Assembly (NCBI GenBank): GCA_030691385.1
Contig: JAUYEI010000124.1
Coordinates: forward strand, 1-53,600
From: Azonexus sp.
Lineage (GTDB): Bacteria > Pseudomonadota > Gammaproteobacteria > Burkholderiales > Rhodocyclaceae
Direction of reading: 5' to 3'
Length of the DNA: 53,600 nucleotides
The notes beneath the pieces were generated by a model. That model had not been told where the DNA came from and made no database searches. It worked only from the letters and a program-made list of their open reading frames with translations. This document shows, in pieces, positions 1 through 53,600 of the stretch. Each line of letters opens with the position of its first letter. Within the stretch, counting starts at the first letter, position 1. The position numbers were made by a program, and so were the translations under genes.

Positions 1-58
1 TCGCGCCGGCCATCCCGCCCAGACGCACCATCAGCCGCGTCCAACTGAGGTTTCAAGG
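1..58. repeat. Right end of a MITE-like element, cut by the window edge
   Basis: These 58 bases match the last 58 bases (53523-53580) of the complete element near the other window end, with only a few mismatches. Both end in the terminal inverted repeat CCAACTGAGGTTTCAAGG. The left part of this copy lies outside the window. It is followed directly by a degenerate copy of the dispersed bipartite element. Confidence 0.75.
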
Positions 59-94
59 TTCAATTTTGGCCGTTTTTTCCGGTTCACCGTGGCA
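59..94 (-). repeat. Dispersed bipartite palindromic element, degenerate copy
   Basis: Read on the minus strand the stretch gives CCACGGTGAACCGGAA followed by an A-rich run and GGCCAAAATTGAA. It keeps both halves of the element seen intact at 10512-10550, 19646-19684 and 46591-46630, but the palindromes are imperfect. It abuts the MITE end at position 58. Confidence 0.55.
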
Positions 95-125
95 GTGACA
101 TTGGCAACTGCTCAGTCACGTCAGA

Positions 126-236
126 TACGCCTTGCTGCGCAAGGCTGCTCGGCACGAACGGGCCTCTCCCGTTCGCCCTGAGCAACCCACGCAGTGGGCG
201 TATATCGAAGCCTGTCCCGAGCTTGTCGAAGAGGGT
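126..236. other. Cluster of short hairpins (REP-like) downstream of the nuclease gene
   Basis: Several perfect stems are packed here: GCCTTGC/GCAAGGC (129-145), CGAACGGG/CCCGTTCG (155-175), CCCAC/GTGGG (186-198) and an enclosing TACGCC/GGCGTA pair (126-202). The right part contains GTTCGCCCTGAGC and GAGCTTGTCGAAG, a palindromic repeat type common in proteobacterial genomes and seen again at 19534-19604. No gene was recognised between 95 and 341. The block lies beyond the stop codon of the minus-strand nuclease and may end or stabilise its transcript. Confidence 0.45.
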
Positions 237-341
237 TTTGTCATCCCTTGCTGAGGTTTTCAGGTTTATGGACAGACCCTTGGCGCATGCCGGGCGAATC
301 AGTCGAGCATTTCCCGAAAGGAAACAATCGTTCTCCGGTGC

Positions 342-3300
342 TCAAAACACGAAGTTGCCGGGGATGGCAACGGCGCAGTTCTGGTTCTTCAACAGCACAA
401 GATTACGGCTGACAGCGCTGCCGGCGGCATCGGGATCAATGCCGATCATGGCGTCGCCGCCAAGCATTTTGCAGGTGATGTAGCCTCCGGTAATCGGATT
501 GGTGATGGTGATGCCAACGGATTGCAGAAGCTGGGTCAGCACGATACGGTCGACGCCAGGCTGGAAGTCGGTGATCGTATCGACGCCGTCGCGCAGGCTC
601 GTGAACACGAACTGGTCGGCTCCGGCGCCGCCGGTCAGTGTATCGGCCCCGATGCCGCCGGTAATCACATCGTCGCCGGGGGTACCGACAAGAATGTCGC
701 GACCGGCCGTGCCGCCGATCTGCTTGAGCAGATTGAGGCCGATGATGACCGGATCGTGGTCCGACGAGCGGTAGACCGTATCCGAGTAGTAGTCCGGGCC
801 ACAGGTGGCGCAGGCTGGCTGCTTGAACTCGGTGTTGTAGTCGATGATGGCCGGCTCGTCGGCATTGATGCGCCAGTGTCTGGCTCCCGTGATCTGGGCG
901 CTCAGGCTGGGGGTGGCCAGGGCGTGATCGAGGTAGCCGGCTTCGCCATCGAAAACATAGGAGTAGCCGAAGCTGTCGAAGCGCCTGATCTGGTCGATAT
1001 AGCCGGCATCGGTGAAATCGAGGATCGGATCTTCCTTGCCGTAGGCGTTCAGGTCGCCGATGACGATGACGTCGCTGTCGCCGCTGCTCGCTTGCAGGCT
1101 TTGCACGGTGTTGCGCAAGGCTTGCGCCTGCTGGGTACGCAGATCGTTCCAGCAACCCTGTCCATCGCCCTGATCGGCATCGCTGCCTGAAGTCGGGCAG
1201 CTGCCCTTCGACTTGAAGTGGTTGACCACGACGCTGAACTTCTCGCCATTGGCGGCGGCGAAAGTCTGTATCAGCGGCGGGCGGTTGTGGATCGGATTGG
1301 TGTCGGAAATGGCCTGTCCAAACAGGTTGACCGCGGCCGGCTTGTAGATCATTGCCATGCGGATGGCATCGGTTCCCGTGCCGCCGCCGGGCATCGCGAC
1401 GCTGGCGTAGGTGCCGGCACCCATTACGGTATTGAGCCCATTCACCAGATCGAGCACGGCGATATTGCCGTTATTCTCGATTTCCATCAGGCCGACGACA
1501 TCGGCATTAAGCGCCTTGATGGCATTGACGATCTTGGCCTTCTGGCGTGAGAACTCAAGTGCACTGTCGGCGCCGCGACAGTCGCTGCGGCTACCGCCCG
1601 GGAAGCAGCCGGCCGAGCCTGTCGCATCAAGGGTGGTGAAATAGTTGAGCACGTTGAAACTCGCCACCTTGATGTTGCCGCCTACCGCATCAGGGGCTCC
1701 GGTGCGCGCGTTGGCGCGGGTGAACACCGGGGCGACTGTCGGATGGATGCGGTAGTCGCTCAGGCCATTGGAACTGCTGGTGGCCAGGCCGTAATCGATG
1801 ACGCCGGTAATGCCGGCTATGGTATCGCCGGCGCGCACCGTGTTATCGGCGGCGAGGTAGGGCGTCGGGTTAGGGTTCTGCAGGCTGCTGCCATCGTCGA
1901 GCAGGATGCGGCGGCGGGCGTTGTCGTCAGCCATCGCGAGTGCTTCCAGGCTGCCGGCCGGGTAACGGTTGGTCGGCTTTTCGAGGCGGCCGCCAGCCGA
2001 TACCGTCAGTTGGCCGAAGCGGCCGAGGAAAAAGTTCTGGCCGACGGTCAGCGTTCCCTCGATACGGACAAGCATTCCTTCGTAGTGCTCGAGATCGCCC
2101 TCGCTTGCTTCGGGGAAGGTAATCACGGTCGGCGCGATGCTGATGTCGGTAGCGAGAACGCTCAAGCCGGAAATGCCGGTCAGTTCGGTCAGCGGGTTGG
2201 CGATGGCACCCGAACCGGTACCGACCTGGTATTCGGTCACGGTGGCGGAGAGGCGCACCCGGTTGCCGACGGCAACGGTCGGGGCGGTGCTGGTAAAGAC
2301 AAAAATCCCCTCCGATGTCGTCGGGTCGCTGTCCGGTGCCTCATCCTGCATGAAGAAACCGTTGTTCAACAGCTTGGTGACGACGCCCTGGGTGGTGACG
2401 TTCTGGCCCTTCAGCGGGCTTTCGGCACCGTTGCCCTGGATGGTGTGGATAGCCGTGATGCCGGTGACGGTGACGTTCACCGTGCAGCTAGCGTTTTGTG
2501 CATCGTCGTTGCCAAAGTTGACGACAACCGGGTAGCTGCCGGCGGCCAGGCTGCTGTCGACGTTGAGGGTCACCGAGGCGGTGTCGCCATCGGCGATGGC
2601 ACTGGTCAGTGTGCCCAGGCTGAAGGCGGCCGGCGTGCCGGCGGCGAGGGTGGCGGCATTGACGCGGCTGTCGGCGTCGGTGGCGGTCAGCACGATGCTG
2701 CCGGCCGTGCCCTGGGCGACGGTGGTGGCCGGGCAGGTGGGAACGATGGCCGCATTGACCGTGCCGCCGCCACAAGGAGCGAGCGGCGTGGCGGTATTGC
2801 GCGGGTTGGGGGCGACAGCGCTGAAGTCGGCGCCGTTGTTGTCGGTGTCGGTGCAGGCGTTGGTACGGATCGCGGCCGTGGTGTTGGTCAGGACTGGAGC
2901 GGCGGCGCTGCCTTCGTAGTAATTGGCGCTGCCGTAGCCGACCAGGTCGACGATCTGGGCTTGCTGCGCAGCGCTACAAGGCGTGCTGGAACCGTTGCAG
3001 GCGAGGCCGGTGGCGACGTTGGCCAGGATGACCTTGCCGGCCGTACCCGACATGTTGGGACTGGTCGCGGCCGCATCGGCGGCAGGCAGGCTCGCGCCGG
3101 TGGTGCCGCCGGCCAGTTGAACCAGGAAATACTGGCCGGGTTGCAGTGTTACGTTGGGCAGTGCCAGCGGGCTGTTGGCGGAAAAACTGCCGGTTCCGGT
3201 CGCGCTGGCGTACTGAACCGACCAGCCGGCCAAATTGATCGGCGCCGCGCTGCGGTTGAACAGCTCGACGAAGTCGTTCTTCAGGAGGGCGCCAGAATTG

Positions 3301-3425
3301 CCGCCGGCGCCATAGACCTGGGAAATCACGACATCGGATGCGGCAAAAGCCGGGGCGCTCATGGTCAGCAGGCTGGCAGCAATGGCCGAGAGGGCGAAGC
3401 GGGGAGAGGTGGTACGGAAGTTCAT
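342..3425 (-). CDS. ExeM/NucH-like extracellular endonuclease with lamin-tail domain and RTX-type C-terminus
   Basis: A 1027-residue secreted nuclease. Residues 1-28 form a Sec signal peptide ending in APAFA. A lamin-tail-like domain follows (about 30-145, starting SDVVISQVYGAGG), then a linker and an OB-like region (about 325-560). An endonuclease/exonuclease/phosphatase domain runs from about 583 to 895, with ASFNVLNYF, MEIENNG (near 648), NHFKSKG (near 738), GDLNAYG (near 790) and the closing SSDHDPV. The tail (about 905-1027) holds glycine/aspartate calcium-binding repeats (GTPGDDVITGG, GADTLTGGAGAD) and a T1SS VCA0849-type target domain. Family knowledge suggests degradation of extracellular DNA. 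Having both a Sec signal and a type I-like tail is unusual. Only a weak ribosome binding site (GAGACC) precedes the ATG. Confidence 0.9.
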   Translation of the reverse strand: MNFRTTSPRFALSAIAASLLTMSAPAFAASDVVISQVYGAGGNSGALLKNDFVELFNRSAAPINLAGWSVQYASATGTGSFSANSPLALPNVTLQPGQYFLVQLAGGTTGASLPAADAAATSPNMSGTAGKVILANVATGLACNGSSTPCSAAQQAQIVDLVGYGSANYYEGSAAAPVLTNTTAAIRTNACTDTDNNGADFSAVAPNPRNTATPLAPCGGGTVNAAIVPTCPATTVAQGTAGSIVLTATDADSRVNAATLAAGTPAAFSLGTLTSAIADGDTASVTLNVDSSLAAGSYPVVVNFGNDDAQNASCTVNVTVTGITAIHTIQGNGAESPLKGQNVTTQGVVTKLLNNGFFMQDEAPDSDPTTSEGIFVFTSTAPTVAVGNRVRLSATVTEYQVGTGSGAIANPLTELTGISGLSVLATDISIAPTVITFPEASEGDLEHYEGMLVRIEGTLTVGQNFFLGRFGQLTVSAGGRLEKPTNRYPAGSLEALAMADDNARRRILLDDGSSLQNPNPTPYLAADNTVRAGDTIAGITGVIDYGLATSSSNGLSDYRIHPTVAPVFTRANARTGAPDAVGGNIKVASFNVLNYFTTLDATGSAGCFPGGSRSDCRGADSALEFSRQKAKIVNAIKALNADVVGLMEIENNGNIAVLDLVNGLNTVMGAGTYASVAMPGGGTGTDAIRMAMIYKPAAVNLFGQAISDTNPIHNRPPLIQTFAAANGEKFSVVVNHFKSKGSCPTSGSDADQGDGQGCWNDLRTQQAQALRNTVQSLQASSGDSDVIVIGDLNAYGKEDPILDFTDAGYIDQIRRFDSFGYSYVFDGEAGYLDHALATPSLSAQITGARHWRINADEPAIIDYNTEFKQPACATCGPDYYSDTVYRSSDHDPVIIGLNLLKQIGGTAGRDILVGTPGDDVITGGIGADTLTGGAGADQFVFTSLRDGVDTITDFQPGVDRIVLTQLLQSVGITITNPITGGYITCKMLGGDAMIGIDPDAAGSAVSRNLVLLKNQNCAVAIPGNFVF

Positions 3426-3547
3426 GGAATAGGTCTCGCTGATTGATGTTGCGGGAAGGGCCGCGTTGTCGCCTCGGGTCGGGCGGCCAGGGCGAAGGCT
3501 GAAGTCAGAGTGGCTGCCGGCAGGGGGGCCGTTGTCGTCGGGCAGGC

Positions 3548-3575
3548 AAAAAAACGGCCCCTGCGGGGCCGTTTT
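3548..3575 (-). terminator. Intrinsic terminator of the small PEP-CTERM gene
   Basis: On the minus strand a perfect 11-bp stem (AAAACGGCCCC/GGGGCCGTTTT, 3-base loop) runs straight into seven T residues (3554-3548). It lies 21 bp after the stop of the gene at 3597-4079, so the nuclease gene below it is probably transcribed separately. Confidence 0.9.
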
Positions 3576-3596
3576 GATGGACTGGATTGCTGGCGC

Positions 3597-4079
3597 TTAG
3601 TGGAACCTGGCGCGGCGACGAGCGACCAGGCCCATCAGGCCGAGGCCGGCGAGCAGCATGGCGTAGGACTCGGGTTCGGGCACGGGGGCGTAGATGACAT
3701 CAGCGCTGTTCAGGCCATCGGTGACATAGGCATCGACAGTGTTAAACATGCCGGGAATGAAGCTCATGGCGTTGTTCGAATACGACAGGCCGAGGAATGC
3801 GCCGTTGTAGTAGGACACGTCCGCCGGACCCCAGGCGTCAGCCAGCGAGTAGCTGACATCGTTGTAAGTCATCGAGAGGCTCGCTACCGGGGCAACCGTG
3901 AGCAGCGGCTCGACTGCATTGAAGATCGCCAGTGCCGAGTCGTCGAAGCTGAAGCTGCCGGAAAACTGGATGGCATTCAGCGTGCCGAGGAACGAATAGC
4001 TCTGGGTAGCGGCCTGGGCGGCCGGGAAGACGGCCAGCAGTGCGGTAGCGAGGGCGGTGGTACGGAGGAAATTGCGCAT
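3597..4079 (-). CDS. Small PEP-CTERM sorting domain protein
   Basis: A 160-residue exported protein of unknown function. It has a signal peptide (residues 1-23, ending QAA), a short beta-rich middle with no recognised domain, and a textbook PEP-CTERM tail: VPEPESYAMLLAGLGLMGL followed by the basic cluster ARRRARF. In known systems exosortase recognises this tail and the mature protein goes to the envelope or the exopolysaccharide matrix. No exosortase gene lies in this window. A good ribosome binding site (CAGGAG, 7 bases before ATG) supports the start, and an intrinsic terminator follows. The 5'-nucleotidase-like gene ends 29 bp upstream and may share its transcript. Confidence 0.88.
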   Translation of the reverse strand: MRNFLRTTALATALLAVFPAAQAATQSYSFLGTLNAIQFSGSFSFDDSALAIFNAVEPLLTVAPVASLSMTYNDVSYSLADAWGPADVSYYNGAFLGLSYSNNAMSFIPGMFNTVDAYVTDGLNSADVIYAPVPEPESYAMLLAGLGLMGLVARRRARFH

Positions 4080-4108
4080 TTGAAAACTCCTGAAAAATTA
4101 ATGTTGGG

Positions 4109-6424
4109 TTACAGGCCGAGGTCGCGGGCCGGGACGATCTGTTTGGCGGTCAGGCCCTTGAGGGTGACCAGCGGCCGGGCGACGGCCGGGCCGCTGCCAT
4201 CGGTGTCGATTTGCAGGCTGGCGCCACCGGTGACATCCCTGACGACAATGTGGCCGTTGGCGACGGCAACGGCCGGGGCGATGCCGAGGCTGTTGAGCAG
4301 GGCCGTGAGGTCGATGGTGTCGGCATACGGGGTGAAGTCGGTGATGATGTCGCCGGCATCGCGCAGGCTGTTGTAGACAAATTTGTCGCCACCGGCGCCG
4401 CCGGTCAGGGTGTCGGGGCCGAAGCCGCCGACGATGATGTCGTCACCGCTCGTGCCGACGATGGTGTCACGACCGGCCGTGCCGTTCTTGGTGACGCCCG
4501 GGGTGACCACGCCCACATTGACGTCGATCAGGCGGCCATGCCGGTCGAAGGCGTTTTCCTCACCGTACATATTCACCGTGATTTCATCGCCATCGACCGC
4601 GCTGTCGCGCTGGAGACCGCCATTGGCCTTGGGCGTCTGGATGAAGTTGGCCAGGGCTTCCTGATAGGTGATGGTGAAGGGGTTGTTTTCAAAGAGCACG
4701 CCATTGGCTGCGAACGGATAGTTGTCGCCGCCGTTGGCCGTGAAGTCGATGGTGGTGAAGGAGAAGCTGCGGGCGCCACTGACCACCGTGCCGTTGTCGA
4801 TCAGCACGGTGCCGTCGTCCAGCACCACGCGGCGAATGCGGTCGCCGGTACCGACGCTGGCGACAATAGTGCTGCGCCCGGCGCGGCTGGTGTCGTAGGT
4901 CACCTTCATGCCCGAAATCTGGGCAAATTTGCCGTTGACTGCACCGGTGGCGCTAGCCGAACTGACCGAGTGTTCCAGGATATCCTTGAGCTGGGTGGCG
5001 TTCATGACCGGGGCGCGCTTGACCAGGTTGGTGAAGGGCAGGACGTTGAAGGTGTCGCCCATGGTTACGTTGCCCGGCACGGCGATGTTGGTGCGGATAC
5101 CGCCACCGTTCTGGATGGCGACGTCGGTCTTGCCAGCGAAGCGCATGGCGTCGGCGACCAGGTTGCCCAGGCCGGTCTCGGCGTTGCGTACGCCTTCGTT
5201 GAACACGCAAGGGGCCGGGGTGCAGGTGGTGTGGGTCGGGCCGTTCAGCTTGGTGGCCGTGGTGCCGATCACCTGGGCGTTGAGGGCGGTGATGTAGGTC
5301 AGGACCGGGGTAACCACGGCGGCATTGAGGGCGGCATCGCCGCTTACCTTGTCGGCATCGGCAGCGGCGCCCGAAACGCGGATCATGCGGGTGCTGTCGA
5401 GGCTGGTGATGAGGCCGGTGCTGTCGTCGATGGTCAGGTTCACTTCGCCGACGTAACGGTTGCCGAAGTGGCCGGTGACCAGCGGAACGGCCTTGCCGTC
5501 GAGGTCGCTGGCATAAACCGGGTGGGTCGTGAAGGTCGGGGCGACGCCGCCGTTGATGAGCAGATCGTCGGGGTCGGTCATCAACTCGTGACCGCCGCCG
5601 GAAATGACCAGGTCCACACCGCGCAGGGCCGGGATCAGCCCGTTGCGCTCATTCTGGGCGCCTTGCAGGTGGCTCATGACGATGACCACGGTGACACCTT
5701 CGTTGTTGCGCAGGCGATCGATTTCGGCCTGGACCAGCGGGATCATGTCAGCCAGGTTCTGGGCTTCGGTATTGGCGGCGCTCCAGTTCTTCATGATGCC
5801 GGCCGGCGGTGAGGAAATGCCGGGCAGCAGCGGCGTCGTGGCGCCGACGATGCCGACCTTCTTGCCACCGGTCGTGGTGACGATCTTGGACTTGGCCACC
5901 TTGCCGCTGGCTTCGAGGTCGGCGAGTTCCGGGGTGACGCCGAAATCGAGGTTGACCGACAGGTAGGTCGAGCCGGAAACCTTGGCGAAGCGGGCGGCGA
6001 CCGGGCCGGTGTTGTCGAGGTCGAATTCGTGGTTGCCGAAGGTGGTGGCATCGAAGCCGATCTGGCGGCTGGCGATGGCATCGTAGAAATCCTGGCCGCC
6101 GTCATCCGGATTGGCCGTGGCCAGATTGACGAAGCTGGCGTTCAGGCGCGGGCCGGGCAGGAAGGAGTCGCCGGCATTCAGCGTGACGACGGACTTGCCG
6201 GCGCTGGTGGCAGCTGCCTTGCGATTGGCAATGACCGTCGCCAGGCGATCGACGCCGCCGTAGAAGGAAATGGACTGGCCGGCGTTGTCGCGCAGGTTGC
6301 CCTGGGCGGAAATCAGCCAGGACTCCTGGTCGCCGATGTGGAGGACGGTCAGGCCTTCGGCGCAGGCTACGCCGCTGAGCGCGATAGAGAGGGCGAGAAC
6401 AAGCGGTTTGAGGTTGGTACGCAT
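4109..6424 (-). CDS. 5'-nucleotidase/UshA-like metallophosphoesterase with RTX-type C-terminus
   Basis: A 771-residue exported phosphoesterase. The chosen ATG (6424) has GGAGA 8 bases upstream; an in-frame TTG at 6442 would place that site inside the gene. After a signal peptide (about 1-22, ending GVACA) comes a calcineurin-like metallophosphatase domain starting LTVLHIGDQES, with the metal-binding GNHEFD (near 128) and GGGHELMTDPDD (near 280). A 5'-nucleotidase C-terminal domain spans about 390-600 (ETGLGNLVADAMR, QNGGGIRTNI, FTANGGDNYPF). The last 120 residues carry calcium-binding repeats (GTSGDDIIVGG) and a VCA0849-type T1SS target region closely matching that of the nuclease at 342-3425. 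It probably releases phosphate from extracellular nucleotides and could act downstream of the nuclease in DNA scavenging. Confidence 0.9.
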   Translation of the reverse strand: MRTNLKPLVLALSIALSGVACAEGLTVLHIGDQESWLISAQGNLRDNAGQSISFYGGVDRLATVIANRKAAATSAGKSVVTLNAGDSFLPGPRLNASFVNLATANPDDGGQDFYDAIASRQIGFDATTFGNHEFDLDNTGPVAARFAKVSGSTYLSVNLDFGVTPELADLEASGKVAKSKIVTTTGGKKVGIVGATTPLLPGISSPPAGIMKNWSAANTEAQNLADMIPLVQAEIDRLRNNEGVTVVIVMSHLQGAQNERNGLIPALRGVDLVISGGGHELMTDPDDLLINGGVAPTFTTHPVYASDLDGKAVPLVTGHFGNRYVGEVNLTIDDSTGLITSLDSTRMIRVSGAAADADKVSGDAALNAAVVTPVLTYITALNAQVIGTTATKLNGPTHTTCTPAPCVFNEGVRNAETGLGNLVADAMRFAGKTDVAIQNGGGIRTNIAVPGNVTMGDTFNVLPFTNLVKRAPVMNATQLKDILEHSVSSASATGAVNGKFAQISGMKVTYDTSRAGRSTIVASVGTGDRIRRVVLDDGTVLIDNGTVVSGARSFSFTTIDFTANGGDNYPFAANGVLFENNPFTITYQEALANFIQTPKANGGLQRDSAVDGDEITVNMYGEENAFDRHGRLIDVNVGVVTPGVTKNGTAGRDTIVGTSGDDIIVGGFGPDTLTGGAGGDKFVYNSLRDAGDIITDFTPYADTIDLTALLNSLGIAPAVAVANGHIVVRDVTGGASLQIDTDGSGPAVARPLVTLKGLTAKQIVPARDLGL

Positions 6425-6512
6425 CGGAAATGTCTCCGTCAATTTGGGCTGTGCTACGTGAAATCGCCCAGGGCGCGGTGAGCCGGCCCTGGGCGAGAGT
6501 GGGGGTAGTGGT

Positions 6513-7265
6513 TCAGCGGCTGCTTTGGCGACGGGCGATCAGACCCATCAGGCCAAGACCGGCGAGGAACATGGCGTAGTTCCTGGGTTCCGGGACGGCG
6601 GTGACGCTCATGCTGGAAACCCAGCTGGACTGGCCATAGGCGTCGTTGCTGCGGGTCCAGTTGGCCTGGTTGGCGATGGCAGTCAGCAGTTGTACCTGGG
6701 TGCCGGTGGTGATGCCGGAGTAATAGCCATCGTCGAAGTCGCCGACGTTGAACATGGTGCCCGCCGCTTCGGAAAGGCCGGCCGGGACATTGGTGGTGTT
6801 GGTGCTGCTCGATACGGTCGGCGATGCGATGAGGCCGTTAGCGTGGGCGAACTGCAGGCCGTACAGGAAATTGGGTGCAGCGTTGCTGCCCTGGAAGGCG
6901 AAAATCTGGTCGCCGCTGGTGGACAAACCCAGTGCTGCGCTTGTGTTGCCGGAACCAACGCTCCAGCTTTTGCTGACATTGCCGCTGAAACTCACGACGC
7001 TGCCGGCGCTCAGGGTGGTGGTGTTCGTCCAGGTAAGCGGGCCGCCGGTATCGAGATGTTCCGTGGAGCGGAACGCGCTACCTTGCCAGGATGAGTCGGT
7101 GAAGTTGATCGTCGTATTGGCGGCGATGTCGGTCAGCGCGACCCAGGCGAAATCGTCGGCACCGTCACTGTTGTAGGCAATGATGGCAACATCGCCAGCA
7201 GTAAGAGCGTGAGCATTGACGCCGGCCGCAGCCAGCAGAAGAGCGAGAGCAGTCTTGCGAATCAT
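6513..7265 (-). CDS. PEP-CTERM sorting domain protein
   Basis: A 250-residue exported protein with a signal peptide (about 1-20) and a beta-rich body (LTAGDVAIIAYNSDGADDF onwards) that loosely resembles lamin-tail-like surface proteins but cannot be assigned with confidence. The C-terminus is a PEP-CTERM signal, VPEPRNYAMFLAGLGLMGL plus ARRQSSR. Arg-Asn replaces the usual Glu-Ser after VPEP, and the final basic stretch is weak. A GGGGA ribosome binding site lies 7 bases before ATG. It is the first minus-strand gene of the exported group and probably has its own promoter in the 7266-7400 gap. Confidence 0.85.
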   Translation of the reverse strand: MIRKTALALLLAAAGVNAHALTAGDVAIIAYNSDGADDFAWVALTDIAANTTINFTDSSWQGSAFRSTEHLDTGGPLTWTNTTTLSAGSVVSFSGNVSKSWSVGSGNTSAALGLSTSGDQIFAFQGSNAAPNFLYGLQFAHANGLIASPTVSSSTNTTNVPAGLSEAAGTMFNVGDFDDGYYSGITTGTQVQLLTAIANQANWTRSNDAYGQSSWVSSMSVTAVPEPRNYAMFLAGLGLMGLIARRQSSR

Positions 7266-7408
7266 GGTTTTCCCCGGGGCTTATGGTTGAAGTCGATTCC
7301 GATAAATATCATCGGATGAACGTCAGCATATGCACCCGGCGTGACAGCAATTGCCTTGCCGGGGAGGATTAATCTGAGCCGAATGGACTAGATTCTGGTG
7401 TTGCCTGA

Positions 7409-7443
7409 AACAAAACGGGGAAGCCTGGCTTCCCCGTTTTGTT
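7409..7443. terminator. 35-bp perfect palindrome, terminator-like in both directions
   Basis: The sequence from AACAAAACGGGGAAGCC to its exact complement forms a stem of up to 17 bp with A/T-rich flanks that give T tracts on both strands. It sits in the 338-bp gap between two divergently oriented genes (starts at 7265 and 7604), so no recognised gene ends at it. Apart from candidate promoters, nothing else was identified in the gap. Confidence 0.6.
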
Positions 7444-7603
7444 CATGTGTTGCCCCTGCCGCTTCAAGCCTGAAAACGGGCCATGATTTCGCCGTGCTGG
7501 CGCCACAGGTTTCAGGCGTATGAAGCGTGGCACGGGTATACGACGGGTATATTTACCTGTCTTTAACAAGCCTGTAATGCAGGCTTCCTAGGATGACAAG
7601 ATT

Positions 7604-9610
7604 TTGTCACGGTTCAACTCGATGCAAATCCGATTCGATAGTGCTTTGAAGCAAGGCTTGATTCTGCTGTTCATGGCTTTTGCACTGGGTGGATGTTCTC
7701 ATCCGGCCTACCGGGACGGCCTCAATTTCATGGCGTCCGGCAAGAAGGAAGAGGGTGTTGCCGCGCTGGAAAAAGCCGCCCGTGACCGGCCCCGCGATGC
7801 CGAGATCAAGGCGGCGATGATCCGCCACAAGGGCGAGTCGGTCGATGCTTATCTCGATGATGCCGATCGCCAGCGCTCGGCCGGCAACCTCGACGCAGCC
7901 GAAGCGGCCTACCGGCGTGCGCTCGGCATCGATGGGCGCAATACCCGCGCCACGCAAGGCCTGGAACAACTTGCGGTCGACCGGAAAAATGCCGCGAAAC
8001 TGGCCCAGGCCGAACAACTGCTGATGAAGGGCGACCTGCTCGGCGCCGAGCGGGTCGTCCGTACCGTACGGGTGCAGGACACGCTCAATCCGCTGGCGCG
8101 CAGACTGCAGCAGCAGATCGATATGCTGCGCGAGAAGGAAATGAACCCCTCGGCCAACCCGGCTGTCAAGGCAGCGCTGGCCAAGCCGGTCGTGCTGGAA
8201 TTCCGCGATGCGACGCTGAAGTCGGTCTTTGAGGTGCTGTCGCGTTCGTCCGGCCTCAATTTCGTCTTCGACAAGGACGTCAAGGGCGACACCAAAGTGA
8301 CCTTCTTTGTCCGCAACAGCCCGCTCGAAGACATCCTGCGCCTGATCCTGACGACCAACCAGCTGGAAAAGCGCCAGCTCAATGACAACAGTTTCCTGAT
8401 TTATCCGAATACGCCGGCCAAGGCCAAGGAGTATCAGGAACTGGTGGTGCGCAGCTTCTATCTGGCCAATGCCGACGTCAAGCAGGCGCAGATCCTCATC
8501 AAGACGGTGGCCAAGAGCAAGGATGTCTTTGCCGACGAAAAGCTCAACCTGCTCATCGTCAAGGACACGCCGGACGCCATGCGTCTGGTCGAGCGACTGA
8601 TCGAGTCGCTCGATCTGGCCGAGCCGGAGGTGATGCTGGAAGTCGAGGTGCTCGAGGTGACGCGCAGCCGGTTGAACGAGGCCGGGCTGGACTGGCCGGA
8701 CAGTGTTGGTTATGGCCTGTTGAAACAAGCTGTAACGACAACAACCCTCGCCACTGTTGGAGCCCAGTCCGTGACTACGCCGGGCGGTGCGCTGGCCGCC
8801 GGCTATATCGGCCTCAATGGCGGTAGCCTGACCAGCTTCGTCGCCAACCCCGGCCTGACGCTCAATCTCAAGGGCCAGAACAGCGATACCAATGTGCTGG
8901 CCAATCCGCGCATCCGCGTCAAGAACCGCGAGAAGGCGAAGATTCACATCGGTGACAAGCTGCCCATATTCACCACGACCTCGACGGCCAACGTTGGCGT
9001 TTCGGCATCGGTGACCTATCTCGATGTCGGCCTCAAGCTCGACGTCGAATCGAATGTCACGCTCGACGACGAAGTGTCGATGAAGGTCGGGCTGGAAGTC
9101 AGCAGCATCGTCAAGGAAGTGGCCGGCCCCTCCAATTCGCTGGCCTACCAGGTCGGCACGCGCAGCGCGAGCACCACGCTGCGCCTCAAGAACGGCGAAA
9201 CCCAGGTGCTGGCCGGCCTGATCAACGATGAGGAGCGCAAGTCCACCAGGCATATCCCGGGACTCGGCGAGATTCCCATCATTGGCCGGGCCTTCGGCAG
9301 CCAGCGCGATACCTCGGTCAAGACGGAAATCATCCTGCTCATCACGCCGCGCGTGCTGCGCAATATCCATCGTCCCGATTTCGGTCAGCCGGCCTTGCCG
9401 TCGGGTACCGAAGCGGCGGTCGGCGCGGCGCCGATGATCATCAAATCCCAGGGGCCGAAGTCGCTTGGCGTCGCGCCGGGTCGGGGTTCGGGCGGCGGCA
9501 CTGCGCTGCGCGCCATTCCCGAGCCGGAAGCCGTGCCAGCTGAACCCGTTCAACCGGTGGAACCGGTTCCGCCAGTGACAGGCGAGGCGGCCGGTGCCAC
9601 GGAAAACTAG
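7604..9610 (+). CDS. Secretin (GspD/PilQ/MshL-like) lipoprotein with TPR region
   Basis: The outer membrane channel of a type II secretion/type IV pilus-like machine. The frame opens with TTG at 7604 (AGGA 10 bases upstream); ATG at 7622 is an alternative. The N-terminus has a hydrophobic segment and the lipobox LGGC, suggesting a lipid-anchored protein. Tetratricopeptide-like helices follow (about 35-150). Secretin N domains start near KPVVLEFRDATLKSVFEVL (about 195) and continue through the DVKQAQ and LIVKDTPDAMRLVERLIESLD motifs. The secretin core runs from about 420 to 590 (NPRIRVKNREKA, NGETQVLAGLI, IPGLGEIPIIGRAF, TEIILLITPRVLR). The proline/glutamate-rich tail is likely disordered. Three pseudopilin genes follow at short spacing, so this is the head of an operon. 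The ATPase and inner membrane parts are at 47.5-53.2 kb. Confidence 0.9.
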   Translation: MSRFNSMQIRFDSALKQGLILLFMAFALGGCSHPAYRDGLNFMASGKKEEGVAALEKAARDRPRDAEIKAAMIRHKGESVDAYLDDADRQRSAGNLDAAEAAYRRALGIDGRNTRATQGLEQLAVDRKNAAKLAQAEQLLMKGDLLGAERVVRTVRVQDTLNPLARRLQQQIDMLREKEMNPSANPAVKAALAKPVVLEFRDATLKSVFEVLSRSSGLNFVFDKDVKGDTKVTFFVRNSPLEDILRLILTTNQLEKRQLNDNSFLIYPNTPAKAKEYQELVVRSFYLANADVKQAQILIKTVAKSKDVFADEKLNLLIVKDTPDAMRLVERLIESLDLAEPEVMLEVEVLEVTRSRLNEAGLDWPDSVGYGLLKQAVTTTTLATVGAQSVTTPGGALAAGYIGLNGGSLTSFVANPGLTLNLKGQNSDTNVLANPRIRVKNREKAKIHIGDKLPIFTTTSTANVGVSASVTYLDVGLKLDVESNVTLDDEVSMKVGLEVSSIVKEVAGPSNSLAYQVGTRSASTTLRLKNGETQVLAGLINDEERKSTRHIPGLGEIPIIGRAFGSQRDTSVKTEIILLITPRVLRNIHRPDFGQPALPSGTEAAVGAAPMIIKSQGPKSLGVAPGRGSGGGTALRAIPEPEAVPAEPVQPVEPVPPVTGEAAGATEN

Positions 9611-9628
9611 AATTTCCATTCCGTTGCC

Positions 9629-10126
9629 ATGGGGACCCGACCAGCCATGATCGGCATGCCCAATCGGGGTTTCACCCTGATCGAACTGGTCATCACCGTC
9701 GCCATCGTCGGCATTCTGGCGATGACGGCGATGCCGATCATCGAGATGACGGCCAAGCGGCAGAAGGAAGTGGAACTGCGCGCCGCCTTGCGGGAGATTC
9801 GCGGTGGTATCGACGCCTATCGACGCGCCGTGGACGAGGGCAAGCTCGAGAAGAAGGTTGACGAAAGCGGCTATCCGCGCCGCCTCGAAGAACTGGCCAA
9901 AGGCGTCGAAAACAGGCTGGATCCGAACAAGGCCAAGCTCTATTTCCTGCGCCGCCTGCCGCGCGACCCGTTTGCCGATGACCCGGCGCTGCCGGCGGAA
10001 TTGACCTGGGGCAAGCGCAGCTATGCCAGCCCGCCCGATGCGCCGGTCGAAGGCGCCGATGTGTTTGACGTCTATTCGCTGGCCAAGGGCGTCGGCCTCA
10101 ATGGCACGCCGTACCGGGAGTGGTGA
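9629..10126 (+). CDS. GspG-like pseudopilin
   Basis: A 165-residue prepilin-like protein. The leader ends in a glycine before the cleavage motif G/FTLIELVITVAIVGILAM, with Glu at mature position 5, followed by the usual hydrophobic helix. The C-terminal part has the LPRDPF motif typical of GspG-family pseudopilins, but a calcium site cannot be confirmed by eye. Three in-frame ATGs are possible (9629, 9647, 9656). The two later ones give a more usual short leader, and GGGGA lies about 10 bases before 9647. The gene follows the secretin by 18 bp and the next pseudopilin starts 3 bp after its stop, so they are co-transcribed. Confidence 0.88.
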   Translation: MGTRPAMIGMPNRGFTLIELVITVAIVGILAMTAMPIIEMTAKRQKEVELRAALREIRGGIDAYRRAVDEGKLEKKVDESGYPRRLEELAKGVENRLDPNKAKLYFLRRLPRDPFADDPALPAELTWGKRSYASPPDAPVEGADVFDVYSLAKGVGLNGTPYREW

Positions 10127-10129
10127 GGC

Positions 10130-10510
10130 ATGACCTCGCGTAAAAAAGGCTTCACGCTGATCGAGCTGCTCGTCGTCATGTCGGTCATCGCCACGCTGCT
10201 CACCATCGCCGTGCCGCGCTATTTCCAGCATCTCGACCGGGCCCGCGAAGCCTCGCTGCGCGAATCGCTGGCTGTCATGCGCGACGCCGTCGACAAATAT
10301 CGCGGCGACACCGGGCGCTACCCGGAAACGATTGAAGAGCTGGTCACCAAGCGCTACCTGCGCAAGGTGCCGCCGGACCCGATCACCGAAAGCACCGAAA
10401 CCTGGATCATCGTCCCGCCGCCGGACGAACCCGGCCAGCGCAAGGTCTGGGACATCCGCAGCGGGGCCGAAGGGCAGGGGATCAGCGGCAGCGATTATTC
10501 GACATGGTGA
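10130..10510 (+). CDS. GspG-like pseudopilin (short)
   Basis: A 126-residue pseudopilin with a very short basic leader (MTSRKKG) before FTLIELLVVMSVIATLLTI, Glu at mature position 5, then a GspG-like tail: RGDTGRYPETIEELVTKRYL, KVPPDPIT and an aromatic end. In type II systems GspG is the major subunit of the short periplasmic pseudopilus. Two G-like genes sit next to each other here and a third at 47491-47895, so which is the major subunit is open. It is translationally close to its neighbours (3 bp after the previous stop), and the dispersed palindromic element begins 1 bp after its stop codon. Confidence 0.9.
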   Translation: MTSRKKGFTLIELLVVMSVIATLLTIAVPRYFQHLDRAREASLRESLAVMRDAVDKYRGDTGRYPETIEELVTKRYLRKVPPDPITESTETWIIVPPPDEPGQRKVWDIRSGAEGQGISGSDYSTW

Positions 10511-10511
10511 A

Positions 10512-10550
10512 CTCCCACGGTCAACCGGAAATTTTGGCCAAAAATGAAAT
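10512..10550 (+). repeat. Dispersed bipartite palindromic element, intact copy
   Basis: The copy starts CTCCCACGGTCAACCGGAA and continues ATTTTGGCCAAAAATGAAAT. It contains two adjacent palindromes: CGGTcaACCG and ATTTTGGCCAAAAT. It is nearly identical to 19646-19684 and, inverted, to 46591-46630. It fills the gap between two pseudopilin genes and ends on the likely start codon of the third, so it forms that gene's translation initiation region. Confidence 0.85.
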
Positions 10551-11070
10551 GCGCCGCCAGGCCGGCTTTACCTTCATCGGCCTGATGTTCGCCGTCGCCA
10601 TCGCCGGCATTGCGCTGGCCGGCACCGGCGCACTGTGGCACATGGAAAGCCGGCGCGAGAAGGAAAAGGAACTGCTGTTCATCGGCGAGGAGTATCGCCG
10701 CGCCATCGGCAGCTATTACGATTACAACAAATCGCCCGGCGCCGTAAAACAGTTTCCCAACAAGCTCGAAGACCTGCTGCAGGACAAACGTTTCCCCAAC
10801 CCGACCCACCACCTGCGCCGCCTCTATCGCGACCCGATGACGGCCGATGGCGAGTGGGAATTGATCAGGCAGGAAGGCCGCATCATGGGCGTCGCCAGCC
10901 GGTCGCCAGACAAGCCGATCAAGGTGGCGGGATTCACCGCCGAACAGGGCGAGTTCGAGGGCGCCGCGAGTTATACCGAATGGCGGTTCATCAGCAGTGG
11001 CGGGGGGCAGCAGGCAAACGCCAATCCCGGCGCGCAAACCGGCGGCGCCCAGCCCGCACCGGAACGCTAG
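10549..11070 (+). CDS. Pseudopilin-like protein lacking Glu5
   Basis: A 173-residue protein when started at ATG 10549 (MRRQAG before FTFIGLMFAVAIAGIAL). The frame extends up to 10504, but that start would place the dispersed repeat inside the protein, and the short basic leader is typical of prepilins. Mature position 5 is Gly instead of Glu. From memory, Gly here recurs in some betaproteobacterial pseudopilin-like families with the same EKELLFIGEEYRRAIGSYY region, so it may be a minor tip subunit. The tail is Gly/Ala/Pro-rich. It is the last gene of the secretin operon. Confidence 0.8.
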   Translation: MRRQAGFTFIGLMFAVAIAGIALAGTGALWHMESRREKEKELLFIGEEYRRAIGSYYDYNKSPGAVKQFPNKLEDLLQDKRFPNPTHHLRRLYRDPMTADGEWELIRQEGRIMGVASRSPDKPIKVAGFTAEQGEFEGAASYTEWRFISSGGGQQANANPGAQTGGAQPAPER

Positions 11071-11166
11071 CCACCGACGGTCCCGTCTCCAGAATGCAAC
11101 ATTGCTTCGCTAAAGTAGCCGGCATTTCATTCTGCTGCTGCGCTCATCGCAGACCAAGGTCGATTC

Positions 11167-13512
11167 ATGGGCAAGGGAAAAACCCGCCAATCCGCTCCCG
11201 CGGCCGGTCGCTCGGCCATGCCGGGCAATCTGCAATTCATTCTCGATCAGGGCATTTCCCTGCTCCAGCAGGGGCAACAGGCCCCGGCCGAGGTCTATTT
11301 CCGGCAGGTGTTGACGGCCGTGCCGCAGCATCTCGATGCGCTGCAGTTTCTCGGCGTCATCGAATACCAGAAAGGGCGCTTCGCGGCGGCGGCTGAACTG
11401 CTGCAACAGGCCATCGATCTGGCGCCCGATGCGCCGGGCCTGCACTGCAACCTGGGCCTGGCGCAGCAGGAACTCGGCCACCCCGAACAGGCACTGGCCA
11501 GCTACGACCGGGCGCTGGCCCTGACGCCGAAATTCGTCGAAGCGCTCAACAATCGGGGCAATGTCCTGCGCGAACTCGGGCGGCTCGCCGAATCCGCCGC
11601 CAGCTACCGGCGCGCCCTGACCTCGCGGCCCGATTTCATCGAAGCGCTCTTCAACCTCGGCATCACCCAGATCGCCCAAGGCCAGGCCGACCAGGCCCTG
11701 ACTCCGCTGGCCCGCTGCCTGCGGCTGGCACCGGGGCATCTCGGCGCCTGGGGCCAGTACGGCGTCGCCCTCATGGCGCTCAACAAACAGGCCGATGCCC
11801 TGAGCTGCTTCGAGCGCATTCTTGCGCACACGGCCAACGATGCCGAGGCGCACTACTGGCGCGGCAACGCGCTGCTCGCGCTCGGCCGCCCTGAGGAGGC
11901 GCTGCAGGCCTACGGCAACGCGGCGCAGATTCGCCCCGACATTCCGGAAGTGCACTACAACATCGGCAACGTGCTGCTCGATCAAGGCCGGGTGGAAGAG
12001 GGCATCGCCGCCTTCAACCAGGCGCTGGCCCGCCGGCCCGCCTTCCCCGAGGCGCTCTACAACCGCGGCGGCGCCGAACAGGACCTTGGGCGCTACGACG
12101 ATGCAGCGGCCACCTACGAGCACCTGCTGAGCTTGGTGCCGGACCATCGCTACGCCCTCGGCAGGCTTTTCCATTGCCGGCAATTCGTCGCCAACTGGCG
12201 GCGCCACGCCGAACAGCGCAGCGCCTTGGCGGCCGGCGCCGACGGCGTCGTCCGCGACATGCCTTTCCCTTTCCTCGCCGTGAGCGACGACCCGGCGCTG
12301 CAATTGCGCTGCGCCCAAGCGTACACGGCCGCCAGGCATCCGCCGGCCGCCACCCCGCTGTGCAGCGGCCGGCCCTACGCTCACCCGCGCCTTCGTCTCG
12401 CCTACGTCTCGGCCGATTTTTGCGAGCACGCCCTGAGCTACCTGCTGGCCGGCGTCTTCGAGGCGCACGACCGGGCCCGATTCGAAGTCTGGGGTGTTTC
12501 GCTGAAACCCGGCGACGGCAGCGCCATGGCCGCCCGGGTGACCACCGCCTTCGAGCATTTCATCGACGCCTCGGCCCTGAACGACGACGAAGTCGCCCGC
12601 CAGCTACGCGACCTGGAGATCGACATCGCCATCGACCTCACCGGCCACACCCAGGATGCCCGGACCGCCATCTTCGCGGCGCGGCCGGCGCCGGTCCAGG
12701 TCAATTACCTCGGCTTCCCCGGCAGCATGGGGGCGGCCTACATCGACTACATCATCGCCGACGACTTCGTCATCCCCGAGGCGGCGCGCCCGCACTACGC
12801 CGAGCAGGTCGTCCATCTGCCCGACTGCTTCCAGGGCAACGACGACCGGCGCGCCATCGATCCTCAGCCACAAACGCGCACTTCCCACGGTCTACCGGAA
12901 AAATCCTTCGTTTTTTGTGCCTTCAACAACACCTACAAACTGACGCCGGAATTCTTTGATATCTGGATGCGCCTGCTCGCCGCCGTACCGGACAGCGTGC
13001 TCTGGCTGGCCAGCGTCGACGCCAGCGTGCAGCGCAATCTGTGCGCCGAGGCCGAACGGCGGGGCGTCGCGCCCGAACGCCTGGTCTTCTCGCCGCGCAT
13101 CCGCTATGCCGAGCACCTCGCACGCCTGCAACTGGCCGACCTCTTTCTCGACACCTTGCCCTTCAACGCCGGCACCACGGCGAGCGACGCCCTGTGGGCC
13201 GGCGTCCCGGTCCTCACCTGCGCCGGCCGCGCCTTCTCGGCGCGCATGGCCGGCAGCCTGCTGCGCGCCCTCGGCCTGCCCGAACTGATCACCGGCAACC
13301 TCGCCGCCTACGAGGCGCGGGCCCTCGAACTCGCCGTGAATCCGGCCGCCCTGGGCGAACTCCGGGCGCGCCTGGCCAATAACCGGGCAACCCATCCGCT
13401 GTTCGACACCCGGCGCTTCACGCGCCATCTGGAAGCTGCCTACACCAGCATGTGGACTCGCCAGCAACAGGGCGAGGCGCCGGCAGCAATTCGCGTAACC
13501 CCGCTAGTGTAG
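11167..13512 (+). CDS. TPR protein with O-GlcNAc transferase (SPINDLY/OGT) catalytic domain, copy 1
   Basis: A 781-residue soluble protein. About ten tetratricopeptide repeats occupy residues 20-340 (units such as NLGLAQQELGHPEQALASYDRAL). The OGT-like glycosyltransferase region starts near LRLAYVSADFCEHALSYLL (about 400) and includes PAPVQVNYLGFPGSMGA, FNNTYKLTPEFFDIW and NAGTTASDALWAGVPVLTC. The last is the nucleotide-sugar pocket of the family; the His and Lys residues important in OGT are kept (CEH, YKL). It probably transfers a sugar to protein Ser/Thr, donor unknown. No signal peptide, so likely cytoplasmic. A close paralogue follows after 75 bp. A stretch near residue 572 (12881-12915) resembles the dispersed element. 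Confidence 0.9.
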   Translation: MGKGKTRQSAPAAGRSAMPGNLQFILDQGISLLQQGQQAPAEVYFRQVLTAVPQHLDALQFLGVIEYQKGRFAAAAELLQQAIDLAPDAPGLHCNLGLAQQELGHPEQALASYDRALALTPKFVEALNNRGNVLRELGRLAESAASYRRALTSRPDFIEALFNLGITQIAQGQADQALTPLARCLRLAPGHLGAWGQYGVALMALNKQADALSCFERILAHTANDAEAHYWRGNALLALGRPEEALQAYGNAAQIRPDIPEVHYNIGNVLLDQGRVEEGIAAFNQALARRPAFPEALYNRGGAEQDLGRYDDAAATYEHLLSLVPDHRYALGRLFHCRQFVANWRRHAEQRSALAAGADGVVRDMPFPFLAVSDDPALQLRCAQAYTAARHPPAATPLCSGRPYAHPRLRLAYVSADFCEHALSYLLAGVFEAHDRARFEVWGVSLKPGDGSAMAARVTTAFEHFIDASALNDDEVARQLRDLEIDIAIDLTGHTQDARTAIFAARPAPVQVNYLGFPGSMGAAYIDYIIADDFVIPEAARPHYAEQVVHLPDCFQGNDDRRAIDPQPQTRTSHGLPEKSFVFCAFNNTYKLTPEFFDIWMRLLAAVPDSVLWLASVDASVQRNLCAEAERRGVAPERLVFSPRIRYAEHLARLQLADLFLDTLPFNAGTTASDALWAGVPVLTCAGRAFSARMAGSLLRALGLPELITGNLAAYEARALELAVNPAALGELRARLANNRATHPLFDTRRFTRHLEAAYTSMWTRQQQGEAPAAIRVTPLV
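12881..12915 (+). repeat. Possible degenerate dispersed element inside the OGT gene
   Basis: CTTCCCACGGTCTACCGGAA followed by an A-rich and T-rich run matches the first half of the element in 17 of 19 bases; the GGCC palindrome is lost. It encodes the family-conserved LPE motif, so convergence is possible. The paralogue at 15170-15195 lacks the match at the DNA level. Confidence 0.35.
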
Positions 13513-13563
13513 TGATGCATGCTGTGAGGCACTTTATGTGCTGAATAGCGTGCATCACTACAC
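13507..13563. repeat. Long inverted repeat between the two OGT genes
   Basis: The arms GTGTAGTGATGCATGCT (13507-13523) and AGCGTGCATCACTACAC (13547-13563) pair in 16 of 17 positions; the loop has a further GCAC/GTGC stem. The left arm includes the stop codon of the first OGT gene (13510-13512). No T tract follows, so this is not a standard intrinsic terminator. It may act in transcript processing or stabilisation, or be a miniature element. Confidence 0.8.
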
Positions 13564-13587
13564 AAAGTCCTGATCGAGAACGCCACC

Positions 13588-15804
13588 ATGCAAACCAGCC
13601 AATCGAATCCACAAGCCCTGTTCGGTCGTGCCCTAGAACTTCACCAGGCCGGCCGGATCGGCGAAGCCGAAAACGCCTATCGCCAGGTGCTCAAGGTGCA
13701 GCCGGAAAACCCCGGCGCCATCTTTCTCTTTGGCCTCTGCCACCATCAGCGCGGCGACCACGAATCGGCCATCACGCTGATGGACATCGCCCTCGACATG
13801 AACCCGGCCATGCCGCAGGCCCATTACAACCGCGGCCTCGCCCTGCACGAACTGGGACGTTACGATGAAGCGGTGGCCAGCTACGAGAAGGCGATCGGGC
13901 TGCAGTCTTCGTATCCCCAAGCCTGGAATAATCGCGGCAACGCCCTCAAGGAACTGGATCGCCTGCCCGAGGCGCTCGCCAGTTACGACCGGGCCATCGC
14001 GCTGGCGGCGGATTTTGCCGAGGCGTATACCAATCGCGGCAACGTGCTGAAAGAAATGCGGTTTTTTGACGAGGCGCTGGCCAGTCACGATCGGGCGTTG
14101 CGCCTGCGACCGGACTACGCCGAAGCCCACTGCAATCGGGGCAACGCCCTCAATGCGCTCAAACGCCTTGACGAAGCCATTGCTGCCTATGACCGGGCGA
14201 TCGTGCTCAAGCCGGATTTCATCGATGCCTGCATCAATCGTGGCGATGCCCTGCATCAACTGGATCGCAAGGACGACGCGCTACGCAGCTTCGAGCTGGC
14301 CATCGCCCGCAAGCCTGATGCCGCTGAAGCCTATGAAATGCGAGCCAATCTCTTCCTGTCGGTCAAGCGTCATGCCGAGGCGGCCGACGATTTCGAACGA
14401 GCCTGCCGGCTGGATAAAAAACTGGCCTCGCGGGTCGTCTGGCAACTGCTGCAAACCCGTTTGACCCTGTGCGACTGGCACGACATCGATCAATGGCGTG
14501 CCTTGATCGAGCGCGAGGAAGCTCTTGGCTGGCAGGCCGCATCGCCGTTCGCCGCCTTGTCCATTCTTGGCTCGCCGGCGCAGCAACTCGACCACAACCA
14601 GCGCTATGTTGCCCGCTGGCTGCCCGCCGACAAGGTGCCGCTGTGGCAGGGTGAAATCTACGCCCACCAACGCCTGCGGGTTGGCTACTTCTCGTCGGAC
14701 CTGCGCAACCATGCGGTTGCCTACCTGACTGCCGGCCTGTTCGAGCAGCACGACCGCGAGCGCTTCGAAGTCCATGCCTTCTACTTCGGGCCGGCCAGCG
14801 ACGACCCCTGGCACCTGCGCCTGAAATCCGCTTTCGAGCAGTTTCACGAGATCAGGGAGTTGTCGGACCGGGAGCTTGCCTCGCTGATCCGCAAGCTGGA
14901 AATCGACATCCTCGTCGACCTCAACGGCCACACCCAGGGAGCGCGTACCGATGTGCTCGCCATGCGGCCGGCGCCGGTGCAGGTCAATTACATCGGCTAC
15001 CCCGGCAGCATGGGGGCCGATTACATTGACTACGTCATCGCCGACCCGGTCGTCATTCCGGCCGAAGCGCGCCGGCATTACAGCGAAAAGACCGTCTGGC
15101 TGCCCGACACCTTCCAGGTCAACGACAACCGCAAGGAGATTGCCGAAGCAGGGCGTTCCCGGTCGGAACTCGGCCTGCCCGAAAGCGGCTTCGTCTTCTG
15201 CTGCTTCAACAATTCCTACAAGATCACCCCGGCCGAGTTCGACATCTGGGTGCGCCTGCTGCAGCAGCTCGACGGCAGCGTACTCTGGCTGGCCGAGGCC
15301 GACCCCGTGGCTACCGCCAACCTGCGGCGCGAGGCCGCCCAGCGCGGGGTGGACGCCAGCCGCCTGATCTTCACCGAACGCAGGCCATTGGCCGACTATC
15401 TGGCCAGCTACCGGCAGGCCGATCTCTTTCTCGACACCTTCGGCTACAACGCCGGCACCACGGCCAGCGATGCGCTGTGGGCCGGCCTGCCCGTGCTTGC
15501 CTGCCTGGGCGAAACCTTCGCCCAGCGCATGGCCGGCAGCCTGCTTAACGCCGTCGGCTTGCCCGAACTGGTGACCGAAAGCCACGGTGAATACGAGGCG
15601 CTCGCGCTGAGCCTGGCGACGGACCCAACCCGCCTGGCGACCCTGCGCGAACGCCTGGCCAGCAACCGGACGACCCATCCGCTGTTCGACACCCGGCGTT
15701 TCACGCGCCATCTGGAGCAAGCCTACCTCGCCATGCAGCAACGCGTCGATGCCGGGTTACCGCCGGATCATCTGGTCATCGCCGCTGAGTCCTCGCCAGC
15801 CTGA
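13588..15804 (+). CDS. TPR protein with O-GlcNAc transferase (SPINDLY/OGT) catalytic domain, copy 2
   Basis: A 738-residue paralogue of the upstream gene. It has about eight tetratricopeptide repeats (residues 5-290, with repeated ASYDRAIAL-type units) and an OGT-like region from about 365 onward: LRVGYFSSDLRNHAVAYLTAGLF, VQVNYIGYPGSMGADYIDY, CCFNNSYKITPAEFDIW and NAGTTASDALWAGLPVLACLG. The RNH His and SYKI Lys match positions important in eukaryotic OGT. The TPR units are more uniform than in copy 1 and the N-terminal acceptor-binding part differs, so the two may glycosylate different targets. It starts at ATG 13588, 24 bp after the intergenic inverted repeat, and ends convergently with hipA, 49 bp away. 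Confidence 0.9.
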   Translation: MQTSQSNPQALFGRALELHQAGRIGEAENAYRQVLKVQPENPGAIFLFGLCHHQRGDHESAITLMDIALDMNPAMPQAHYNRGLALHELGRYDEAVASYEKAIGLQSSYPQAWNNRGNALKELDRLPEALASYDRAIALAADFAEAYTNRGNVLKEMRFFDEALASHDRALRLRPDYAEAHCNRGNALNALKRLDEAIAAYDRAIVLKPDFIDACINRGDALHQLDRKDDALRSFELAIARKPDAAEAYEMRANLFLSVKRHAEAADDFERACRLDKKLASRVVWQLLQTRLTLCDWHDIDQWRALIEREEALGWQAASPFAALSILGSPAQQLDHNQRYVARWLPADKVPLWQGEIYAHQRLRVGYFSSDLRNHAVAYLTAGLFEQHDRERFEVHAFYFGPASDDPWHLRLKSAFEQFHEIRELSDRELASLIRKLEIDILVDLNGHTQGARTDVLAMRPAPVQVNYIGYPGSMGADYIDYVIADPVVIPAEARRHYSEKTVWLPDTFQVNDNRKEIAEAGRSRSELGLPESGFVFCCFNNSYKITPAEFDIWVRLLQQLDGSVLWLAEADPVATANLRREAAQRGVDASRLIFTERRPLADYLASYRQADLFLDTFGYNAGTTASDALWAGLPVLACLGETFAQRMAGSLLNAVGLPELVTESHGEYEALALSLATDPTRLATLRERLASNRTTHPLFDTRRFTRHLEQAYLAMQQRVDAGLPPDHLVIAAESSPA

Positions 15805-15853
15805 CGCCTGACTCGATTTCCGGGGATAGGCCGTGCCGCCGGTGTATCCATCT

Positions 15854-17137
15854 TCAGCCTGACAGTTGAGCTTGCATGTTGGCTACCGGCAAGTGACGGA
15901 TGGCGCGCAGCATGCGCAATTGCCCGGCGCGCATGTTGGCGGGTACGTCATCTCGATGTTCAAACTCGGCCATGACTTTGTCAGCGGCGGCGATGATGCC
16001 GTCTACCAGTCGGGATATCTCACGATTGGCGGTTATCTCGGGAATTTTTAGTGCTTCGGCAAATTGAAATAGATGCTCTCGCCGTATATTCCGAAAGCTT
16101 GTCGCATCACCGATGGGAAAAGATAGCTCGACGTCTGGCCAGGTTGGCCCTTGATTGACCAGTTCCGGCCGCGCCCAGGATGCCGTGCTCAGGAGGTCAT
16201 AGTGCGGCGCCAGGGAATAGCCTTCGCGCCCGGCATACAGGGATAAATTCTTGAGATGCGCATCATGGTTGCCGATGAGGACATTGAACAGCGCCCATCG
16301 GAATAGCGCGATCCGGGTTGGCGCCTTGGCACGGCAGATATTGACAACATCATTGAGCGCCTTGGCGCCCGACATTGTGTATTTCGAGCCAGCCGACAGC
16401 GAGAGGAGCTGGGCAGCGTCCAGGACATGACGGCGGACCCGGGTGCCGTTGACCCAGGCTCGATCAAACCGCTCGACAAGATAGACGCACGAAGGTACGT
16501 AGCGCAATTCGACAGGCGGGACATTGAGCTTCAGCTCTTGCGCGACTCGGGCGCAGAACCATTCATTTACCGCGCTGGCCGGGTAGTACTCACTCAACGC
16601 ATCAGGCTTCAGGATGTGCGTCGAGATCTGCGCGCCGACGGGCTCGAAAATCTCACCGGCTGCGTTGACGACGACGGGCAACTTTTCCTGGGCGCCGGCC
16701 AGCGACATTTTCTTGGGGGCATCCGATCCCAGTGGAACATGGGGCATGGCAAGGATTCGAGCCTGCAATCGCTCGTCGGTTAGCCGATTGAGACCGGGTT
16801 CTGCCAGGGAGTCACCGGGCTTGAGCAGTGTCAAGGCACCGGCGGACTCGCTGCCAAACCGTTCGAGCAGACGCCAGGCATCCCATTCGCCCTTTTCCAG
16901 TGACGCAAGCAGCCTGGTGCGCGCCATCTCTTCCGGAAGAAGATTGTCAAAAAACCACTGAACCGGGCGCTCGGTTCCCGTATCCACAATCTCCGCAGCT
17001 TGCAGCGGCAAACGAGGGGCAAGGGGATAGCCGCTTGCCTGCCAGGTGGTGTCATATTGAAACGACCAAATGCCGGCGTTTTCGCAGAGACGACCGATGC
17101 GCTCGGCTTCGATATGAACGTCAAGCTCCCGGTTCAT
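15854..17137 (-). CDS. hipA: HipA-type serine/threonine kinase toxin
   Basis: A 427-residue HipA-family kinase. Residues 1-110 form the N-subdomain (QWFFDNLLPEE). The phosphate-binding loop SLAGAQEK is at 145-152, the catalytic motif GNHDAHLKNLSL at 289-300 (Asp292) and the metal-binding HYD at 312-313 (Asp313), in the usual order for canonical HipA. E. coli HipA phosphorylates glutamyl-tRNA synthetase and triggers dormancy; the target here is unknown. The start overlaps the end of the antitoxin gene by 4 bp (17134-17137), as expected for translational coupling. No active-site loss is visible, so the toxin is probably functional and held by its antitoxin. Confidence 0.93.
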   Translation of the reverse strand: MNRELDVHIEAERIGRLCENAGIWSFQYDTTWQASGYPLAPRLPLQAAEIVDTGTERPVQWFFDNLLPEEMARTRLLASLEKGEWDAWRLLERFGSESAGALTLLKPGDSLAEPGLNRLTDERLQARILAMPHVPLGSDAPKKMSLAGAQEKLPVVVNAAGEIFEPVGAQISTHILKPDALSEYYPASAVNEWFCARVAQELKLNVPPVELRYVPSCVYLVERFDRAWVNGTRVRRHVLDAAQLLSLSAGSKYTMSGAKALNDVVNICRAKAPTRIALFRWALFNVLIGNHDAHLKNLSLYAGREGYSLAPHYDLLSTASWARPELVNQGPTWPDVELSFPIGDATSFRNIRREHLFQFAEALKIPEITANREISRLVDGIIAAADKVMAEFEHRDDVPANMRAGQLRMLRAIRHLPVANMQAQLSG

Positions 17138-17412
17138 GGACGGACTCGCGTACGTCGTGGTCTGGATTGCTCATCAGGCAAGGTGATCGGGCCGACACCA
17201 GGGGGAAGGGAAACCTGCAAATCCAGTCCCAGTTCATCCAGCAGGGTAAAGAGCATTTTGATAGCTGCGGTCGGATTGCCTTGCTCCAGACGGCGCAAGG
17301 TAACCGGTGACGTGCCGACCATCGCCGCCAGGTCTTCAGCCGGAATCCGAAGGGCTGTTCGCGTCTCGCGTAAAACGGCGCCAAGTGCACCGGGTGACTT
17401 GAGGGCTAGCAT
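17134..17412 (-). CDS. hipB: HipB-type helix-turn-helix antitoxin
   Basis: A 92-residue protein with an Xre-type helix-turn-helix (about residues 8-60): LGAVLRETRTALRIPAEDLAAM then VGTSPVTLRRLEQGN. The C-terminal tail is Pro/Arg-rich. In hipBA modules this protein binds HipA and represses the operon. An AAGGAG ribosome binding site stands 7 bases before ATG 17412. It is the first gene of the pair and overlaps hipA by 4 bp. Candidate promoter and operator sequences lie at 17444-17563. Confidence 0.9.
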   Translation of the reverse strand: MLALKSPGALGAVLRETRTALRIPAEDLAAMVGTSPVTLRRLEQGNPTAAIKMLFTLLDELGLDLQVSLPPGVGPITLPDEQSRPRRTRVRP

Positions 17413-17443
17413 CGGTGTGCTCCTTATCGATCAATTTCTGACG

Positions 17444-17472
17444 ATTGTACAGCGCAAACGGCTTGGTTGGAA
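17444..17472 (-). promoter_or_regulatory. Candidate sigma-70 promoter of hipBA
   Basis: On the minus strand TTCCAA (17472-17467) is spaced 17 bp from TACAAT (17449-17444), 32 bp before the hipB start. The -10 is good and the -35 is weak. Prediction by eye only. Confidence 0.4.
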
Positions 17473-17524
17473 GTAATCGAAAGTTTTCTTTCTATAAGTG
17501 TGGTCGTGGCCAGTTGCCTTTGGC

Positions 17525-17563
17525 TATCGTTGTAATTTTAACGATAAGAAGAGGTCGTTAAAA
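17525..17563. promoter_or_regulatory. Overlapping inverted repeats, candidate antitoxin operator
   Basis: TATCGTT and AACGATA (17525-17531 and 17540-17546) form a perfect 7-bp inverted repeat with an 8-bp spacer. This is the same geometry as the E. coli HipB operator (TATCC-N8-GGATA). It overlaps a second repeat, TTTTAACGA/TCGTTAAAA (17536-17563, 10-bp spacer). It lies about 115-150 bp upstream of hipB. No gene was identified in the rest of the 17413-17829 gap, which also holds a dispersed element copy. Confidence 0.4.
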
Positions 17564-17643
17564 CAAGAGTCAGGCGCTCGACGACATTTGTCGACTCAGT
17601 GCAAAGCTATCCAGGGCTTGAGCCAGCCAGCGTGCCGTGCAGG

Positions 17644-17681
17644 AAATTTCGGTTTTGGGCGTTTTTTCCGGTTGACCGTAG
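17644..17681 (-). repeat. Dispersed bipartite palindromic element, diverged copy
   Basis: On the minus strand it reads CCCTACGGTCAACCGGAA, then AAAACGCCCAAAACCGAAAT. The CGGTcaACCG half is intact, while the GGCC half has decayed to GCCC. It lies in the non-coding gap before the ankyrin gene. Confidence 0.65.
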
Positions 17682-17829
17682 GGGCAGCCGGTTGAAGGTG
17701 TAGTCAGAACGGCGAGTCGTCGGGAGTGCCATCATGCTCGTGTCTTGGCATTTGTCACCGTTCTGCAACAACAGGGTAACCAAGAGAGACTAAATTCAGG
17801 CGCTTAGCAAAATTTGCCAGCGAGCTGTC

Positions 17830-18627
17830 ATGCGTCTTGCCCAATCCGTCGTCCCCATTCTATTTTTTGCGGCTGTTGCCTCGGCGCAGGCATTCGAGGA
17901 GGGGCCGGCAGTGCCTGAACGGCTGGCACCGGTATCGGCCAAGGTCCGCCAGCGGGCTTTGCCCGAAGACTTTTCCGCCGTCGGCAAGGCGGCCTGGGAA
18001 GACAGCCGGCCAGTGGTGGCGCCCTCGACGCGCGACCTGCTTGCCGCCGTCAAGGCCGGCCAGTTCGATGCCGTCAAGGCGCTGCTCAATGACGGCGCGC
18101 TGGCCAATGGCGCCGACGAACTCGGTGAGCGGCCACTGCTCGCTGCCGTCGCCGGCGAGCATGCCGAAATTGCCCGCCTGCTCATCCAGCGCGGGGCCAG
18201 CCCCAACGTCAAGGGGCCGGCAGGGCGCACGCCGCTGGCCATGGCCTCGGCTGCCGGCAATCCCGGCATTGTTCGCGTGCTTTTGCAGGGCGGCGCGTTT
18301 ATCAATGCCCGCAGCGACAACGGCGCCACGGCGCTGCATGAGGCCATCCGCTTCGACCACCCGGACGTTGTCCGCCTGCTGCTGGCCGCCGGCCCCGACC
18401 CCGAGCGTTACGACCGCGAGGGCCTGCATCCGCTGGCGCTGGCCGCCGCGCTCGGCCGGCTCAACTGCCTGCTGGCCGTGCTCGACAGCCAGGTGGCGGC
18501 CGATCAGCCCGACCGCAAGGGCCTCACCGCGCTGTACTGGGCGCGGCGCTACGACCAGGCGCTGGCCGAAGTTCTGCTCGTCGAGCGCGGTGCCAGCCGC
18601 GAAGCCTGGCCACTCAACCTTGACTGA
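17830..18627 (+). CDS. Exported ankyrin-repeat protein
   Basis: A 265-residue protein with a signal peptide (about 1-20, ending ASAQA), a linker with a short acidic and basic stretch, and five or six ankyrin repeats from about 60 to 255 (units such as GERPLLAAVAGEHAEIARLLIQ and NGATALHEAIRFDHPDVVRL). Ankyrin repeats bind proteins, so it probably works as a periplasmic adaptor or inhibitor; no enzyme domain is present. It ends 10 bp before epsA, which suggests one transcript and a possible role in the same surface or matrix programme. That link is inference from position. Confidence 0.88.
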   Translation: MRLAQSVVPILFFAAVASAQAFEEGPAVPERLAPVSAKVRQRALPEDFSAVGKAAWEDSRPVVAPSTRDLLAAVKAGQFDAVKALLNDGALANGADELGERPLLAAVAGEHAEIARLLIQRGASPNVKGPAGRTPLAMASAAGNPGIVRVLLQGGAFINARSDNGATALHEAIRFDHPDVVRLLLAAGPDPERYDREGLHPLALAAALGRLNCLLAVLDSQVAADQPDRKGLTALYWARRYDQALAEVLLVERGASREAWPLNLD

Positions 18628-18637
18628 TCACCCGCTC

Positions 18638-19408
18638 ATGGATTCGCTGGTAACCCTCACGGCGGTCGATCTTGAGCGTTTGCTGATTACCATCGAATCC
18701 TCGCAACAGGTGCATCTGCGCCACCAGTACTTCCTTTGGTCGCAAGGCGTGCTGCAAAGCTTCCTGCCGCACGAGGCGCTGATCGTTGGCCATGGCGAAT
18801 ACGGGGCGTCGTCCTTTCGCTACGAGGTGCTCGGGCGAACCCAGCTGGCCGGCGACCGGATGCCGGGCAGCGATTTCGATAAACTGGTCGGGCTGGCGCT
18901 CGATAGCTGGCAGCACGGCGGCCATCTCCCGAAAGCCTTTGGCGGTGAGGGCAGCGGTAGCGGCATTTGCCCGGTCGGCCAGTTGCTCAGGCGCTTCTCC
19001 ATCGGCCACGCCATGGCCCATGGCACCCGCGAGTTCACCGGTGAAAGCTCGGGCTTCTTCGTCTTTCTCAACATGCCGGAAGCGCCCGGCCGGCGCCATG
19101 TGTACTTCGCGCAAATGCTCATGCCCTACCTGCACACCACGCTGCATCGCATGCTGACGCAGGAAAAAAACGCCCCCGAACTGCCGGTCCGTTTCAACAC
19201 CCGGCTCAGTGGCCGCGAGGCCCAGGTCATCTCGCTGGTGCGCGACGGCATGACCAACCAGCAGATCGCCGAGAAGCTCGAACTCAGCCCCCTGACCGTC
19301 AAGAATCATGTCCAGAACACGCTGCGCAAGCTCGAGGTCTCGAATCGCGCCCAGGCCGTCGCCAAGGCCGTCAAGGCACGGCTGATCAGCGATCAGCCGG
19401 GGACTTAG
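18638..19408 (+). CDS. epsA: XrtB/PEP-CTERM-associated LuxR-type regulator EpsA
   Basis: A 256-residue transcription factor. The first 185 residues form an N-terminal domain starting MDSLVTLTAVDLERLLITIE, typical of the EpsA family linked to exosortase B loci. The C-terminal GerE/LuxR helix-turn-helix occupies about 190-250: LSGREAQVISLVRDGMTNQQIAEKL then LSPLTVKNHVQNTLRKLEV. ATG 18638 was chosen because it follows the ankyrin stop by 10 bp; the open frame itself runs much further upstream. In known systems this regulator controls exopolysaccharide and PEP-CTERM genes. The window has three PEP-CTERM genes but no exosortase, so its partners are elsewhere. A candidate operator for a LuxR-type protein occurs at 20651-20680 and 25560-25577. 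Confidence 0.85.
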   Translation: MDSLVTLTAVDLERLLITIESSQQVHLRHQYFLWSQGVLQSFLPHEALIVGHGEYGASSFRYEVLGRTQLAGDRMPGSDFDKLVGLALDSWQHGGHLPKAFGGEGSGSGICPVGQLLRRFSIGHAMAHGTREFTGESSGFFVFLNMPEAPGRRHVYFAQMLMPYLHTTLHRMLTQEKNAPELPVRFNTRLSGREAQVISLVRDGMTNQQIAEKLELSPLTVKNHVQNTLRKLEVSNRAQAVAKAVKARLISDQPGT

Positions 19409-19640
19409 AGGCGCTACTAACAAAATGCCCCTGGCGTCGTTGAACCTCCTCGCCGTACTTGTTGTACTGTCTTCGTCGGTTCGCCTGGCCAGGGCCGCTT
19501 CGCTGCATTTTGTTAGGGAAACGCTGAACAATTCCGTTCGCCCTGAGCTCGTCGAAGGGCAGTTCTCGCCAACTCATGGGCTTCGACAGGCTCAGCCCGA
19601 ACGGCGGGGAATAAATCAGCGTTTCCTTAGCGCCTCTTAG
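19405..19640. repeat. Nested inverted repeats forming a three-way junction
   Basis: Three perfect pairings fit together without conflict: P1 AGAGGCGCT (19407-19415) with 19629-19637; P2 CTAACAAAATGC (19417-19428) with 19505-19516; P3 GGAAACGCTGA (19517-19527) with 19616-19626. P2 and P3 abut, as in a stacked three-way junction. P2 encloses further stems (CCCTGGC/GCCAGGG, GAACC/GGTTC, GTAC/GTAC). P3 encloses a pair of GTTCGCCCTGAGC-type repeats (19534-19560 and 19578-19604). The block starts in the epsA stop codon and ends just before a dispersed element copy. It may be a structured RNA or nested miniature elements. Confidence 0.75.
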
Positions 19641-19645
19641 CGGCA

Positions 19646-19684
19646 CTCCCACGGTCAACCGGAAATTTTGGCCAAAATTGAAAT
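19646..19684 (+). repeat. Dispersed bipartite palindromic element, intact copy
   Basis: CTCCCACGGTCAACCGGAA then ATTTTGGCCAAAATTGAAAT. It is nearly identical to the 10512-10550 copy and also ends just before a gene start (ATG 19690). Both palindromes are perfect. Confidence 0.85.
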
Positions 19685-19689
19685 CTGCC

Positions 19690-20520
19690 ATGACGCCAGA
19701 CCTCCACCTTTTCCAGATCTTCTACGACGATGCGACGCGGGCGGCCCTCGATCCCGATTTCCAGCCGCTCGACAATGCCCGCAACGAGCGGCCCGACTGG
19801 TTCGAATTCTGGCCCATCCACAACCACCTGCAGCGCCAGCCGCTGGAAGACGACAGCTACTACGGCTTCTTCTCGCCCAAGTTCCGCGACAAGACCTGGC
19901 TGACCGGTGCCAAGGTCCGCGCCTTCATTGCGGCGCAGCCCGGCGCGGATGTTTACACCTTCTCGCCGACACCCGACGAAGCCTGCTTCTACGCCAACGT
20001 CTTCGAGCAGGGGCAAAGCGCGCATCCCGGCCTGGTCGAAGTCGCCCAGGCCTTCTTTGACGAGATAAAGCTCGGCATCGATTTGCGCCGCATCGTCATG
20101 GATGTGCGGACCAGCGTCTACGCCAACTACTTCGTCGCCCGTGGCAGCTTCTGGCGGCGCTGGTACGGTATTTTCAAAAGCTGCCACGCCCACGCCGAAA
20201 ACCCCGCCTCGCCACTGCATCAACGGCTTTGTGCCGTCACCCGCTACCACCCGCCGGTGCAGATGAAGATTTTCCTGATGGAACGGGTGGTATCGGCACT
20301 GCTCGCCACGACGCCCGGCCTCAAGATCGTCAACTACCCGCCGTTCGAGCTGCCGCTCGGCGAAAAAATCTGGCTGCCTTACTTCGACAAGCTGGTGGCC
20401 ATGGACGCCAGCAAGCTCGCCTTTCTGCAGACCGGCAACGAGATTGACATGACCGCCTTTCGCAATACGCAAAAGGCGGTCTGGAGCACCCTGCAGCGCA
20501 AGTTCGCCCAGGGAAAATAG
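19690..20520 (+). CDS. Unrecognised cytoplasmic protein
   Basis: A 276-residue protein with no family assignment possible by eye. It starts MTPDLHLFQIFYDDATRAAL; a TTG at 19678 would lie inside the dispersed element, so ATG 19690 is preferred. It has no signal peptide or membrane segment and is rich in aromatic residues. The YYGFFSPKFRDKTWLTGAK stretch, the TFSPTPDEACFYANVFEQG stretch and the spacing of acidic residues recall hypothetical proteins found near glycan or capsule genes. That is only an impression and no catalytic motif is claimed. It follows epsA after the structured block, is on the same strand and may belong to the surface-glycan functions of the region. The stop at 20520 is followed by a 364-bp gap. 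Confidence 0.75.
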   Translation: MTPDLHLFQIFYDDATRAALDPDFQPLDNARNERPDWFEFWPIHNHLQRQPLEDDSYYGFFSPKFRDKTWLTGAKVRAFIAAQPGADVYTFSPTPDEACFYANVFEQGQSAHPGLVEVAQAFFDEIKLGIDLRRIVMDVRTSVYANYFVARGSFWRRWYGIFKSCHAHAENPASPLHQRLCAVTRYHPPVQMKIFLMERVVSALLATTPGLKIVNYPPFELPLGEKIWLPYFDKLVAMDASKLAFLQTGNEIDMTAFRNTQKAVWSTLQRKFAQGK

Positions 20521-20643
20521 CCGCGCTGCTCGCTGCGGCGAAGGCAGGGGCGGTGCTCAGCGGCATCCTGCCGAACGGACGGAAACCCCCGGCCAGCCCC
20601 GAATACCGCCCATGTTTCAGATTATGACAAAGGGCGCTGCCAA

Positions 20644-20685
20644 AACTGAGCCGATCGGACTAGCGCCCTAGTCCGATCGGCGGGT
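20644..20685. promoter_or_regulatory. Two tandem LuxR-type palindromic sites
   Basis: CCGATCGGACTAG (20651-20663) and CTAGTCCGATCGG (20668-20680) form a perfect 13-bp inverted repeat with a 4-bp spacer. Equivalently, they are two imperfect copies of CTAGTCCGATCGGACTAG, whose centres (20654.5 and 20676.5) are 22 bp, about two helix turns, apart. A possible -10 (TATCTG, 20707-20712) places the nearer site at about -42.5, the position used by class II LuxR-type activators. No good -35 is present, as expected for an activated promoter. Confidence 0.55.
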
Positions 20686-20718
20686 CAAAAAGCCCTGCCG
20701 GCGCCGTATCTGGAGTCA

Positions 20719-20884
20719 TCTTGCACCCCTAAAGTCCCGGCATCAGCAAGGTTCTGCCCCGGGTGAAAAACTGCTTCCCACGGTCCGTGAGCGTGGGCAT
20801 CCGGCTGGCAGTGACCGAGCTGGTCGCTCTTTACCATCTTCCGCTTCGCTCTGAAGCACAGTCAATTTTTCAAAGGGGTTTTCA
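20719..20884 (+). other. Long, probably structured 5' leader of the PEP-CTERM gene
   Basis: From the predicted start near 20719 to the ATG at 20885 there are about 165 untranslated bases with possible stems, for example CCCGG/CCGGG around 20733-20763 and CCCACG/CGTGGG at about 20777-20799, and a clear AAAGGGG ribosome binding site. It does not match the c-di-GMP-I riboswitch consensus as remembered. The remaining gap (20521-20643) shows no gene. Confidence 0.35.
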
Positions 20885-21694
20885 ATGAAGTTTTCTCTCA
20901 AGACTCTCGCTGCTGCCGTCGTCATGGCCGCCGCTGCTACCGGCGCTCAGGCCGATATCATCACCGGCACGGCCGGCAATGGCGAACTGTTCTTCAACAT
21001 CTGGGATGCCAACGGCTCCTACACCCGTGGTCTGTCGACGCTGATCGGTACGCCGACCGCCGCCCAAACCACTGCTGGCTATACCTCCTTCGAAGGCACC
21101 TTGGCTGCTGTCGGCAACATTGACCTGAGCTGGACCGCCGATGCTGGCCTGAACACATGGCTGGGCAAGGCTGATCTCACCACGCTGAAGTGGAACGTCG
21201 TCGCCAATGACACTTCGGGTAACAACCGCCTGCTGACCACCTACTCTGCACCGAAAATGGCTGTTACCCAGCAAAACGATACGATTCGTTCGGCCGGTGC
21301 CGCAGTAACCGCCTTCCTCGGCAATGTCAATCCAGCAATGCCCAACGTCGTTGGCGCTTCCGTTGCTGTCGATTCCGGTAGCACTGCCTACGCCGGCAAG
21401 ACTGCTTTCAATACAAACATTGGCGGCCTCCTGAACTTCAGCAATGCCGGCACCTTGGCTAATAGCAGCTTCGCCAGCGGCCTCGGTTTCATGCGCATTG
21501 ATGCATTGTCTCTTGGTACCGCCAAGTCGGTTTACAACGAATACCTGGACGGCAGCACCGCCGTCAATGTCTGGCTCGACAGCGCCAACACCCTGCACAT
21601 CGCTGCCGTTCCGGAACCCGAGTCCTACGCCATGCTGCTCGCCGGCCTTGGCATGATCGGTTTCATGGCTCGCCGCCGCAACAAGCGCGCCTAA
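20885..21694 (+). CDS. PEP-CTERM sorting domain protein
   Basis: A 269-residue exported matrix or envelope protein. The signal peptide (about 1-23) ends GAQA. The body is rich in Asn, Thr, Ala and Gly, with no enzyme domain. The tail is a model PEP-CTERM signal: VPEPESYAMLLAGLGMIGF followed by ARRRNKR. Its codon use, like that of the next gene, favours a narrower set of codons than the neighbours, which suggests strong expression. It is preceded by the tandem operator and long leader and followed after 16 bp by an intrinsic terminator that may partly separate it from the PstS-like gene. Function beyond surface localisation is unknown. Confidence 0.9.
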   Translation: MKFSLKTLAAAVVMAAAATGAQADIITGTAGNGELFFNIWDANGSYTRGLSTLIGTPTAAQTTAGYTSFEGTLAAVGNIDLSWTADAGLNTWLGKADLTTLKWNVVANDTSGNNRLLTTYSAPKMAVTQQNDTIRSAGAAVTAFLGNVNPAMPNVVGASVAVDSGSTAYAGKTAFNTNIGGLLNFSNAGTLANSSFASGLGFMRIDALSLGTAKSVYNEYLDGSTAVNVWLDSANTLHIAAVPEPESYAMLLAGLGMIGFMARRRNKRA

Positions 21695-21710
21695 GCATCC
21701 CCTGATGTCT

Positions 21711-21746
21711 ACCGACGCCGTCCCGGCGTCGGTTCTTTCGTCTTTT
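21711..21746 (+). terminator. Intrinsic terminator or attenuator between PEP-CTERM and PstS-like genes
   Basis: A perfect 10-bp stem, ACCGACGCCG/CGGCGTCGGT (21711-21720 and 21724-21733) with a TCC loop, is followed by a T-rich tail, TCTTTCGTCTTTT. It sits 11 bp before the next gene's start, so it may lower rather than block downstream expression. Confidence 0.75.
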
Positions 21747-21756
21747 GGAGAATCAC

Positions 21757-23196
21757 ATGCAAGTCAAGAAAATCGTTTCCCTGTGTGCCGTCGCTTTCAC
21801 CGCCATGGCCGCTGGTCAGGCGTATGCCGCCATGAGCGCTGCCGAGCAGGCCATCGTCAACAATGCCGTCACCAACGGCCGCGTCCTCTTCATCTCTGGC
21901 GCTTCTGCCACCCAGAAGGGCTTCACCGGCATCATCGCCACGATGTTTACCGGTACCCCGATCCGCTTCGCCAATACCACTGCTTCCTCCAAGGACTTCG
22001 AAGCGGTCGCTGGCGTGCTGGCTGCCGGTAACGGTGCCTGGTCGGGTCAGAACGTCATCATCATCGACCGCGTCAAGGGCGGCTCGGTCTGGGGCGTCAA
22101 TCCGGTTGCCCGCGCCGAAGCTATCGAATCGCTGGCTGTGACCTCCGCCACCTGCGGCGCTACCGGTGCTGGTACCGCTGGTACCCCGTACGTCTGCTCG
22201 ACCACCCCGCTGGCTGGCTACATGGTGCCGGACGCTGGTGTTGCCGACATCGCCCCGGCCCTCTTCAAGGCCCCATACAACACCGAAGGCGAAACCGCTG
22301 CCGATTCCCTGACCGAAGCCGAGCTGGCCTCGATGTCCGCCACCCCGATCTACTCCCTGGCCTTTGGCGTGCCGGTTACCAAGAACGTTCCTTTGGTTAA
22401 CCTCAACAAGGCTGTCGTTTCTGCCATCATGACCGGCAACATCGGCACTTGGAAGCAGGTCGATGCCTCGCTGCCGGCCGACGACATTGTCGTTTGCCGC
22501 CGCGTGCCGGGTTCCGGTACCCAGTCTGTCGATAACCTGTATTTCGGCAACTATCCCTGCAGCGAAACCCTGGCTAACGTTCCGGCTGACCGTTACGCTA
22601 CTGGCGCCTGGGACGAAGCTGCCCGCAGCTTCACCGTTACCGGTGGCACGGGTGGCCTGGTGGTCGTCGAGAACTCCACTTCCGGCGACGTTCGCAACTG
22701 TCTGGACAAGGCTGTGACCGGCGGCACCTTCGCCGGCAAGGATCGTGACGGCAATGCCGTCGCCGTCGATTTCGGTGCTGGCGGCCACAAGGCCATCGGC
22801 GTCATGTCCATGGACAGCCTGAAGGATTCCAAGGCCTCCGGCAACTGGCAGTTCCGTTCGCTCGACGGCGCCGGCACCATCACCTGGGACAACACCGCCA
22901 TTGCTCCGGTTCTCACCGGCACCGGCAAGTTCCCGACCCTGGCCAGCCTGATCGACGGCACCTGGGACCTGCAGGGCTGGATCTCCTTCCAGATCCCGAA
23001 TCGCACGACCGGCGCCAAGAAGGCACTGGCTGAGGCATTCCTGCTGCAAGCCCAGAACCCGGCCATCCTGGCTTCCATCTCCGACCTGAAGAACGTTGCC
23101 GCCGCCATCCCGGGTGGCACGTACTCCGGTGCCCAGGTTATGCGCGCCCAGTACCTCAACAACAACCAGTGCGCCCCGCTGAACCGCAACTTCTAA
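21757..23196 (+). CDS. Exported PstS-like substrate-binding protein
   Basis: A 479-residue periplasmic-type protein. ATG 21757 has GGAGA 6 bases upstream; the frame opens 12 bases earlier with TTG. A signal peptide (about 1-25, ending GQAYA) leads into a phosphate-binding-protein-like fold. Recognisable parts are [17 protein letters not shown] near the N-terminus, [19 protein letters not shown] (resembling the PstS region that precedes the ligand site) and [19 protein letters not shown], which resembles the PstS Arg/Ser-Gly-Thr ligand loop. No ABC transporter genes are adjacent, so it may capture a ligand in the matrix or act as a sensor rather than feed a transporter. It lies downstream of the PEP-CTERM gene and ends in a strong terminator. 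Confidence 0.82.
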
Positions 23197-23241
23197 GCGC
23201 CTGACGGATATTTTCCGCCCCCGGGCGGGAATGCTTCTGCC

Positions 23242-23275
23242 AACGGCCCACGGTTTTCCGTGGGCCGTTTTTTTT
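23242..23275 (+). terminator. Strong intrinsic terminator of the PstS-like gene
   Basis: AACGGCCCACGG (23242-23253), TTTT loop and CCGTGGGCCGTT (23258-23269) form a perfect 12-bp stem running into an uninterrupted T tract to 23275. The group II intron remnant begins three bases later, the usual target geometry for class C introns. Confidence 0.92.
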
Positions 23276-23277
23276 GG

Positions 23278-23760
23278 GTGCGCCCGGCAGGGCGCACTTA
23301 CTTGGCGGTGAAAGACCTCTACTCGCCCGACAAGGGGAAGCGTTAGCTGAACGGCAAGGGTGTCGCGGGCGACTGCGAATCTGAAGGAAGCCGAAGGCAA
23401 AGCGCTGGCCTGACGAACAGGAAGCGGATACGAGGCGGCGTAGCGGGGTGAGATGTCCCATATCATCAAAGCCCGAAACTTGTACGGGATGCTGTGACGT
23501 ATATCCGACAGGCATAAGCGTGAAGGTGGGTGCGTCATACCCGGGGAGATCCTCACGGGTGGAGGCGAAGGCGTACTCATTCACCCACCGCACCAAGGTG
23601 TTTGCGGACGGCACGGTACGGAAGAACAGCGCGTGACCTCAGGAGGACTGGTTCAGTCTCCGGGTGGCACCGGGGGAAGCGAGCCTATATGGATTCGAAT
23701 TTCTCGGGTACAAGATAAAGCGAGGGCGACAGCGACTGTCACTGCCCGCGAGCAAGATTC
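23278..23760 (+). mobile_element. Group II intron remnant: 5' RNA domains plus a fragment of the reverse transcriptase gene
   Basis: The remnant starts with the group II 5' consensus GTGCG and a GTGCGCCC/GGGCGCAC hairpin, and continues with domain I-like sequence (GGTGAAAGACC, GGCAAGGGTGTCGCGGGC, CTGAAGGAAGCCGAAGGC, GAACAGGAAGCGGATACGAG). At about 23685-23761 one frame encodes GFEFLGYKIKRGRQRLSLPA followed by SKIR, the late part of an intron reverse transcriptase/maturase. The body of the enzyme and the domain V-VI 3' end are absent, so an internal deletion (junction about 23620-23690) and loss of the 3' part made it inactive. It was probably inserted behind the terminator of the PstS-like gene. 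The 3' limit overlaps the end of hipA. Confidence 0.8.
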
Positions 23761-25010
23761 GCCGCGAGCTCGAAGGCCGGCGCAAACTCGGCCAGTTCCC
23801 GTTGGGACAGGCCAACATCCTTGCTCATGGCAAGCTGTCGCCAACTTGCCACGGCAGCATGGACCTCGGCGAGAACGGAAAGGGCTTGCGTCCGGTCGAG
23901 GTAAAAGTACGCCGCTTTGTCGAGCAGCATATTTACTGAATCGATAGGCCCGGTATCCTCGCTGAGCCAGGTTTTTGATTCCCGGTCCTTGTCCGGGAAT
24001 GGATTGAGGTCGAAGGCTGGCGAGAGCGCCCACCTGTCGTTGCCGACATGCAGAAAGCCGATGTTGTGAAGGTGGTCGTCGGTGTTGGTGATCTGGTGGT
24101 TGAATACCAGGCGCCGCCATAGCTGCTGTGCATCCGCCCTGGCGTCCAGGCAGACGCGGTTCATGATGTCGACGACTTCGGTGTAGCTGCGTTCGTCGCC
24201 GCGCTCTGCCTGAAGCATGGCGGCACCGGAAAGATACGGAATGCGGGCGTTCGTGGCGCTACGGTCAAAGCGCGTAATGATCGCCACCGCCTTGCCGGCA
24301 ATGAGTTCGATGCGCGATTTCGCCACATCAATCCCGGCTTTTTTCGCCAGCTTCAATGCGAGCACCTCGCCGCGCGTCACGCTGCGTACGTCGTCGACAC
24401 TCGGAAACTTGCCCAGCGCCAGGCTGCCGTCCATGTCCAGCACCGTACTCTTGGGGCGCATGCCGCCCAAGGATGTGCCGTTGCCCAGCAGGTAGCCGAG
24501 ATCCTCGGCTGATTCCTCGCTGTGCTCCAGGGCGCTCGCCGCCCGCATGATGCGCTCAAGGTCGACCAGGGGGGGCGTGACGCGAGCGCCGGCAGGTGCC
24601 GTGCGCAGGTAATTCCCCCGCTTGTCACGCAAACGAAGTGCCCCCATGCGGCTGAAGTCATCAACTGCGCATAGATGGTCCAATTCGGTCAGGGCTTTGA
24701 GCGTGGGGTCATTCTTGCGCGCCTTGGCGTGAGCGCGCGCGATAACCCGGCGGCCCCAAGCATCCGGCTCTGTGTCGGCAAAGGCGAAATGAAACTTCGA
24801 ATCGTTCTTGGTGGGCGCCTTGCGCACTTGGTGTTGCCCTGCCCGGGGTTGAAGGTCTGGCGAAATGTTGAAGCGGTTCGGGTTCTGGAGCCACTCGTCC
24901 TTGTAGGCAAAACTCGCGTAGGAGCGCGCACCCTCATTGACATAGGTGAGGGTGCCTACAGGCAGTTCGGCGACACCGATGCAGACATCGAGGGTGGTCT
25001 TGTTGGTCAT
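23739..25010 (-). CDS. hipA: HipA-type kinase toxin, second module
   Basis: A 423-residue HipA-family protein from a branch different from the one at 15854-17137. The nucleotide loop is NGTSLGGMRPKSTV (177-190). The kinase lobe has ITRFDR (245-250) and the catalytic region NTDDHLHNIGFL (309-320), with Asp311/312 and Asn316, followed by the metal site AFDLNP (Asp334). All key residues are present. The N-terminal subdomain is about 80 residues (FAFADTEPDAWGRRVI). It begins 1 bp into the antitoxin stop (TGATG arrangement). The last residues (after FAPAFE) and the stop codon fall within or next to the intron remnant on the opposite strand, so the native end may have been replaced. Confidence 0.92.
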   Translation of the reverse strand: MTNKTTLDVCIGVAELPVGTLTYVNEGARSYASFAYKDEWLQNPNRFNISPDLQPRAGQHQVRKAPTKNDSKFHFAFADTEPDAWGRRVIARAHAKARKNDPTLKALTELDHLCAVDDFSRMGALRLRDKRGNYLRTAPAGARVTPPLVDLERIMRAASALEHSEESAEDLGYLLGNGTSLGGMRPKSTVLDMDGSLALGKFPSVDDVRSVTRGEVLALKLAKKAGIDVAKSRIELIAGKAVAIITRFDRSATNARIPYLSGAAMLQAERGDERSYTEVVDIMNRVCLDARADAQQLWRRLVFNHQITNTDDHLHNIGFLHVGNDRWALSPAFDLNPFPDKDRESKTWLSEDTGPIDSVNMLLDKAAYFYLDRTQALSVLAEVHAAVASWRQLAMSKDVGLSQRELAEFAPAFELAANLARGQ

Positions 25011-25351
25011 CAGAGTGCGCCGCTATCCTTGCGCGGCTTTGGTGTGCGGACCCGCTGGGGCAGTTTTTCATCCATCAAAACCAGCCCGATGGCATCTTCG
25101 GATGAATCCATCAACTGATTGAGACGCTCAAGTTCACCAAAGACATGCAGTGCACGCGCCAGTGTCTGCAGGGCGATGCTCGGATTGCCGTCTTCCATGC
25201 GGCGTACCGTCACGACGGATACGCCAATCCGCTCGGCCAGCATGGACTGGGTCATCTGCCGACGGCGCCGGGCGAACGAGATATCACGGCCAAGTTTTTC
25301 CAGTGCACGGCTGACCGGGAGAGGCATTGTGCTGTCTTTTGTATTACTCAT
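25010..25351 (-). CDS. hipB: HipB-type helix-turn-helix antitoxin, second module
   Basis: A 113-residue Xre-family protein with the helix-turn-helix at about 22-75: ARRRRQMTQSMLAERIGVSV then VTVRRMEDGNPSIALQTLAR. The C-terminal 35 residues are charged and would contact HipA. Start at 25351 (MSNTKDSTMP) or 25327 (MPLPVSRALEKLG); neither has a convincing ribosome binding site. The stop overlaps the hipA start by 1 bp. The upstream DNA (25352-25559) is A/T-rich with a direct repeat GAGATActttGAGATT and a CCTTGTGTATTACAAGG hairpin, but no clear operator. It should bind its own promoter as part of a repressing complex. Confidence 0.88.
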   Translation of the reverse strand: MSNTKDSTMPLPVSRALEKLGRDISFARRRRQMTQSMLAERIGVSVVTVRRMEDGNPSIALQTLARALHVFGELERLNQLMDSSEDAIGLVLMDEKLPQRVRTPKPRKDSGAL

Positions 25352-25559
25352 ATGATTGCTTATTGAGCTTAAGAGATACTTTGAGATTAATTGTGTTCAA
25401 AAATCTGCGAGCTGTCAAGGTGAAGGATATTTATCAATCGTCGGTGTTCCCTTGTGTATTACAAGGAAGCAATCGGGTGCATTTTTGGCTGAACGGGCCA
25501 TCTTTACCCGCTGCCGCATTGGTTTTCATCGGTAGCCAGGTGCGTGGCGGAGAGCCCGT

Positions 25560-25577
25560 CTAGTCCGATCGGACTAG
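25560..25577. promoter_or_regulatory. Perfect 18-bp palindrome upstream of the TpsB gene
   Basis: CTAGTCCGATCGGACTAG is an exact palindrome centred 66 bp before the TpsB start. The two sites at 20651-20680 share its core and arms. Length and symmetry resemble lux-box-type sites bound by LuxR-family dimers, and EpsA is the only LuxR-type regulator in the window. No convincing -10 was identified at the expected distance. The link to EpsA is inference. Confidence 0.55.
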
Positions 25578-25634
25578 GTTTTATGCCCCTTGTTTCACAG
25601 GGAAGTAACGTCGCCTGTCGATAATCCCCGGGCT

Positions 25635-27215
25635 ATGCCTGTCTACAAAATTCTCCTTTCCGCCGGCCTGCTGGGCGCGGCGACTTTCGCCTCGGCTGCG
25701 CCGGCCCCCGGTGCCTTCGATCTGCTCGAATTCTCGGTCGAGGGCAATACGGTGCTCGATGAAGTCGAGATTGAGCGCGCCGTCTATCCCTCGCTCGGCC
25801 CCGGCAAGCTGGTCGGCGATGTCGAAAAAGCCCGTGCCGCGCTCGAAGCGGCTTATCAGCAGCAGGGTTACCTGTCGGTCTCCGTCGTCGTCCCCGAACA
25901 ATCGGTGAGCAGCGGCGTCATTCGCCTGCAGGTCATCGAGGGGCAGGTCGAGCGCCTCAAGGTCAGCGGCAATCAATACACCTCGCGCCGCGATCTGCGC
26001 GCCGAGGTGCCGGAAGTGGCGCCGGGCAAGGTGCCGCATTTTCCGACCATGCAGGCCGAGCTGGCGCAGGCCGGACGGTCGGCCGACCGTCGGGTGACGC
26101 CGCTGCTGCGGCCCGGTGTGCGCCCGGGCACGATGGAGGTCGAGCTGGCCGTCGAGGACGAATTGCCGGTGCACGGCAACGTCGAGCTCAACAACCGGCA
26201 GAGTCCGAGTACCTCGCTGACGCGCCTGGAGGCCGGGCTGCGCTACACCAACCTGTTCCAGAAGCAGCATAGCGCCGGGCTCAATTACGTGGTGTCGCCG
26301 GAAAAACCGGACGAGGTGAGCGTGCTGGCCGGTTTTTATGCCGCCCCCTTGAGTGCGACGCGCTCGCTGTCGGCCTTCATCCAGCACTCCAACAGCAATA
26401 TCGCCTCGGCGGTGGGCAGCAATGTGGTGGGCAAGGGGACGACGCTCGGGGCTCGCCTTTCCTTCACGCTGCCGCAGCCGGCCGGCATTGCCAATTTCTT
26501 CCATTCGCTGTCGATTGGCGCCGATTTCAAGGATCTGCAGGAAACCCAGAGTGCGCTGGGCGCCGACCGCAAGGACACGCCGCTGCGCTACATGCCGCTG
26601 GTGGCGCAATACAGCTTCAGCCGTTTCGGCGAGTCCGGCGAGTTCGCGGGCAATCTCGCGCTGGTCGTCAATACCGGCTACAACTCGCGCGATGTGGACT
26701 GCCAGGGCGTGCAGATGGAGCAGTTTGCCTGCCGCCGGGCTTTTGCCCGCCCCGGATTCTCGGTGGTGCGCGGCGACCTGCGTTATTCGAAGCGCCTGCT
26801 CGGCTGGGAAGGCATGGCCAAGCTCGATTTTCAGCTGGCCGGGCAGCCGCTGGTCTCGCCGGAGCAGATTCTGGCCGGCGGCATGGATACCGTGCGCGGT
26901 TATTTCGAGGGTGAAGCGGCCGGCGATGTCGGCTGGCGTTTGCGCACCGAGCTCAAGACGCCGACCTTGTTCGAGATCGGTGGGTCTGGTCTGCGCCTGC
27001 TCGGTTTTGTCGAGGGCGCGCAGGTCTGGCTGAACAGCCCGTTGCCCGGACAAACCGATGAATTCACGCTGGCCAGCGCCGGCATCGGCCTGCGTTTGAA
27101 GGGTAGCAAGGGCGGGCCGCTCGTCGTTGTCGATATTGGCCAGGCCCTCAAGGATGGTCCGCGAACCACGTCCGGAACGCAGCGCGTGCATGCGCGCCTG
27201 GGTTACGAGTTTTAG
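25635..27215 (+). CDS. Two-partner secretion outer membrane transporter (TpsB, ShlB/FhaC family)
   Basis: A 526-residue transporter that exports the giant protein encoded next. ATG 25635 was chosen because it starts a good signal peptide (MPVYKILLSAGLLGAATFAS then AA); the frame continues 45 bases upstream. POTRA domain 1 begins about residue 27 (FDLLEFSVEGNTVLDEVEIERA) and POTRA 2 about 105 (VERLKVSGNQYTSRRDL). The C-terminal half is a 16-strand barrel with the family's L6 loop motif VRGY (near 420, in MDTVRGYFEGE) and a terminal aromatic (HARLGYEF), as expected for BamA-dependent insertion. It lies 40 bp before the exoprotein gene and shares its transcript, under the palindrome at 25560. 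Confidence 0.93.
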   Translation: MPVYKILLSAGLLGAATFASAAPAPGAFDLLEFSVEGNTVLDEVEIERAVYPSLGPGKLVGDVEKARAALEAAYQQQGYLSVSVVVPEQSVSSGVIRLQVIEGQVERLKVSGNQYTSRRDLRAEVPEVAPGKVPHFPTMQAELAQAGRSADRRVTPLLRPGVRPGTMEVELAVEDELPVHGNVELNNRQSPSTSLTRLEAGLRYTNLFQKQHSAGLNYVVSPEKPDEVSVLAGFYAAPLSATRSLSAFIQHSNSNIASAVGSNVVGKGTTLGARLSFTLPQPAGIANFFHSLSIGADFKDLQETQSALGADRKDTPLRYMPLVAQYSFSRFGESGEFAGNLALVVNTGYNSRDVDCQGVQMEQFACRRAFARPGFSVVRGDLRYSKRLLGWEGMAKLDFQLAGQPLVSPEQILAGGMDTVRGYFEGEAAGDVGWRLRTELKTPTLFEIGGSGLRLLGFVEGAQVWLNSPLPGQTDEFTLASAGIGLRLKGSKGGPLVVVDIGQALKDGPRTTSGTQRVHARLGYEF

Positions 27216-27255
27216 GCGAGTTCCAGGCGCCGCACGGAAAGAACAGGAGTCAAAC

Positions 27256-30200
27256 ATGAACCACGGTATCTATCGGCTGGTCTTCAACGTCGAGCGCAAC
27301 GCCTGGGTGGCGGTGGCGGAGTGTGTGCGCGGACGCGGCAAGAAGAGCACGCGCAAGCGGGTGGCGGCCGTGGTTCTCGGGGTGGCGGTGTCGTTCGCGG
27401 CGCTGGACGGCGCCTGGGCGGCGCGACCGGTGGGGGCTGTGGATTTGCCTATGCCCTCGGTGTCCCGGCCTTTCGTCTTTGCCGGTTCGGTCGATGGCGG
27501 CCAGCCGACGACGGCGATGATCAACGGCATCAATACGATGACGGTCACCACGAACGACCGCATTCTCGGCCTCAACTTCGACCGTTTCGATGTGGGCAGC
27601 GACGCGGCCTTCGTGCTCAAGCAGCCCGATGTGCTGTCGCGTGCCCTGTTCCGCATCTGGGACAGCGACCCCAGCCAGATTTACGGCAAGGTGACAGCCA
27701 ACGGCCAGCTTTACCTGATCAACCAGAACGGCATCCTGTTCGGCTCCGGCTCGCAGGTGAACGTCGGCGGCCTGGTCGCTTCGGCGCTCGGCATGTCGGA
27801 CACCATGATGAACCGGCTGTTGACCAGCGGCCTGCCGAGCGCCGCGGGCGACAGCCTGACTTTCAACTACGAGGGGAAAGTCGGCGATTTCAAGTCGACT
27901 GTGGTCGTTGAGACCGGCGCCACGATCAATACCCGGGACGGCGGCAAGGTGGTGCTGATCGCCCCCCGCTCGGTGACCAACGAGGGCAGCATCGGTGTCG
28001 ACGGTGGCGGCAGTGCCGAAACGATCCTGGCGGCCGGCGGCAAGGTCATCCTGACCGTGCCAGGCGATCCCAGCCTGCGTGGCATCCTGGTCGAGACGGA
28101 TTCGTTTACCGGCAAGGACAGTTTCGGCATCACCACGACGCTGGATGGCAAGGTGACCAACGCCGCCACCGGCGGCGTGAACATGGGCAAGGACGGCGTG
28201 GTGACGCTGGCCGGCCTGATCGTCAACCAGCAGGGCGTCGTCAATGCGACCAAAGCGGTCAATCTCAATGGCACGACGATGCTGGTTTCGGGGACGACCG
28301 AAACCGACCGCCTGACCATCAACCAGCGCGGCAGCGTGGCGCAGATCGACTGGGTTTCTGGCTTCAACGTCGGGTCGGGCAAGACGGTCGAATTCGTGCA
28401 GGCAGCGGGCGATGTCGCCTACAACTATGTCTTCGACCCGGACAAGAGCCTGGTCGATGGCTCCGGCAACAAGCTGGACAATCTGGCCGCCGGTCGTTCG
28501 CTGATCGACGGCGTGCTCAAGGCCAGCGGCCAGTTCGTGCTGGTCAACGAGTTGGGCATCGCTTTTGGCGCGAATGCCCGGGTGTCGGCCAACAATTTCG
28601 TCGCTTCGGCGCTCGGCATGAATCCGGACATCGTGTCGTCGGGCTTGCTCGGGCAGACCAACGTGCGTTCGCGCGCCTTCTATCTGAACCGGAGTTACGC
28701 GACTTTCGACAGCAGCGATGAAAGCACGGCGGCCGCCGACAAGGCGCGGGCGCTGAGCGAATATCGCCGTGCCACGGTCAACGTCGAAAATGGGGCAAAA
28801 ATCGAAAGTGCCAGCGGGGGCTACGTCATTCTCGCCGGCGGCAGCGTCAATCAGGCTGGCAGCATCAGCACGCCGAACGGCCAGGCGCTGCTCGCCGCCG
28901 GTGCCGACCTCTACCTGAAGCCGGGGTATTCGTCTGCCTTGCGCGGTTTCACAGCCGAGGTCAATCCGCTGCTGATCAAGGATGCCCACAAGAGCGGCGT
29001 CGACTCCCTGGTGGCGCTTTCCCGCGGCGCCGATGCGAATGCCGTGATCAACACCGGCTCGATCTCGGCCAGTTTCGGCGACATTTCCATGGTCGGCCAC
29101 CAGATCGTCCAGGCCGGTTCGCTCTACGCCTCGACCTCGGCATTGGCCAACGGATCGATCAATCTGAAGGCACGTGACATGGTGCTGATCGACTACACGA
29201 TCGATACCGCTACCGGAGATATTGCCGACAGCAGTTATTTCAAGATTGCCCGCGATTACGACGTCGATGGTGTGCTGGCCTATGACCAGAACCATACCAA
29301 TTCAGAGGAAGCGACCGAGTTCGTCTTTGGCAAGGATGGCGGCACGGTCAGCTTCACCGATGGCAGCCGCACGGAAATTGCCATTGATGGCAGCAACGGC
29401 AAGACCTTGACCGCCAGCCAGCATTTCGTCGCTTCGTCGGTGGCCGTGCAGGGCAAGAAAATCGTGGTTGGCGACGCCGACATCGTGGCCAAAGGGGGGA
29501 ATGTCGATTTTCGTTCGGCCGCGACGTTCAGCGAAAGCAATGCCTTCGTGAACGACACGATGACACCGGGCGTCGAAGGAACGGCGCAAAGCGATATCGG
29601 CATCTACGTGGCCGAGGGCGCGAAGATCGACGTTTCGGGGACCAGTGCGCAGAAATCGGTGCGCGACCTGTTCGTTGAGGTCGAGTTGCGCGGCGACCAG
29701 TTCGCCGACAACACGGTTCAGCGCAATGGTGTGCTGCGCGGCCAGAAAGCCTGGGTCGACATTCGCGACGCCGTCAAAATTGCCGACGTGAGCAGCTATT
29801 TCAACAATGTCGGCCTGACGGTCAACGAACTGGCGGCGACTGGCGGCACGATTTCGCTGGTGTCGACCGGCAACGTCATCGTCAAGAACGGCGCCACGCT
29901 GGATGTCTCGGGTGGTGTGGTCAATTACGCGGCGGGTAGCGTCGAGGAGTCGCGGCTACTGGCCGGACGCAAGTCCTATCGTCTGAACGATGCGCCGGTC
30001 TGGGCCGAGTATTTGTCACTGATCACGGCAACGCGCGAGGAAGTGGCTTATGTCGAAGGCAAGAGCGCCGGTACCGTCGAGATTCGCGGCAACCGCCTGG
30101 CCGTCGACGGGCAATTGCAGGCGAATACCACGGTGGGTACCCGCCAGCGCGAGATCGGCGATCCGGCGAGCAATCGCAGCGCGATTCCGCTGGGCGGGCA

Positions 30201-33200
30201 AATGATCGTCCAGGATGGCGGCCAGCATTACACCGTCGCCAATCGCGATACGGCCAGCAAAGCCGAGAAGGATGCTGCCTTCCTCCAGGCGCAGGTGGTG
30301 TTCGTCAAGGGGGCGGCCAACGCCGCCAGCGGGCTCGGGCAGGATAGTGCCGGGCCGGATCGGCTGGAGTTGTCGGAAACCCTGGTCGATGCCGGGTTCT
30401 CCCGTTTCTCGGTCACCAGCGACGGGCGGATCGACATTCCGGCGGAGATTTCGCTGAATCTGCCGGCCGGTGGCAAATTTGCCGCGGCCGGGCGCCAAGT
30501 CTATATGGCCGGCGACATCAGCGCGCCGGGGGGCGGCATCGAGTTGAAGACCGTCGACCGCAGTGCGTCGGTACCCGATGCGCCGAACGTTCTGGATGGC
30601 GTCTACTCGAATCTGGTCGTTGCCGATGGCGCCAGCCTGTCCACGTCCGGCGTCTGGGTCAACGATTTTCTCGACGGCGAACTGAGCACGGTGCCGCTGG
30701 CCTTGAACGGCGGCAAGATCGTTCTGAATTCGGCGCATGACCTCGATATCCAGCGCGGCAGCAGCATTTCCGTCGACGGTGGCGGCCAGGTCAACACCAC
30801 ACAGTCCCTCAAGAAGGGCAATGCCGGCTCGATCGCGCTGACCAGCGGCAGCGGCTTCGGTGAATTCGGGCTGGGCAACAGCCTGTTCCTCGATGGCACC
30901 CTGTCGGGGATGGCGCTCGGCAAGGGCGGTACGCTGTCGATCACCTCGGCGCAGGTCACGCTGGGCCACGCCGAAAGCGTCGATACCCGGGCGTGGAGTG
31001 ATGCCCGGCGGATCGAAGAAGGGCGCCAGGGCTTCGCGGCGACGACCGATCTGGTCGACCGTGGCGGTTTCTACAATTTCATTTTTACCGGAAATTCCCG
31101 GTTGACCGTGGAAGCGGGGCAGGTCGTCAAACCGGATCCGCTCAACTGGTCGCTGCTCGCCGTCGGCAACTACTTCAGGCGGCCGACCGGTAGCGCCATC
31201 GCCTCTTTCGCCGCAACCCAGGTTCTGCCCGAAGCGCTGCGCTCGGGAACGACGAGCATCAGCCTGGCGACGACCGATATCTACAACGGGCGTCTGACCG
31301 TGGCCGAAAACGCCTACGTCGGCGCTTCTGCCAAGGGTAGCGTGACCCTTGAAGCGGCCGGCCAGATGACCGTGCTGGGCACGCTGGAAGCCGCAGGCGG
31401 GACGATCAAGCTGGGTCGCGCCAAAATGACCAGTGCTCTGAATGCGGCGGTTCAAGGTGCCCTGATCGATGCCGGCAAGAAGCAGTCCGAATCGATCTAC
31501 CTCGGCGAGAACAGCAAATTGCTGGCCGGCGGCACGACGGTGCTCGATGCCGATACGCAGCAAGCGCTGGATGCCGGCGTTTCGGCCGGGCAGCTGCTGG
31601 CCCGGCAAGCCTATCGGGGCGAGGTGCTGGCCGGGGGGACGGTGAGCATCGATTCCGGCCTCGGCTACCTGATCATGCGCGACGGCGCGTTGATCGACGT
31701 CTCGGGCACGACCGGTACGCTGAATGCGGCGACGGCGACCGCAACCGGTTATACCTACGCGGCGCGGGCGCTGGGCAGCGCCGGTGGTACGGTCAGCCTG
31801 GCAGCGCATAGCGGCATGTTCCTCGATGGCAACTTCAAGGCCCGGGGCGGCAAGGATGCGCTCGGCGGTGTCTTCGCCCTGCGCTTTACGGCTGACCCGG
31901 TGAAGACGGAGGCCAATCCGTGGGGTGCCGGTCAGGGGCAGACTCAGGAGGTGATTGACGCGCTGACTCAGGGGCGCGTGCTGACGGTATATCAAACGGC
32001 GTCCACCGACGCCAGGAGCGGCCGGGAAAATCATGCCGGCTTGTGGCCGGCCGGCGTTAGCGCGGCCGATTACCTGGCCGGTAGCGCCGTGCTCGATGCG
32101 AAAACCCATAACGGCAAGGCGGCGCTCGATGTCGCGTTGTTGCAGGATTTCGGTTCGGTTAACGACGCCGCCTTTGGTTCGTGGTATCTGACCAGCCAGA
32201 GCGACATCGTGTTTGCCGGCAAGGTCGAGGCGACGGTCAATAACCATCTGAGCATGAATGCGGCGAACTTCAGGGCTGCCGACGATACGACCCATCTGAA
32301 CCTGACCGCGGCCACGGCCCGCCTCGGGAATTTCCGCAGCGGGGCCGGCGCTGCCGTTGCAGCGACGGTCGGCCTGGCCGATGCGTCGATCACTGCCCGC
32401 GACATCGGGCTGGTTGGCACCTTCAGCTGGAGCGGCTTTGACAACAGCACCTTCGCCAGCACCGGGGCCATCCATTTCGACAGCGTCCAGAACACGGTGA
32501 AAAACCGCGCCGACGGTCGTCTGTTCAACGGCCAGATGACGGCTTCCGGCGCGCTGACCTTTTCGGCGGCTCGCCTGAGCCCGTCGACCTATGGCGATTT
32601 CCGCATCGACCTGCTGGCCGATCCGAACGGCAGCGTTGCCATCACCCGGCCGGCGGGTGCCGCGGCCGACGCATCGCTCTCCCCCTACGGTCGACTGGAA
32701 TTTGCGGCCAAAAACATAAACCACGAGGGCACGGTTTCCGCACCGCTCGGCGAGGTCGTCTTCAATGCACCGGGCGGCACGGTGACGCTGGCGGCGGGGA
32801 GCAAGACCTCGGTGGCGGCGGATCGCAGCCTGCTCTTCGGGACCACCGGCGAATCGGGACGCAGCTGGAACTACCTGGGGGGCAAAGTTGAGGCTCTGCC
32901 GTCCAAGGGTATTGTGATCGATGCCGCCGTGTCGACAGTGCAGACCGGCGCCGTACTCGATCTCTCGGGCGGCGGCGAGGCGCTGGCCTGGGAATTTACC
33001 GCCGGTCCGGGCGGCAAGAACGATGTGCTCAATGGCTCGACGACGACCTTCGCCATCGTGCCGGGCTGGAACGGGGTCAGTGCGAGCGATGCCGAACTGC
33101 TGGCTGCTTATGCCACGGCCGGCGATGGTTCGCTGCCCCTGCTGAAGGTGGGTGACGCCGTCTCGCTGGGCGCCAACACGCTCGGCCTCGGTGGCAGTTA

Positions 33201-36200
33201 TGTGCTGCTGCCCGCCCGCTATGCGGTGCTGCCCGGCGCCTACCTGGTGACGGTTAAGGGCGGCAACGACAAGGTTCTTGCTGCCGCTGAACGCCAGGCC
33301 GATGGTTCCTGGCTGGTGGCCGGGGCGACCAAGGCGCTCAATGCCGACGGCTCGTCGACGGCTTATTCGCCGTCGCACCTGACCCTCGAGCTGGCGAGCA
33401 GCGAGGTGGTGGCCAACCGGGCCAAATACACGTTGACGACGGCTTCGTCGTTCTTCTACGACCAGGCCGGCGTGCGTCTGGCCGGCGATGCCGGTCATCT
33501 CTCGGTGGTCGGCCGCAGCAGCCTGGAATTCAACCCGAGCGTCGTGGCCAAGACCGTGGCGGAAATCAGCGCCGCTGACGGGCGCAATCGCGCCGCGCAG
33601 GGGCTGGCGCTGGATCTGGCTGCGCCCAAGCTGTATGTCAGCAATCTGGGCAATACGCCGGGGGGCGCGGCGCCGAGTGGTTATTCCGTGGTCGATCCCG
33701 CCAAACTCGAGGGTGTGACGATCGCCAGCCTGCTGCTCGGCGGTGTGCGCACGGAAACGGCGGCCGGCACGCAGATCGATACCATCGCCAGTTCGGTTCT
33801 GATCAACAACGACGGGAACAGCGCGGGCGGAACAGCTCTGAGCGCCGGCGAGGTGCTGGTGACGGCCAGCGAGACGCTGACCGTGGCGGGCAAGAGCAAG
33901 ATCGATTCGGCAGGCAAGGCAACGGGGCGTGACATTGCGCTGACCGGCGACGGCGCCTTCCTGCGCGTTGCCGAAGGCAGCCAGGTCAAGCTCAGCCGAA
34001 GCAGCGTCGATCGCCTCAAAGGCGATTTGACGGTCGAAAGCACTGCCGCTGTGGCTGGCGAGTCGCTGATATTCGATGCGACGCGCGGCAATGAGCTGGC
34101 TGGTATGGTTTCTCCGGGCAAGCGCCTGGCCGACGGTTCGCGCGATGGCGGCGGGGCGATCAGCATCGGCGCCGGCCGGATCAACGTGGTGGCCGACAGT
34201 GCGGTGCCGACTGACGGTGTGACGCTGAAGAAGGCCGATCTGGAACGCTTCGCCAATGTCGATCAGATGCGTCTGGTGAGCTATTCGACGCTCGACCTCT
34301 ACGGCAATGCGACGCTGGGATCGACCTCTCTGAAAGAGCTGGTCATTTCGGCTGCCGGCATTGCCGGACACGGCGATGACGACAGTGCGGCCAATATTTC
34401 CGCCAAACAGGTGGTCTTCGAGAACGCCAATCCCGAGGGGGCGCAGTTCGTCGCCGGCGCGGCCTTCGGCAGCGGCAAATTTAAGGTGGACGCCGGGCAG
34501 ATCACTTTTGGCGACAACGCGACGGAAGCGATGCGCAAGGCCGGCACCAGCGGCTTCAAGATGGCCGGCTTCGATGCGGTCGAACTCAAGGCGAGCGGTG
34601 ATCTTGCGTTTGCCGGTCGCGGTGTGACGCGTGTCGAGAGCGGCCGGGTCGATGCCAATAGCCAGCCCGTCGAAACCAGGCTCGACATCAAGGCCGGACG
34701 GATGACCAGCGCGAGCGGGGCCGATCATGTCCTGACGGCTACGGGCGACTTGGCTGTCCTGCGCCATGAGAACGCCACGACCCCGACAACGGCTGCCGGC
34801 CTCGGCAGCAAGCTGGAACTGGCCGGCAAGCGCGTTGCGGTGTCCGGACATATCGATCTGGCAGCGGGTGATCTGACCTTGTCCGGCACGCAGGGTGTGA
34901 CGCTGAACAACGGCGCGCTGGTCAGTGCCGCCGGTGCCGCCGTGCAGTTCGCCGATACCACGGCTTACGCCTCGGGTGGCCGCATCACGCTGAAATCGGC
35001 GGAGGGCGATGTCCGGATCAACGAGGGGGCAGTCGCCACCGTTTCCGGCGATGCCGGCGGTGGCAATGCCGGCACGATCCGCCTGCTTGCCGAAAAAGGC
35101 ACGGTCGATGCCGCAGCGAATACCCTGCGCGGCAACGCGGCCAACGGCAAGACTCAGGGCAGCCTGGTGGTCGATGCAGCGAACCTTGCGCTTGATCGCC
35201 TGGCCAATGCCGTCGTCGATCCATCCGGCAATCGTCATTTCAGCGAAAGCTGGGATGTCCGCCGCCGGGTTGGCGACCTTGTCCTGAATGAACAGATCAA
35301 GGCGCATCAATTCCAGTTGTCGGCTGACGCCGGCAATATCGATATCTTCGGCACCGTCAATGCTTCCGGCGGCAAGGGCGGCAGCATCGGCCTCTATGCC
35401 AATCGGGTCAGCGATGCCGATGGCTCGAATGCCGTCGGCGGCAAGGTTGAACTGCATGCCGGCAGCGCCCTCAAGGCCAATGCCACGGACGTGGTCGGTG
35501 GTGGCGATGGCACGGCTGGCGAGGGCGGTTCGGTAACCATCGGTGTCAGTGCGACGAAGGCTGAGGACGAATTGGCCACTGAGATCAATTTCTCGGGGGC
35601 AAAGGATGGCAAGGCTGCGGCCAGCATCGATGTCTCGACGGCGGCCGGTAGCGAGGCAACTGGTGGCCGCGTGACTTTCCGCGCGCCGCGTCAGGATCAG
35701 TTGGGCAAACTGGTCAATGGCAATGGGGCGGAGATCGTCGATAAGGCCGCCATGGCAGCGTTGGTAACGACCAGGCAGGGTTCGGCCAGTTCCGATTACC
35801 TGTTGGTCGGTGTCACCAACGCTAATTCGTTGCCAAACGGGACAGTGATTTCCTTCAATGCCTATGCGGCATCGAGGGCCGGAACCACGGTGACCGTGGG
35901 TAGTAACAGCAAGGTGGCGCTGGTCAATGCCGATGGCACCGCACTGGCTGCCGGCGCGATCAAGGCAGGGCAGGGCGTTGTCGCGATCTACGACAACGGC
36001 GTTTTCAAAATTGCCACTCAGGGGGAGCTCGACCTGGGATCGGGGGCGAACAGGTACAGCGTGACGCCGGTCATCAGCCCGCTGACCGCCACCGATTTCC
36101 AGAACCCGGGTTACACGGTGACATTCCGTCCCAAGACAGCCAACACCGCCGCATCAACGCTGGAAATCGTGTCGGCCGATACCAAAAAGACCTCAGTCGA

Positions 36201-39200
36201 TCTGAAGGGCGCTGACGGTAGCGTGCTGAAGGCAGGCGATCTTCGGACGGACAGGTTGGTCACGGCGGTCTATACCATCGTCAATGGCAAGGGCGAGTTC
36301 AGGCTTGTCAATGATGTTCCGCTGGCCTCGGCGCCCGTCGTCGGGTCGAGCCTGGCCACGGTAAAGCTCGATGGAAATGTCCAGGGTGCGGCCGGTGTTG
36401 CGCTCGAAGCGGTTCGGGTGACGCGCAAGACCGGCGATTTCGTGCTCGGTACCGCCGAGCAGGCTGCCCTGCTCAAGACAGCGAGCGAGGTTTCCGCGCT
36501 CAAGGGCGCTGCCTTTGTCGAGGCCGCCGATCCCGGCAAGCGCCTGGGTACGGTGTTCCGGGTCGGTGAGGAGATTCGGTCGACCGGCAATCTGCTGGTT
36601 GGCAACGACTGGAGCTTTACCAAGACCAGTGCGGCCGGAGTGGTTGGTGCGCTGACGCTGCGGGCCGAACGTGACCTGCTGGTGAGCGGTACGCTGACCG
36701 ACGGCTTCATCAGGAACGGTTCGGCAACGGCCGGGGTGGCGGATATCTATCGCGATGCGCGCGTCGGCAGCGGAGCCGATAGCTGGTCGTTCCGGCTCGT
36801 CGCCGGGGCGGATGTCGATCAGGCTTCGCCGCTGGGGACGGACGCTTCGGCCACCACGGGTAGTGTCGTGCTGGCTGACAATAAACTGATCCGTACCGGC
36901 ACGGGCAGCATCGATATTGCCGCCGCGAAGAACATTGAGCTTGGCGACCGGGCCGCGATTTATACGGCAGGTGTGACCGATACGACGGCGCTCGATGGCT
37001 TTACACCGGCTTTCGTCAATAACAACTACACGGCCAGGGGTGTGTACTCGGCTTTCCTGACCGGCGGTGGCGACATCTCGCTGAAGGCCGGCGGTTCGAT
37101 CGAAGTTGAAAAGCCCGCCCTTGCGTCGGTTTATCAGGGTAACCCCAACGAGTGGCTGATGCGGGTGGGGGGTAACAAGGACCTGCAATGGTGGTCGCGC
37201 GTCGCTTCGTTCCAGTCGGGTATCGCGGCATTTGCCGGCGGTGACATCAGCCTGGTGGCGGGCGGTGATATCAGCAATGCCATCGTCGCCATTCCGACCA
37301 GCGGCCGTGTGCCGACCGTGGATGGCGAGGCGCAGCCCGACCGGGCGCTGATCATGGGCGGTGGTGACCTCAGCGTGCAGGCCCAGGGTTCGATCATCGG
37401 CGGGATGCTCTATGCCGAAACCGGCAAGGTGACGCTGACCGCCGATGCGATCAAGCCCTATGTCATCGTGACCAAGAACAGCAATGGCGATCTGGTTGAC
37501 AACAATTTCTACACGACTGTTGCCATCGGCAATAGTAGCGTTGATGTCGTTGGCCGGCAGGGCGTCGAACTGGGCAATGTGTACAACCCCCTGTGGGCCA
37601 ACACGAACTGGCTCTACAACAGCACCTATACGACGGGTGCCAAGGCAACGTCCGGGTTGGTCACGGTGACCGGTGATTATGCCGTCCGCCTGGGTACCTT
37701 TGGCGAGCGTTCGGCCCTCGATGTCGTCTCGCTGGCCGGCGACGTGGCGCTGAAAGCACAGGATACGATTTATGGGGTAAGCGACAGCGAGACCCACCGG
37801 CTGATGCCGGCGCAGGTCAAGGTGGCGGCCTTGAGCGGCGATATTGCCGGCTCGGTCGCCCAGGTGCCCGGGGTGTCGGGGCAACTCGATCTGCTCGCCA
37901 GGGATTCGATCAGTTTTGATGCGCCTGTTCAGCAACTGGATCTGGCTGAAAAATACTTGCCGAGCGTCCGCAATCCGGTGCTTGGCAACGGTTTGCTCGG
38001 TGAGACCGGGTTTGTTCTGCTTGGTGCGCTGAGTTCGGGAAGCGCTCTTGAGAAGCATGCGGCGTCGAACTGGCATGCCAACGACAAGGAACCTAGCCGT
38101 ATCGTCGCGCTGACCGGAGATATCGTCGAAACGCGAGCGACCAACGCGATCGATGACAGCGTTCATGTGTTCAACGAGGCTGTACATATCGAGGCGGGTG
38201 GCGACATCAAGAACATGAGCCTCGATATTCAGCATAACCACGCCGATGACGTGAGCGTCATCAAGGCAGGGGGCGACATCCGGTACGACTACAAGACGCC
38301 GACTGATAAGGAAAAAGTTCCTACCCCGGTGACCGCTCCACTCAAGGGAATACAGGTCGGTGGCGGTGGTTCAGTCCTGGTCCAGGCCAAGGGCACGATC
38401 GATCTGGCCGATACCCAGGGCATCGTGACGCGGGGCAATCTGGACAATCCTTATCTGCCGGAGGGGGGTGCCAATATTCTGGCCATCGCCGGTGGCGTGC
38501 CGGACTATCAGGGTTTGTACAAGGAACTGGCCTCGGCTGGAACGGGGCTGGTCAACCTGATCGCCTCGGGCAAATCTTACTCAGCGGCTGAACTGGCCAG
38601 GAATGCGGGCCTGCAGGCCATCCACCAGAAAATCATCAATGGCGAGACGGTCAGCGATGCCGAGGTGCTCGACGTTTTCTACGCCAAGCTCACGGAGTAT
38701 GGCCGGGTCGCCCAGAGTAGCGGTGACCAGTCGCTGTATGACAAGGGGCGGACGCTGGTGGCAGCCCTGTTCCCCGAAGAGAACGTCGGCAAGGGCGACA
38801 TCCTGCTTTCGATGAGCCAGATCAAGACCGAACAGGGTGGCCATATCCAGATGCTCGTGCCGGGTGGCAGTACCGTTGTCGGCGTGGCAGCGCCCTCTTT
38901 GTCGAAAGCGGCTTCGGATCAGGGTATCTTCACCATCAACGGGGGCGATATCCTGGCCTATGTGGCCGGCAATTTCCTGGTCAACCAGTCACGGGGGTTC
39001 ACGCTCGATCGCGGCAACATCATGATCTGGGCAGATCGGGGCAACATCGATGCCGGTAGCGGCGCGAAGACGGTGAACTCGACACCGCCGCCGAGGATGG
39101 TTACCCGCAACGGGCAGAGAGTGGTGGATACCTCGAACTCGATTTCCGGTTCAGGGATTGGCGTTCTCGCGTCGCGCGATGATACGCCGGCCAGTGACAT

Positions 39201-39552
39201 GGACTTGTTCGCGCCGGAAGGGGCGATCGATGCCGGCGATGCAGGTTTGCGCAGTACCGGGAACATCACGCTTGGCGCCCGGGTGATTCTGAACGCGAGC
39301 AACATCCAGGCCGCCGGAGGGGTCACCGGGGCACCTGCGCCGGTGGCGGCACCGGCCCCGGTCGCCATGGCTACCACGCCGACCAACAACGAAAACAAGG
39401 CCCTGGAAAGTGCCGCACCCGCAGCCGGCAAGCGTGATGGGGCGGGCGGCATGTTGACGGTCGAGGTACTGGACAGCGAACCGGCAGCCGATCCGGCCAC
39501 CATTGATGACGAAGAGCGCAAGCGCAAGGCACGGGCACGTGCGGCGGGGTAG
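27256..39552 (+). CDS. Giant filamentous haemagglutinin-like TpsA exoprotein
   Basis: A 4098-residue adhesin. ATG 27256 has AGGAG 7 bases upstream and starts an extended signal peptide (MNHGIYRLVFNVERNAWVAV, signal end near GAWAA). The haemagglutination activity/TPS domain occupies about 60-300 (GQLYLINQNGILFGSGSQVN, VGGLVASALGMSD), and a second TPS-like copy about 395-560 (GQFVLVNELGIAFGANARVS, NNFVASALGMNP). The long middle is Gly/Ala/Ser/Thr/Asp-rich beta-helix sequence. A DUF3739-like C-terminal region (about 3740-4020) includes GGHIQMLVPGG, NGGDILAYVAGNFLVN and TPPPRMVTRNG. It ends in a Pro/Ala linker and a charged tail, DDEERKRKARARAAG. It is probably exported by the upstream TpsB and displayed on the surface as an adhesin. 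No later gene is needed for this, but the Ton-like module follows after 58 bp. Confidence 0.93.
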   Translation: MNHGIYRLVFNVERNAWVAVAECVRGRGKKSTRKRVAAVVLGVAVSFAALDGAWAARPVGAVDLPMPSVSRPFVFAGSVDGGQPTTAMINGINTMTVTTNDRILGLNFDRFDVGSDAAFVLKQPDVLSRALFRIWDSDPSQIYGKVTANGQLYLINQNGILFGSGSQVNVGGLVASALGMSDTMMNRLLTSGLPSAAGDSLTFNYEGKVGDFKSTVVVETGATINTRDGGKVVLIAPRSVTNEGSIGVDGGGSAETILAAGGKVILTVPGDPSLRGILVETDSFTGKDSFGITTTLDGKVTNAATGGVNMGKDGVVTLAGLIVNQQGVVNATKAVNLNGTTMLVSGTTETDRLTINQRGSVAQIDWVSGFNVGSGKTVEFVQAAGDVAYNYVFDPDKSLVDGSGNKLDNLAAGRSLIDGVLKASGQFVLVNELGIAFGANARVSANNFVASALGMNPDIVSSGLLGQTNVRSRAFYLNRSYATFDSSDESTAAADKARALSEYRRATVNVENGAKIESASGGYVILAGGSVNQAGSISTPNGQALLAAGADLYLKPGYSSALRGFTAEVNPLLIKDAHKSGVDSLVALSRGADANAVINTGSISASFGDISMVGHQIVQAGSLYASTSALANGSINLKARDMVLIDYTIDTATGDIADSSYFKIARDYDVDGVLAYDQNHTNSEEATEFVFGKDGGTVSFTDGSRTEIAIDGSNGKTLTASQHFVASSVAVQGKKIVVGDADIVAKGGNVDFRSAATFSESNAFVNDTMTPGVEGTAQSDIGIYVAEGAKIDVSGTSAQKSVRDLFVEVELRGDQFADNTVQRNGVLRGQKAWVDIRDAVKIADVSSYFNNVGLTVNELAATGGTISLVSTGNVIVKNGATLDVSGGVVNYAAGSVEESRLLAGRKSYRLNDAPVWAEYLSLITATREEVAYVEGKSAGTVEIRGNRLAVDGQLQANTTVGTRQREIGDPASNRSAIPLGGQMIVQDGGQHYTVANRDTASKAEKDAAFLQAQVVFVKGAANAASGLGQDSAGPDRLELSETLVDAGFSRFSVTSDGRIDIPAEISLNLPAGGKFAAAGRQVYMAGDISAPGGGIELKTVDRSASVPDAPNVLDGVYSNLVVADGASLSTSGVWVNDFLDGELSTVPLALNGGKIVLNSAHDLDIQRGSSISVDGGGQVNTTQSLKKGNAGSIALTSGSGFGEFGLGNSLFLDGTLSGMALGKGGTLSITSAQVTLGHAESVDTRAWSDARRIEEGRQGFAATTDLVDRGGFYNFIFTGNSRLTVEAGQVVKPDPLNWSLLAVGNYFRRPTGSAIASFAATQVLPEALRSGTTSISLATTDIYNGRLTVAENAYVGASAKGSVTLEAAGQMTVLGTLEAAGGTIKLGRAKMTSALNAAVQGALIDAGKKQSESIYLGENSKLLAGGTTVLDADTQQALDAGVSAGQLLARQAYRGEVLAGGTVSIDSGLGYLIMRDGALIDVSGTTGTLNAATATATGYTYAARALGSAGGTVSLAAHSGMFLDGNFKARGGKDALGGVFALRFTADPVKTEANPWGAGQGQTQEVIDALTQGRVLTVYQTASTDARSGRENHAGLWPAGVSAADYLAGSAVLDAKTHNGKAALDVALLQDFGSVNDAAFGSWYLTSQSDIVFAGKVEATVNNHLSMNAANFRAADDTTHLNLTAATARLGNFRSGAGAAVAATVGLADASITARDIGLVGTFSWSGFDNSTFASTGAIHFDSVQNTVKNRADGRLFNGQMTASGALTFSAARLSPSTYGDFRIDLLADPNGSVAITRPAGAAADASLSPYGRLEFAAKNINHEGTVSAPLGEVVFNAPGGTVTLAAGSKTSVAADRSLLFGTTGESGRSWNYLGGKVEALPSKGIVIDAAVSTVQTGAVLDLSGGGEALAWEFTAGPGGKNDVLNGSTTTFAIVPGWNGVSASDAELLAAYATAGDGSLPLLKVGDAVSLGANTLGLGGSYVLLPARYAVLPGAYLVTVKGGNDKVLAAAERQADGSWLVAGATKALNADGSSTAYSPSHLTLELASSEVVANRAKYTLTTASSFFYDQAGVRLAGDAGHLSVVGRSSLEFNPSVVAKTVAEISAADGRNRAAQGLALDLAAPKLYVSNLGNTPGGAAPSGYSVVDPAKLEGVTIASLLLGGVRTETAAGTQIDTIASSVLINNDGNSAGGTALSAGEVLVTASETLTVAGKSKIDSAGKATGRDIALTGDGAFLRVAEGSQVKLSRSSVDRLKGDLTVESTAAVAGESLIFDATRGNELAGMVSPGKRLADGSRDGGGAISIGAGRINVVADSAVPTDGVTLKKADLERFANVDQMRLVSYSTLDLYGNATLGSTSLKELVISAAGIAGHGDDDSAANISAKQVVFENANPEGAQFVAGAAFGSGKFKVDAGQITFGDNATEAMRKAGTSGFKMAGFDAVELKASGDLAFAGRGVTRVESGRVDANSQPVETRLDIKAGRMTSASGADHVLTATGDLAVLRHENATTPTTAAGLGSKLELAGKRVAVSGHIDLAAGDLTLSGTQGVTLNNGALVSAAGAAVQFADTTAYASGGRITLKSAEGDVRINEGAVATVSGDAGGGNAGTIRLLAEKGTVDAAANTLRGNAANGKTQGSLVVDAANLALDRLANAVVDPSGNRHFSESWDVRRRVGDLVLNEQIKAHQFQLSADAGNIDIFGTVNASGGKGGSIGLYANRVSDADGSNAVGGKVELHAGSALKANATDVVGGGDGTAGEGGSVTIGVSATKAEDELATEINFSGAKDGKAAASIDVSTAAGSEATGGRVTFRAPRQDQLGKLVNGNGAEIVDKAAMAALVTTRQGSASSDYLLVGVTNANSLPNGTVISFNAYAASRAGTTVTVGSNSKVALVNADGTALAAGAIKAGQGVVAIYDNGVFKIATQGELDLGSGANRYSVTPVISPLTATDFQNPGYTVTFRPKTANTAASTLEIVSADTKKTSVDLKGADGSVLKAGDLRTDRLVTAVYTIVNGKGEFRLVNDVPLASAPVVGSSLATVKLDGNVQGAAGVALEAVRVTRKTGDFVLGTAEQAALLKTASEVSALKGAAFVEAADPGKRLGTVFRVGEEIRSTGNLLVGNDWSFTKTSAAGVVGALTLRAERDLLVSGTLTDGFIRNGSATAGVADIYRDARVGSGADSWSFRLVAGADVDQASPLGTDASATTGSVVLADNKLIRTGTGSIDIAAAKNIELGDRAAIYTAGVTDTTALDGFTPAFVNNNYTARGVYSAFLTGGGDISLKAGGSIEVEKPALASVYQGNPNEWLMRVGGNKDLQWWSRVASFQSGIAAFAGGDISLVAGGDISNAIVAIPTSGRVPTVDGEAQPDRALIMGGGDLSVQAQGSIIGGMLYAETGKVTLTADAIKPYVIVTKNSNGDLVDNNFYTTVAIGNSSVDVVGRQGVELGNVYNPLWANTNWLYNSTYTTGAKATSGLVTVTGDYAVRLGTFGERSALDVVSLAGDVALKAQDTIYGVSDSETHRLMPAQVKVAALSGDIAGSVAQVPGVSGQLDLLARDSISFDAPVQQLDLAEKYLPSVRNPVLGNGLLGETGFVLLGALSSGSALEKHAASNWHANDKEPSRIVALTGDIVETRATNAIDDSVHVFNEAVHIEAGGDIKNMSLDIQHNHADDVSVIKAGGDIRYDYKTPTDKEKVPTPVTAPLKGIQVGGGGSVLVQAKGTIDLADTQGIVTRGNLDNPYLPEGGANILAIAGGVPDYQGLYKELASAGTGLVNLIASGKSYSAAELARNAGLQAIHQKIINGETVSDAEVLDVFYAKLTEYGRVAQSSGDQSLYDKGRTLVAALFPEENVGKGDILLSMSQIKTEQGGHIQMLVPGGSTVVGVAAPSLSKAASDQGIFTINGGDILAYVAGNFLVNQSRGFTLDRGNIMIWADRGNIDAGSGAKTVNSTPPPRMVTRNGQRVVDTSNSISGSGIGVLASRDDTPASDMDLFAPEGAIDAGDAGLRSTGNITLGARVILNASNIQAAGGVTGAPAPVAAPAPVAMATTPTNNENKALESAAPAAGKRDGAGGMLTVEVLDSEPAADPATIDDEERKRKARARAAG
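31082..31112 (-). repeat. Dispersed element-like sequence inside the adhesin gene
   Basis: The minus strand reads TTCCACGGTCAACCGGGAAT followed by TTCCGG. This matches the first half of the dispersed element in 18 of 19 central bases; the GGCC half is replaced by GG. It encodes NSRLTVEAG in a repetitive region of the adhesin and does not break the frame. Confidence 0.5.
32682..32720 (+). repeat. Dispersed element-like sequence inside the adhesin gene (degenerate)
   Basis: CCCCTACGGTCGACTGGAAT then TTGCGGCCAAAAACATAAA. The order and spacing of both halves are kept (ACGGTCrACyGGAA, GGCCAAAA) with several mismatches. It encodes SPYGRLEFAAKNINH in frame. The match could be partly accidental. Confidence 0.35.
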
Positions 39553-39610
39553 CACGGCTGTAAAGAACAACTTTCATAATCGATAGATCAACCCAACAAC
39601 TTTGAAGACG

Positions 39611-41344
39611 ATGAGAAACTTTGCACACTGGATGATGGCGGCGGCTAGCCTTGTTGCCCTGAACGCGCAGTCGGCGGACGGTTTCAATGCCGACGACTGG
39701 AAGCACAAGCAGAAAACCGTGATCGACACGACGGCCGAGGGCGTCGAGTTGAAGCTGGGCGCTGCCCAGTTGCCGCTGGCCTTGCGCCTGCACACCGGCA
39801 ATTTTGCCTTTGCCGAAGCCAAGCCGGACGGCAGCGATCTGCGCGTGACGGCCGCCGACGGCAAGACGCCGCTGCGTTTCCATATCGAAAAATATGATTC
39901 GACCAACGAGTTGGCGGTGATCTGGGTGCAACAGCCCAAGTTGGCGCCGCTGGCCAAGACGGACGCGGTCACGCTGTTGTGGGGCAACGACAAGGCAGCC
40001 GCTGCCAGCGATGCCAAGGGCAGCTACGATGCCGCCCAGAATCTCGTGCTGCATTTCTCCGATGAAGGCGTGGTGCAGGATTCCACGGTCAACCGGAATA
40101 ATCCGCAAAATTTCAAATCCCGGGCTGTCCCCGGCCCGCTCGGTGATGCGGCCAGTTTCGATGGCAGCAGCACTTTGCTTGTTCCGGCCTCGCCCTCGTT
40201 GAAGCTGATTACCGCCAACGGCCTGACTTTCACGGCGTGGATCAAGCCGGTGGCCAATGCTGCCGGCACGCTCTTCCAGCAGAGCGAGGGCGGCAAGAGC
40301 CTGGCCCTGGCGCTCAAGGGCGGCAAGCTGGTGGCCGTGGTCAATGGCAAGGAATTTCCGTCGAAGGCGACGGTGCTGGCCGATACCTGGCAGCACGTGG
40401 CGATGACCCTGATTGGCGGCAAGCTGACTTTCTACATGGAAGGTGCCGAAGCCGGCACGGCTGATATCGCGCTGGACGACACCGGCGGCGACATCCAGAT
40501 CGGTGCCGGTTTCCGTGGCGAACTCGACGAAGTGACACTGGCCGCGACCTCGCGTTCGGCCGACTACATCAAGGCCCTGCATGGCAGCCAGCAACCGGAC
40601 AGCCTGATGTACGCCGCCGAGGAAGAAGAGGCCGGTGAAGCCGCTTCCTACGTCGGCATCCTGCTCGGTGCGCTGACGCTGGACGGCTGGATCGTCATCG
40701 GCATTCTCGCCGTCATGGCCGTCATCAGCGTTGCCGTCATGATCGGCAAGACGATGTTCCTGGGCAAGGCGGAAAAGGCCAATGACGCCTTTCTCAACCG
40801 CTTCCGCGACAACCCGCGCAAGCTGTTGCAACCGGATTCGATGGATACCAAGGCGCTGAGTGAAGATGAGGCGATGCGCCATTCAACGATCTTCCGCTTA
40901 TACAAGATCGGCATCCAGGAAATGCATCACCGCTTCGACACCCAGACCAAAGGCGGTGTCGAAAACAAGCTCTCCGATGCGGCGCTCAATTCCATCCGCG
41001 CTGCCATGGATGCCGGGCTGGTCCGCGAAAACCAGCGTTTGAACAGCCAGATCGTGCTGCTCACCATCGCCATTTCCGGCGGCCCCTTCCTCGGCCTGCT
41101 CGGTACCGTGGTCGGCGTCATGATCACTTTCGCGGCGATTGCCGCGGCGGGCGACGTCAATGTGAACTCGATCGCGCCGGGTATCGCCGCCGCGCTGGTC
41201 GCCACCGTCGCCGGTCTGGCCGTGGCGATTCCCGCCCTGTTCGGCTACAACTGGCTGGCCATCAAGATCAAGAACGTGTCGGCCGACACCCAGGTGTTTG
41301 CCGACGAGTTCCTGACCAAGTCGGCCGAGCTGTACGCCGTCTAA
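39611..41344 (+). CDS. ExbB/TolQ/MotA-family proton channel fused to periplasmic DUF2341 and LamG-like domains
   Basis: A 577-residue multi-domain protein. ATG 39611 (MRNFAHWMM) was preferred to the in-frame TTG at 39602. A signal peptide (about 1-22) is followed by a DUF2341-like domain (about 40-135, LPLALRLHTGNFAFAE) and a concanavalin/LamG-like domain (about 150-320, FTAWIKPVANAAGTLFQQ, DTWQHVAMTLIGGKL, FRGELDEVTL). A transmembrane helix (about 345-375) leads to a MotA/TolQ/ExbB channel domain in the last 200 residues (ISGGPFLGLLGTVVGVMITF, IAPGIAAALVATVAGLAVAI). The channel normally uses the proton gradient to drive TonB or TolA. Fusion to a glycan- or protein-binding domain suggests that it senses or grips a surface partner. 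It heads a probable operon with two exbD genes and tonB. Confidence 0.88.
   Translation: MRNFAHWMMAAASLVALNAQSADGFNADDWKHKQKTVIDTTAEGVELKLGAAQLPLALRLHTGNFAFAEAKPDGSDLRVTAADGKTPLRFHIEKYDSTNELAVIWVQQPKLAPLAKTDAVTLLWGNDKAAAASDAKGSYDAAQNLVLHFSDEGVVQDSTVNRNNPQNFKSRAVPGPLGDAASFDGSSTLLVPASPSLKLITANGLTFTAWIKPVANAAGTLFQQSEGGKSLALALKGGKLVAVVNGKEFPSKATVLADTWQHVAMTLIGGKLTFYMEGAEAGTADIALDDTGGDIQIGAGFRGELDEVTLAATSRSADYIKALHGSQQPDSLMYAAEEEEAGEAASYVGILLGALTLDGWIVIGILAVMAVISVAVMIGKTMFLGKAEKANDAFLNRFRDNPRKLLQPDSMDTKALSEDEAMRHSTIFRLYKIGIQEMHHRFDTQTKGGVENKLSDAALNSIRAAMDAGLVRENQRLNSQIVLLTIAISGGPFLGLLGTVVGVMITFAAIAAAGDVNVNSIAPGIAAALVATVAGLAVAIPALFGYNWLAIKIKNVSADTQVFADEFLTKSAELYAV
40079..40118 (+). repeat. Dispersed element-like sequence inside the ExbB-fusion gene
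   Basis: GATTCCACGGTCAACCGGAA is an exact match to 16 bases of the element core and is followed by TAATCCGCAAAATTTCAAAT, a decayed second half with the TTTCAAAT end retained. It encodes DSTVNRNNPQNFKS within the LamG-like part. Confidence 0.5.
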
Positions 41345-41359
41345 GCGGGAACGAGGACG

Positions 41360-41764
41360 ATGCAGGTTCAGGAAGACAACCAGCCCTACGACGAGATCAA
41401 TGTCACGCCGATGCTCGACCTCGCCTATGTGCTGCTCGTCATCTTCATCATCATGACGACGGCCTCGGTGCAGGGCGTCAAGGTCGAGTTGCCGAAAACG
41501 GTGGCCAGCACCAGCCTGGCCAAGCCGGGGACCAAGGCGGTGACGGTAGCGCGCAATGGCGACGTCTTCATCGACGCCTACCCGGTGACGATGGAGCAAC
41601 TGGATCTGCGTCTGGCGCAGTACATGGCTGCCAATCCGGCGCTGTCCATCGTCATCAAGGGTGATGGACAGGCCCAGTACGCCAAGGTCATGGAGGTCAT
41701 GGAGCTGCTCAAACGCAACGGCATCACCGACCTTGGCCTGGCCACGACGCGGGCGCAGAGGTAG
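41360..41764 (+). CDS. exbD: ExbD/TolR-family protein, copy 1
   Basis: A 134-residue inner membrane protein. A short cytoplasmic N-terminus (YDEINVTPM) precedes one transmembrane helix with the essential Asp: MLDLAYVLLVIFIIMTTAS. The periplasmic domain ends RNGITDLGLATT. ExbD dimers sit in the ExbB pentamer and couple proton flow to TonB motion. It starts 15 bp after the ExbB-fusion gene and is followed by a second copy after 3 bp. The conserved INVTPMLDLAYVLLVIF block is almost identical in both copies, whereas the periplasmic domains diverge, so they may form a heterodimer. Confidence 0.93.
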   Translation: MQVQEDNQPYDEINVTPMLDLAYVLLVIFIIMTTASVQGVKVELPKTVASTSLAKPGTKAVTVARNGDVFIDAYPVTMEQLDLRLAQYMAANPALSIVIKGDGQAQYAKVMEVMELLKRNGITDLGLATTRAQR

Positions 41765-41767
41765 GCC

Positions 41768-42172
41768 ATGCACGTTCAAGCGGAAACCAAACCCTACGAC
41801 AGCATCAACGTCACGCCGATGCTCGACCTCGCCTACGTGCTGCTGGTCATCTTCATCCTGATGACCACGGCTTCGGTGTCGGGCATGTCGATCAACCTGC
41901 CCAAGCCATCGAACAAGCCGAGTACCGAGAAGCACGAGATCAAGATCATCCAGATCAAGCCGGACGGCTCCCTGCACCTGAATGGCGTCGGCGTCACCGT
42001 CCGCGAACTGGAGGTTCAGCTCAAGGCGACGATGGCGCGCGATCCGAAGGCCTCGGTCGTGCTCAAGGGCGACCCGGCGGTCAACTACGCGCGCGTCGTC
42101 GAAGTGCTCGACCTCACCGGTGCCATGGGCATCGGTTCGGTGGGACTCGTCACGGCAAGAATCGGTAACTGA
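41768..42172 (+). CDS. exbD: ExbD/TolR-family protein, copy 2
   Basis: A 134-residue paralogue of the gene before it, with YDSINVTPMLDLAYVLLVIF including the essential Asp. The periplasmic domain starts SGMSINLPKPSNKPSTEKHE and ends GAMGIGSVGLVTARIGN. Its stop codon overlaps the tonB start by 1 bp (TGATG), so the genes are translationally coupled. Two exbD genes in one Ton cluster are known in other bacteria (for example with TonB systems of Xanthomonas), but their joint role with a fused ExbB is not established here. Confidence 0.93.
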   Translation: MHVQAETKPYDSINVTPMLDLAYVLLVIFILMTTASVSGMSINLPKPSNKPSTEKHEIKIIQIKPDGSLHLNGVGVTVRELEVQLKATMARDPKASVVLKGDPAVNYARVVEVLDLTGAMGIGSVGLVTARIGN

Positions 42173-42840
42173 TGAGCATGCAAAACCAGAATCCGCCGCC
42201 GCGTCGCTGGCTGAAGATCGCTGTCCTCGCCTTGCTCGGCGTGGTGGTGCTCGGCCTCATGGTGTGGGGCGTCATGACCCTGATGGGCGGCAAGTCGGGC
42301 AAGCCGCGCAAGCCGCCGGTCGTCACCCTGTTGCCGGATAAACCGCCACCGCCTCCGCCGCCGCCCAAGGAAGAGAAAAAGCCCGAGCCGCCCAAGGAAA
42401 ACCCCAAGGACGTCAAGATGGAGCCGCCCAAAGAGGCGCTGCAGCCGGCCCAGAACGAGCCGCTCAAGATGGAAGGCGCGGCCGGCGATGGCGACAGTGC
42501 CTTCGGTGCCGGCACGGTCGGCCGTGAATACGCCGGCGGCAACATCGGTGCGACCGGCGCTGTGCAGGGCTTGTATGCCGGCCGTTTGCAGCGTCACCTG
42601 CAGGAGCAGTTGAGCCGTAACCGCAAGTTGAAGGAGTCGGATTATCGCGTCACCGTGCGCGTCTGGCTGCGCCGCGACGGGTCGGTCGACAAGGCCGATC
42701 TGGCACAAAGCACCGGCAATAACGGGTTGGACGAACTGCTCCGCGACGCCTTGCTGCAGGTCGCCGCCATGCGCGAAGCGCCGCCGGAAAACATGCCGCA
42801 GCCGATCCGGATCCGCATCACCGCCCGCGGTGCGCCTTAG
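42172..42840 (+). CDS. tonB: TonB-family protein
   Basis: A 222-residue TonB-like protein. A cytoplasmic N-terminus (about 15 residues) is followed by a transmembrane helix (about 16-40, AVLALLGVVVLGLMVWGVM) and a Pro/Lys/Glu-rich spacer starting DKPPPPPPPPKEEKKPEPPK. The C-terminal TonB domain runs from about 135 to 222 (LQRHLQEQLSRNRKLKESDY, VWLRRDGSVDKADLA, RIRITARG). It should couple the proton motive force to an outer membrane partner, but no TonB-dependent receptor with a TonB box is visible in the window. The candidate partners are the porin that follows or the secretion locus upstream. The start at 42172 overlaps exbD. Confidence 0.9.
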   Translation: MSMQNQNPPPRRWLKIAVLALLGVVVLGLMVWGVMTLMGGKSGKPRKPPVVTLLPDKPPPPPPPPKEEKKPEPPKENPKDVKMEPPKEALQPAQNEPLKMEGAAGDGDSAFGAGTVGREYAGGNIGATGAVQGLYAGRLQRHLQEQLSRNRKLKESDYRVTVRVWLRRDGSVDKADLAQSTGNNGLDELLRDALLQVAAMREAPPENMPQPIRIRITARGAP

Positions 42841-42876
42841 TCACGAATTGAAATAGAGAAACCCAGAGAGAAATCC

Positions 42877-44514
42877 ATGAAATTCACGCAAAAACCCTTG
42901 CACAAAGCCATGGTCGGCGTCTTCGTCGGCCTGTTGGCGGCCGGCCAGCCGGCACTGGCCAACGACCGGGAATCGCTTGAAACCCTGCGCGAAACGACGC
43001 TCAATCTGATTGATGCGCTGGTCGAGCAGGGGATTTTCAGCCGCGAAAAGGCCGATGCCATGGTCAAGGCCGCCCAGGCCAAGGCCGCGAAAACCGCCAC
43101 CCGCGAAAAACCGAAGGGCTCAACGCCGGTTCGCGTCCAGTACCTGCCCGAGACGGTCAAGAACGAGATTCGCGACCAGTTGCGTCAGGAAGTGCTGGCC
43201 CAGGCCAAGAACGAACGCTGGGCCGAACCCAATGCCGTGCCGTCGTGGCTGGATCGGATCAAGTGGGAAGGGGATATTCGGGTTCGTTACCAGATGGAAG
43301 ATTTTGCGAAGAGCAACGCAAATCCCGACGATTATTATATTCAGTCTGAGTCCACTAGTCCTGAAAAAACGCGTGCAGCGGGCTTCATTCCGGTGTCGGC
43401 CAATTCCCTGCATGATCGTGAGCGCTTCCGTCTGCGGGCCAGGCTGGGCATGCTGGCCAAGGTGTCTGACGACTGGAGCGCCGGTATCCGGTTGGCGACC
43501 GGCACCATGAGCGACCGAGTGTCGACCAACCAGACGATGGGTCAGGATTTCAACAAGTACCAGTTCCTGCTGGATCGTGCGTATGTGAAATATGATCCGG
43601 CTGAATGGTTGTCGGTCACTGGCGGCCGCATTCCCAATCCCTGGATGTCGACAGACCTGGTCTGGAGCGAAAACCTGAACTTTGAGGGTTTTGCAGCTAC
43701 GCTCAAGCCCAGTTTTGCCAATGGCGATTTTCGCCCGTTCCTGACGGTTGGGGCATTTCCTTTGCGTGAGGATGGTCCGCCAGCCAAGAGCAGCCGCTGG
43801 TTGCGCGGAGCGCAGTTGGGGGCCAAGTGGCAACTGGTGCCGAATACCCGCTTGAACTTCGGGGTGGCTCTCTATGATTATGACAATCTTGAAGGTCGTC
43901 CGGAAACGCTGGCGAATTACACGCTATACAATTCGATCCTCGGTTCGGCAACCTATGGCCAGTACGAATATGGCTCCGGCTTGCGTCAGAAAGGCAATAC
44001 GCTGTTCAATACGGCTTACCAAACGGATACGAACAGAATCTGGGGCCTCGCCTCCAGGTTCCGCCCGGTCAGCCTGACTGCCTCGCTCGATCTGGCCCAT
44101 TTTGATCCGGTCCATGTCGTGCTGACGGCCGATTACGTCAAGAACACGGCTTTCGATCGCAGCGAAATCCAGCGTCGCACAGGCCTCAATCTGACCGATG
44201 GCAAGGACTACGGTTACCTCTTCAAGCTTGCCGTCGGCATGCCCAGGCTTGAGAAACGGCACGACTGGCAGACCAGCTTCACTTACCGTTATCTCGGTTC
44301 GGATGCCACGGTCGACGCCTTTACCGACTCGGATTTCGGCCTTGGTGGTACCAACCTCAAGGGCTACCTGTTGGGGGTGAACTATGGTGTGGACCAGAAC
44401 GCGTGGCTGTCCCTGCGCTGGATGTCGGCACAGTCGATCGAGTCTTTCTCGCTCAACCCTAACCATCGCTTCGCGGTGGATTTGCTGCAGGCTGACGTCA
44501 ATGTGCGCTTCTAA
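42877..44514 (+). CDS. Putative outer membrane porin
   Basis: A 545-residue beta-barrel protein of the putative-porin family (Porin_5 type). A signal peptide (about 1-28, ending ALA) is followed by a helical, possibly trimerising segment (about 30-110, rich in Glu/Lys/Ala). The barrel starts near WLDRIKWEGDIRVRYQMEDF and continues with alternating strands to the terminal Phe (LLQADVNVRF), the BamA recognition signal. No plug domain or TonB box is visible, so it is not a classic TonB-dependent receptor. It follows tonB by 36 bp and probably acts with the Ton-like module. The next gene overlaps its end by 14 bp. Confidence 0.85.
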   Translation: MKFTQKPLHKAMVGVFVGLLAAGQPALANDRESLETLRETTLNLIDALVEQGIFSREKADAMVKAAQAKAAKTATREKPKGSTPVRVQYLPETVKNEIRDQLRQEVLAQAKNERWAEPNAVPSWLDRIKWEGDIRVRYQMEDFAKSNANPDDYYIQSESTSPEKTRAAGFIPVSANSLHDRERFRLRARLGMLAKVSDDWSAGIRLATGTMSDRVSTNQTMGQDFNKYQFLLDRAYVKYDPAEWLSVTGGRIPNPWMSTDLVWSENLNFEGFAATLKPSFANGDFRPFLTVGAFPLREDGPPAKSSRWLRGAQLGAKWQLVPNTRLNFGVALYDYDNLEGRPETLANYTLYNSILGSATYGQYEYGSGLRQKGNTLFNTAYQTDTNRIWGLASRFRPVSLTASLDLAHFDPVHVVLTADYVKNTAFDRSEIQRRTGLNLTDGKDYGYLFKLAVGMPRLEKRHDWQTSFTYRYLGSDATVDAFTDSDFGLGGTNLKGYLLGVNYGVDQNAWLSLRWMSAQSIESFSLNPNHRFAVDLLQADVNVRF

Positions 44515-45091
44515 AACCAGGCTGTCGGCCCTGTTGCTGGCGGCGGCGTTGGCTGCAACGCCGGCCCTGGCTGCCGAAAAAAAGGCTGATCCGAACAGGG
44601 GTGAGGTGCGTCGTTTGCAGCAGGTGCAGCGTCAACTCGAGCAGGAAAAAAACCAGCTGACCGAACAAAAGGCCGCTGCCGAAAGCGAACTGGGTGAGGT
44701 TCGCAAGAAGGTGGATGGCGAGTCACGTCGGGCTGCTGCGCTGAGTCGCGATGTCAGCGCCTTGCGCTCGGAGCGAGAGGCCACCGCCGCCAGGCTGGCC
44801 GAAACCGAGGCCGAATTGCGCAAGACCCAGGAGGCACAGCGGGCAGCCGAAGCTGAAGGCAAGCGCCTGCAGGCTGCGCTGGCGGCCGAAAAGCAGCAGC
44901 TGGCGACGTGCACCGAGCGCGGCCAGGAATTGCGCAAGGTGAGTAGCCAGGTGCTCGATCTCTATGAAAAGAAAAGCTGCCTCGACAGCAGCTTGCAGCG
45001 CGAGCCTTTCACCGGCCTGAAGCGGGTCGAGATCGAGAACGCGGTCGAGGACATGCGCGAGAAGCTGGATAGCCAGCGCGTCGGCTCGTGA
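44501..45091 (+). CDS. Periplasmic coiled-coil protein
   Basis: A 196-residue protein with a signal peptide (about 1-24, ending ALAAE) and an almost continuous coiled coil from about 30 to 160 (VQRQLEQEKNQLTEQKAAAE and heptads up to AEKQQLATCTERG). A short C-terminal segment contains two Cys (TCTERG, KSCLDSS) and the motif REPFTGLKRVEIENAVEDMR. ATG 44501 lies inside the end of the porin gene, so the two are coupled. Its size and domain plan fit a periplasmic linker or clamp between inner and outer membrane parts of the module. Its function is unknown. Confidence 0.82.
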   Translation: MCASKTRLSALLLAAALAATPALAAEKKADPNRGEVRRLQQVQRQLEQEKNQLTEQKAAAESELGEVRKKVDGESRRAAALSRDVSALRSEREATAARLAETEAELRKTQEAQRAAEAEGKRLQAALAAEKQQLATCTERGQELRKVSSQVLDLYEKKSCLDSSLQREPFTGLKRVEIENAVEDMREKLDSQRVGS

Positions 45092-45789
45092 GCGTCGGCA
45101 CGCTGGCGCGGGGCTTGTCTTTTCCGGCGCCGGCCGTGGCCCGCGCCTTGCCGTTCGCGGTTTTCATCGGCCTGATGGCCGCCGAGCCGTGGTTGGCGGC
45201 GCAGTTGGGGGGCGTGATCGATTCCCGCTGGTTGTACGGCATTCGTGCTGCGCTGGTGGCTGGCCTGCTGTTCGTTTTTTGGCCGAGCTTCACGGAACTG
45301 ACTGCGGCGCGTCGTCCGTCCATTCGGGAATTCGGACTGGCCCTGGCGGCTGGCCTGATTGTTCTGGCCATCTGGTTGTTGCTGGATTCCGGGATTTTCG
45401 TGCTCGGCCAGTCGGGTTCCGGATTCGAGCCGCGCGCGACCGATGGCAGCATCGACTGGTCGCTGGCCTTGATGCGACTGGCCGGGGCTGCGCTGGTGGT
45501 GCCGCTCATGGAAGAACTGTTCTGGCGCTCGCTGGTCATGCGCTGGCTGGAAGAGGCCGATTTTTCGGGGCTCGAGCCGGCGCGCATCGGTCTGCGCGCC
45601 GTGCTCTTTTCCAGCCTCGCTTTCGGGCTTGAGCACAGTCAGTGGGCGGCGGGCATGCTGGCTGGCCTGGTCTATGGCTGGCTCTATGTGCGTAGCGGCA
45701 ATCTGTGGGTGGCCATTGCCGCTCATGCCGTGACCAACGCCGGCCTGGGTATCTGGGTGCTGGCGACCGGCGCCTGGTATTTCTGGTGA
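45088..45789 (+). CDS. CPBP/CAAX-type intramembrane protease, PEP-CTERM-associated
   Basis: A 233-residue membrane protein with about seven helices. It starts with GTG 45088, overlapping the previous gene by 4 bp. The CPBP (Abi) glutamate motif EELFWRSLVMRW is at about 152-163, followed by FGLEHSQWAAGMLAGLVYGW and HAVTNAGLG; the conserved Glu-Glu, His and His are all present. It resembles the CAAX prenyl protease-related family associated with exosortase systems (TIGR03008). It could process an adhesin, the TonB module or a PEP-CTERM protein in the membrane; the substrate is unknown. It probably ends the operon. Confidence 0.85.
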   Translation: MSVGTLARGLSFPAPAVARALPFAVFIGLMAAEPWLAAQLGGVIDSRWLYGIRAALVAGLLFVFWPSFTELTAARRPSIREFGLALAAGLIVLAIWLLLDSGIFVLGQSGSGFEPRATDGSIDWSLALMRLAGAALVVPLMEELFWRSLVMRWLEEADFSGLEPARIGLRAVLFSSLAFGLEHSQWAAGMLAGLVYGWLYVRSGNLWVAIAAHAVTNAGLGIWVLATGAWYFW

Positions 45790-45855
45790 GAAGTGTGGCG
45801 GAAATCTAAATATCATCGTCCGGTAATCTTGCCGGAATATCCTGAGCGGCTGTGA

Positions 45856-46575
45856 ATGCAAGAAAATGGGCGAGAGATGTCAGCAAGGGTTCTTGTCGTT
45901 GAAGATGAGCCGTACGTCAACGAGTTGATCACGATTAACCTCAAGCACGCTGGTTTTGAGGTGCATGCCGTCGACAGTGCCGAGGCGGCCTGGCAGGTTC
46001 TGTCGTCGAATGTACCCGATGTCTTGCTGATCGACTGGATGCTGCCCGGCATGTCCGGTTTTCAGTTGATCCGCCACATCCGCGCCGATTCGCGCTGGCG
46101 TGAAATCCCCGTGATCATGCTGACCGCCCGCAGCGAAGAGGTCGACAAGATTTCCGCGCTGGAAATCGGCGCCGACGACTACGTGACCAAGCCATTCTCA
46201 CCACGCGAACTGGTCGCCCGCGTCAAGGCGGTGATCCGTCGGCGCGACCCGAAAATGCTTGAAGGCTCGGTCGAAATCGGCGGTTTGCGCCTGGTGCCCA
46301 ATTCGCGCAAGGCGCTGGCCGGTGAGGAGCCGATCGGTCTCGGGCCGACCGAGTTCCGTTTGCTGCATTTCCTGATGACCCACGCCGAGCGCGTCCATAG
46401 CCGTGGCCAGTTGCTCGATTATGTCTGGGGCGGTCGTTCGCACATCGAGGAGCGGACGGTCGACGTGCATATCCGTCGCCTGCGCAGCGTTCTCGAAAAC
46501 CACGCGCTGGATGGCATGGTGCAGACCGTGCGCGGCATGGGCTATCGTTTCTCGATCACGCCGGATGGCAACTGA
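45856..46575 (+). CDS. phoB: PhoB-like response regulator (OmpR family)
   Basis: A 239-residue two-component regulator. The receiver domain has the acidic pair Glu16-Asp17, phosphoacceptor Asp60 (DVLLIDWMLPG), Thr90 and Lys112 (YVTKPFSP). The winged-helix domain has GPTEFRLLHFLMTHAERVHS, RGQLLDYVWG, EERTVDVHIRRLR and MVQTVRGMGYRFS. The DNA-binding half is very close to PhoB. The start could be ATG 45856 or 45877 (MSARVLVVEDE). No histidine kinase gene is adjacent; in the common arrangement phoR follows phoB, so this is an orphan in the window. It probably controls phosphate-starvation genes; the nuclease, nucleotidase and PstS-like genes would suit such a response, but no Pho box was identified. 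Confidence 0.88.
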   Translation: MQENGREMSARVLVVEDEPYVNELITINLKHAGFEVHAVDSAEAAWQVLSSNVPDVLLIDWMLPGMSGFQLIRHIRADSRWREIPVIMLTARSEEVDKISALEIGADDYVTKPFSPRELVARVKAVIRRRDPKMLEGSVEIGGLRLVPNSRKALAGEEPIGLGPTEFRLLHFLMTHAERVHSRGQLLDYVWGGRSHIEERTVDVHIRRLRSVLENHALDGMVQTVRGMGYRFSITPDGN

Positions 46576-46590
46576 ACCAAGGGTTCCGGC

Positions 46591-46630
46591 TTTTTGATTT
46601 TGGCCAAAATTTCCGGTTGACCGTGGGAAT
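46591..46630 (-). repeat. Dispersed bipartite palindromic element, intact copy (inverted)
   Basis: On the minus strand it reads ATTCCCACGGTCAACCGGAA then ATTTTGGCCAAAATCAAAAA. It lies in the 69-bp space between the converging phoB-like and transglycosylase genes, where it could fold near both 3' ends. Both palindromes are perfect. Confidence 0.85.
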
Positions 46631-46644
46631 GGTCTGGAAGCCGC

Positions 46645-47259
46645 TCAGCTACCCTGCATCCGACGGTAATGCGCGACGACCAGCGGCACGTAGCGCCGGG
46701 TTTCGGCGTAGGGCGGCAGGCGGCGGCCATGGCGGATGACGGCGTTTTCGCCGGCGTTGTAGGCGGCCAGCGCCAGTTCCAGATTGTTGTCGAACAGGGT
46801 TAGCAGGTCGCGCAGATAACGGGCGCCGGCACGGATGTTTTCGCCGGGGTCGAGCAGGTTGACCGTGCCGTAGCGTTTGGCGGTGCCGGGCAGCAACTGC
46901 ATCAGGCCGGTCGCCCCTTTCGGTGAAACGGCGCCCTGGTTGTAGCCCGATTCGACGGTGATCACCGCATGCAGCAGTTTGGCGTCGACGCCGGTGTCGC
47001 TGCTGGCGCGCATGACCGAATCGTGAAACGGCCGCTGGCCGTAGGGCAGGGCGAGGACGCCGCGCGGTGCGCGCAAGGCGGTGCGGGCCGGTTCGAAACG
47101 GTCGGCCAGCACCAGCCGGTAGCGCTTGTCGTCCGGGATGTTGCTCAGGTGCTCGACCCCGTCGTCGTCAACAAAGCCGAAAATGCCGCCGGCCGCCTGC
47201 ACTTGCAGCGGAGCAAGTGCGGTGACGGCAAGACAGAAGAGGGCTGAGTTGAGGTGCAT
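46645..47259 (-). CDS. Lytic transglycosylase (SLT family) with DUF4124-like N-terminus
   Basis: A 204-residue exported peptidoglycan-cleaving enzyme. A signal peptide (about 1-23) is followed by a small DUF4124-like segment (GIFGFVDDDGVEHLSNIP). The transglycosylase domain has the catalytic Glu103 (ITVESGYNQGAVSPKGA), then GLMQLLPGTAKRYG, NIRAGARYLRDLL and LALAAYNAGENAV. It cuts the glycan strand without water, leaving 1,6-anhydro ends. Such enzymes often open the wall for secretion or pilus machines, and the GspG-F-E block begins 231 bp away on the other strand. No lipobox is seen, so it is probably soluble in the periplasm. Confidence 0.92.
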   Translation of the reverse strand: MHLNSALFCLAVTALAPLQVQAAGGIFGFVDDDGVEHLSNIPDDKRYRLVLADRFEPARTALRAPRGVLALPYGQRPFHDSVMRASSDTGVDAKLLHAVITVESGYNQGAVSPKGATGLMQLLPGTAKRYGTVNLLDPGENIRAGARYLRDLLTLFDNNLELALAAYNAGENAVIRHGRRLPPYAETRRYVPLVVAHYRRMQGS

Positions 47260-47490
47260 GGTCGAATGATGGTCCAGTTGTCCGTCCAGCTTAACCGGCC
47301 TGTGTTACCGGAAATTGACCGGCGGATGAGCAGGTTCGGCGAGCCTTTGGCGAGCGCGGCGTCATGGTCGTGTAACGCAGCTTGCATAGAATTATGGTCC
47401 AGATTCCTAATTTCCTTTGGCGAACCCGTGTTGCACAAACTAATTTCCCGAGTCCTTGGCCGCTTTTTTGCACCCGCTGCCGTTTCCCGG

Positions 47491-47895
47491 ATGCGCCAGC
47501 GCGGATTTACCCTGCTTGAATTGCTCGTCGTCATGGTCATCATCGGCCTGCTCGCCGGCTATGTCGGGCCGAAGTATTTTTCGCAGATCGGCAAATCGGA
47601 AATCAAGGCGACGCGAGCCCAGATCGACGGTCTTGAAAAGGCCCTCGACCAGTATCGCCTCGATGTCGGTCGCTACCCCAATACCGAGCAGGGACTGGCC
47701 GCGCTGACCAGGCGCCCGGCCGGCGAGAGCCGCTGGCGGGGGCCCTACCTCAAGAAGGAGGTGCCGGTCGACCCGTGGGGCGCCGCCTACCAGTACGCCC
47801 AGCCCGGAGAGCGCGGCGACTTCGATCTCTTCTCCTTCGGCAAGGATGGCAAGGCCGGCGGCGAGGACGAAAACGCCGATATCACCAACTGGTGA
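47491..47895 (+). CDS. gspG: Type II secretion major pseudopilin GspG
   Basis: A 134-residue protein. ATG 47491 gives the short leader MRQRG before FTLLELLVVMVIIGLLAGYV (Glu at mature position 5). The open frame extends far upstream (to 47254), but those residues have no pilin character. The full GspG signature is present: YRLDVGRYPNTEQGLAAL, WRGPYLKKEVPVDPWG and the tail SFGKDGKAGGEDENADITNW, which carries the calcium-binding residues of the family. It is the best candidate for the major pseudopilin. It is followed closely by gspF and gspE. Confidence 0.93.
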   Translation: MRQRGFTLLELLVVMVIIGLLAGYVGPKYFSQIGKSEIKATRAQIDGLEKALDQYRLDVGRYPNTEQGLAALTRRPAGESRWRGPYLKKEVPVDPWGAAYQYAQPGERGDFDLFSFGKDGKAGGEDENADITNW

Positions 47896-47908
47896 GCTTC
47901 CAATAACA

Positions 47909-49093
47909 ATGGATTACGACGTGATGGCCGTCTTTCCCGGTCGGGGTGTTTGCCGACTGACGGTCGCGGCCGAATCGCCTGAACTGCTTGCCGCGGCGCC
48001 CGCCCTGCAGGGCGGCGTCATCGTCTCGTCGCGGCCGCTTGGCCCGCGCAGCGGGCGGACGCGCGGCGGCAAGTTCCCGTTGCCGCTGTTCACCCGGCAG
48101 ATGCTCTCGCTGCTCAAGGCCGGGCTGACCGTGGTCGAAGGCCTCGAGACGCTGTCCGAGCAGGACCAGGGTTCGGCGACCTCGGAGGTGTTGACGCAAC
48201 TGCTCGGCCACCTGCGCGAAGGTCAGTCGCTGTCCACCGCCATGCAGCACCATCCCGAAGCTTTTCCCGATCTCTACGTGGCGACGGTCAGGGCCAGCGA
48301 GCGCACCGGCGACATGCCCGAAGCGCTGCAGCGTTATATCGTCTTCCACGAAAAACTGGCCGACCTCAAGAAGAAGATCGTCAGCGCCGCCATCTACCCG
48401 GTCTTGCTGATGTCGGTCGGGGCGATCGTCACGCTCTTCCTGCTCGGCTACGTCGTGCCGCGCTTTGCCCTGGTCTTCGCCGATAGCGGGCGCGATCCGG
48501 AAGGCTTGTCGAGCCTGCTTTTCGCCTGGGGCGGCTTCATCAACAACCACGCTGCGGGGCTGGCGATCGGTGTCGCGCTGGCCATTGCCGGTCTGGTCGG
48601 CCTCTTTTCGCTGCCACCGGTACGCGCTGCCGTTGCCCGTGCCGCCTGGCGTGTGCCGGCCCTCGGCGAGCGCATCCGGCTGATTTTTCTCGCCCGTTTT
48701 TACCGGACCACCGGCATGCTGTTGCGCGCCGGCATTCCCCTCAAAACGACGCTCGGCATGGTCGCCGACATCCTGCCCGTCGCCCTGCGCACCGGCTTGC
48801 TGCAGGCGGTGGCCGACATCGAACAGGGGCGGCCGTTTTCGCAGGCGGCCGAACGGGGCGGCCTGACCACGCCGGTGGCGCTGCGCATGATTGCCGTCGG
48901 CGAACGCAGCGGTCAGCTCGGCGACATGATGGAAGCGGTCGCCACCTTTTACGACGAGGAAATCAACCGCCTCGTCGACATGTTCACCCGACTCTTCGAG
49001 CCCTTGCTCATGACGGTGATCGGCGGCGTCATCGGCGGCATCGTGCTGCTGCTGTACATGCCGATCTTCGAACTGGCCGGCAATTTCCAGTGA
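47909..49093 (+). CDS. gspF: Type II secretion inner membrane platform protein GspF
   Basis: A 394-residue polytopic protein. ATG 47909 (MDYDVMAVFPGRGV) lies 13 bp after gspG; the frame extends further upstream without family similarity. There are two T2SSF domains, about 75-195 (FTRQMLSLLKAGLTVVEGLE) and about 275-390 (FYRTTGMLLRAGIPLKTTLG, ALRMIAVGERSGQLGDMMEA). Three membrane helices follow the first domain and end the protein (LMTVIGGVIGGIVLLLYMPI). It links the ATPase to pseudopilus assembly. Its stop overlaps the GTG at 49090. Confidence 0.94.
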   Translation: MDYDVMAVFPGRGVCRLTVAAESPELLAAAPALQGGVIVSSRPLGPRSGRTRGGKFPLPLFTRQMLSLLKAGLTVVEGLETLSEQDQGSATSEVLTQLLGHLREGQSLSTAMQHHPEAFPDLYVATVRASERTGDMPEALQRYIVFHEKLADLKKKIVSAAIYPVLLMSVGAIVTLFLLGYVVPRFALVFADSGRDPEGLSSLLFAWGGFINNHAAGLAIGVALAIAGLVGLFSLPPVRAAVARAAWRVPALGERIRLIFLARFYRTTGMLLRAGIPLKTTLGMVADILPVALRTGLLQAVADIEQGRPFSQAAERGGLTTPVALRMIAVGERSGQLGDMMEAVATFYDEEINRLVDMFTRLFEPLLMTVIGGVIGGIVLLLYMPIFELAGNFQ

Positions 49094-49119
49094 ACAGACC
49101 AAGGGAGGCGCACTTGTCG

Positions 49120-50799
49120 ATGGAACGCCAGGAACACGATGTCCTGCTCGGCGAGGCATGCCAGCTGGCGGCGGCCGGGCGCGGCCTGCCGGCGGTGATG
49201 GCTGCCCTGCAGGCCGATTTTGGCCAGAGCGAGGAGGCGGCCGGCGAATTGACGGCCCTGGCCTTCGGCCTCAATGCCATCAGCCTGGCCGAGCTTTCCG
49301 AACACTCGCTGGCCCTGTCGCTGGCGCCGTTTGCCGAATTCATCCGGCGTCAGGCGCTGGTCCTCGAAGCAGGCGAGGCTTACCTGATCGCCACGCCCAA
49401 CCCCTTCGACGTCGCCCTGCGCGACTGGCTGGAGGGCCTGGTGCCGCTCGGCAAGCCGCTGCACTGGCGCCTGGCGCCGCCATCGGTGCTGACAGCCTTC
49501 CTGGCCCGTGAAGAAACCCGGGTGCGGGCGCTCGACGGCAGCCTGAGCGGCGAGGGCGGCCAGATCGCCATCGGCTCGGTGGCCGAAGACCTGTCGCTGC
49601 AACGCATTTCGGAAGACGGCAGCGCTGTTGTCCGCCTGCTCCGGTCGACCTTGCATGACGGCCTGAAAGCCGGGGCCAGCGATATCCACGTCGAGGCCAA
49701 CAATCGCGGCCTGGTCATCAAGTACCGCATCGACGGCGTGCTCAATTACGCCGGGGCTATCGATGGCGTCGATACCGCCGAGCAGATGATTTCCCGCGTC
49801 AAGGTGCTTTCCGAGCTCGACATCTCCGAACGCCGCGTACCGCAGGACGGCCGCTTCAAGGTGAGCTGGCAGGACCGCGAGATCGACATCCGCGTCTCGA
49901 TCATGCCCAGCATCTGGGGCGAGGATGCCGTGCTCCGGGTGCTCGACAAGCAGGCGCTGACCGATCACCTGCAGGGCCTGCGTCTCGACGCCATGGGCTT
50001 CGACGCCGACATCATGGCGCGCATCCGCCGGCTGTCCAGCGAACCCTACGGCATGGTGCTGGTTACCGGCCCGACCGGTTCCGGCAAGACGACGACGCTC
50101 TACGCGGCACTGACTGAAATCAATGACGGCAAAGACAAGATCATCACCATTGAAGATCCGGTCGAATACCAGCTTTCCGGCGTGTTGCAGATCCCGGTCA
50201 ACGAGAAAAAAGGCCTGACTTTCGCCCGCGGCCTGCGCTCCATCCTGCGTCACGACCCGGACAAGATCATGGTCGGCGAAATCCGCGATTCGGAAACCGC
50301 GCAGATTGCCGTCCAGGCGGCGCTGACCGGTCACCTGGTATTCACCACGGTGCACGCCAACAACGTTTTCGACGTCATCGGCCGCTTCCTGCACATGGAA
50401 GTCGATCCCTACAACCTCGTTTCGGCACTCAACGGCGTTGTCGCCCAGCGTCTGATCCGCACCCTGTGCCCGGCCTGTGCCCAGCCGACGACACCGACCG
50501 GCGAAGAGCTGACCGACGCCGATATCGGCACGGTGGCCGGTGCCGACTGGAAATTCCGCCGTTCAGTCGGCTGCGGCACCTGCCGCGGCACCGGCTATCG
50601 CGGTCGCAAGGCCATTGCCGAACTGCTCGTCCTCAACGATGAAATCCGCGAACTGATCATCAGCCGCGCCCCCATCCGCCAACTCAAGGAAGCGGCCCGC
50701 CGAAACGGCACCCGCTCGCTGCGCGAAAGCGCCCTTGATCTTGTCCGCGACGGGATAACCAGCCTGGAAGAAGCCAACCGTGTCACTTTCGTGGCTTGA
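49120..50799 (+). CDS. gspE: Type II secretion/pilus assembly ATPase GspE
   Basis: A 559-residue hexameric ATPase. Three starts are possible: GTG 49090 (overlapping gspF), TTG 49114 and ATG 49120. A strong GGGAGG site at 49103-49108 favours 49114 or 49120. The N-terminal T2SSE domain is followed by the catalytic core with Walker A GPTGSGKTTT (near 317), the Asp box (MVGEIRDSETAQIAVQAALT, near 385), the His box (GHLVFTTVHANN) and a zinc-binding tetracysteine loop of type CPAC...CGTC (about 450-490). It drives pseudopilus assembly and secretion. The following PilM-like gene overlaps its end by 20 bp. Confidence 0.94.
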   Translation: MERQEHDVLLGEACQLAAAGRGLPAVMAALQADFGQSEEAAGELTALAFGLNAISLAELSEHSLALSLAPFAEFIRRQALVLEAGEAYLIATPNPFDVALRDWLEGLVPLGKPLHWRLAPPSVLTAFLAREETRVRALDGSLSGEGGQIAIGSVAEDLSLQRISEDGSAVVRLLRSTLHDGLKAGASDIHVEANNRGLVIKYRIDGVLNYAGAIDGVDTAEQMISRVKVLSELDISERRVPQDGRFKVSWQDREIDIRVSIMPSIWGEDAVLRVLDKQALTDHLQGLRLDAMGFDADIMARIRRLSSEPYGMVLVTGPTGSGKTTTLYAALTEINDGKDKIITIEDPVEYQLSGVLQIPVNEKKGLTFARGLRSILRHDPDKIMVGEIRDSETAQIAVQAALTGHLVFTTVHANNVFDVIGRFLHMEVDPYNLVSALNGVVAQRLIRTLCPACAQPTTPTGEELTDADIGTVAGADWKFRRSVGCGTCRGTGYRGRKAIAELLVLNDEIRELIISRAPIRQLKEAARRNGTRSLRESALDLVRDGITSLEEANRVTFVA

Positions 50800-51547
50800 C
50801 CGCCTGACCCTCTTCATTCACCCGCAGCGCGTCGTTCTCGAACGGCAGCCGTGGCGCGGTGCGCTCTCCCGCCAGGCGGCAGAGGTGGCGCCGCCGGCCG
50901 CCGGCGAAGCCGACTGGCAGCCGGTGCTGGCCGCCGCCGAGGCTTTGCTCAAGAGCGCCGGCCAGGGCGCTGCCCTGCGCATCGTCGTTGCCGACCATCT
51001 GGTCCGCTACGCCTTGCTGCCGTGGAGCGAGATGCTGACCGGCCAGGCGGCCCGACTCGACATGGCCCGTGCCCTGTTGCGCAATGCGCTGGGCGAGCGG
51101 GCAGCGGCGCTGGAGATGGCCCTCGACCGCCCGGCCTTCGGCAAGAACGGCCTTGCCGCCGGTATCGACCGCCAGTTGCTGGCCGGCCTGCGCGCTGCCG
51201 CCAAGACCCGGCGCCTGCGCCTGAGCAGCGTGCAACCGCGCCTGATCGCCGAACTCGCGGCGCAGCAAACGCAGCTAAATGATGGCTGGCTGGCCTGCCT
51301 TGACTTTGGCTGGCTGACCCTGGCCGGCATTCGTGACGGCGAGATTGCCAGCCTGCGCAATCACCGCGCCAGTATGGCGGAGCCAGCCATTCTGGCGGGT
51401 GAACTGGCCGGGCTGCTGGCTGCCGAGTCTGCTACGGTCAACGGGAAAAAAGTGCTGATTTCAACATCTGCCGGCGCCGCTCCCAAGTTGGCCGGTGGCT
51501 GGGAAACGACGCTGGTCGCGCCGGTTGCCGGAGGCGCCCATGCGTGA
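50780..51547 (+). CDS. PilM/GspL-like cytoplasmic actin-fold protein
   Basis: A 255-residue protein starting at GTG 50780 inside the end of gspE. It is shorter than PilM (about 350) and shows the actin-like layout: a beta-rich N-terminal half (LTLFIHPQRVVLERQPWRGA, LRIVVADHLVRYALLPW) and a second lobe with WLACLDFGWLTLAGIRDGEI. In MSHA-type and similar systems this protein (MshI/PilM) docks the ATPase to PilN. Similarity is weak and the call rests largely on order: it is followed by PilN-, PilO- and PilP-like genes. The stretch at 51432-51464 resembles the dispersed element. Confidence 0.7.
   Translation: MSLSWLDRLTLFIHPQRVVLERQPWRGALSRQAAEVAPPAAGEADWQPVLAAAEALLKSAGQGAALRIVVADHLVRYALLPWSEMLTGQAARLDMARALLRNALGERAAALEMALDRPAFGKNGLAAGIDRQLLAGLRAAAKTRRLRLSSVQPRLIAELAAQQTQLNDGWLACLDFGWLTLAGIRDGEIASLRNHRASMAEPAILAGELAGLLAAESATVNGKKVLISTSAGAAPKLAGGWETTLVAPVAGGAHA
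51432..51464 (+). repeat. Possible degenerate dispersed element inside the PilM-like gene
   Basis: CTACGGTCAACGGGAAAAAA and GTGCTGATTTCAA. Fourteen of sixteen bases match the first half; the second half is not convincing. It is reported because it is at the same kind of in-frame position (ATVNGKKVLIS) as the others. Confidence 0.3.
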
Positions 51548-52067
51548 TCTCGGCCTGGATTTCCAGCCGCGCCGTCCCGGCCTGCTGACGGTTGTCCTGC
51601 TTCTCGCCGGCGTTGTGCTGTGCGCCGACGCCTGGCGCGAAGACCGGACGCTGCTCAGCCAGCAGGAAGAAGTCGAAGCCAGGCTGGCCCAGGCCAAGCG
51701 CCGGGCCGACCGGGTCGATGCCGGCCGCCGCGACAGCCGCCCGGAAAACGTTTTTTCGGCCGAGGAGGGCAAGACCCTGCGCCAGACCATCGGCCTCATC
51801 CGCATTGACTGGGAACAGCTCTACCGCAGCATCGACGCGGCAACCGGCGAGGACGTCGCGCTGCTTGCGATCCGCCCCAGCGCGGCCGGCAAGGCGGTGC
51901 AGATTTCCGGCGAGGCACGCAACATGGCGGCAGCGCTGGCCTTTGTCGAAGCCCTGCGCCGCGAACCGCTGGACAAGGTTGTGCTGCTCTCGCACCAGAT
52001 CAAGCAAAGCGACCCGCAACAACCCATCCTCTTCGAGATTGCCGCAACATGGCTGACCGGTTCCTGA
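51540..52067 (+). CDS. PilN-like inner membrane protein
   Basis: A 175-residue bitopic protein. ATG 51540 (MRDLGLDFQPRRPG) overlaps the previous gene by 8 bp. One transmembrane helix is at about 12-32 (GLLTVVLLLAGVVLCADAW), followed by a coiled-coil segment (about 38-65) and a small alpha/beta domain (about 85-170, DWEQLYRSIDAATGEDVALL, GEARNMAAALAFVEALR), as in PilN/GspL ferredoxin-like domains. With PilM and PilO it forms the alignment complex between the inner membrane and the secretin. Confidence 0.78.
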   Translation: MRDLGLDFQPRRPGLLTVVLLLAGVVLCADAWREDRTLLSQQEEVEARLAQAKRRADRVDAGRRDSRPENVFSAEEGKTLRQTIGLIRIDWEQLYRSIDAATGEDVALLAIRPSAAGKAVQISGEARNMAAALAFVEALRREPLDKVVLLSHQIKQSDPQQPILFEIAATWLTGS

Positions 52068-52618
52068 ACCTCCTGCTCGCCCGTCTGCGCTACGCGGCTG
52101 CCAATCTGCCGGCGCTGCCGCTGATCGCCTTTTTGCTGGTCGTTGCCGCCGCGCTGACCCACATTGTCGTGTTACCCGGCCGCGAAGCGGCCATCGAGGA
52201 AGGCGAGCGTCGTCTGGCCAGCCTCGAACGCAACGCCCGCCGCGCCTCGATGGAAAGCCAGACCGAGCGCGTGACGCCGGAAGACACGCGGCAGCGCCTG
52301 CTCGACCGTTTCCCGAGCGAGGATCAGCTCAATGCCGAACTCGGCGGCCTGCTTGAACTGGCGAGCAAGGAAGGGCTGCAAGTCCCGACCGGCGACTATC
52401 GCCTGGTGCCGGGCAAGGACGGCCTTTTCGACCGCTACGTCCTGAACCTGCCGGTCAAGGGCAGTTACCAGACCATACGCCGCTACGTGGCGGCGGTGCG
52501 TCAGGCGTTCCCCGATCTGGCCGTCGAGGACATCAGCCTGCGCCGCGAAAACATCGGCAACGCCGAGGTCGAGGCGCAATTGCGCTTCATCCTCTTCGGC
52601 CGAAGGAAGGCGGCATGA
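52049..52618 (+). CDS. PilO-like inner membrane protein
   Basis: A 189-residue bitopic protein overlapping the PilN-like gene by 19 bp. A transmembrane helix is at about 22-44 (LPLIAFLLVVAAALTHIVVL), a coiled coil at about 45-75, and a PilO/GspM-type domain fills the rest (LGGLLELASKEGLQVPTGDY, LPVKGSYQTIRRYVAAVRQA, DLAVEDISLRREN). It dimerises with the PilN-like protein in the periplasm. Tight overlaps in this block point to a fixed protein complex. Confidence 0.82.
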   Translation: MADRFLNLLLARLRYAAANLPALPLIAFLLVVAAALTHIVVLPGREAAIEEGERRLASLERNARRASMESQTERVTPEDTRQRLLDRFPSEDQLNAELGGLLELASKEGLQVPTGDYRLVPGKDGLFDRYVLNLPVKGSYQTIRRYVAAVRQAFPDLAVEDISLRRENIGNAEVEAQLRFILFGRRKAA

Positions 52619-53154
52619 CGCCGAAACAACGCTGGATCATCCTCGGTGGCCTGCTCTCGGCCACCCTTGTCGCCGGCTACCTCGTCGACGATGAACCGGT
52701 GCCGGAAAAGAGCAAGCGCAAGGGCAGTGTCGCCAGCAAATCAGCGGCTTCGTCACCGGCGGAAAGTCGGCGCGCCGGGGCGCCGGAGCGGACGAGCGAA
52801 CTGGCCGCCGCCCCGCTCAGTTTTCCCGAGCCGGTGCCGGTCGATGAGGGCAAGACGGAGGAGGGCGCCAAGCCCATCGACCCCTTCCGCAACAAGAGCT
52901 GGTACGTCGCGCCGCCACCGCCCAAGCCGCCCAAGCCAACGGCGCCGCCGCTGCCTTTTCAGTATCTTGGCAAGCTCAACGAGGCGGGCGAAACGCGGGT
53001 CTTCCTCAACCATCAGGGCAAGCACATCATCGCCAAGGTCGGCGACGTGATCAATGGCACGTACAGTGTTGAAGAGATTTCCGGCGGCCAGATGACTTTT
53101 CTCTTCCAGCCCTTGAATGAAAAGCAGGTGCTGGGCATCGGCTCCGACAAGTAA
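52615..53154 (+). CDS. PilP/GspC-like periplasmic connector
   Basis: A 179-residue protein starting with an ATGA overlap (52615-52618). An N-terminal membrane helix is at about 7-23 (WIILGGLLSATLVAGYLV), followed by a long Pro/Ser/Lys-rich linker (PPPPKPPKPTAPPLPF). The C-terminal homology-region-like beta domain (about 118-175, FQYLGKLNEAGETRVFLNH, KHIIAKVGDVINGTYSVEEI) is typical of GspC/PilP, which touches the secretin. The secretin partner would be expected next but lies 45 kb away at 7604. It is the last recognised gene of the window. Confidence 0.85.
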   Translation: MTPKQRWIILGGLLSATLVAGYLVDDEPVPEKSKRKGSVASKSAASSPAESRRAGAPERTSELAAAPLSFPEPVPVDEGKTEEGAKPIDPFRNKSWYVAPPPPKPPKPTAPPLPFQYLGKLNEAGETRVFLNHQGKHIIAKVGDVINGTYSVEEISGGQMTFLFQPLNEKQVLGIGSDK

Positions 53155-53174
53155 GTCGGAGTCGTGCTGTAGAG

Positions 53175-53211
53175 CGTCCCGCACTGCTGTGCGGGACGGC
53201 AACTTGCCGTC
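53175..53211. other. Two overlapping, mutually exclusive hairpins
   Basis: CGTCCCGCA/TGCGGGACG (53175-53198) and GACGGC/GCCGTC (53195-53211) share the bases GACG, so they cannot form together. No T tract follows, so a terminator is not supported. They lie 20 bp after the PilP-like stop and may stabilise the transcript. No gene was recognised from 53155 to 53297. Confidence 0.4.
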
Positions 53212-53297
53212 CGGGCTGATGGCCAGACCTTCGAAGCTGCGGATCGGTCTTGTTTACGTCATATGACAAAAAACATCATGCCGGATGATGAAATTAT

Positions 53298-53580
53298 CCT
53301 TGAAACCTCAGTTGACCGCTTATCCAGCCTTGGCCAGCCGCCTGAATACAGGCCTTTGCGCCTTCGAGGCGATTCACCCGTTGGCTGACAGCGCGACGTG
53401 GCCGCTGGCACGCCTGGTCGGGCGTCCGGCTTTGTGGCTTCGCTGAAACTCGCCGATTTGCTTTATTGTTATCGGCTCGTTTTCGCTCCTTCTTGCCGGC
53501 ATGCGCCTGCTGCGGCGTCGCTTCGCGCCGGTCATCCCGCCCAGGCGCACCATCTGCCACGTCCAACTGAGGTTTCAAGG
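53298..53580. mobile_element. 283-bp MITE-like element with terminal inverted repeats and ATTAT target duplication
   Basis: The left end CCTTGAAACCTCAGTTGAC (53298-53316) is the reverse complement of the right end GTCCAACTGAGGTTTCAAGG (53561-53580), apart from one extra base. The element is flanked by the 5-bp direct repeat ATTAT (53293-53297 and 53581-53585). It has no convincing transposase gene and so would need one supplied in trans. Removing it restores GAAATTATTTTTGGCC, which looks like a degenerate copy of the dispersed element. A second copy ends at position 58. The transposase family was not identified. Confidence 0.8.
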
Positions 53581-53600
53581 ATTATTTTTGGCCAGGCTTG

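Follow-up and report, generated by a model that had tools for sequence, protein, structure and literature searches.

Discrimination of self-DNA by short genomic signals is, in the sections of PMC12616744 that treat it, known from only two families, the Pasteurellaceae and the Neisseriaceae, and these are likewise the two families named in the corresponding part of PMC7811141. According to portions of PMC1626085, PMC12616744, PMC3630211 and PMC7811141, the signals of both (USS and DUS, respectively) occur in either orientation, prefer non-coding DNA with many copies in coding regions as well, are regularly spaced and form inverted pairs; the same portions describe a very strong consensus, an origin by point mutation and variants within a family. 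The density of USS and DUS is given as about 1 per kb in the relevant passage of PMC1626085.

The window, i.e. the whole stretch of 53,600 nucleotides that was analysed, is one contig (C84) of a genome of 3,448,501 bases (3.45 Mb) in 129 contigs, and it carries copies of a dispersed element that, judged from its sequence and by analogy with the above systems, is probably a genomic DNA-uptake signal of an Azonexaceae genus, in other words a short sequence by which cells in natural transformation recognise DNA of their own kind. We put the probability of this reading at about 0.8. The genus most likely belongs to the Azonexaceae (Rhodocyclales, Betaproteobacteria). With somewhat less assurance, we consider it likely that the element represents a third self-DNA uptake system, in Betaproteobacteria: Haemophilus-like by convergence, probably ancestral, with about four dialects and repeated loss.

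The USS of the Pasteurellaceae (Hin-USS AAGTGCGGT and Apl-USS ACAAGCGGT), as far as the published excerpts describe them, resemble the element in having a short core and two 3' AT-rich segments at roughly helical-turn spacing, in lying in both orientations with an intergenic preference, many coding copies and regular spacing, and in showing no insertion in tested genes and variants between subclades. The element differs in its core, which is CGGTCRAC and not AAGTGCGGT or ACAAGCGGT, and in the further letters that follow the core, which place the AT segments farther from it. It is also less dense, and its host is a betaproteobacterium. Moreover, GCGG is not required in the element: the dialect of the window has ACGG, and the relative G072 often has TGCGGTC.

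The DUS of the Neisseriaceae (GCCGTCTGAA and its dialects, with ComP as the receptor) is, in the part of PMC3630211 that compares the dialects, similar to the element in that dialects follow phylogeny around a constant inner core, inverted pairs occur occasionally and some family members are without the signal. In contrast, the logos of the element show no CTG inner core of the kind contained in the 10-12-mer DUS, and the element has the flanking AT segments that the DUS lacks according to a passage of PMC1626085. Since its letters are those of neither family, the element is not a member of the USS or of the DUS, and the likeness to both probably arose by convergence. The Neisseriaceae belong to a different order of the Betaproteobacteria from the host of the element. 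The preliminary description of the window had found no match to known uptake signals; this holds for the letters, which correspond to the core of no known USS or DUS, but not for the behaviour, which does fit. The element shares with that class hundreds of near-consensus copies, the lack of a strand or replichore preference, a preference for non-coding DNA together with many coding copies, regular spacing with close inverted pairs, an origin by point mutation (at coding sites) and clade-restricted dialects with a shared core. The density of about 1 per kb, a descriptive figure and not a strict criterion, is not reached.

The abundance of the element was estimated in two ways. The 18-mer CCACGGTCAACCGGAAAT with at most two mismatches occurs at 412 places genome-wide, 209 forward and 203 reverse, and the reversed-pattern control at none. 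A weight matrix, trained on a 453.6-kb sample made up of 20 stretches of 20 kb and the window, gives 97 sites with scores over 14 bits in that same sample, as compared with 0 in a Markov control, and extrapolation gives about 740 full-length copies in the genome, i.e. one per 4.7 kb. Together with the hundreds of copies in many relatives (see below), the 412 places bear out the earlier suggestion of a conserved genome-wide element that is not a simple REP hairpin. They also answer the doubt, raised at the same time, that there might be no further copies or that these might stem from one recent duplication. Thirteen stretches contain the exact 38-mer of the element; they come from six metagenome-assembled genomes, whose labels are Rhodocyclaceae, Azonexaceae, Betaproteobacteria, Gammaproteobacteria or Proteobacteria.

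Within the window, CCACGGTCAACCGGAA with at most three mismatches has 13 matches against 0.63 expected, a number that none of 100 shuffles reaches, and the weight matrix finds 11 copies. The highest score belongs to the intergenic copy at 19643..19686 (+, 63.9 bits), which has an exact second palindrome, as does the copy between two convergent genes at 46589..46632 (-, 60.6 bits). Two others are intergenic, at 55..98 (-, 53.5 bits, core CACGGTGAACCGG) and 17644..17687 (-, 49.9 bits). The copy at 10509..10552 (+, 61.0 bits) spans the gap of about 38 bp between two prepilin-like genes; our home-made gene call makes it coding, as a 5' extension of the second of these genes, and its actual location is intergenic. 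Coding copies lie at 40077..40120 (+, 53.7 bits), where the encoded peptide contains STVNRNNPQNFKS, and at 51426..51469 (+, 41.4 bits), where the related G014 stretch aligns without gaps across the copy. A reading frame of 12.3 kb holds three more: one in antisense at 31074..31117 (-, 50.0 bits) and two diverged ones at 28766..28809 (+, 34.6 bits) and 32679..32722 (+, 25.9 bits). The remaining coding copy, at 12879..12922 (+, 21.0 bits), is also diverged. The five copies listed in the preliminary description, at 10512-10550 (+), 19646-19684 (+), 46591-46630 (-) and, in diverged form, at 59-94 (-) and 17644-17681 (-), were all recovered at these positions. Three of them had been taken as intact copies sharing the second palindrome; ATTTTGGCCAAAAT is indeed exact at 19646 and 46591, but the copy at 10512 reads ATTTTGGCCAAAAAT. 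Neither of the two diverged copies has ATTTTGGCCAAAAT.

The motif is about 40 bp long and has sharp edges, the information spanning positions -4 to +35, where 0 is the first C of CCACGGTCAACCGG. It has an A at -4 and a T at -2 upstream, followed by the core CGGTCRAC (CGGTCAAC at positions 3-10), which is almost invariant, its weakest position being 8 (A 0.89, G 0.10). Downstream of the core, CGG occupies positions 11-13 and a GGCC-like stretch positions 21-24; there are three AT-rich segments, at 14-19, 25-30 and 32-35. In other words, AT-rich segments are found about one and about two helical turns downstream of the core. The first of them is mostly A-rich and not AAATTTT, and the second keeps AAAA(T).

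The unit had been described as two adjacent palindromes, a model that was rejected on the pair counts over the 97 sites. All four pairs of the first palindrome are complementary in 65 of these sites, and all seven pairs of the second in only 2. At all 11 pairs the complementarity is about what independent columns would give, and the proposed search for compensatory changes in both palindromes revealed no covariation (e.g. 44 observed against 39.8 expected). The second palindrome is one version of the AT-segment layout.

The same layout can be followed in relatives by the AT fraction at fixed distances from CGGTCRAC, with 360 reversed-word sites pooled from all 14 sampled genomes as a control. 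The fraction at +26 to +30 is 0.66-0.81 in 11 genomes against 0.34 in the control, and that at +15 to +19 is 0.45-0.78 in 11 genomes against 0.39; in G043 this first segment shows no enrichment over the control word (0.45 against 0.45). For the third segment (+32 to +35), a raised fraction is confined among the sampled genomes to G000, G015, G050 and G072. G001, G007 and G014, with 9, 11 and 7 sites, respectively, show a weak layout.

Our gene calls (398 genes, coding fraction 0.885) place 50 of the 97 sites in coding sequence, 44 between genes and 3 at an edge, with some of the coding copies in doubtful 5' extensions such as that at 10509 of the window. Intergenic DNA makes up 11.5% of the sequence, and the 44 sites represent a 3.9-fold enrichment (p 7e-17). 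The intergenic copies are also nearest to the consensus (median 61 bits, as compared with 46 for the coding ones). The coding copies lie in several frames and on both strands and encode varied peptides, e.g. TVNREKQPKMK and HGQPEKTAKNE, the letters varying with the codon context. The spacing within the 21 stretches is more regular than expected: none of 76 neighbour gaps is below 500 bp, against 9.3 expected under uniform placement, and the coefficient of variation of the gaps is 0.67 against 0.91, below all of 2000 random sets. Close inverted pairs do exist elsewhere, e.g. at 11631 (-) and 11653 (+) of G000:C89. In the complete genome G015, 113 copies are forward and 121 reverse, and the forward copies show no regional bias by chromosome half (59 against 54, p 0.71).

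Among the genomes searched, the element is restricted to one genus. A 16-mer of the element, with two mismatches, has 248-689 copies in 11 of the 76 genus genomes and far fewer in the rest; among 399 genomes drawn from the order, none outside the genus exceeds 18. Further members are enriched in CACGGTCRAC, e.g. G056 (1302), G002 (1243) and G009 (634) against controls of 34-39 in these three. The counts are somewhat too high because a palindromic site is scored once per strand; such sites make up 20 of 102 in the G002 sample. The sites in question (stretches L065-L069, L085 and L092) are perfect 14-bp palindromes of the CACGGTCGACCGTG type, with the core on both strands. A dialect-free pattern of the layout, CGGTCRAC-N6-WWW-N6-WWWWW, whose controls give 0-2 matches in genus genomes, has at least 100 matches in 36 of the 76 genus genomes, 20-99 in 9 and fewer than 20 in 31, the maximum in a relative being 535. 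When applied to 285 genomes from the family's other genera, an even draw from a larger group, the pattern yields 0-3 matches, in line with its control.

A comparison of the sampled genomes shows that the core and the layout are common to the relatives, with variation in the letters of positions 1-2 and 11-14. The forms are CCACGGTCAACCGG in the window, often TGCGGTC in G072, CACGGTCGACCGTG in G002 and GGTCGACGCC at the gatA site of G004 and G005, two genomes that also carry the layout. The gatA site is at the same place, without gaps, in all 29 genomes read (G039 has no match at the cut-off). Its core has decayed in the element-poor G010, G014, G001, G024 and G007 and is intact in G027 despite the element-poor genome. 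In a gatA tree of 29 genomes, built after removal of the element columns, nine genomes with the window dialect cluster together (support 91/79) with G072 apart, and genomes with other dialects fall to either side of the midpoint root, whose support is weak (74/64). The groups were set by the 16-mer and 10-mer counts, and "low" includes G029, which is rich by the layout pattern (213). This grouping of the dialects suggests that the element is ancestral to the genus and was lost repeatedly.

Outside the genus, G540, G584 and G550, which belong to other genera of the family, have single copies near the window dialect, e.g. CGGTCAACCGGAAATTTCGACCAAATTT, in genomes otherwise without the element; these could mark DNA acquired from the genus. 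An origin from a plasmid or phage was rejected: the exact 16-mer occurs in 12 viral stretches with one copy each, and the 43-nt consensus has no match in 72,556 plasmid records.

Proteins that organise the chromosome or the nucleoid bind dispersed sites such as matS, parS and those of SlmA and Noc, and the element could be pictured as a site of this kind, spread over the chromosome. Its copies are genome-wide, evenly spaced and in both orientations, its helically phased AT segments would suit a bending protein, and competence would not be needed, so that the ComEA and ComEC gaps described below would be irrelevant. We nevertheless consider such a role unlikely. Half of the copies lie inside genes, and the forward copies are without regional bias in the complete genome G015. 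A change of dialect at hundreds of sites would be odd for an essential organiser, as would the near-absence from 31 of the 76 genus genomes. Near-complete matches over about 40 bp in so many copies are, moreover, anomalous for ordinary protein sites, an argument put forward in a section of PMC1626085.

How a signal came to its sites bears on the reading as an uptake signal. In the part of PMC1626085 concerned, Redfield and colleagues showed the Haemophilus USS to be non-insertional by seeking gaps in orthologues. The stretches at hand yielded 65 orthologous pairs for such a comparison, 25 with the element in both members and 40 in which the relative lacks the form of the window; 21 of these 40 are gapless and 19 gapped. 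Among the coding pairs, as defined by our gene calls, 17 of 23 are gapless. Of the six gapped ones, two are dtd against G007 (with 6 gap positions), two come from a single site with 27 additional bases in G014, one has 10 bases fewer in G001 and one is poorly matched. Gaps are also found in 11 intergenic pairs, in one of which the relative is without 31 of the 40 bases. The gapless pairs represent four genomic sites, i.e. dtd, an ApbE-like gene (below the curated cut-off of the family) and genes in stretch L043 and in the window; four gapless pairs scored as intergenic belong to the dtd site of G050, where the gene was missed by the caller. The relatives G005 and G008, scored at dtd as being without the element, have the form of their own dialect at that position.

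Five enzymes, picked for apparent conservation from 33 listed copies above 40 bits, were compared with relatives in the PDB. Dtd and GatA show no gaps at the element. In MurD the peptide encoded by the element has 3 residues fewer than in the relatives, with 5 more immediately downstream; PdxA is shorter by 3-4 residues, and MurU has 4 more at the element. The roughly 13 extra residues predicted for a 40-bp insertion are thus seen in none of the five. Judged from these alignments, the coding copies at the tested sites arise by point mutation and not by insertion of the whole element.

These comparisons weigh against a short mobile element that inserts between and within genes, types of which include REPIN, MITE and the Rickettsia-palindromic-element. 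REP/REPIN and MITE-type repeats are dispersed, short and partly palindromic, and so is the element; its sharp edges about 40 bp apart, its hundreds of copies and its intergenic preference would all fit, as would the gapped alignments at the intergenic sites compared, including the relative without 31 of 40 bases. Unlike such repeats, however, the element shows no insertion at the tested coding sites, and its second palindrome is not conserved. The mobile unit envisaged in the preliminary description finds no support at coding sites, where no copy compared has a gap of about 40 bp in relatives. In addition, the letters of the copies vary with codon context, dialect forms sit at the same place in relatives and clusters closer than 500 bp are absent from the sample, which makes this origin improbable. 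Least probable of all is a role as the operator of a global regulator of transcription or as an RNA hairpin that functions at the ends of genes, since the 44 intergenic copies among 97 and the complete first palindrome in 65 of 97 are set against the half of the copies that lie inside genes and in both orientations, covariation in neither palindrome, a number of sites far above that of an ordinary regulon and the lack of an Rfam match at any copy of the window, on which an RNA element was rejected.

An uptake signal presupposes competence, and we searched the genus for the corresponding machinery. ComEC is found in 71 of the 76 genus genomes and in 51 of the 51 good ones. Its match is in two pieces in the element-rich G036, G060 and G013 and in the element-poor G057 and G023. 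In two of these, G036 and G057, the split is at about the same residue (profile position 26-29), with the pieces 32-34 kb apart on one contig (G036:C33:109525-144033 and G057:C1:2218607-2251879), and the ComEC matches of G060 and G010 begin at profile position 26-27; comEC may be a site of integration for a mobile element. ComEA family matches occur in 75 of the 76 genomes and exceed the cut-off in 67. In the element-rich G072 (complete) and G026 (96% complete) there is no ComEA over the cut-off, the profile matches lying below it. Pilins of the GspH/FimT type are present in all 16 genomes tested, and each of nine genomes has 9-19 pilin-like genes. The genome of the window has ComEC (comEC), a ComEA family member over the cut-off (comEA) and the pilins. 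ComEC, ComEA and the pilins occur in element-rich and element-poor genomes alike. No receptor candidate among the FimT/GspH loci of the 16 genomes (FimT judged by eye) follows the abundance of the element, and no pilin type is limited to element-rich genomes among the 30 of 125 pilin loci compared in nine genomes.

Several of these results count against an uptake signal. The ComEA gaps, the split ComEC and the gapped coding pairs slightly lower the odds, and the partial comparison brought up no receptor candidate that separates rich from poor genomes, both of which have ComEC and ComEA. The density is below the USS/DUS figure, 6 of 23 coding pairs and 11 intergenic pairs are gapped, MurU and MurD have 4 and 5 additional residues, the first AT segment of G043 is at the control level and the gatA core of G027 is intact. 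In open-licence papers we found no uptake or transformation experiments in these bacteria; nor, judged partly from titles and abstracts, did any paper connect uptake sequences to the Rhodocyclales, Rhodocyclaceae, Dechloromonas or Azonexus.

The receptor binding, the kinking at the AT segments, the biased uptake and the drive that we infer would work as follows. A putative DNA receptor, located at the type IV pilus or close to it, would bind the core and the flanking letters, and the AT segments would ease kinking or melting of the DNA, whereby a loop could enter the secretin. Kinking at the AT segments and entry of a loop into the secretin have been proposed for Haemophilus in parts of PMC12616744 and PMC7811141. 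Better-matching fragments would be taken up and recombined more often, and copies would therefore build up through biased transformation, without a local function of each site. A shift of the receptor preference would give rise to dialects, and with a loss of preference the copies would decay.

If this reading is correct, a third origin makes the evolution of self-specific uptake a comparative subject, for which there have so far been only two cases. It would also bear on the reason for the spacing of about one turn between the AT segments of the Haemophilus signal: features that recur across independent origins would point to the mechanics, and those that differ to the receptor. The genus, in which 36 genomes are rich, 9 are intermediate and 31 are poor, is a natural experiment for finding the receptor, and it equally suits a test of whether DNA exchange drops as dialects diverge. 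Natural competence would furthermore be predicted in Dechloromonas/Azonexus-type bacteria, which are relevant to water treatment and bioremediation.

A few other features of the window deserve mention. Four prepilin-like N-methylation signals are found at 9662-10623 and 47488-47559, and two of the genes concerned flank the copy at 10512. A second repeated stretch, CGTCCAACTGAGGTTTCAAGG, is present with its complement and diverged forms at 1-71, 53291-53314 and 53523-53593, i.e. at both ends of the contig; it sometimes directly adjoins an element, also in stretch L030, and may be part of a longer repeat that broke the assembly. A group II intron match (Rfam RF02001, 135 bits) at 23363-23534 is near a long reading frame at 21757-23196. 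Finally, there are two apparent tandem duplications, one at 12545-15617 with repeats 2283 bp apart and 70-73% identity, and one at 41360-41904 consisting of two adjacent frames of 134 residues with 79% identity over 137 nt.
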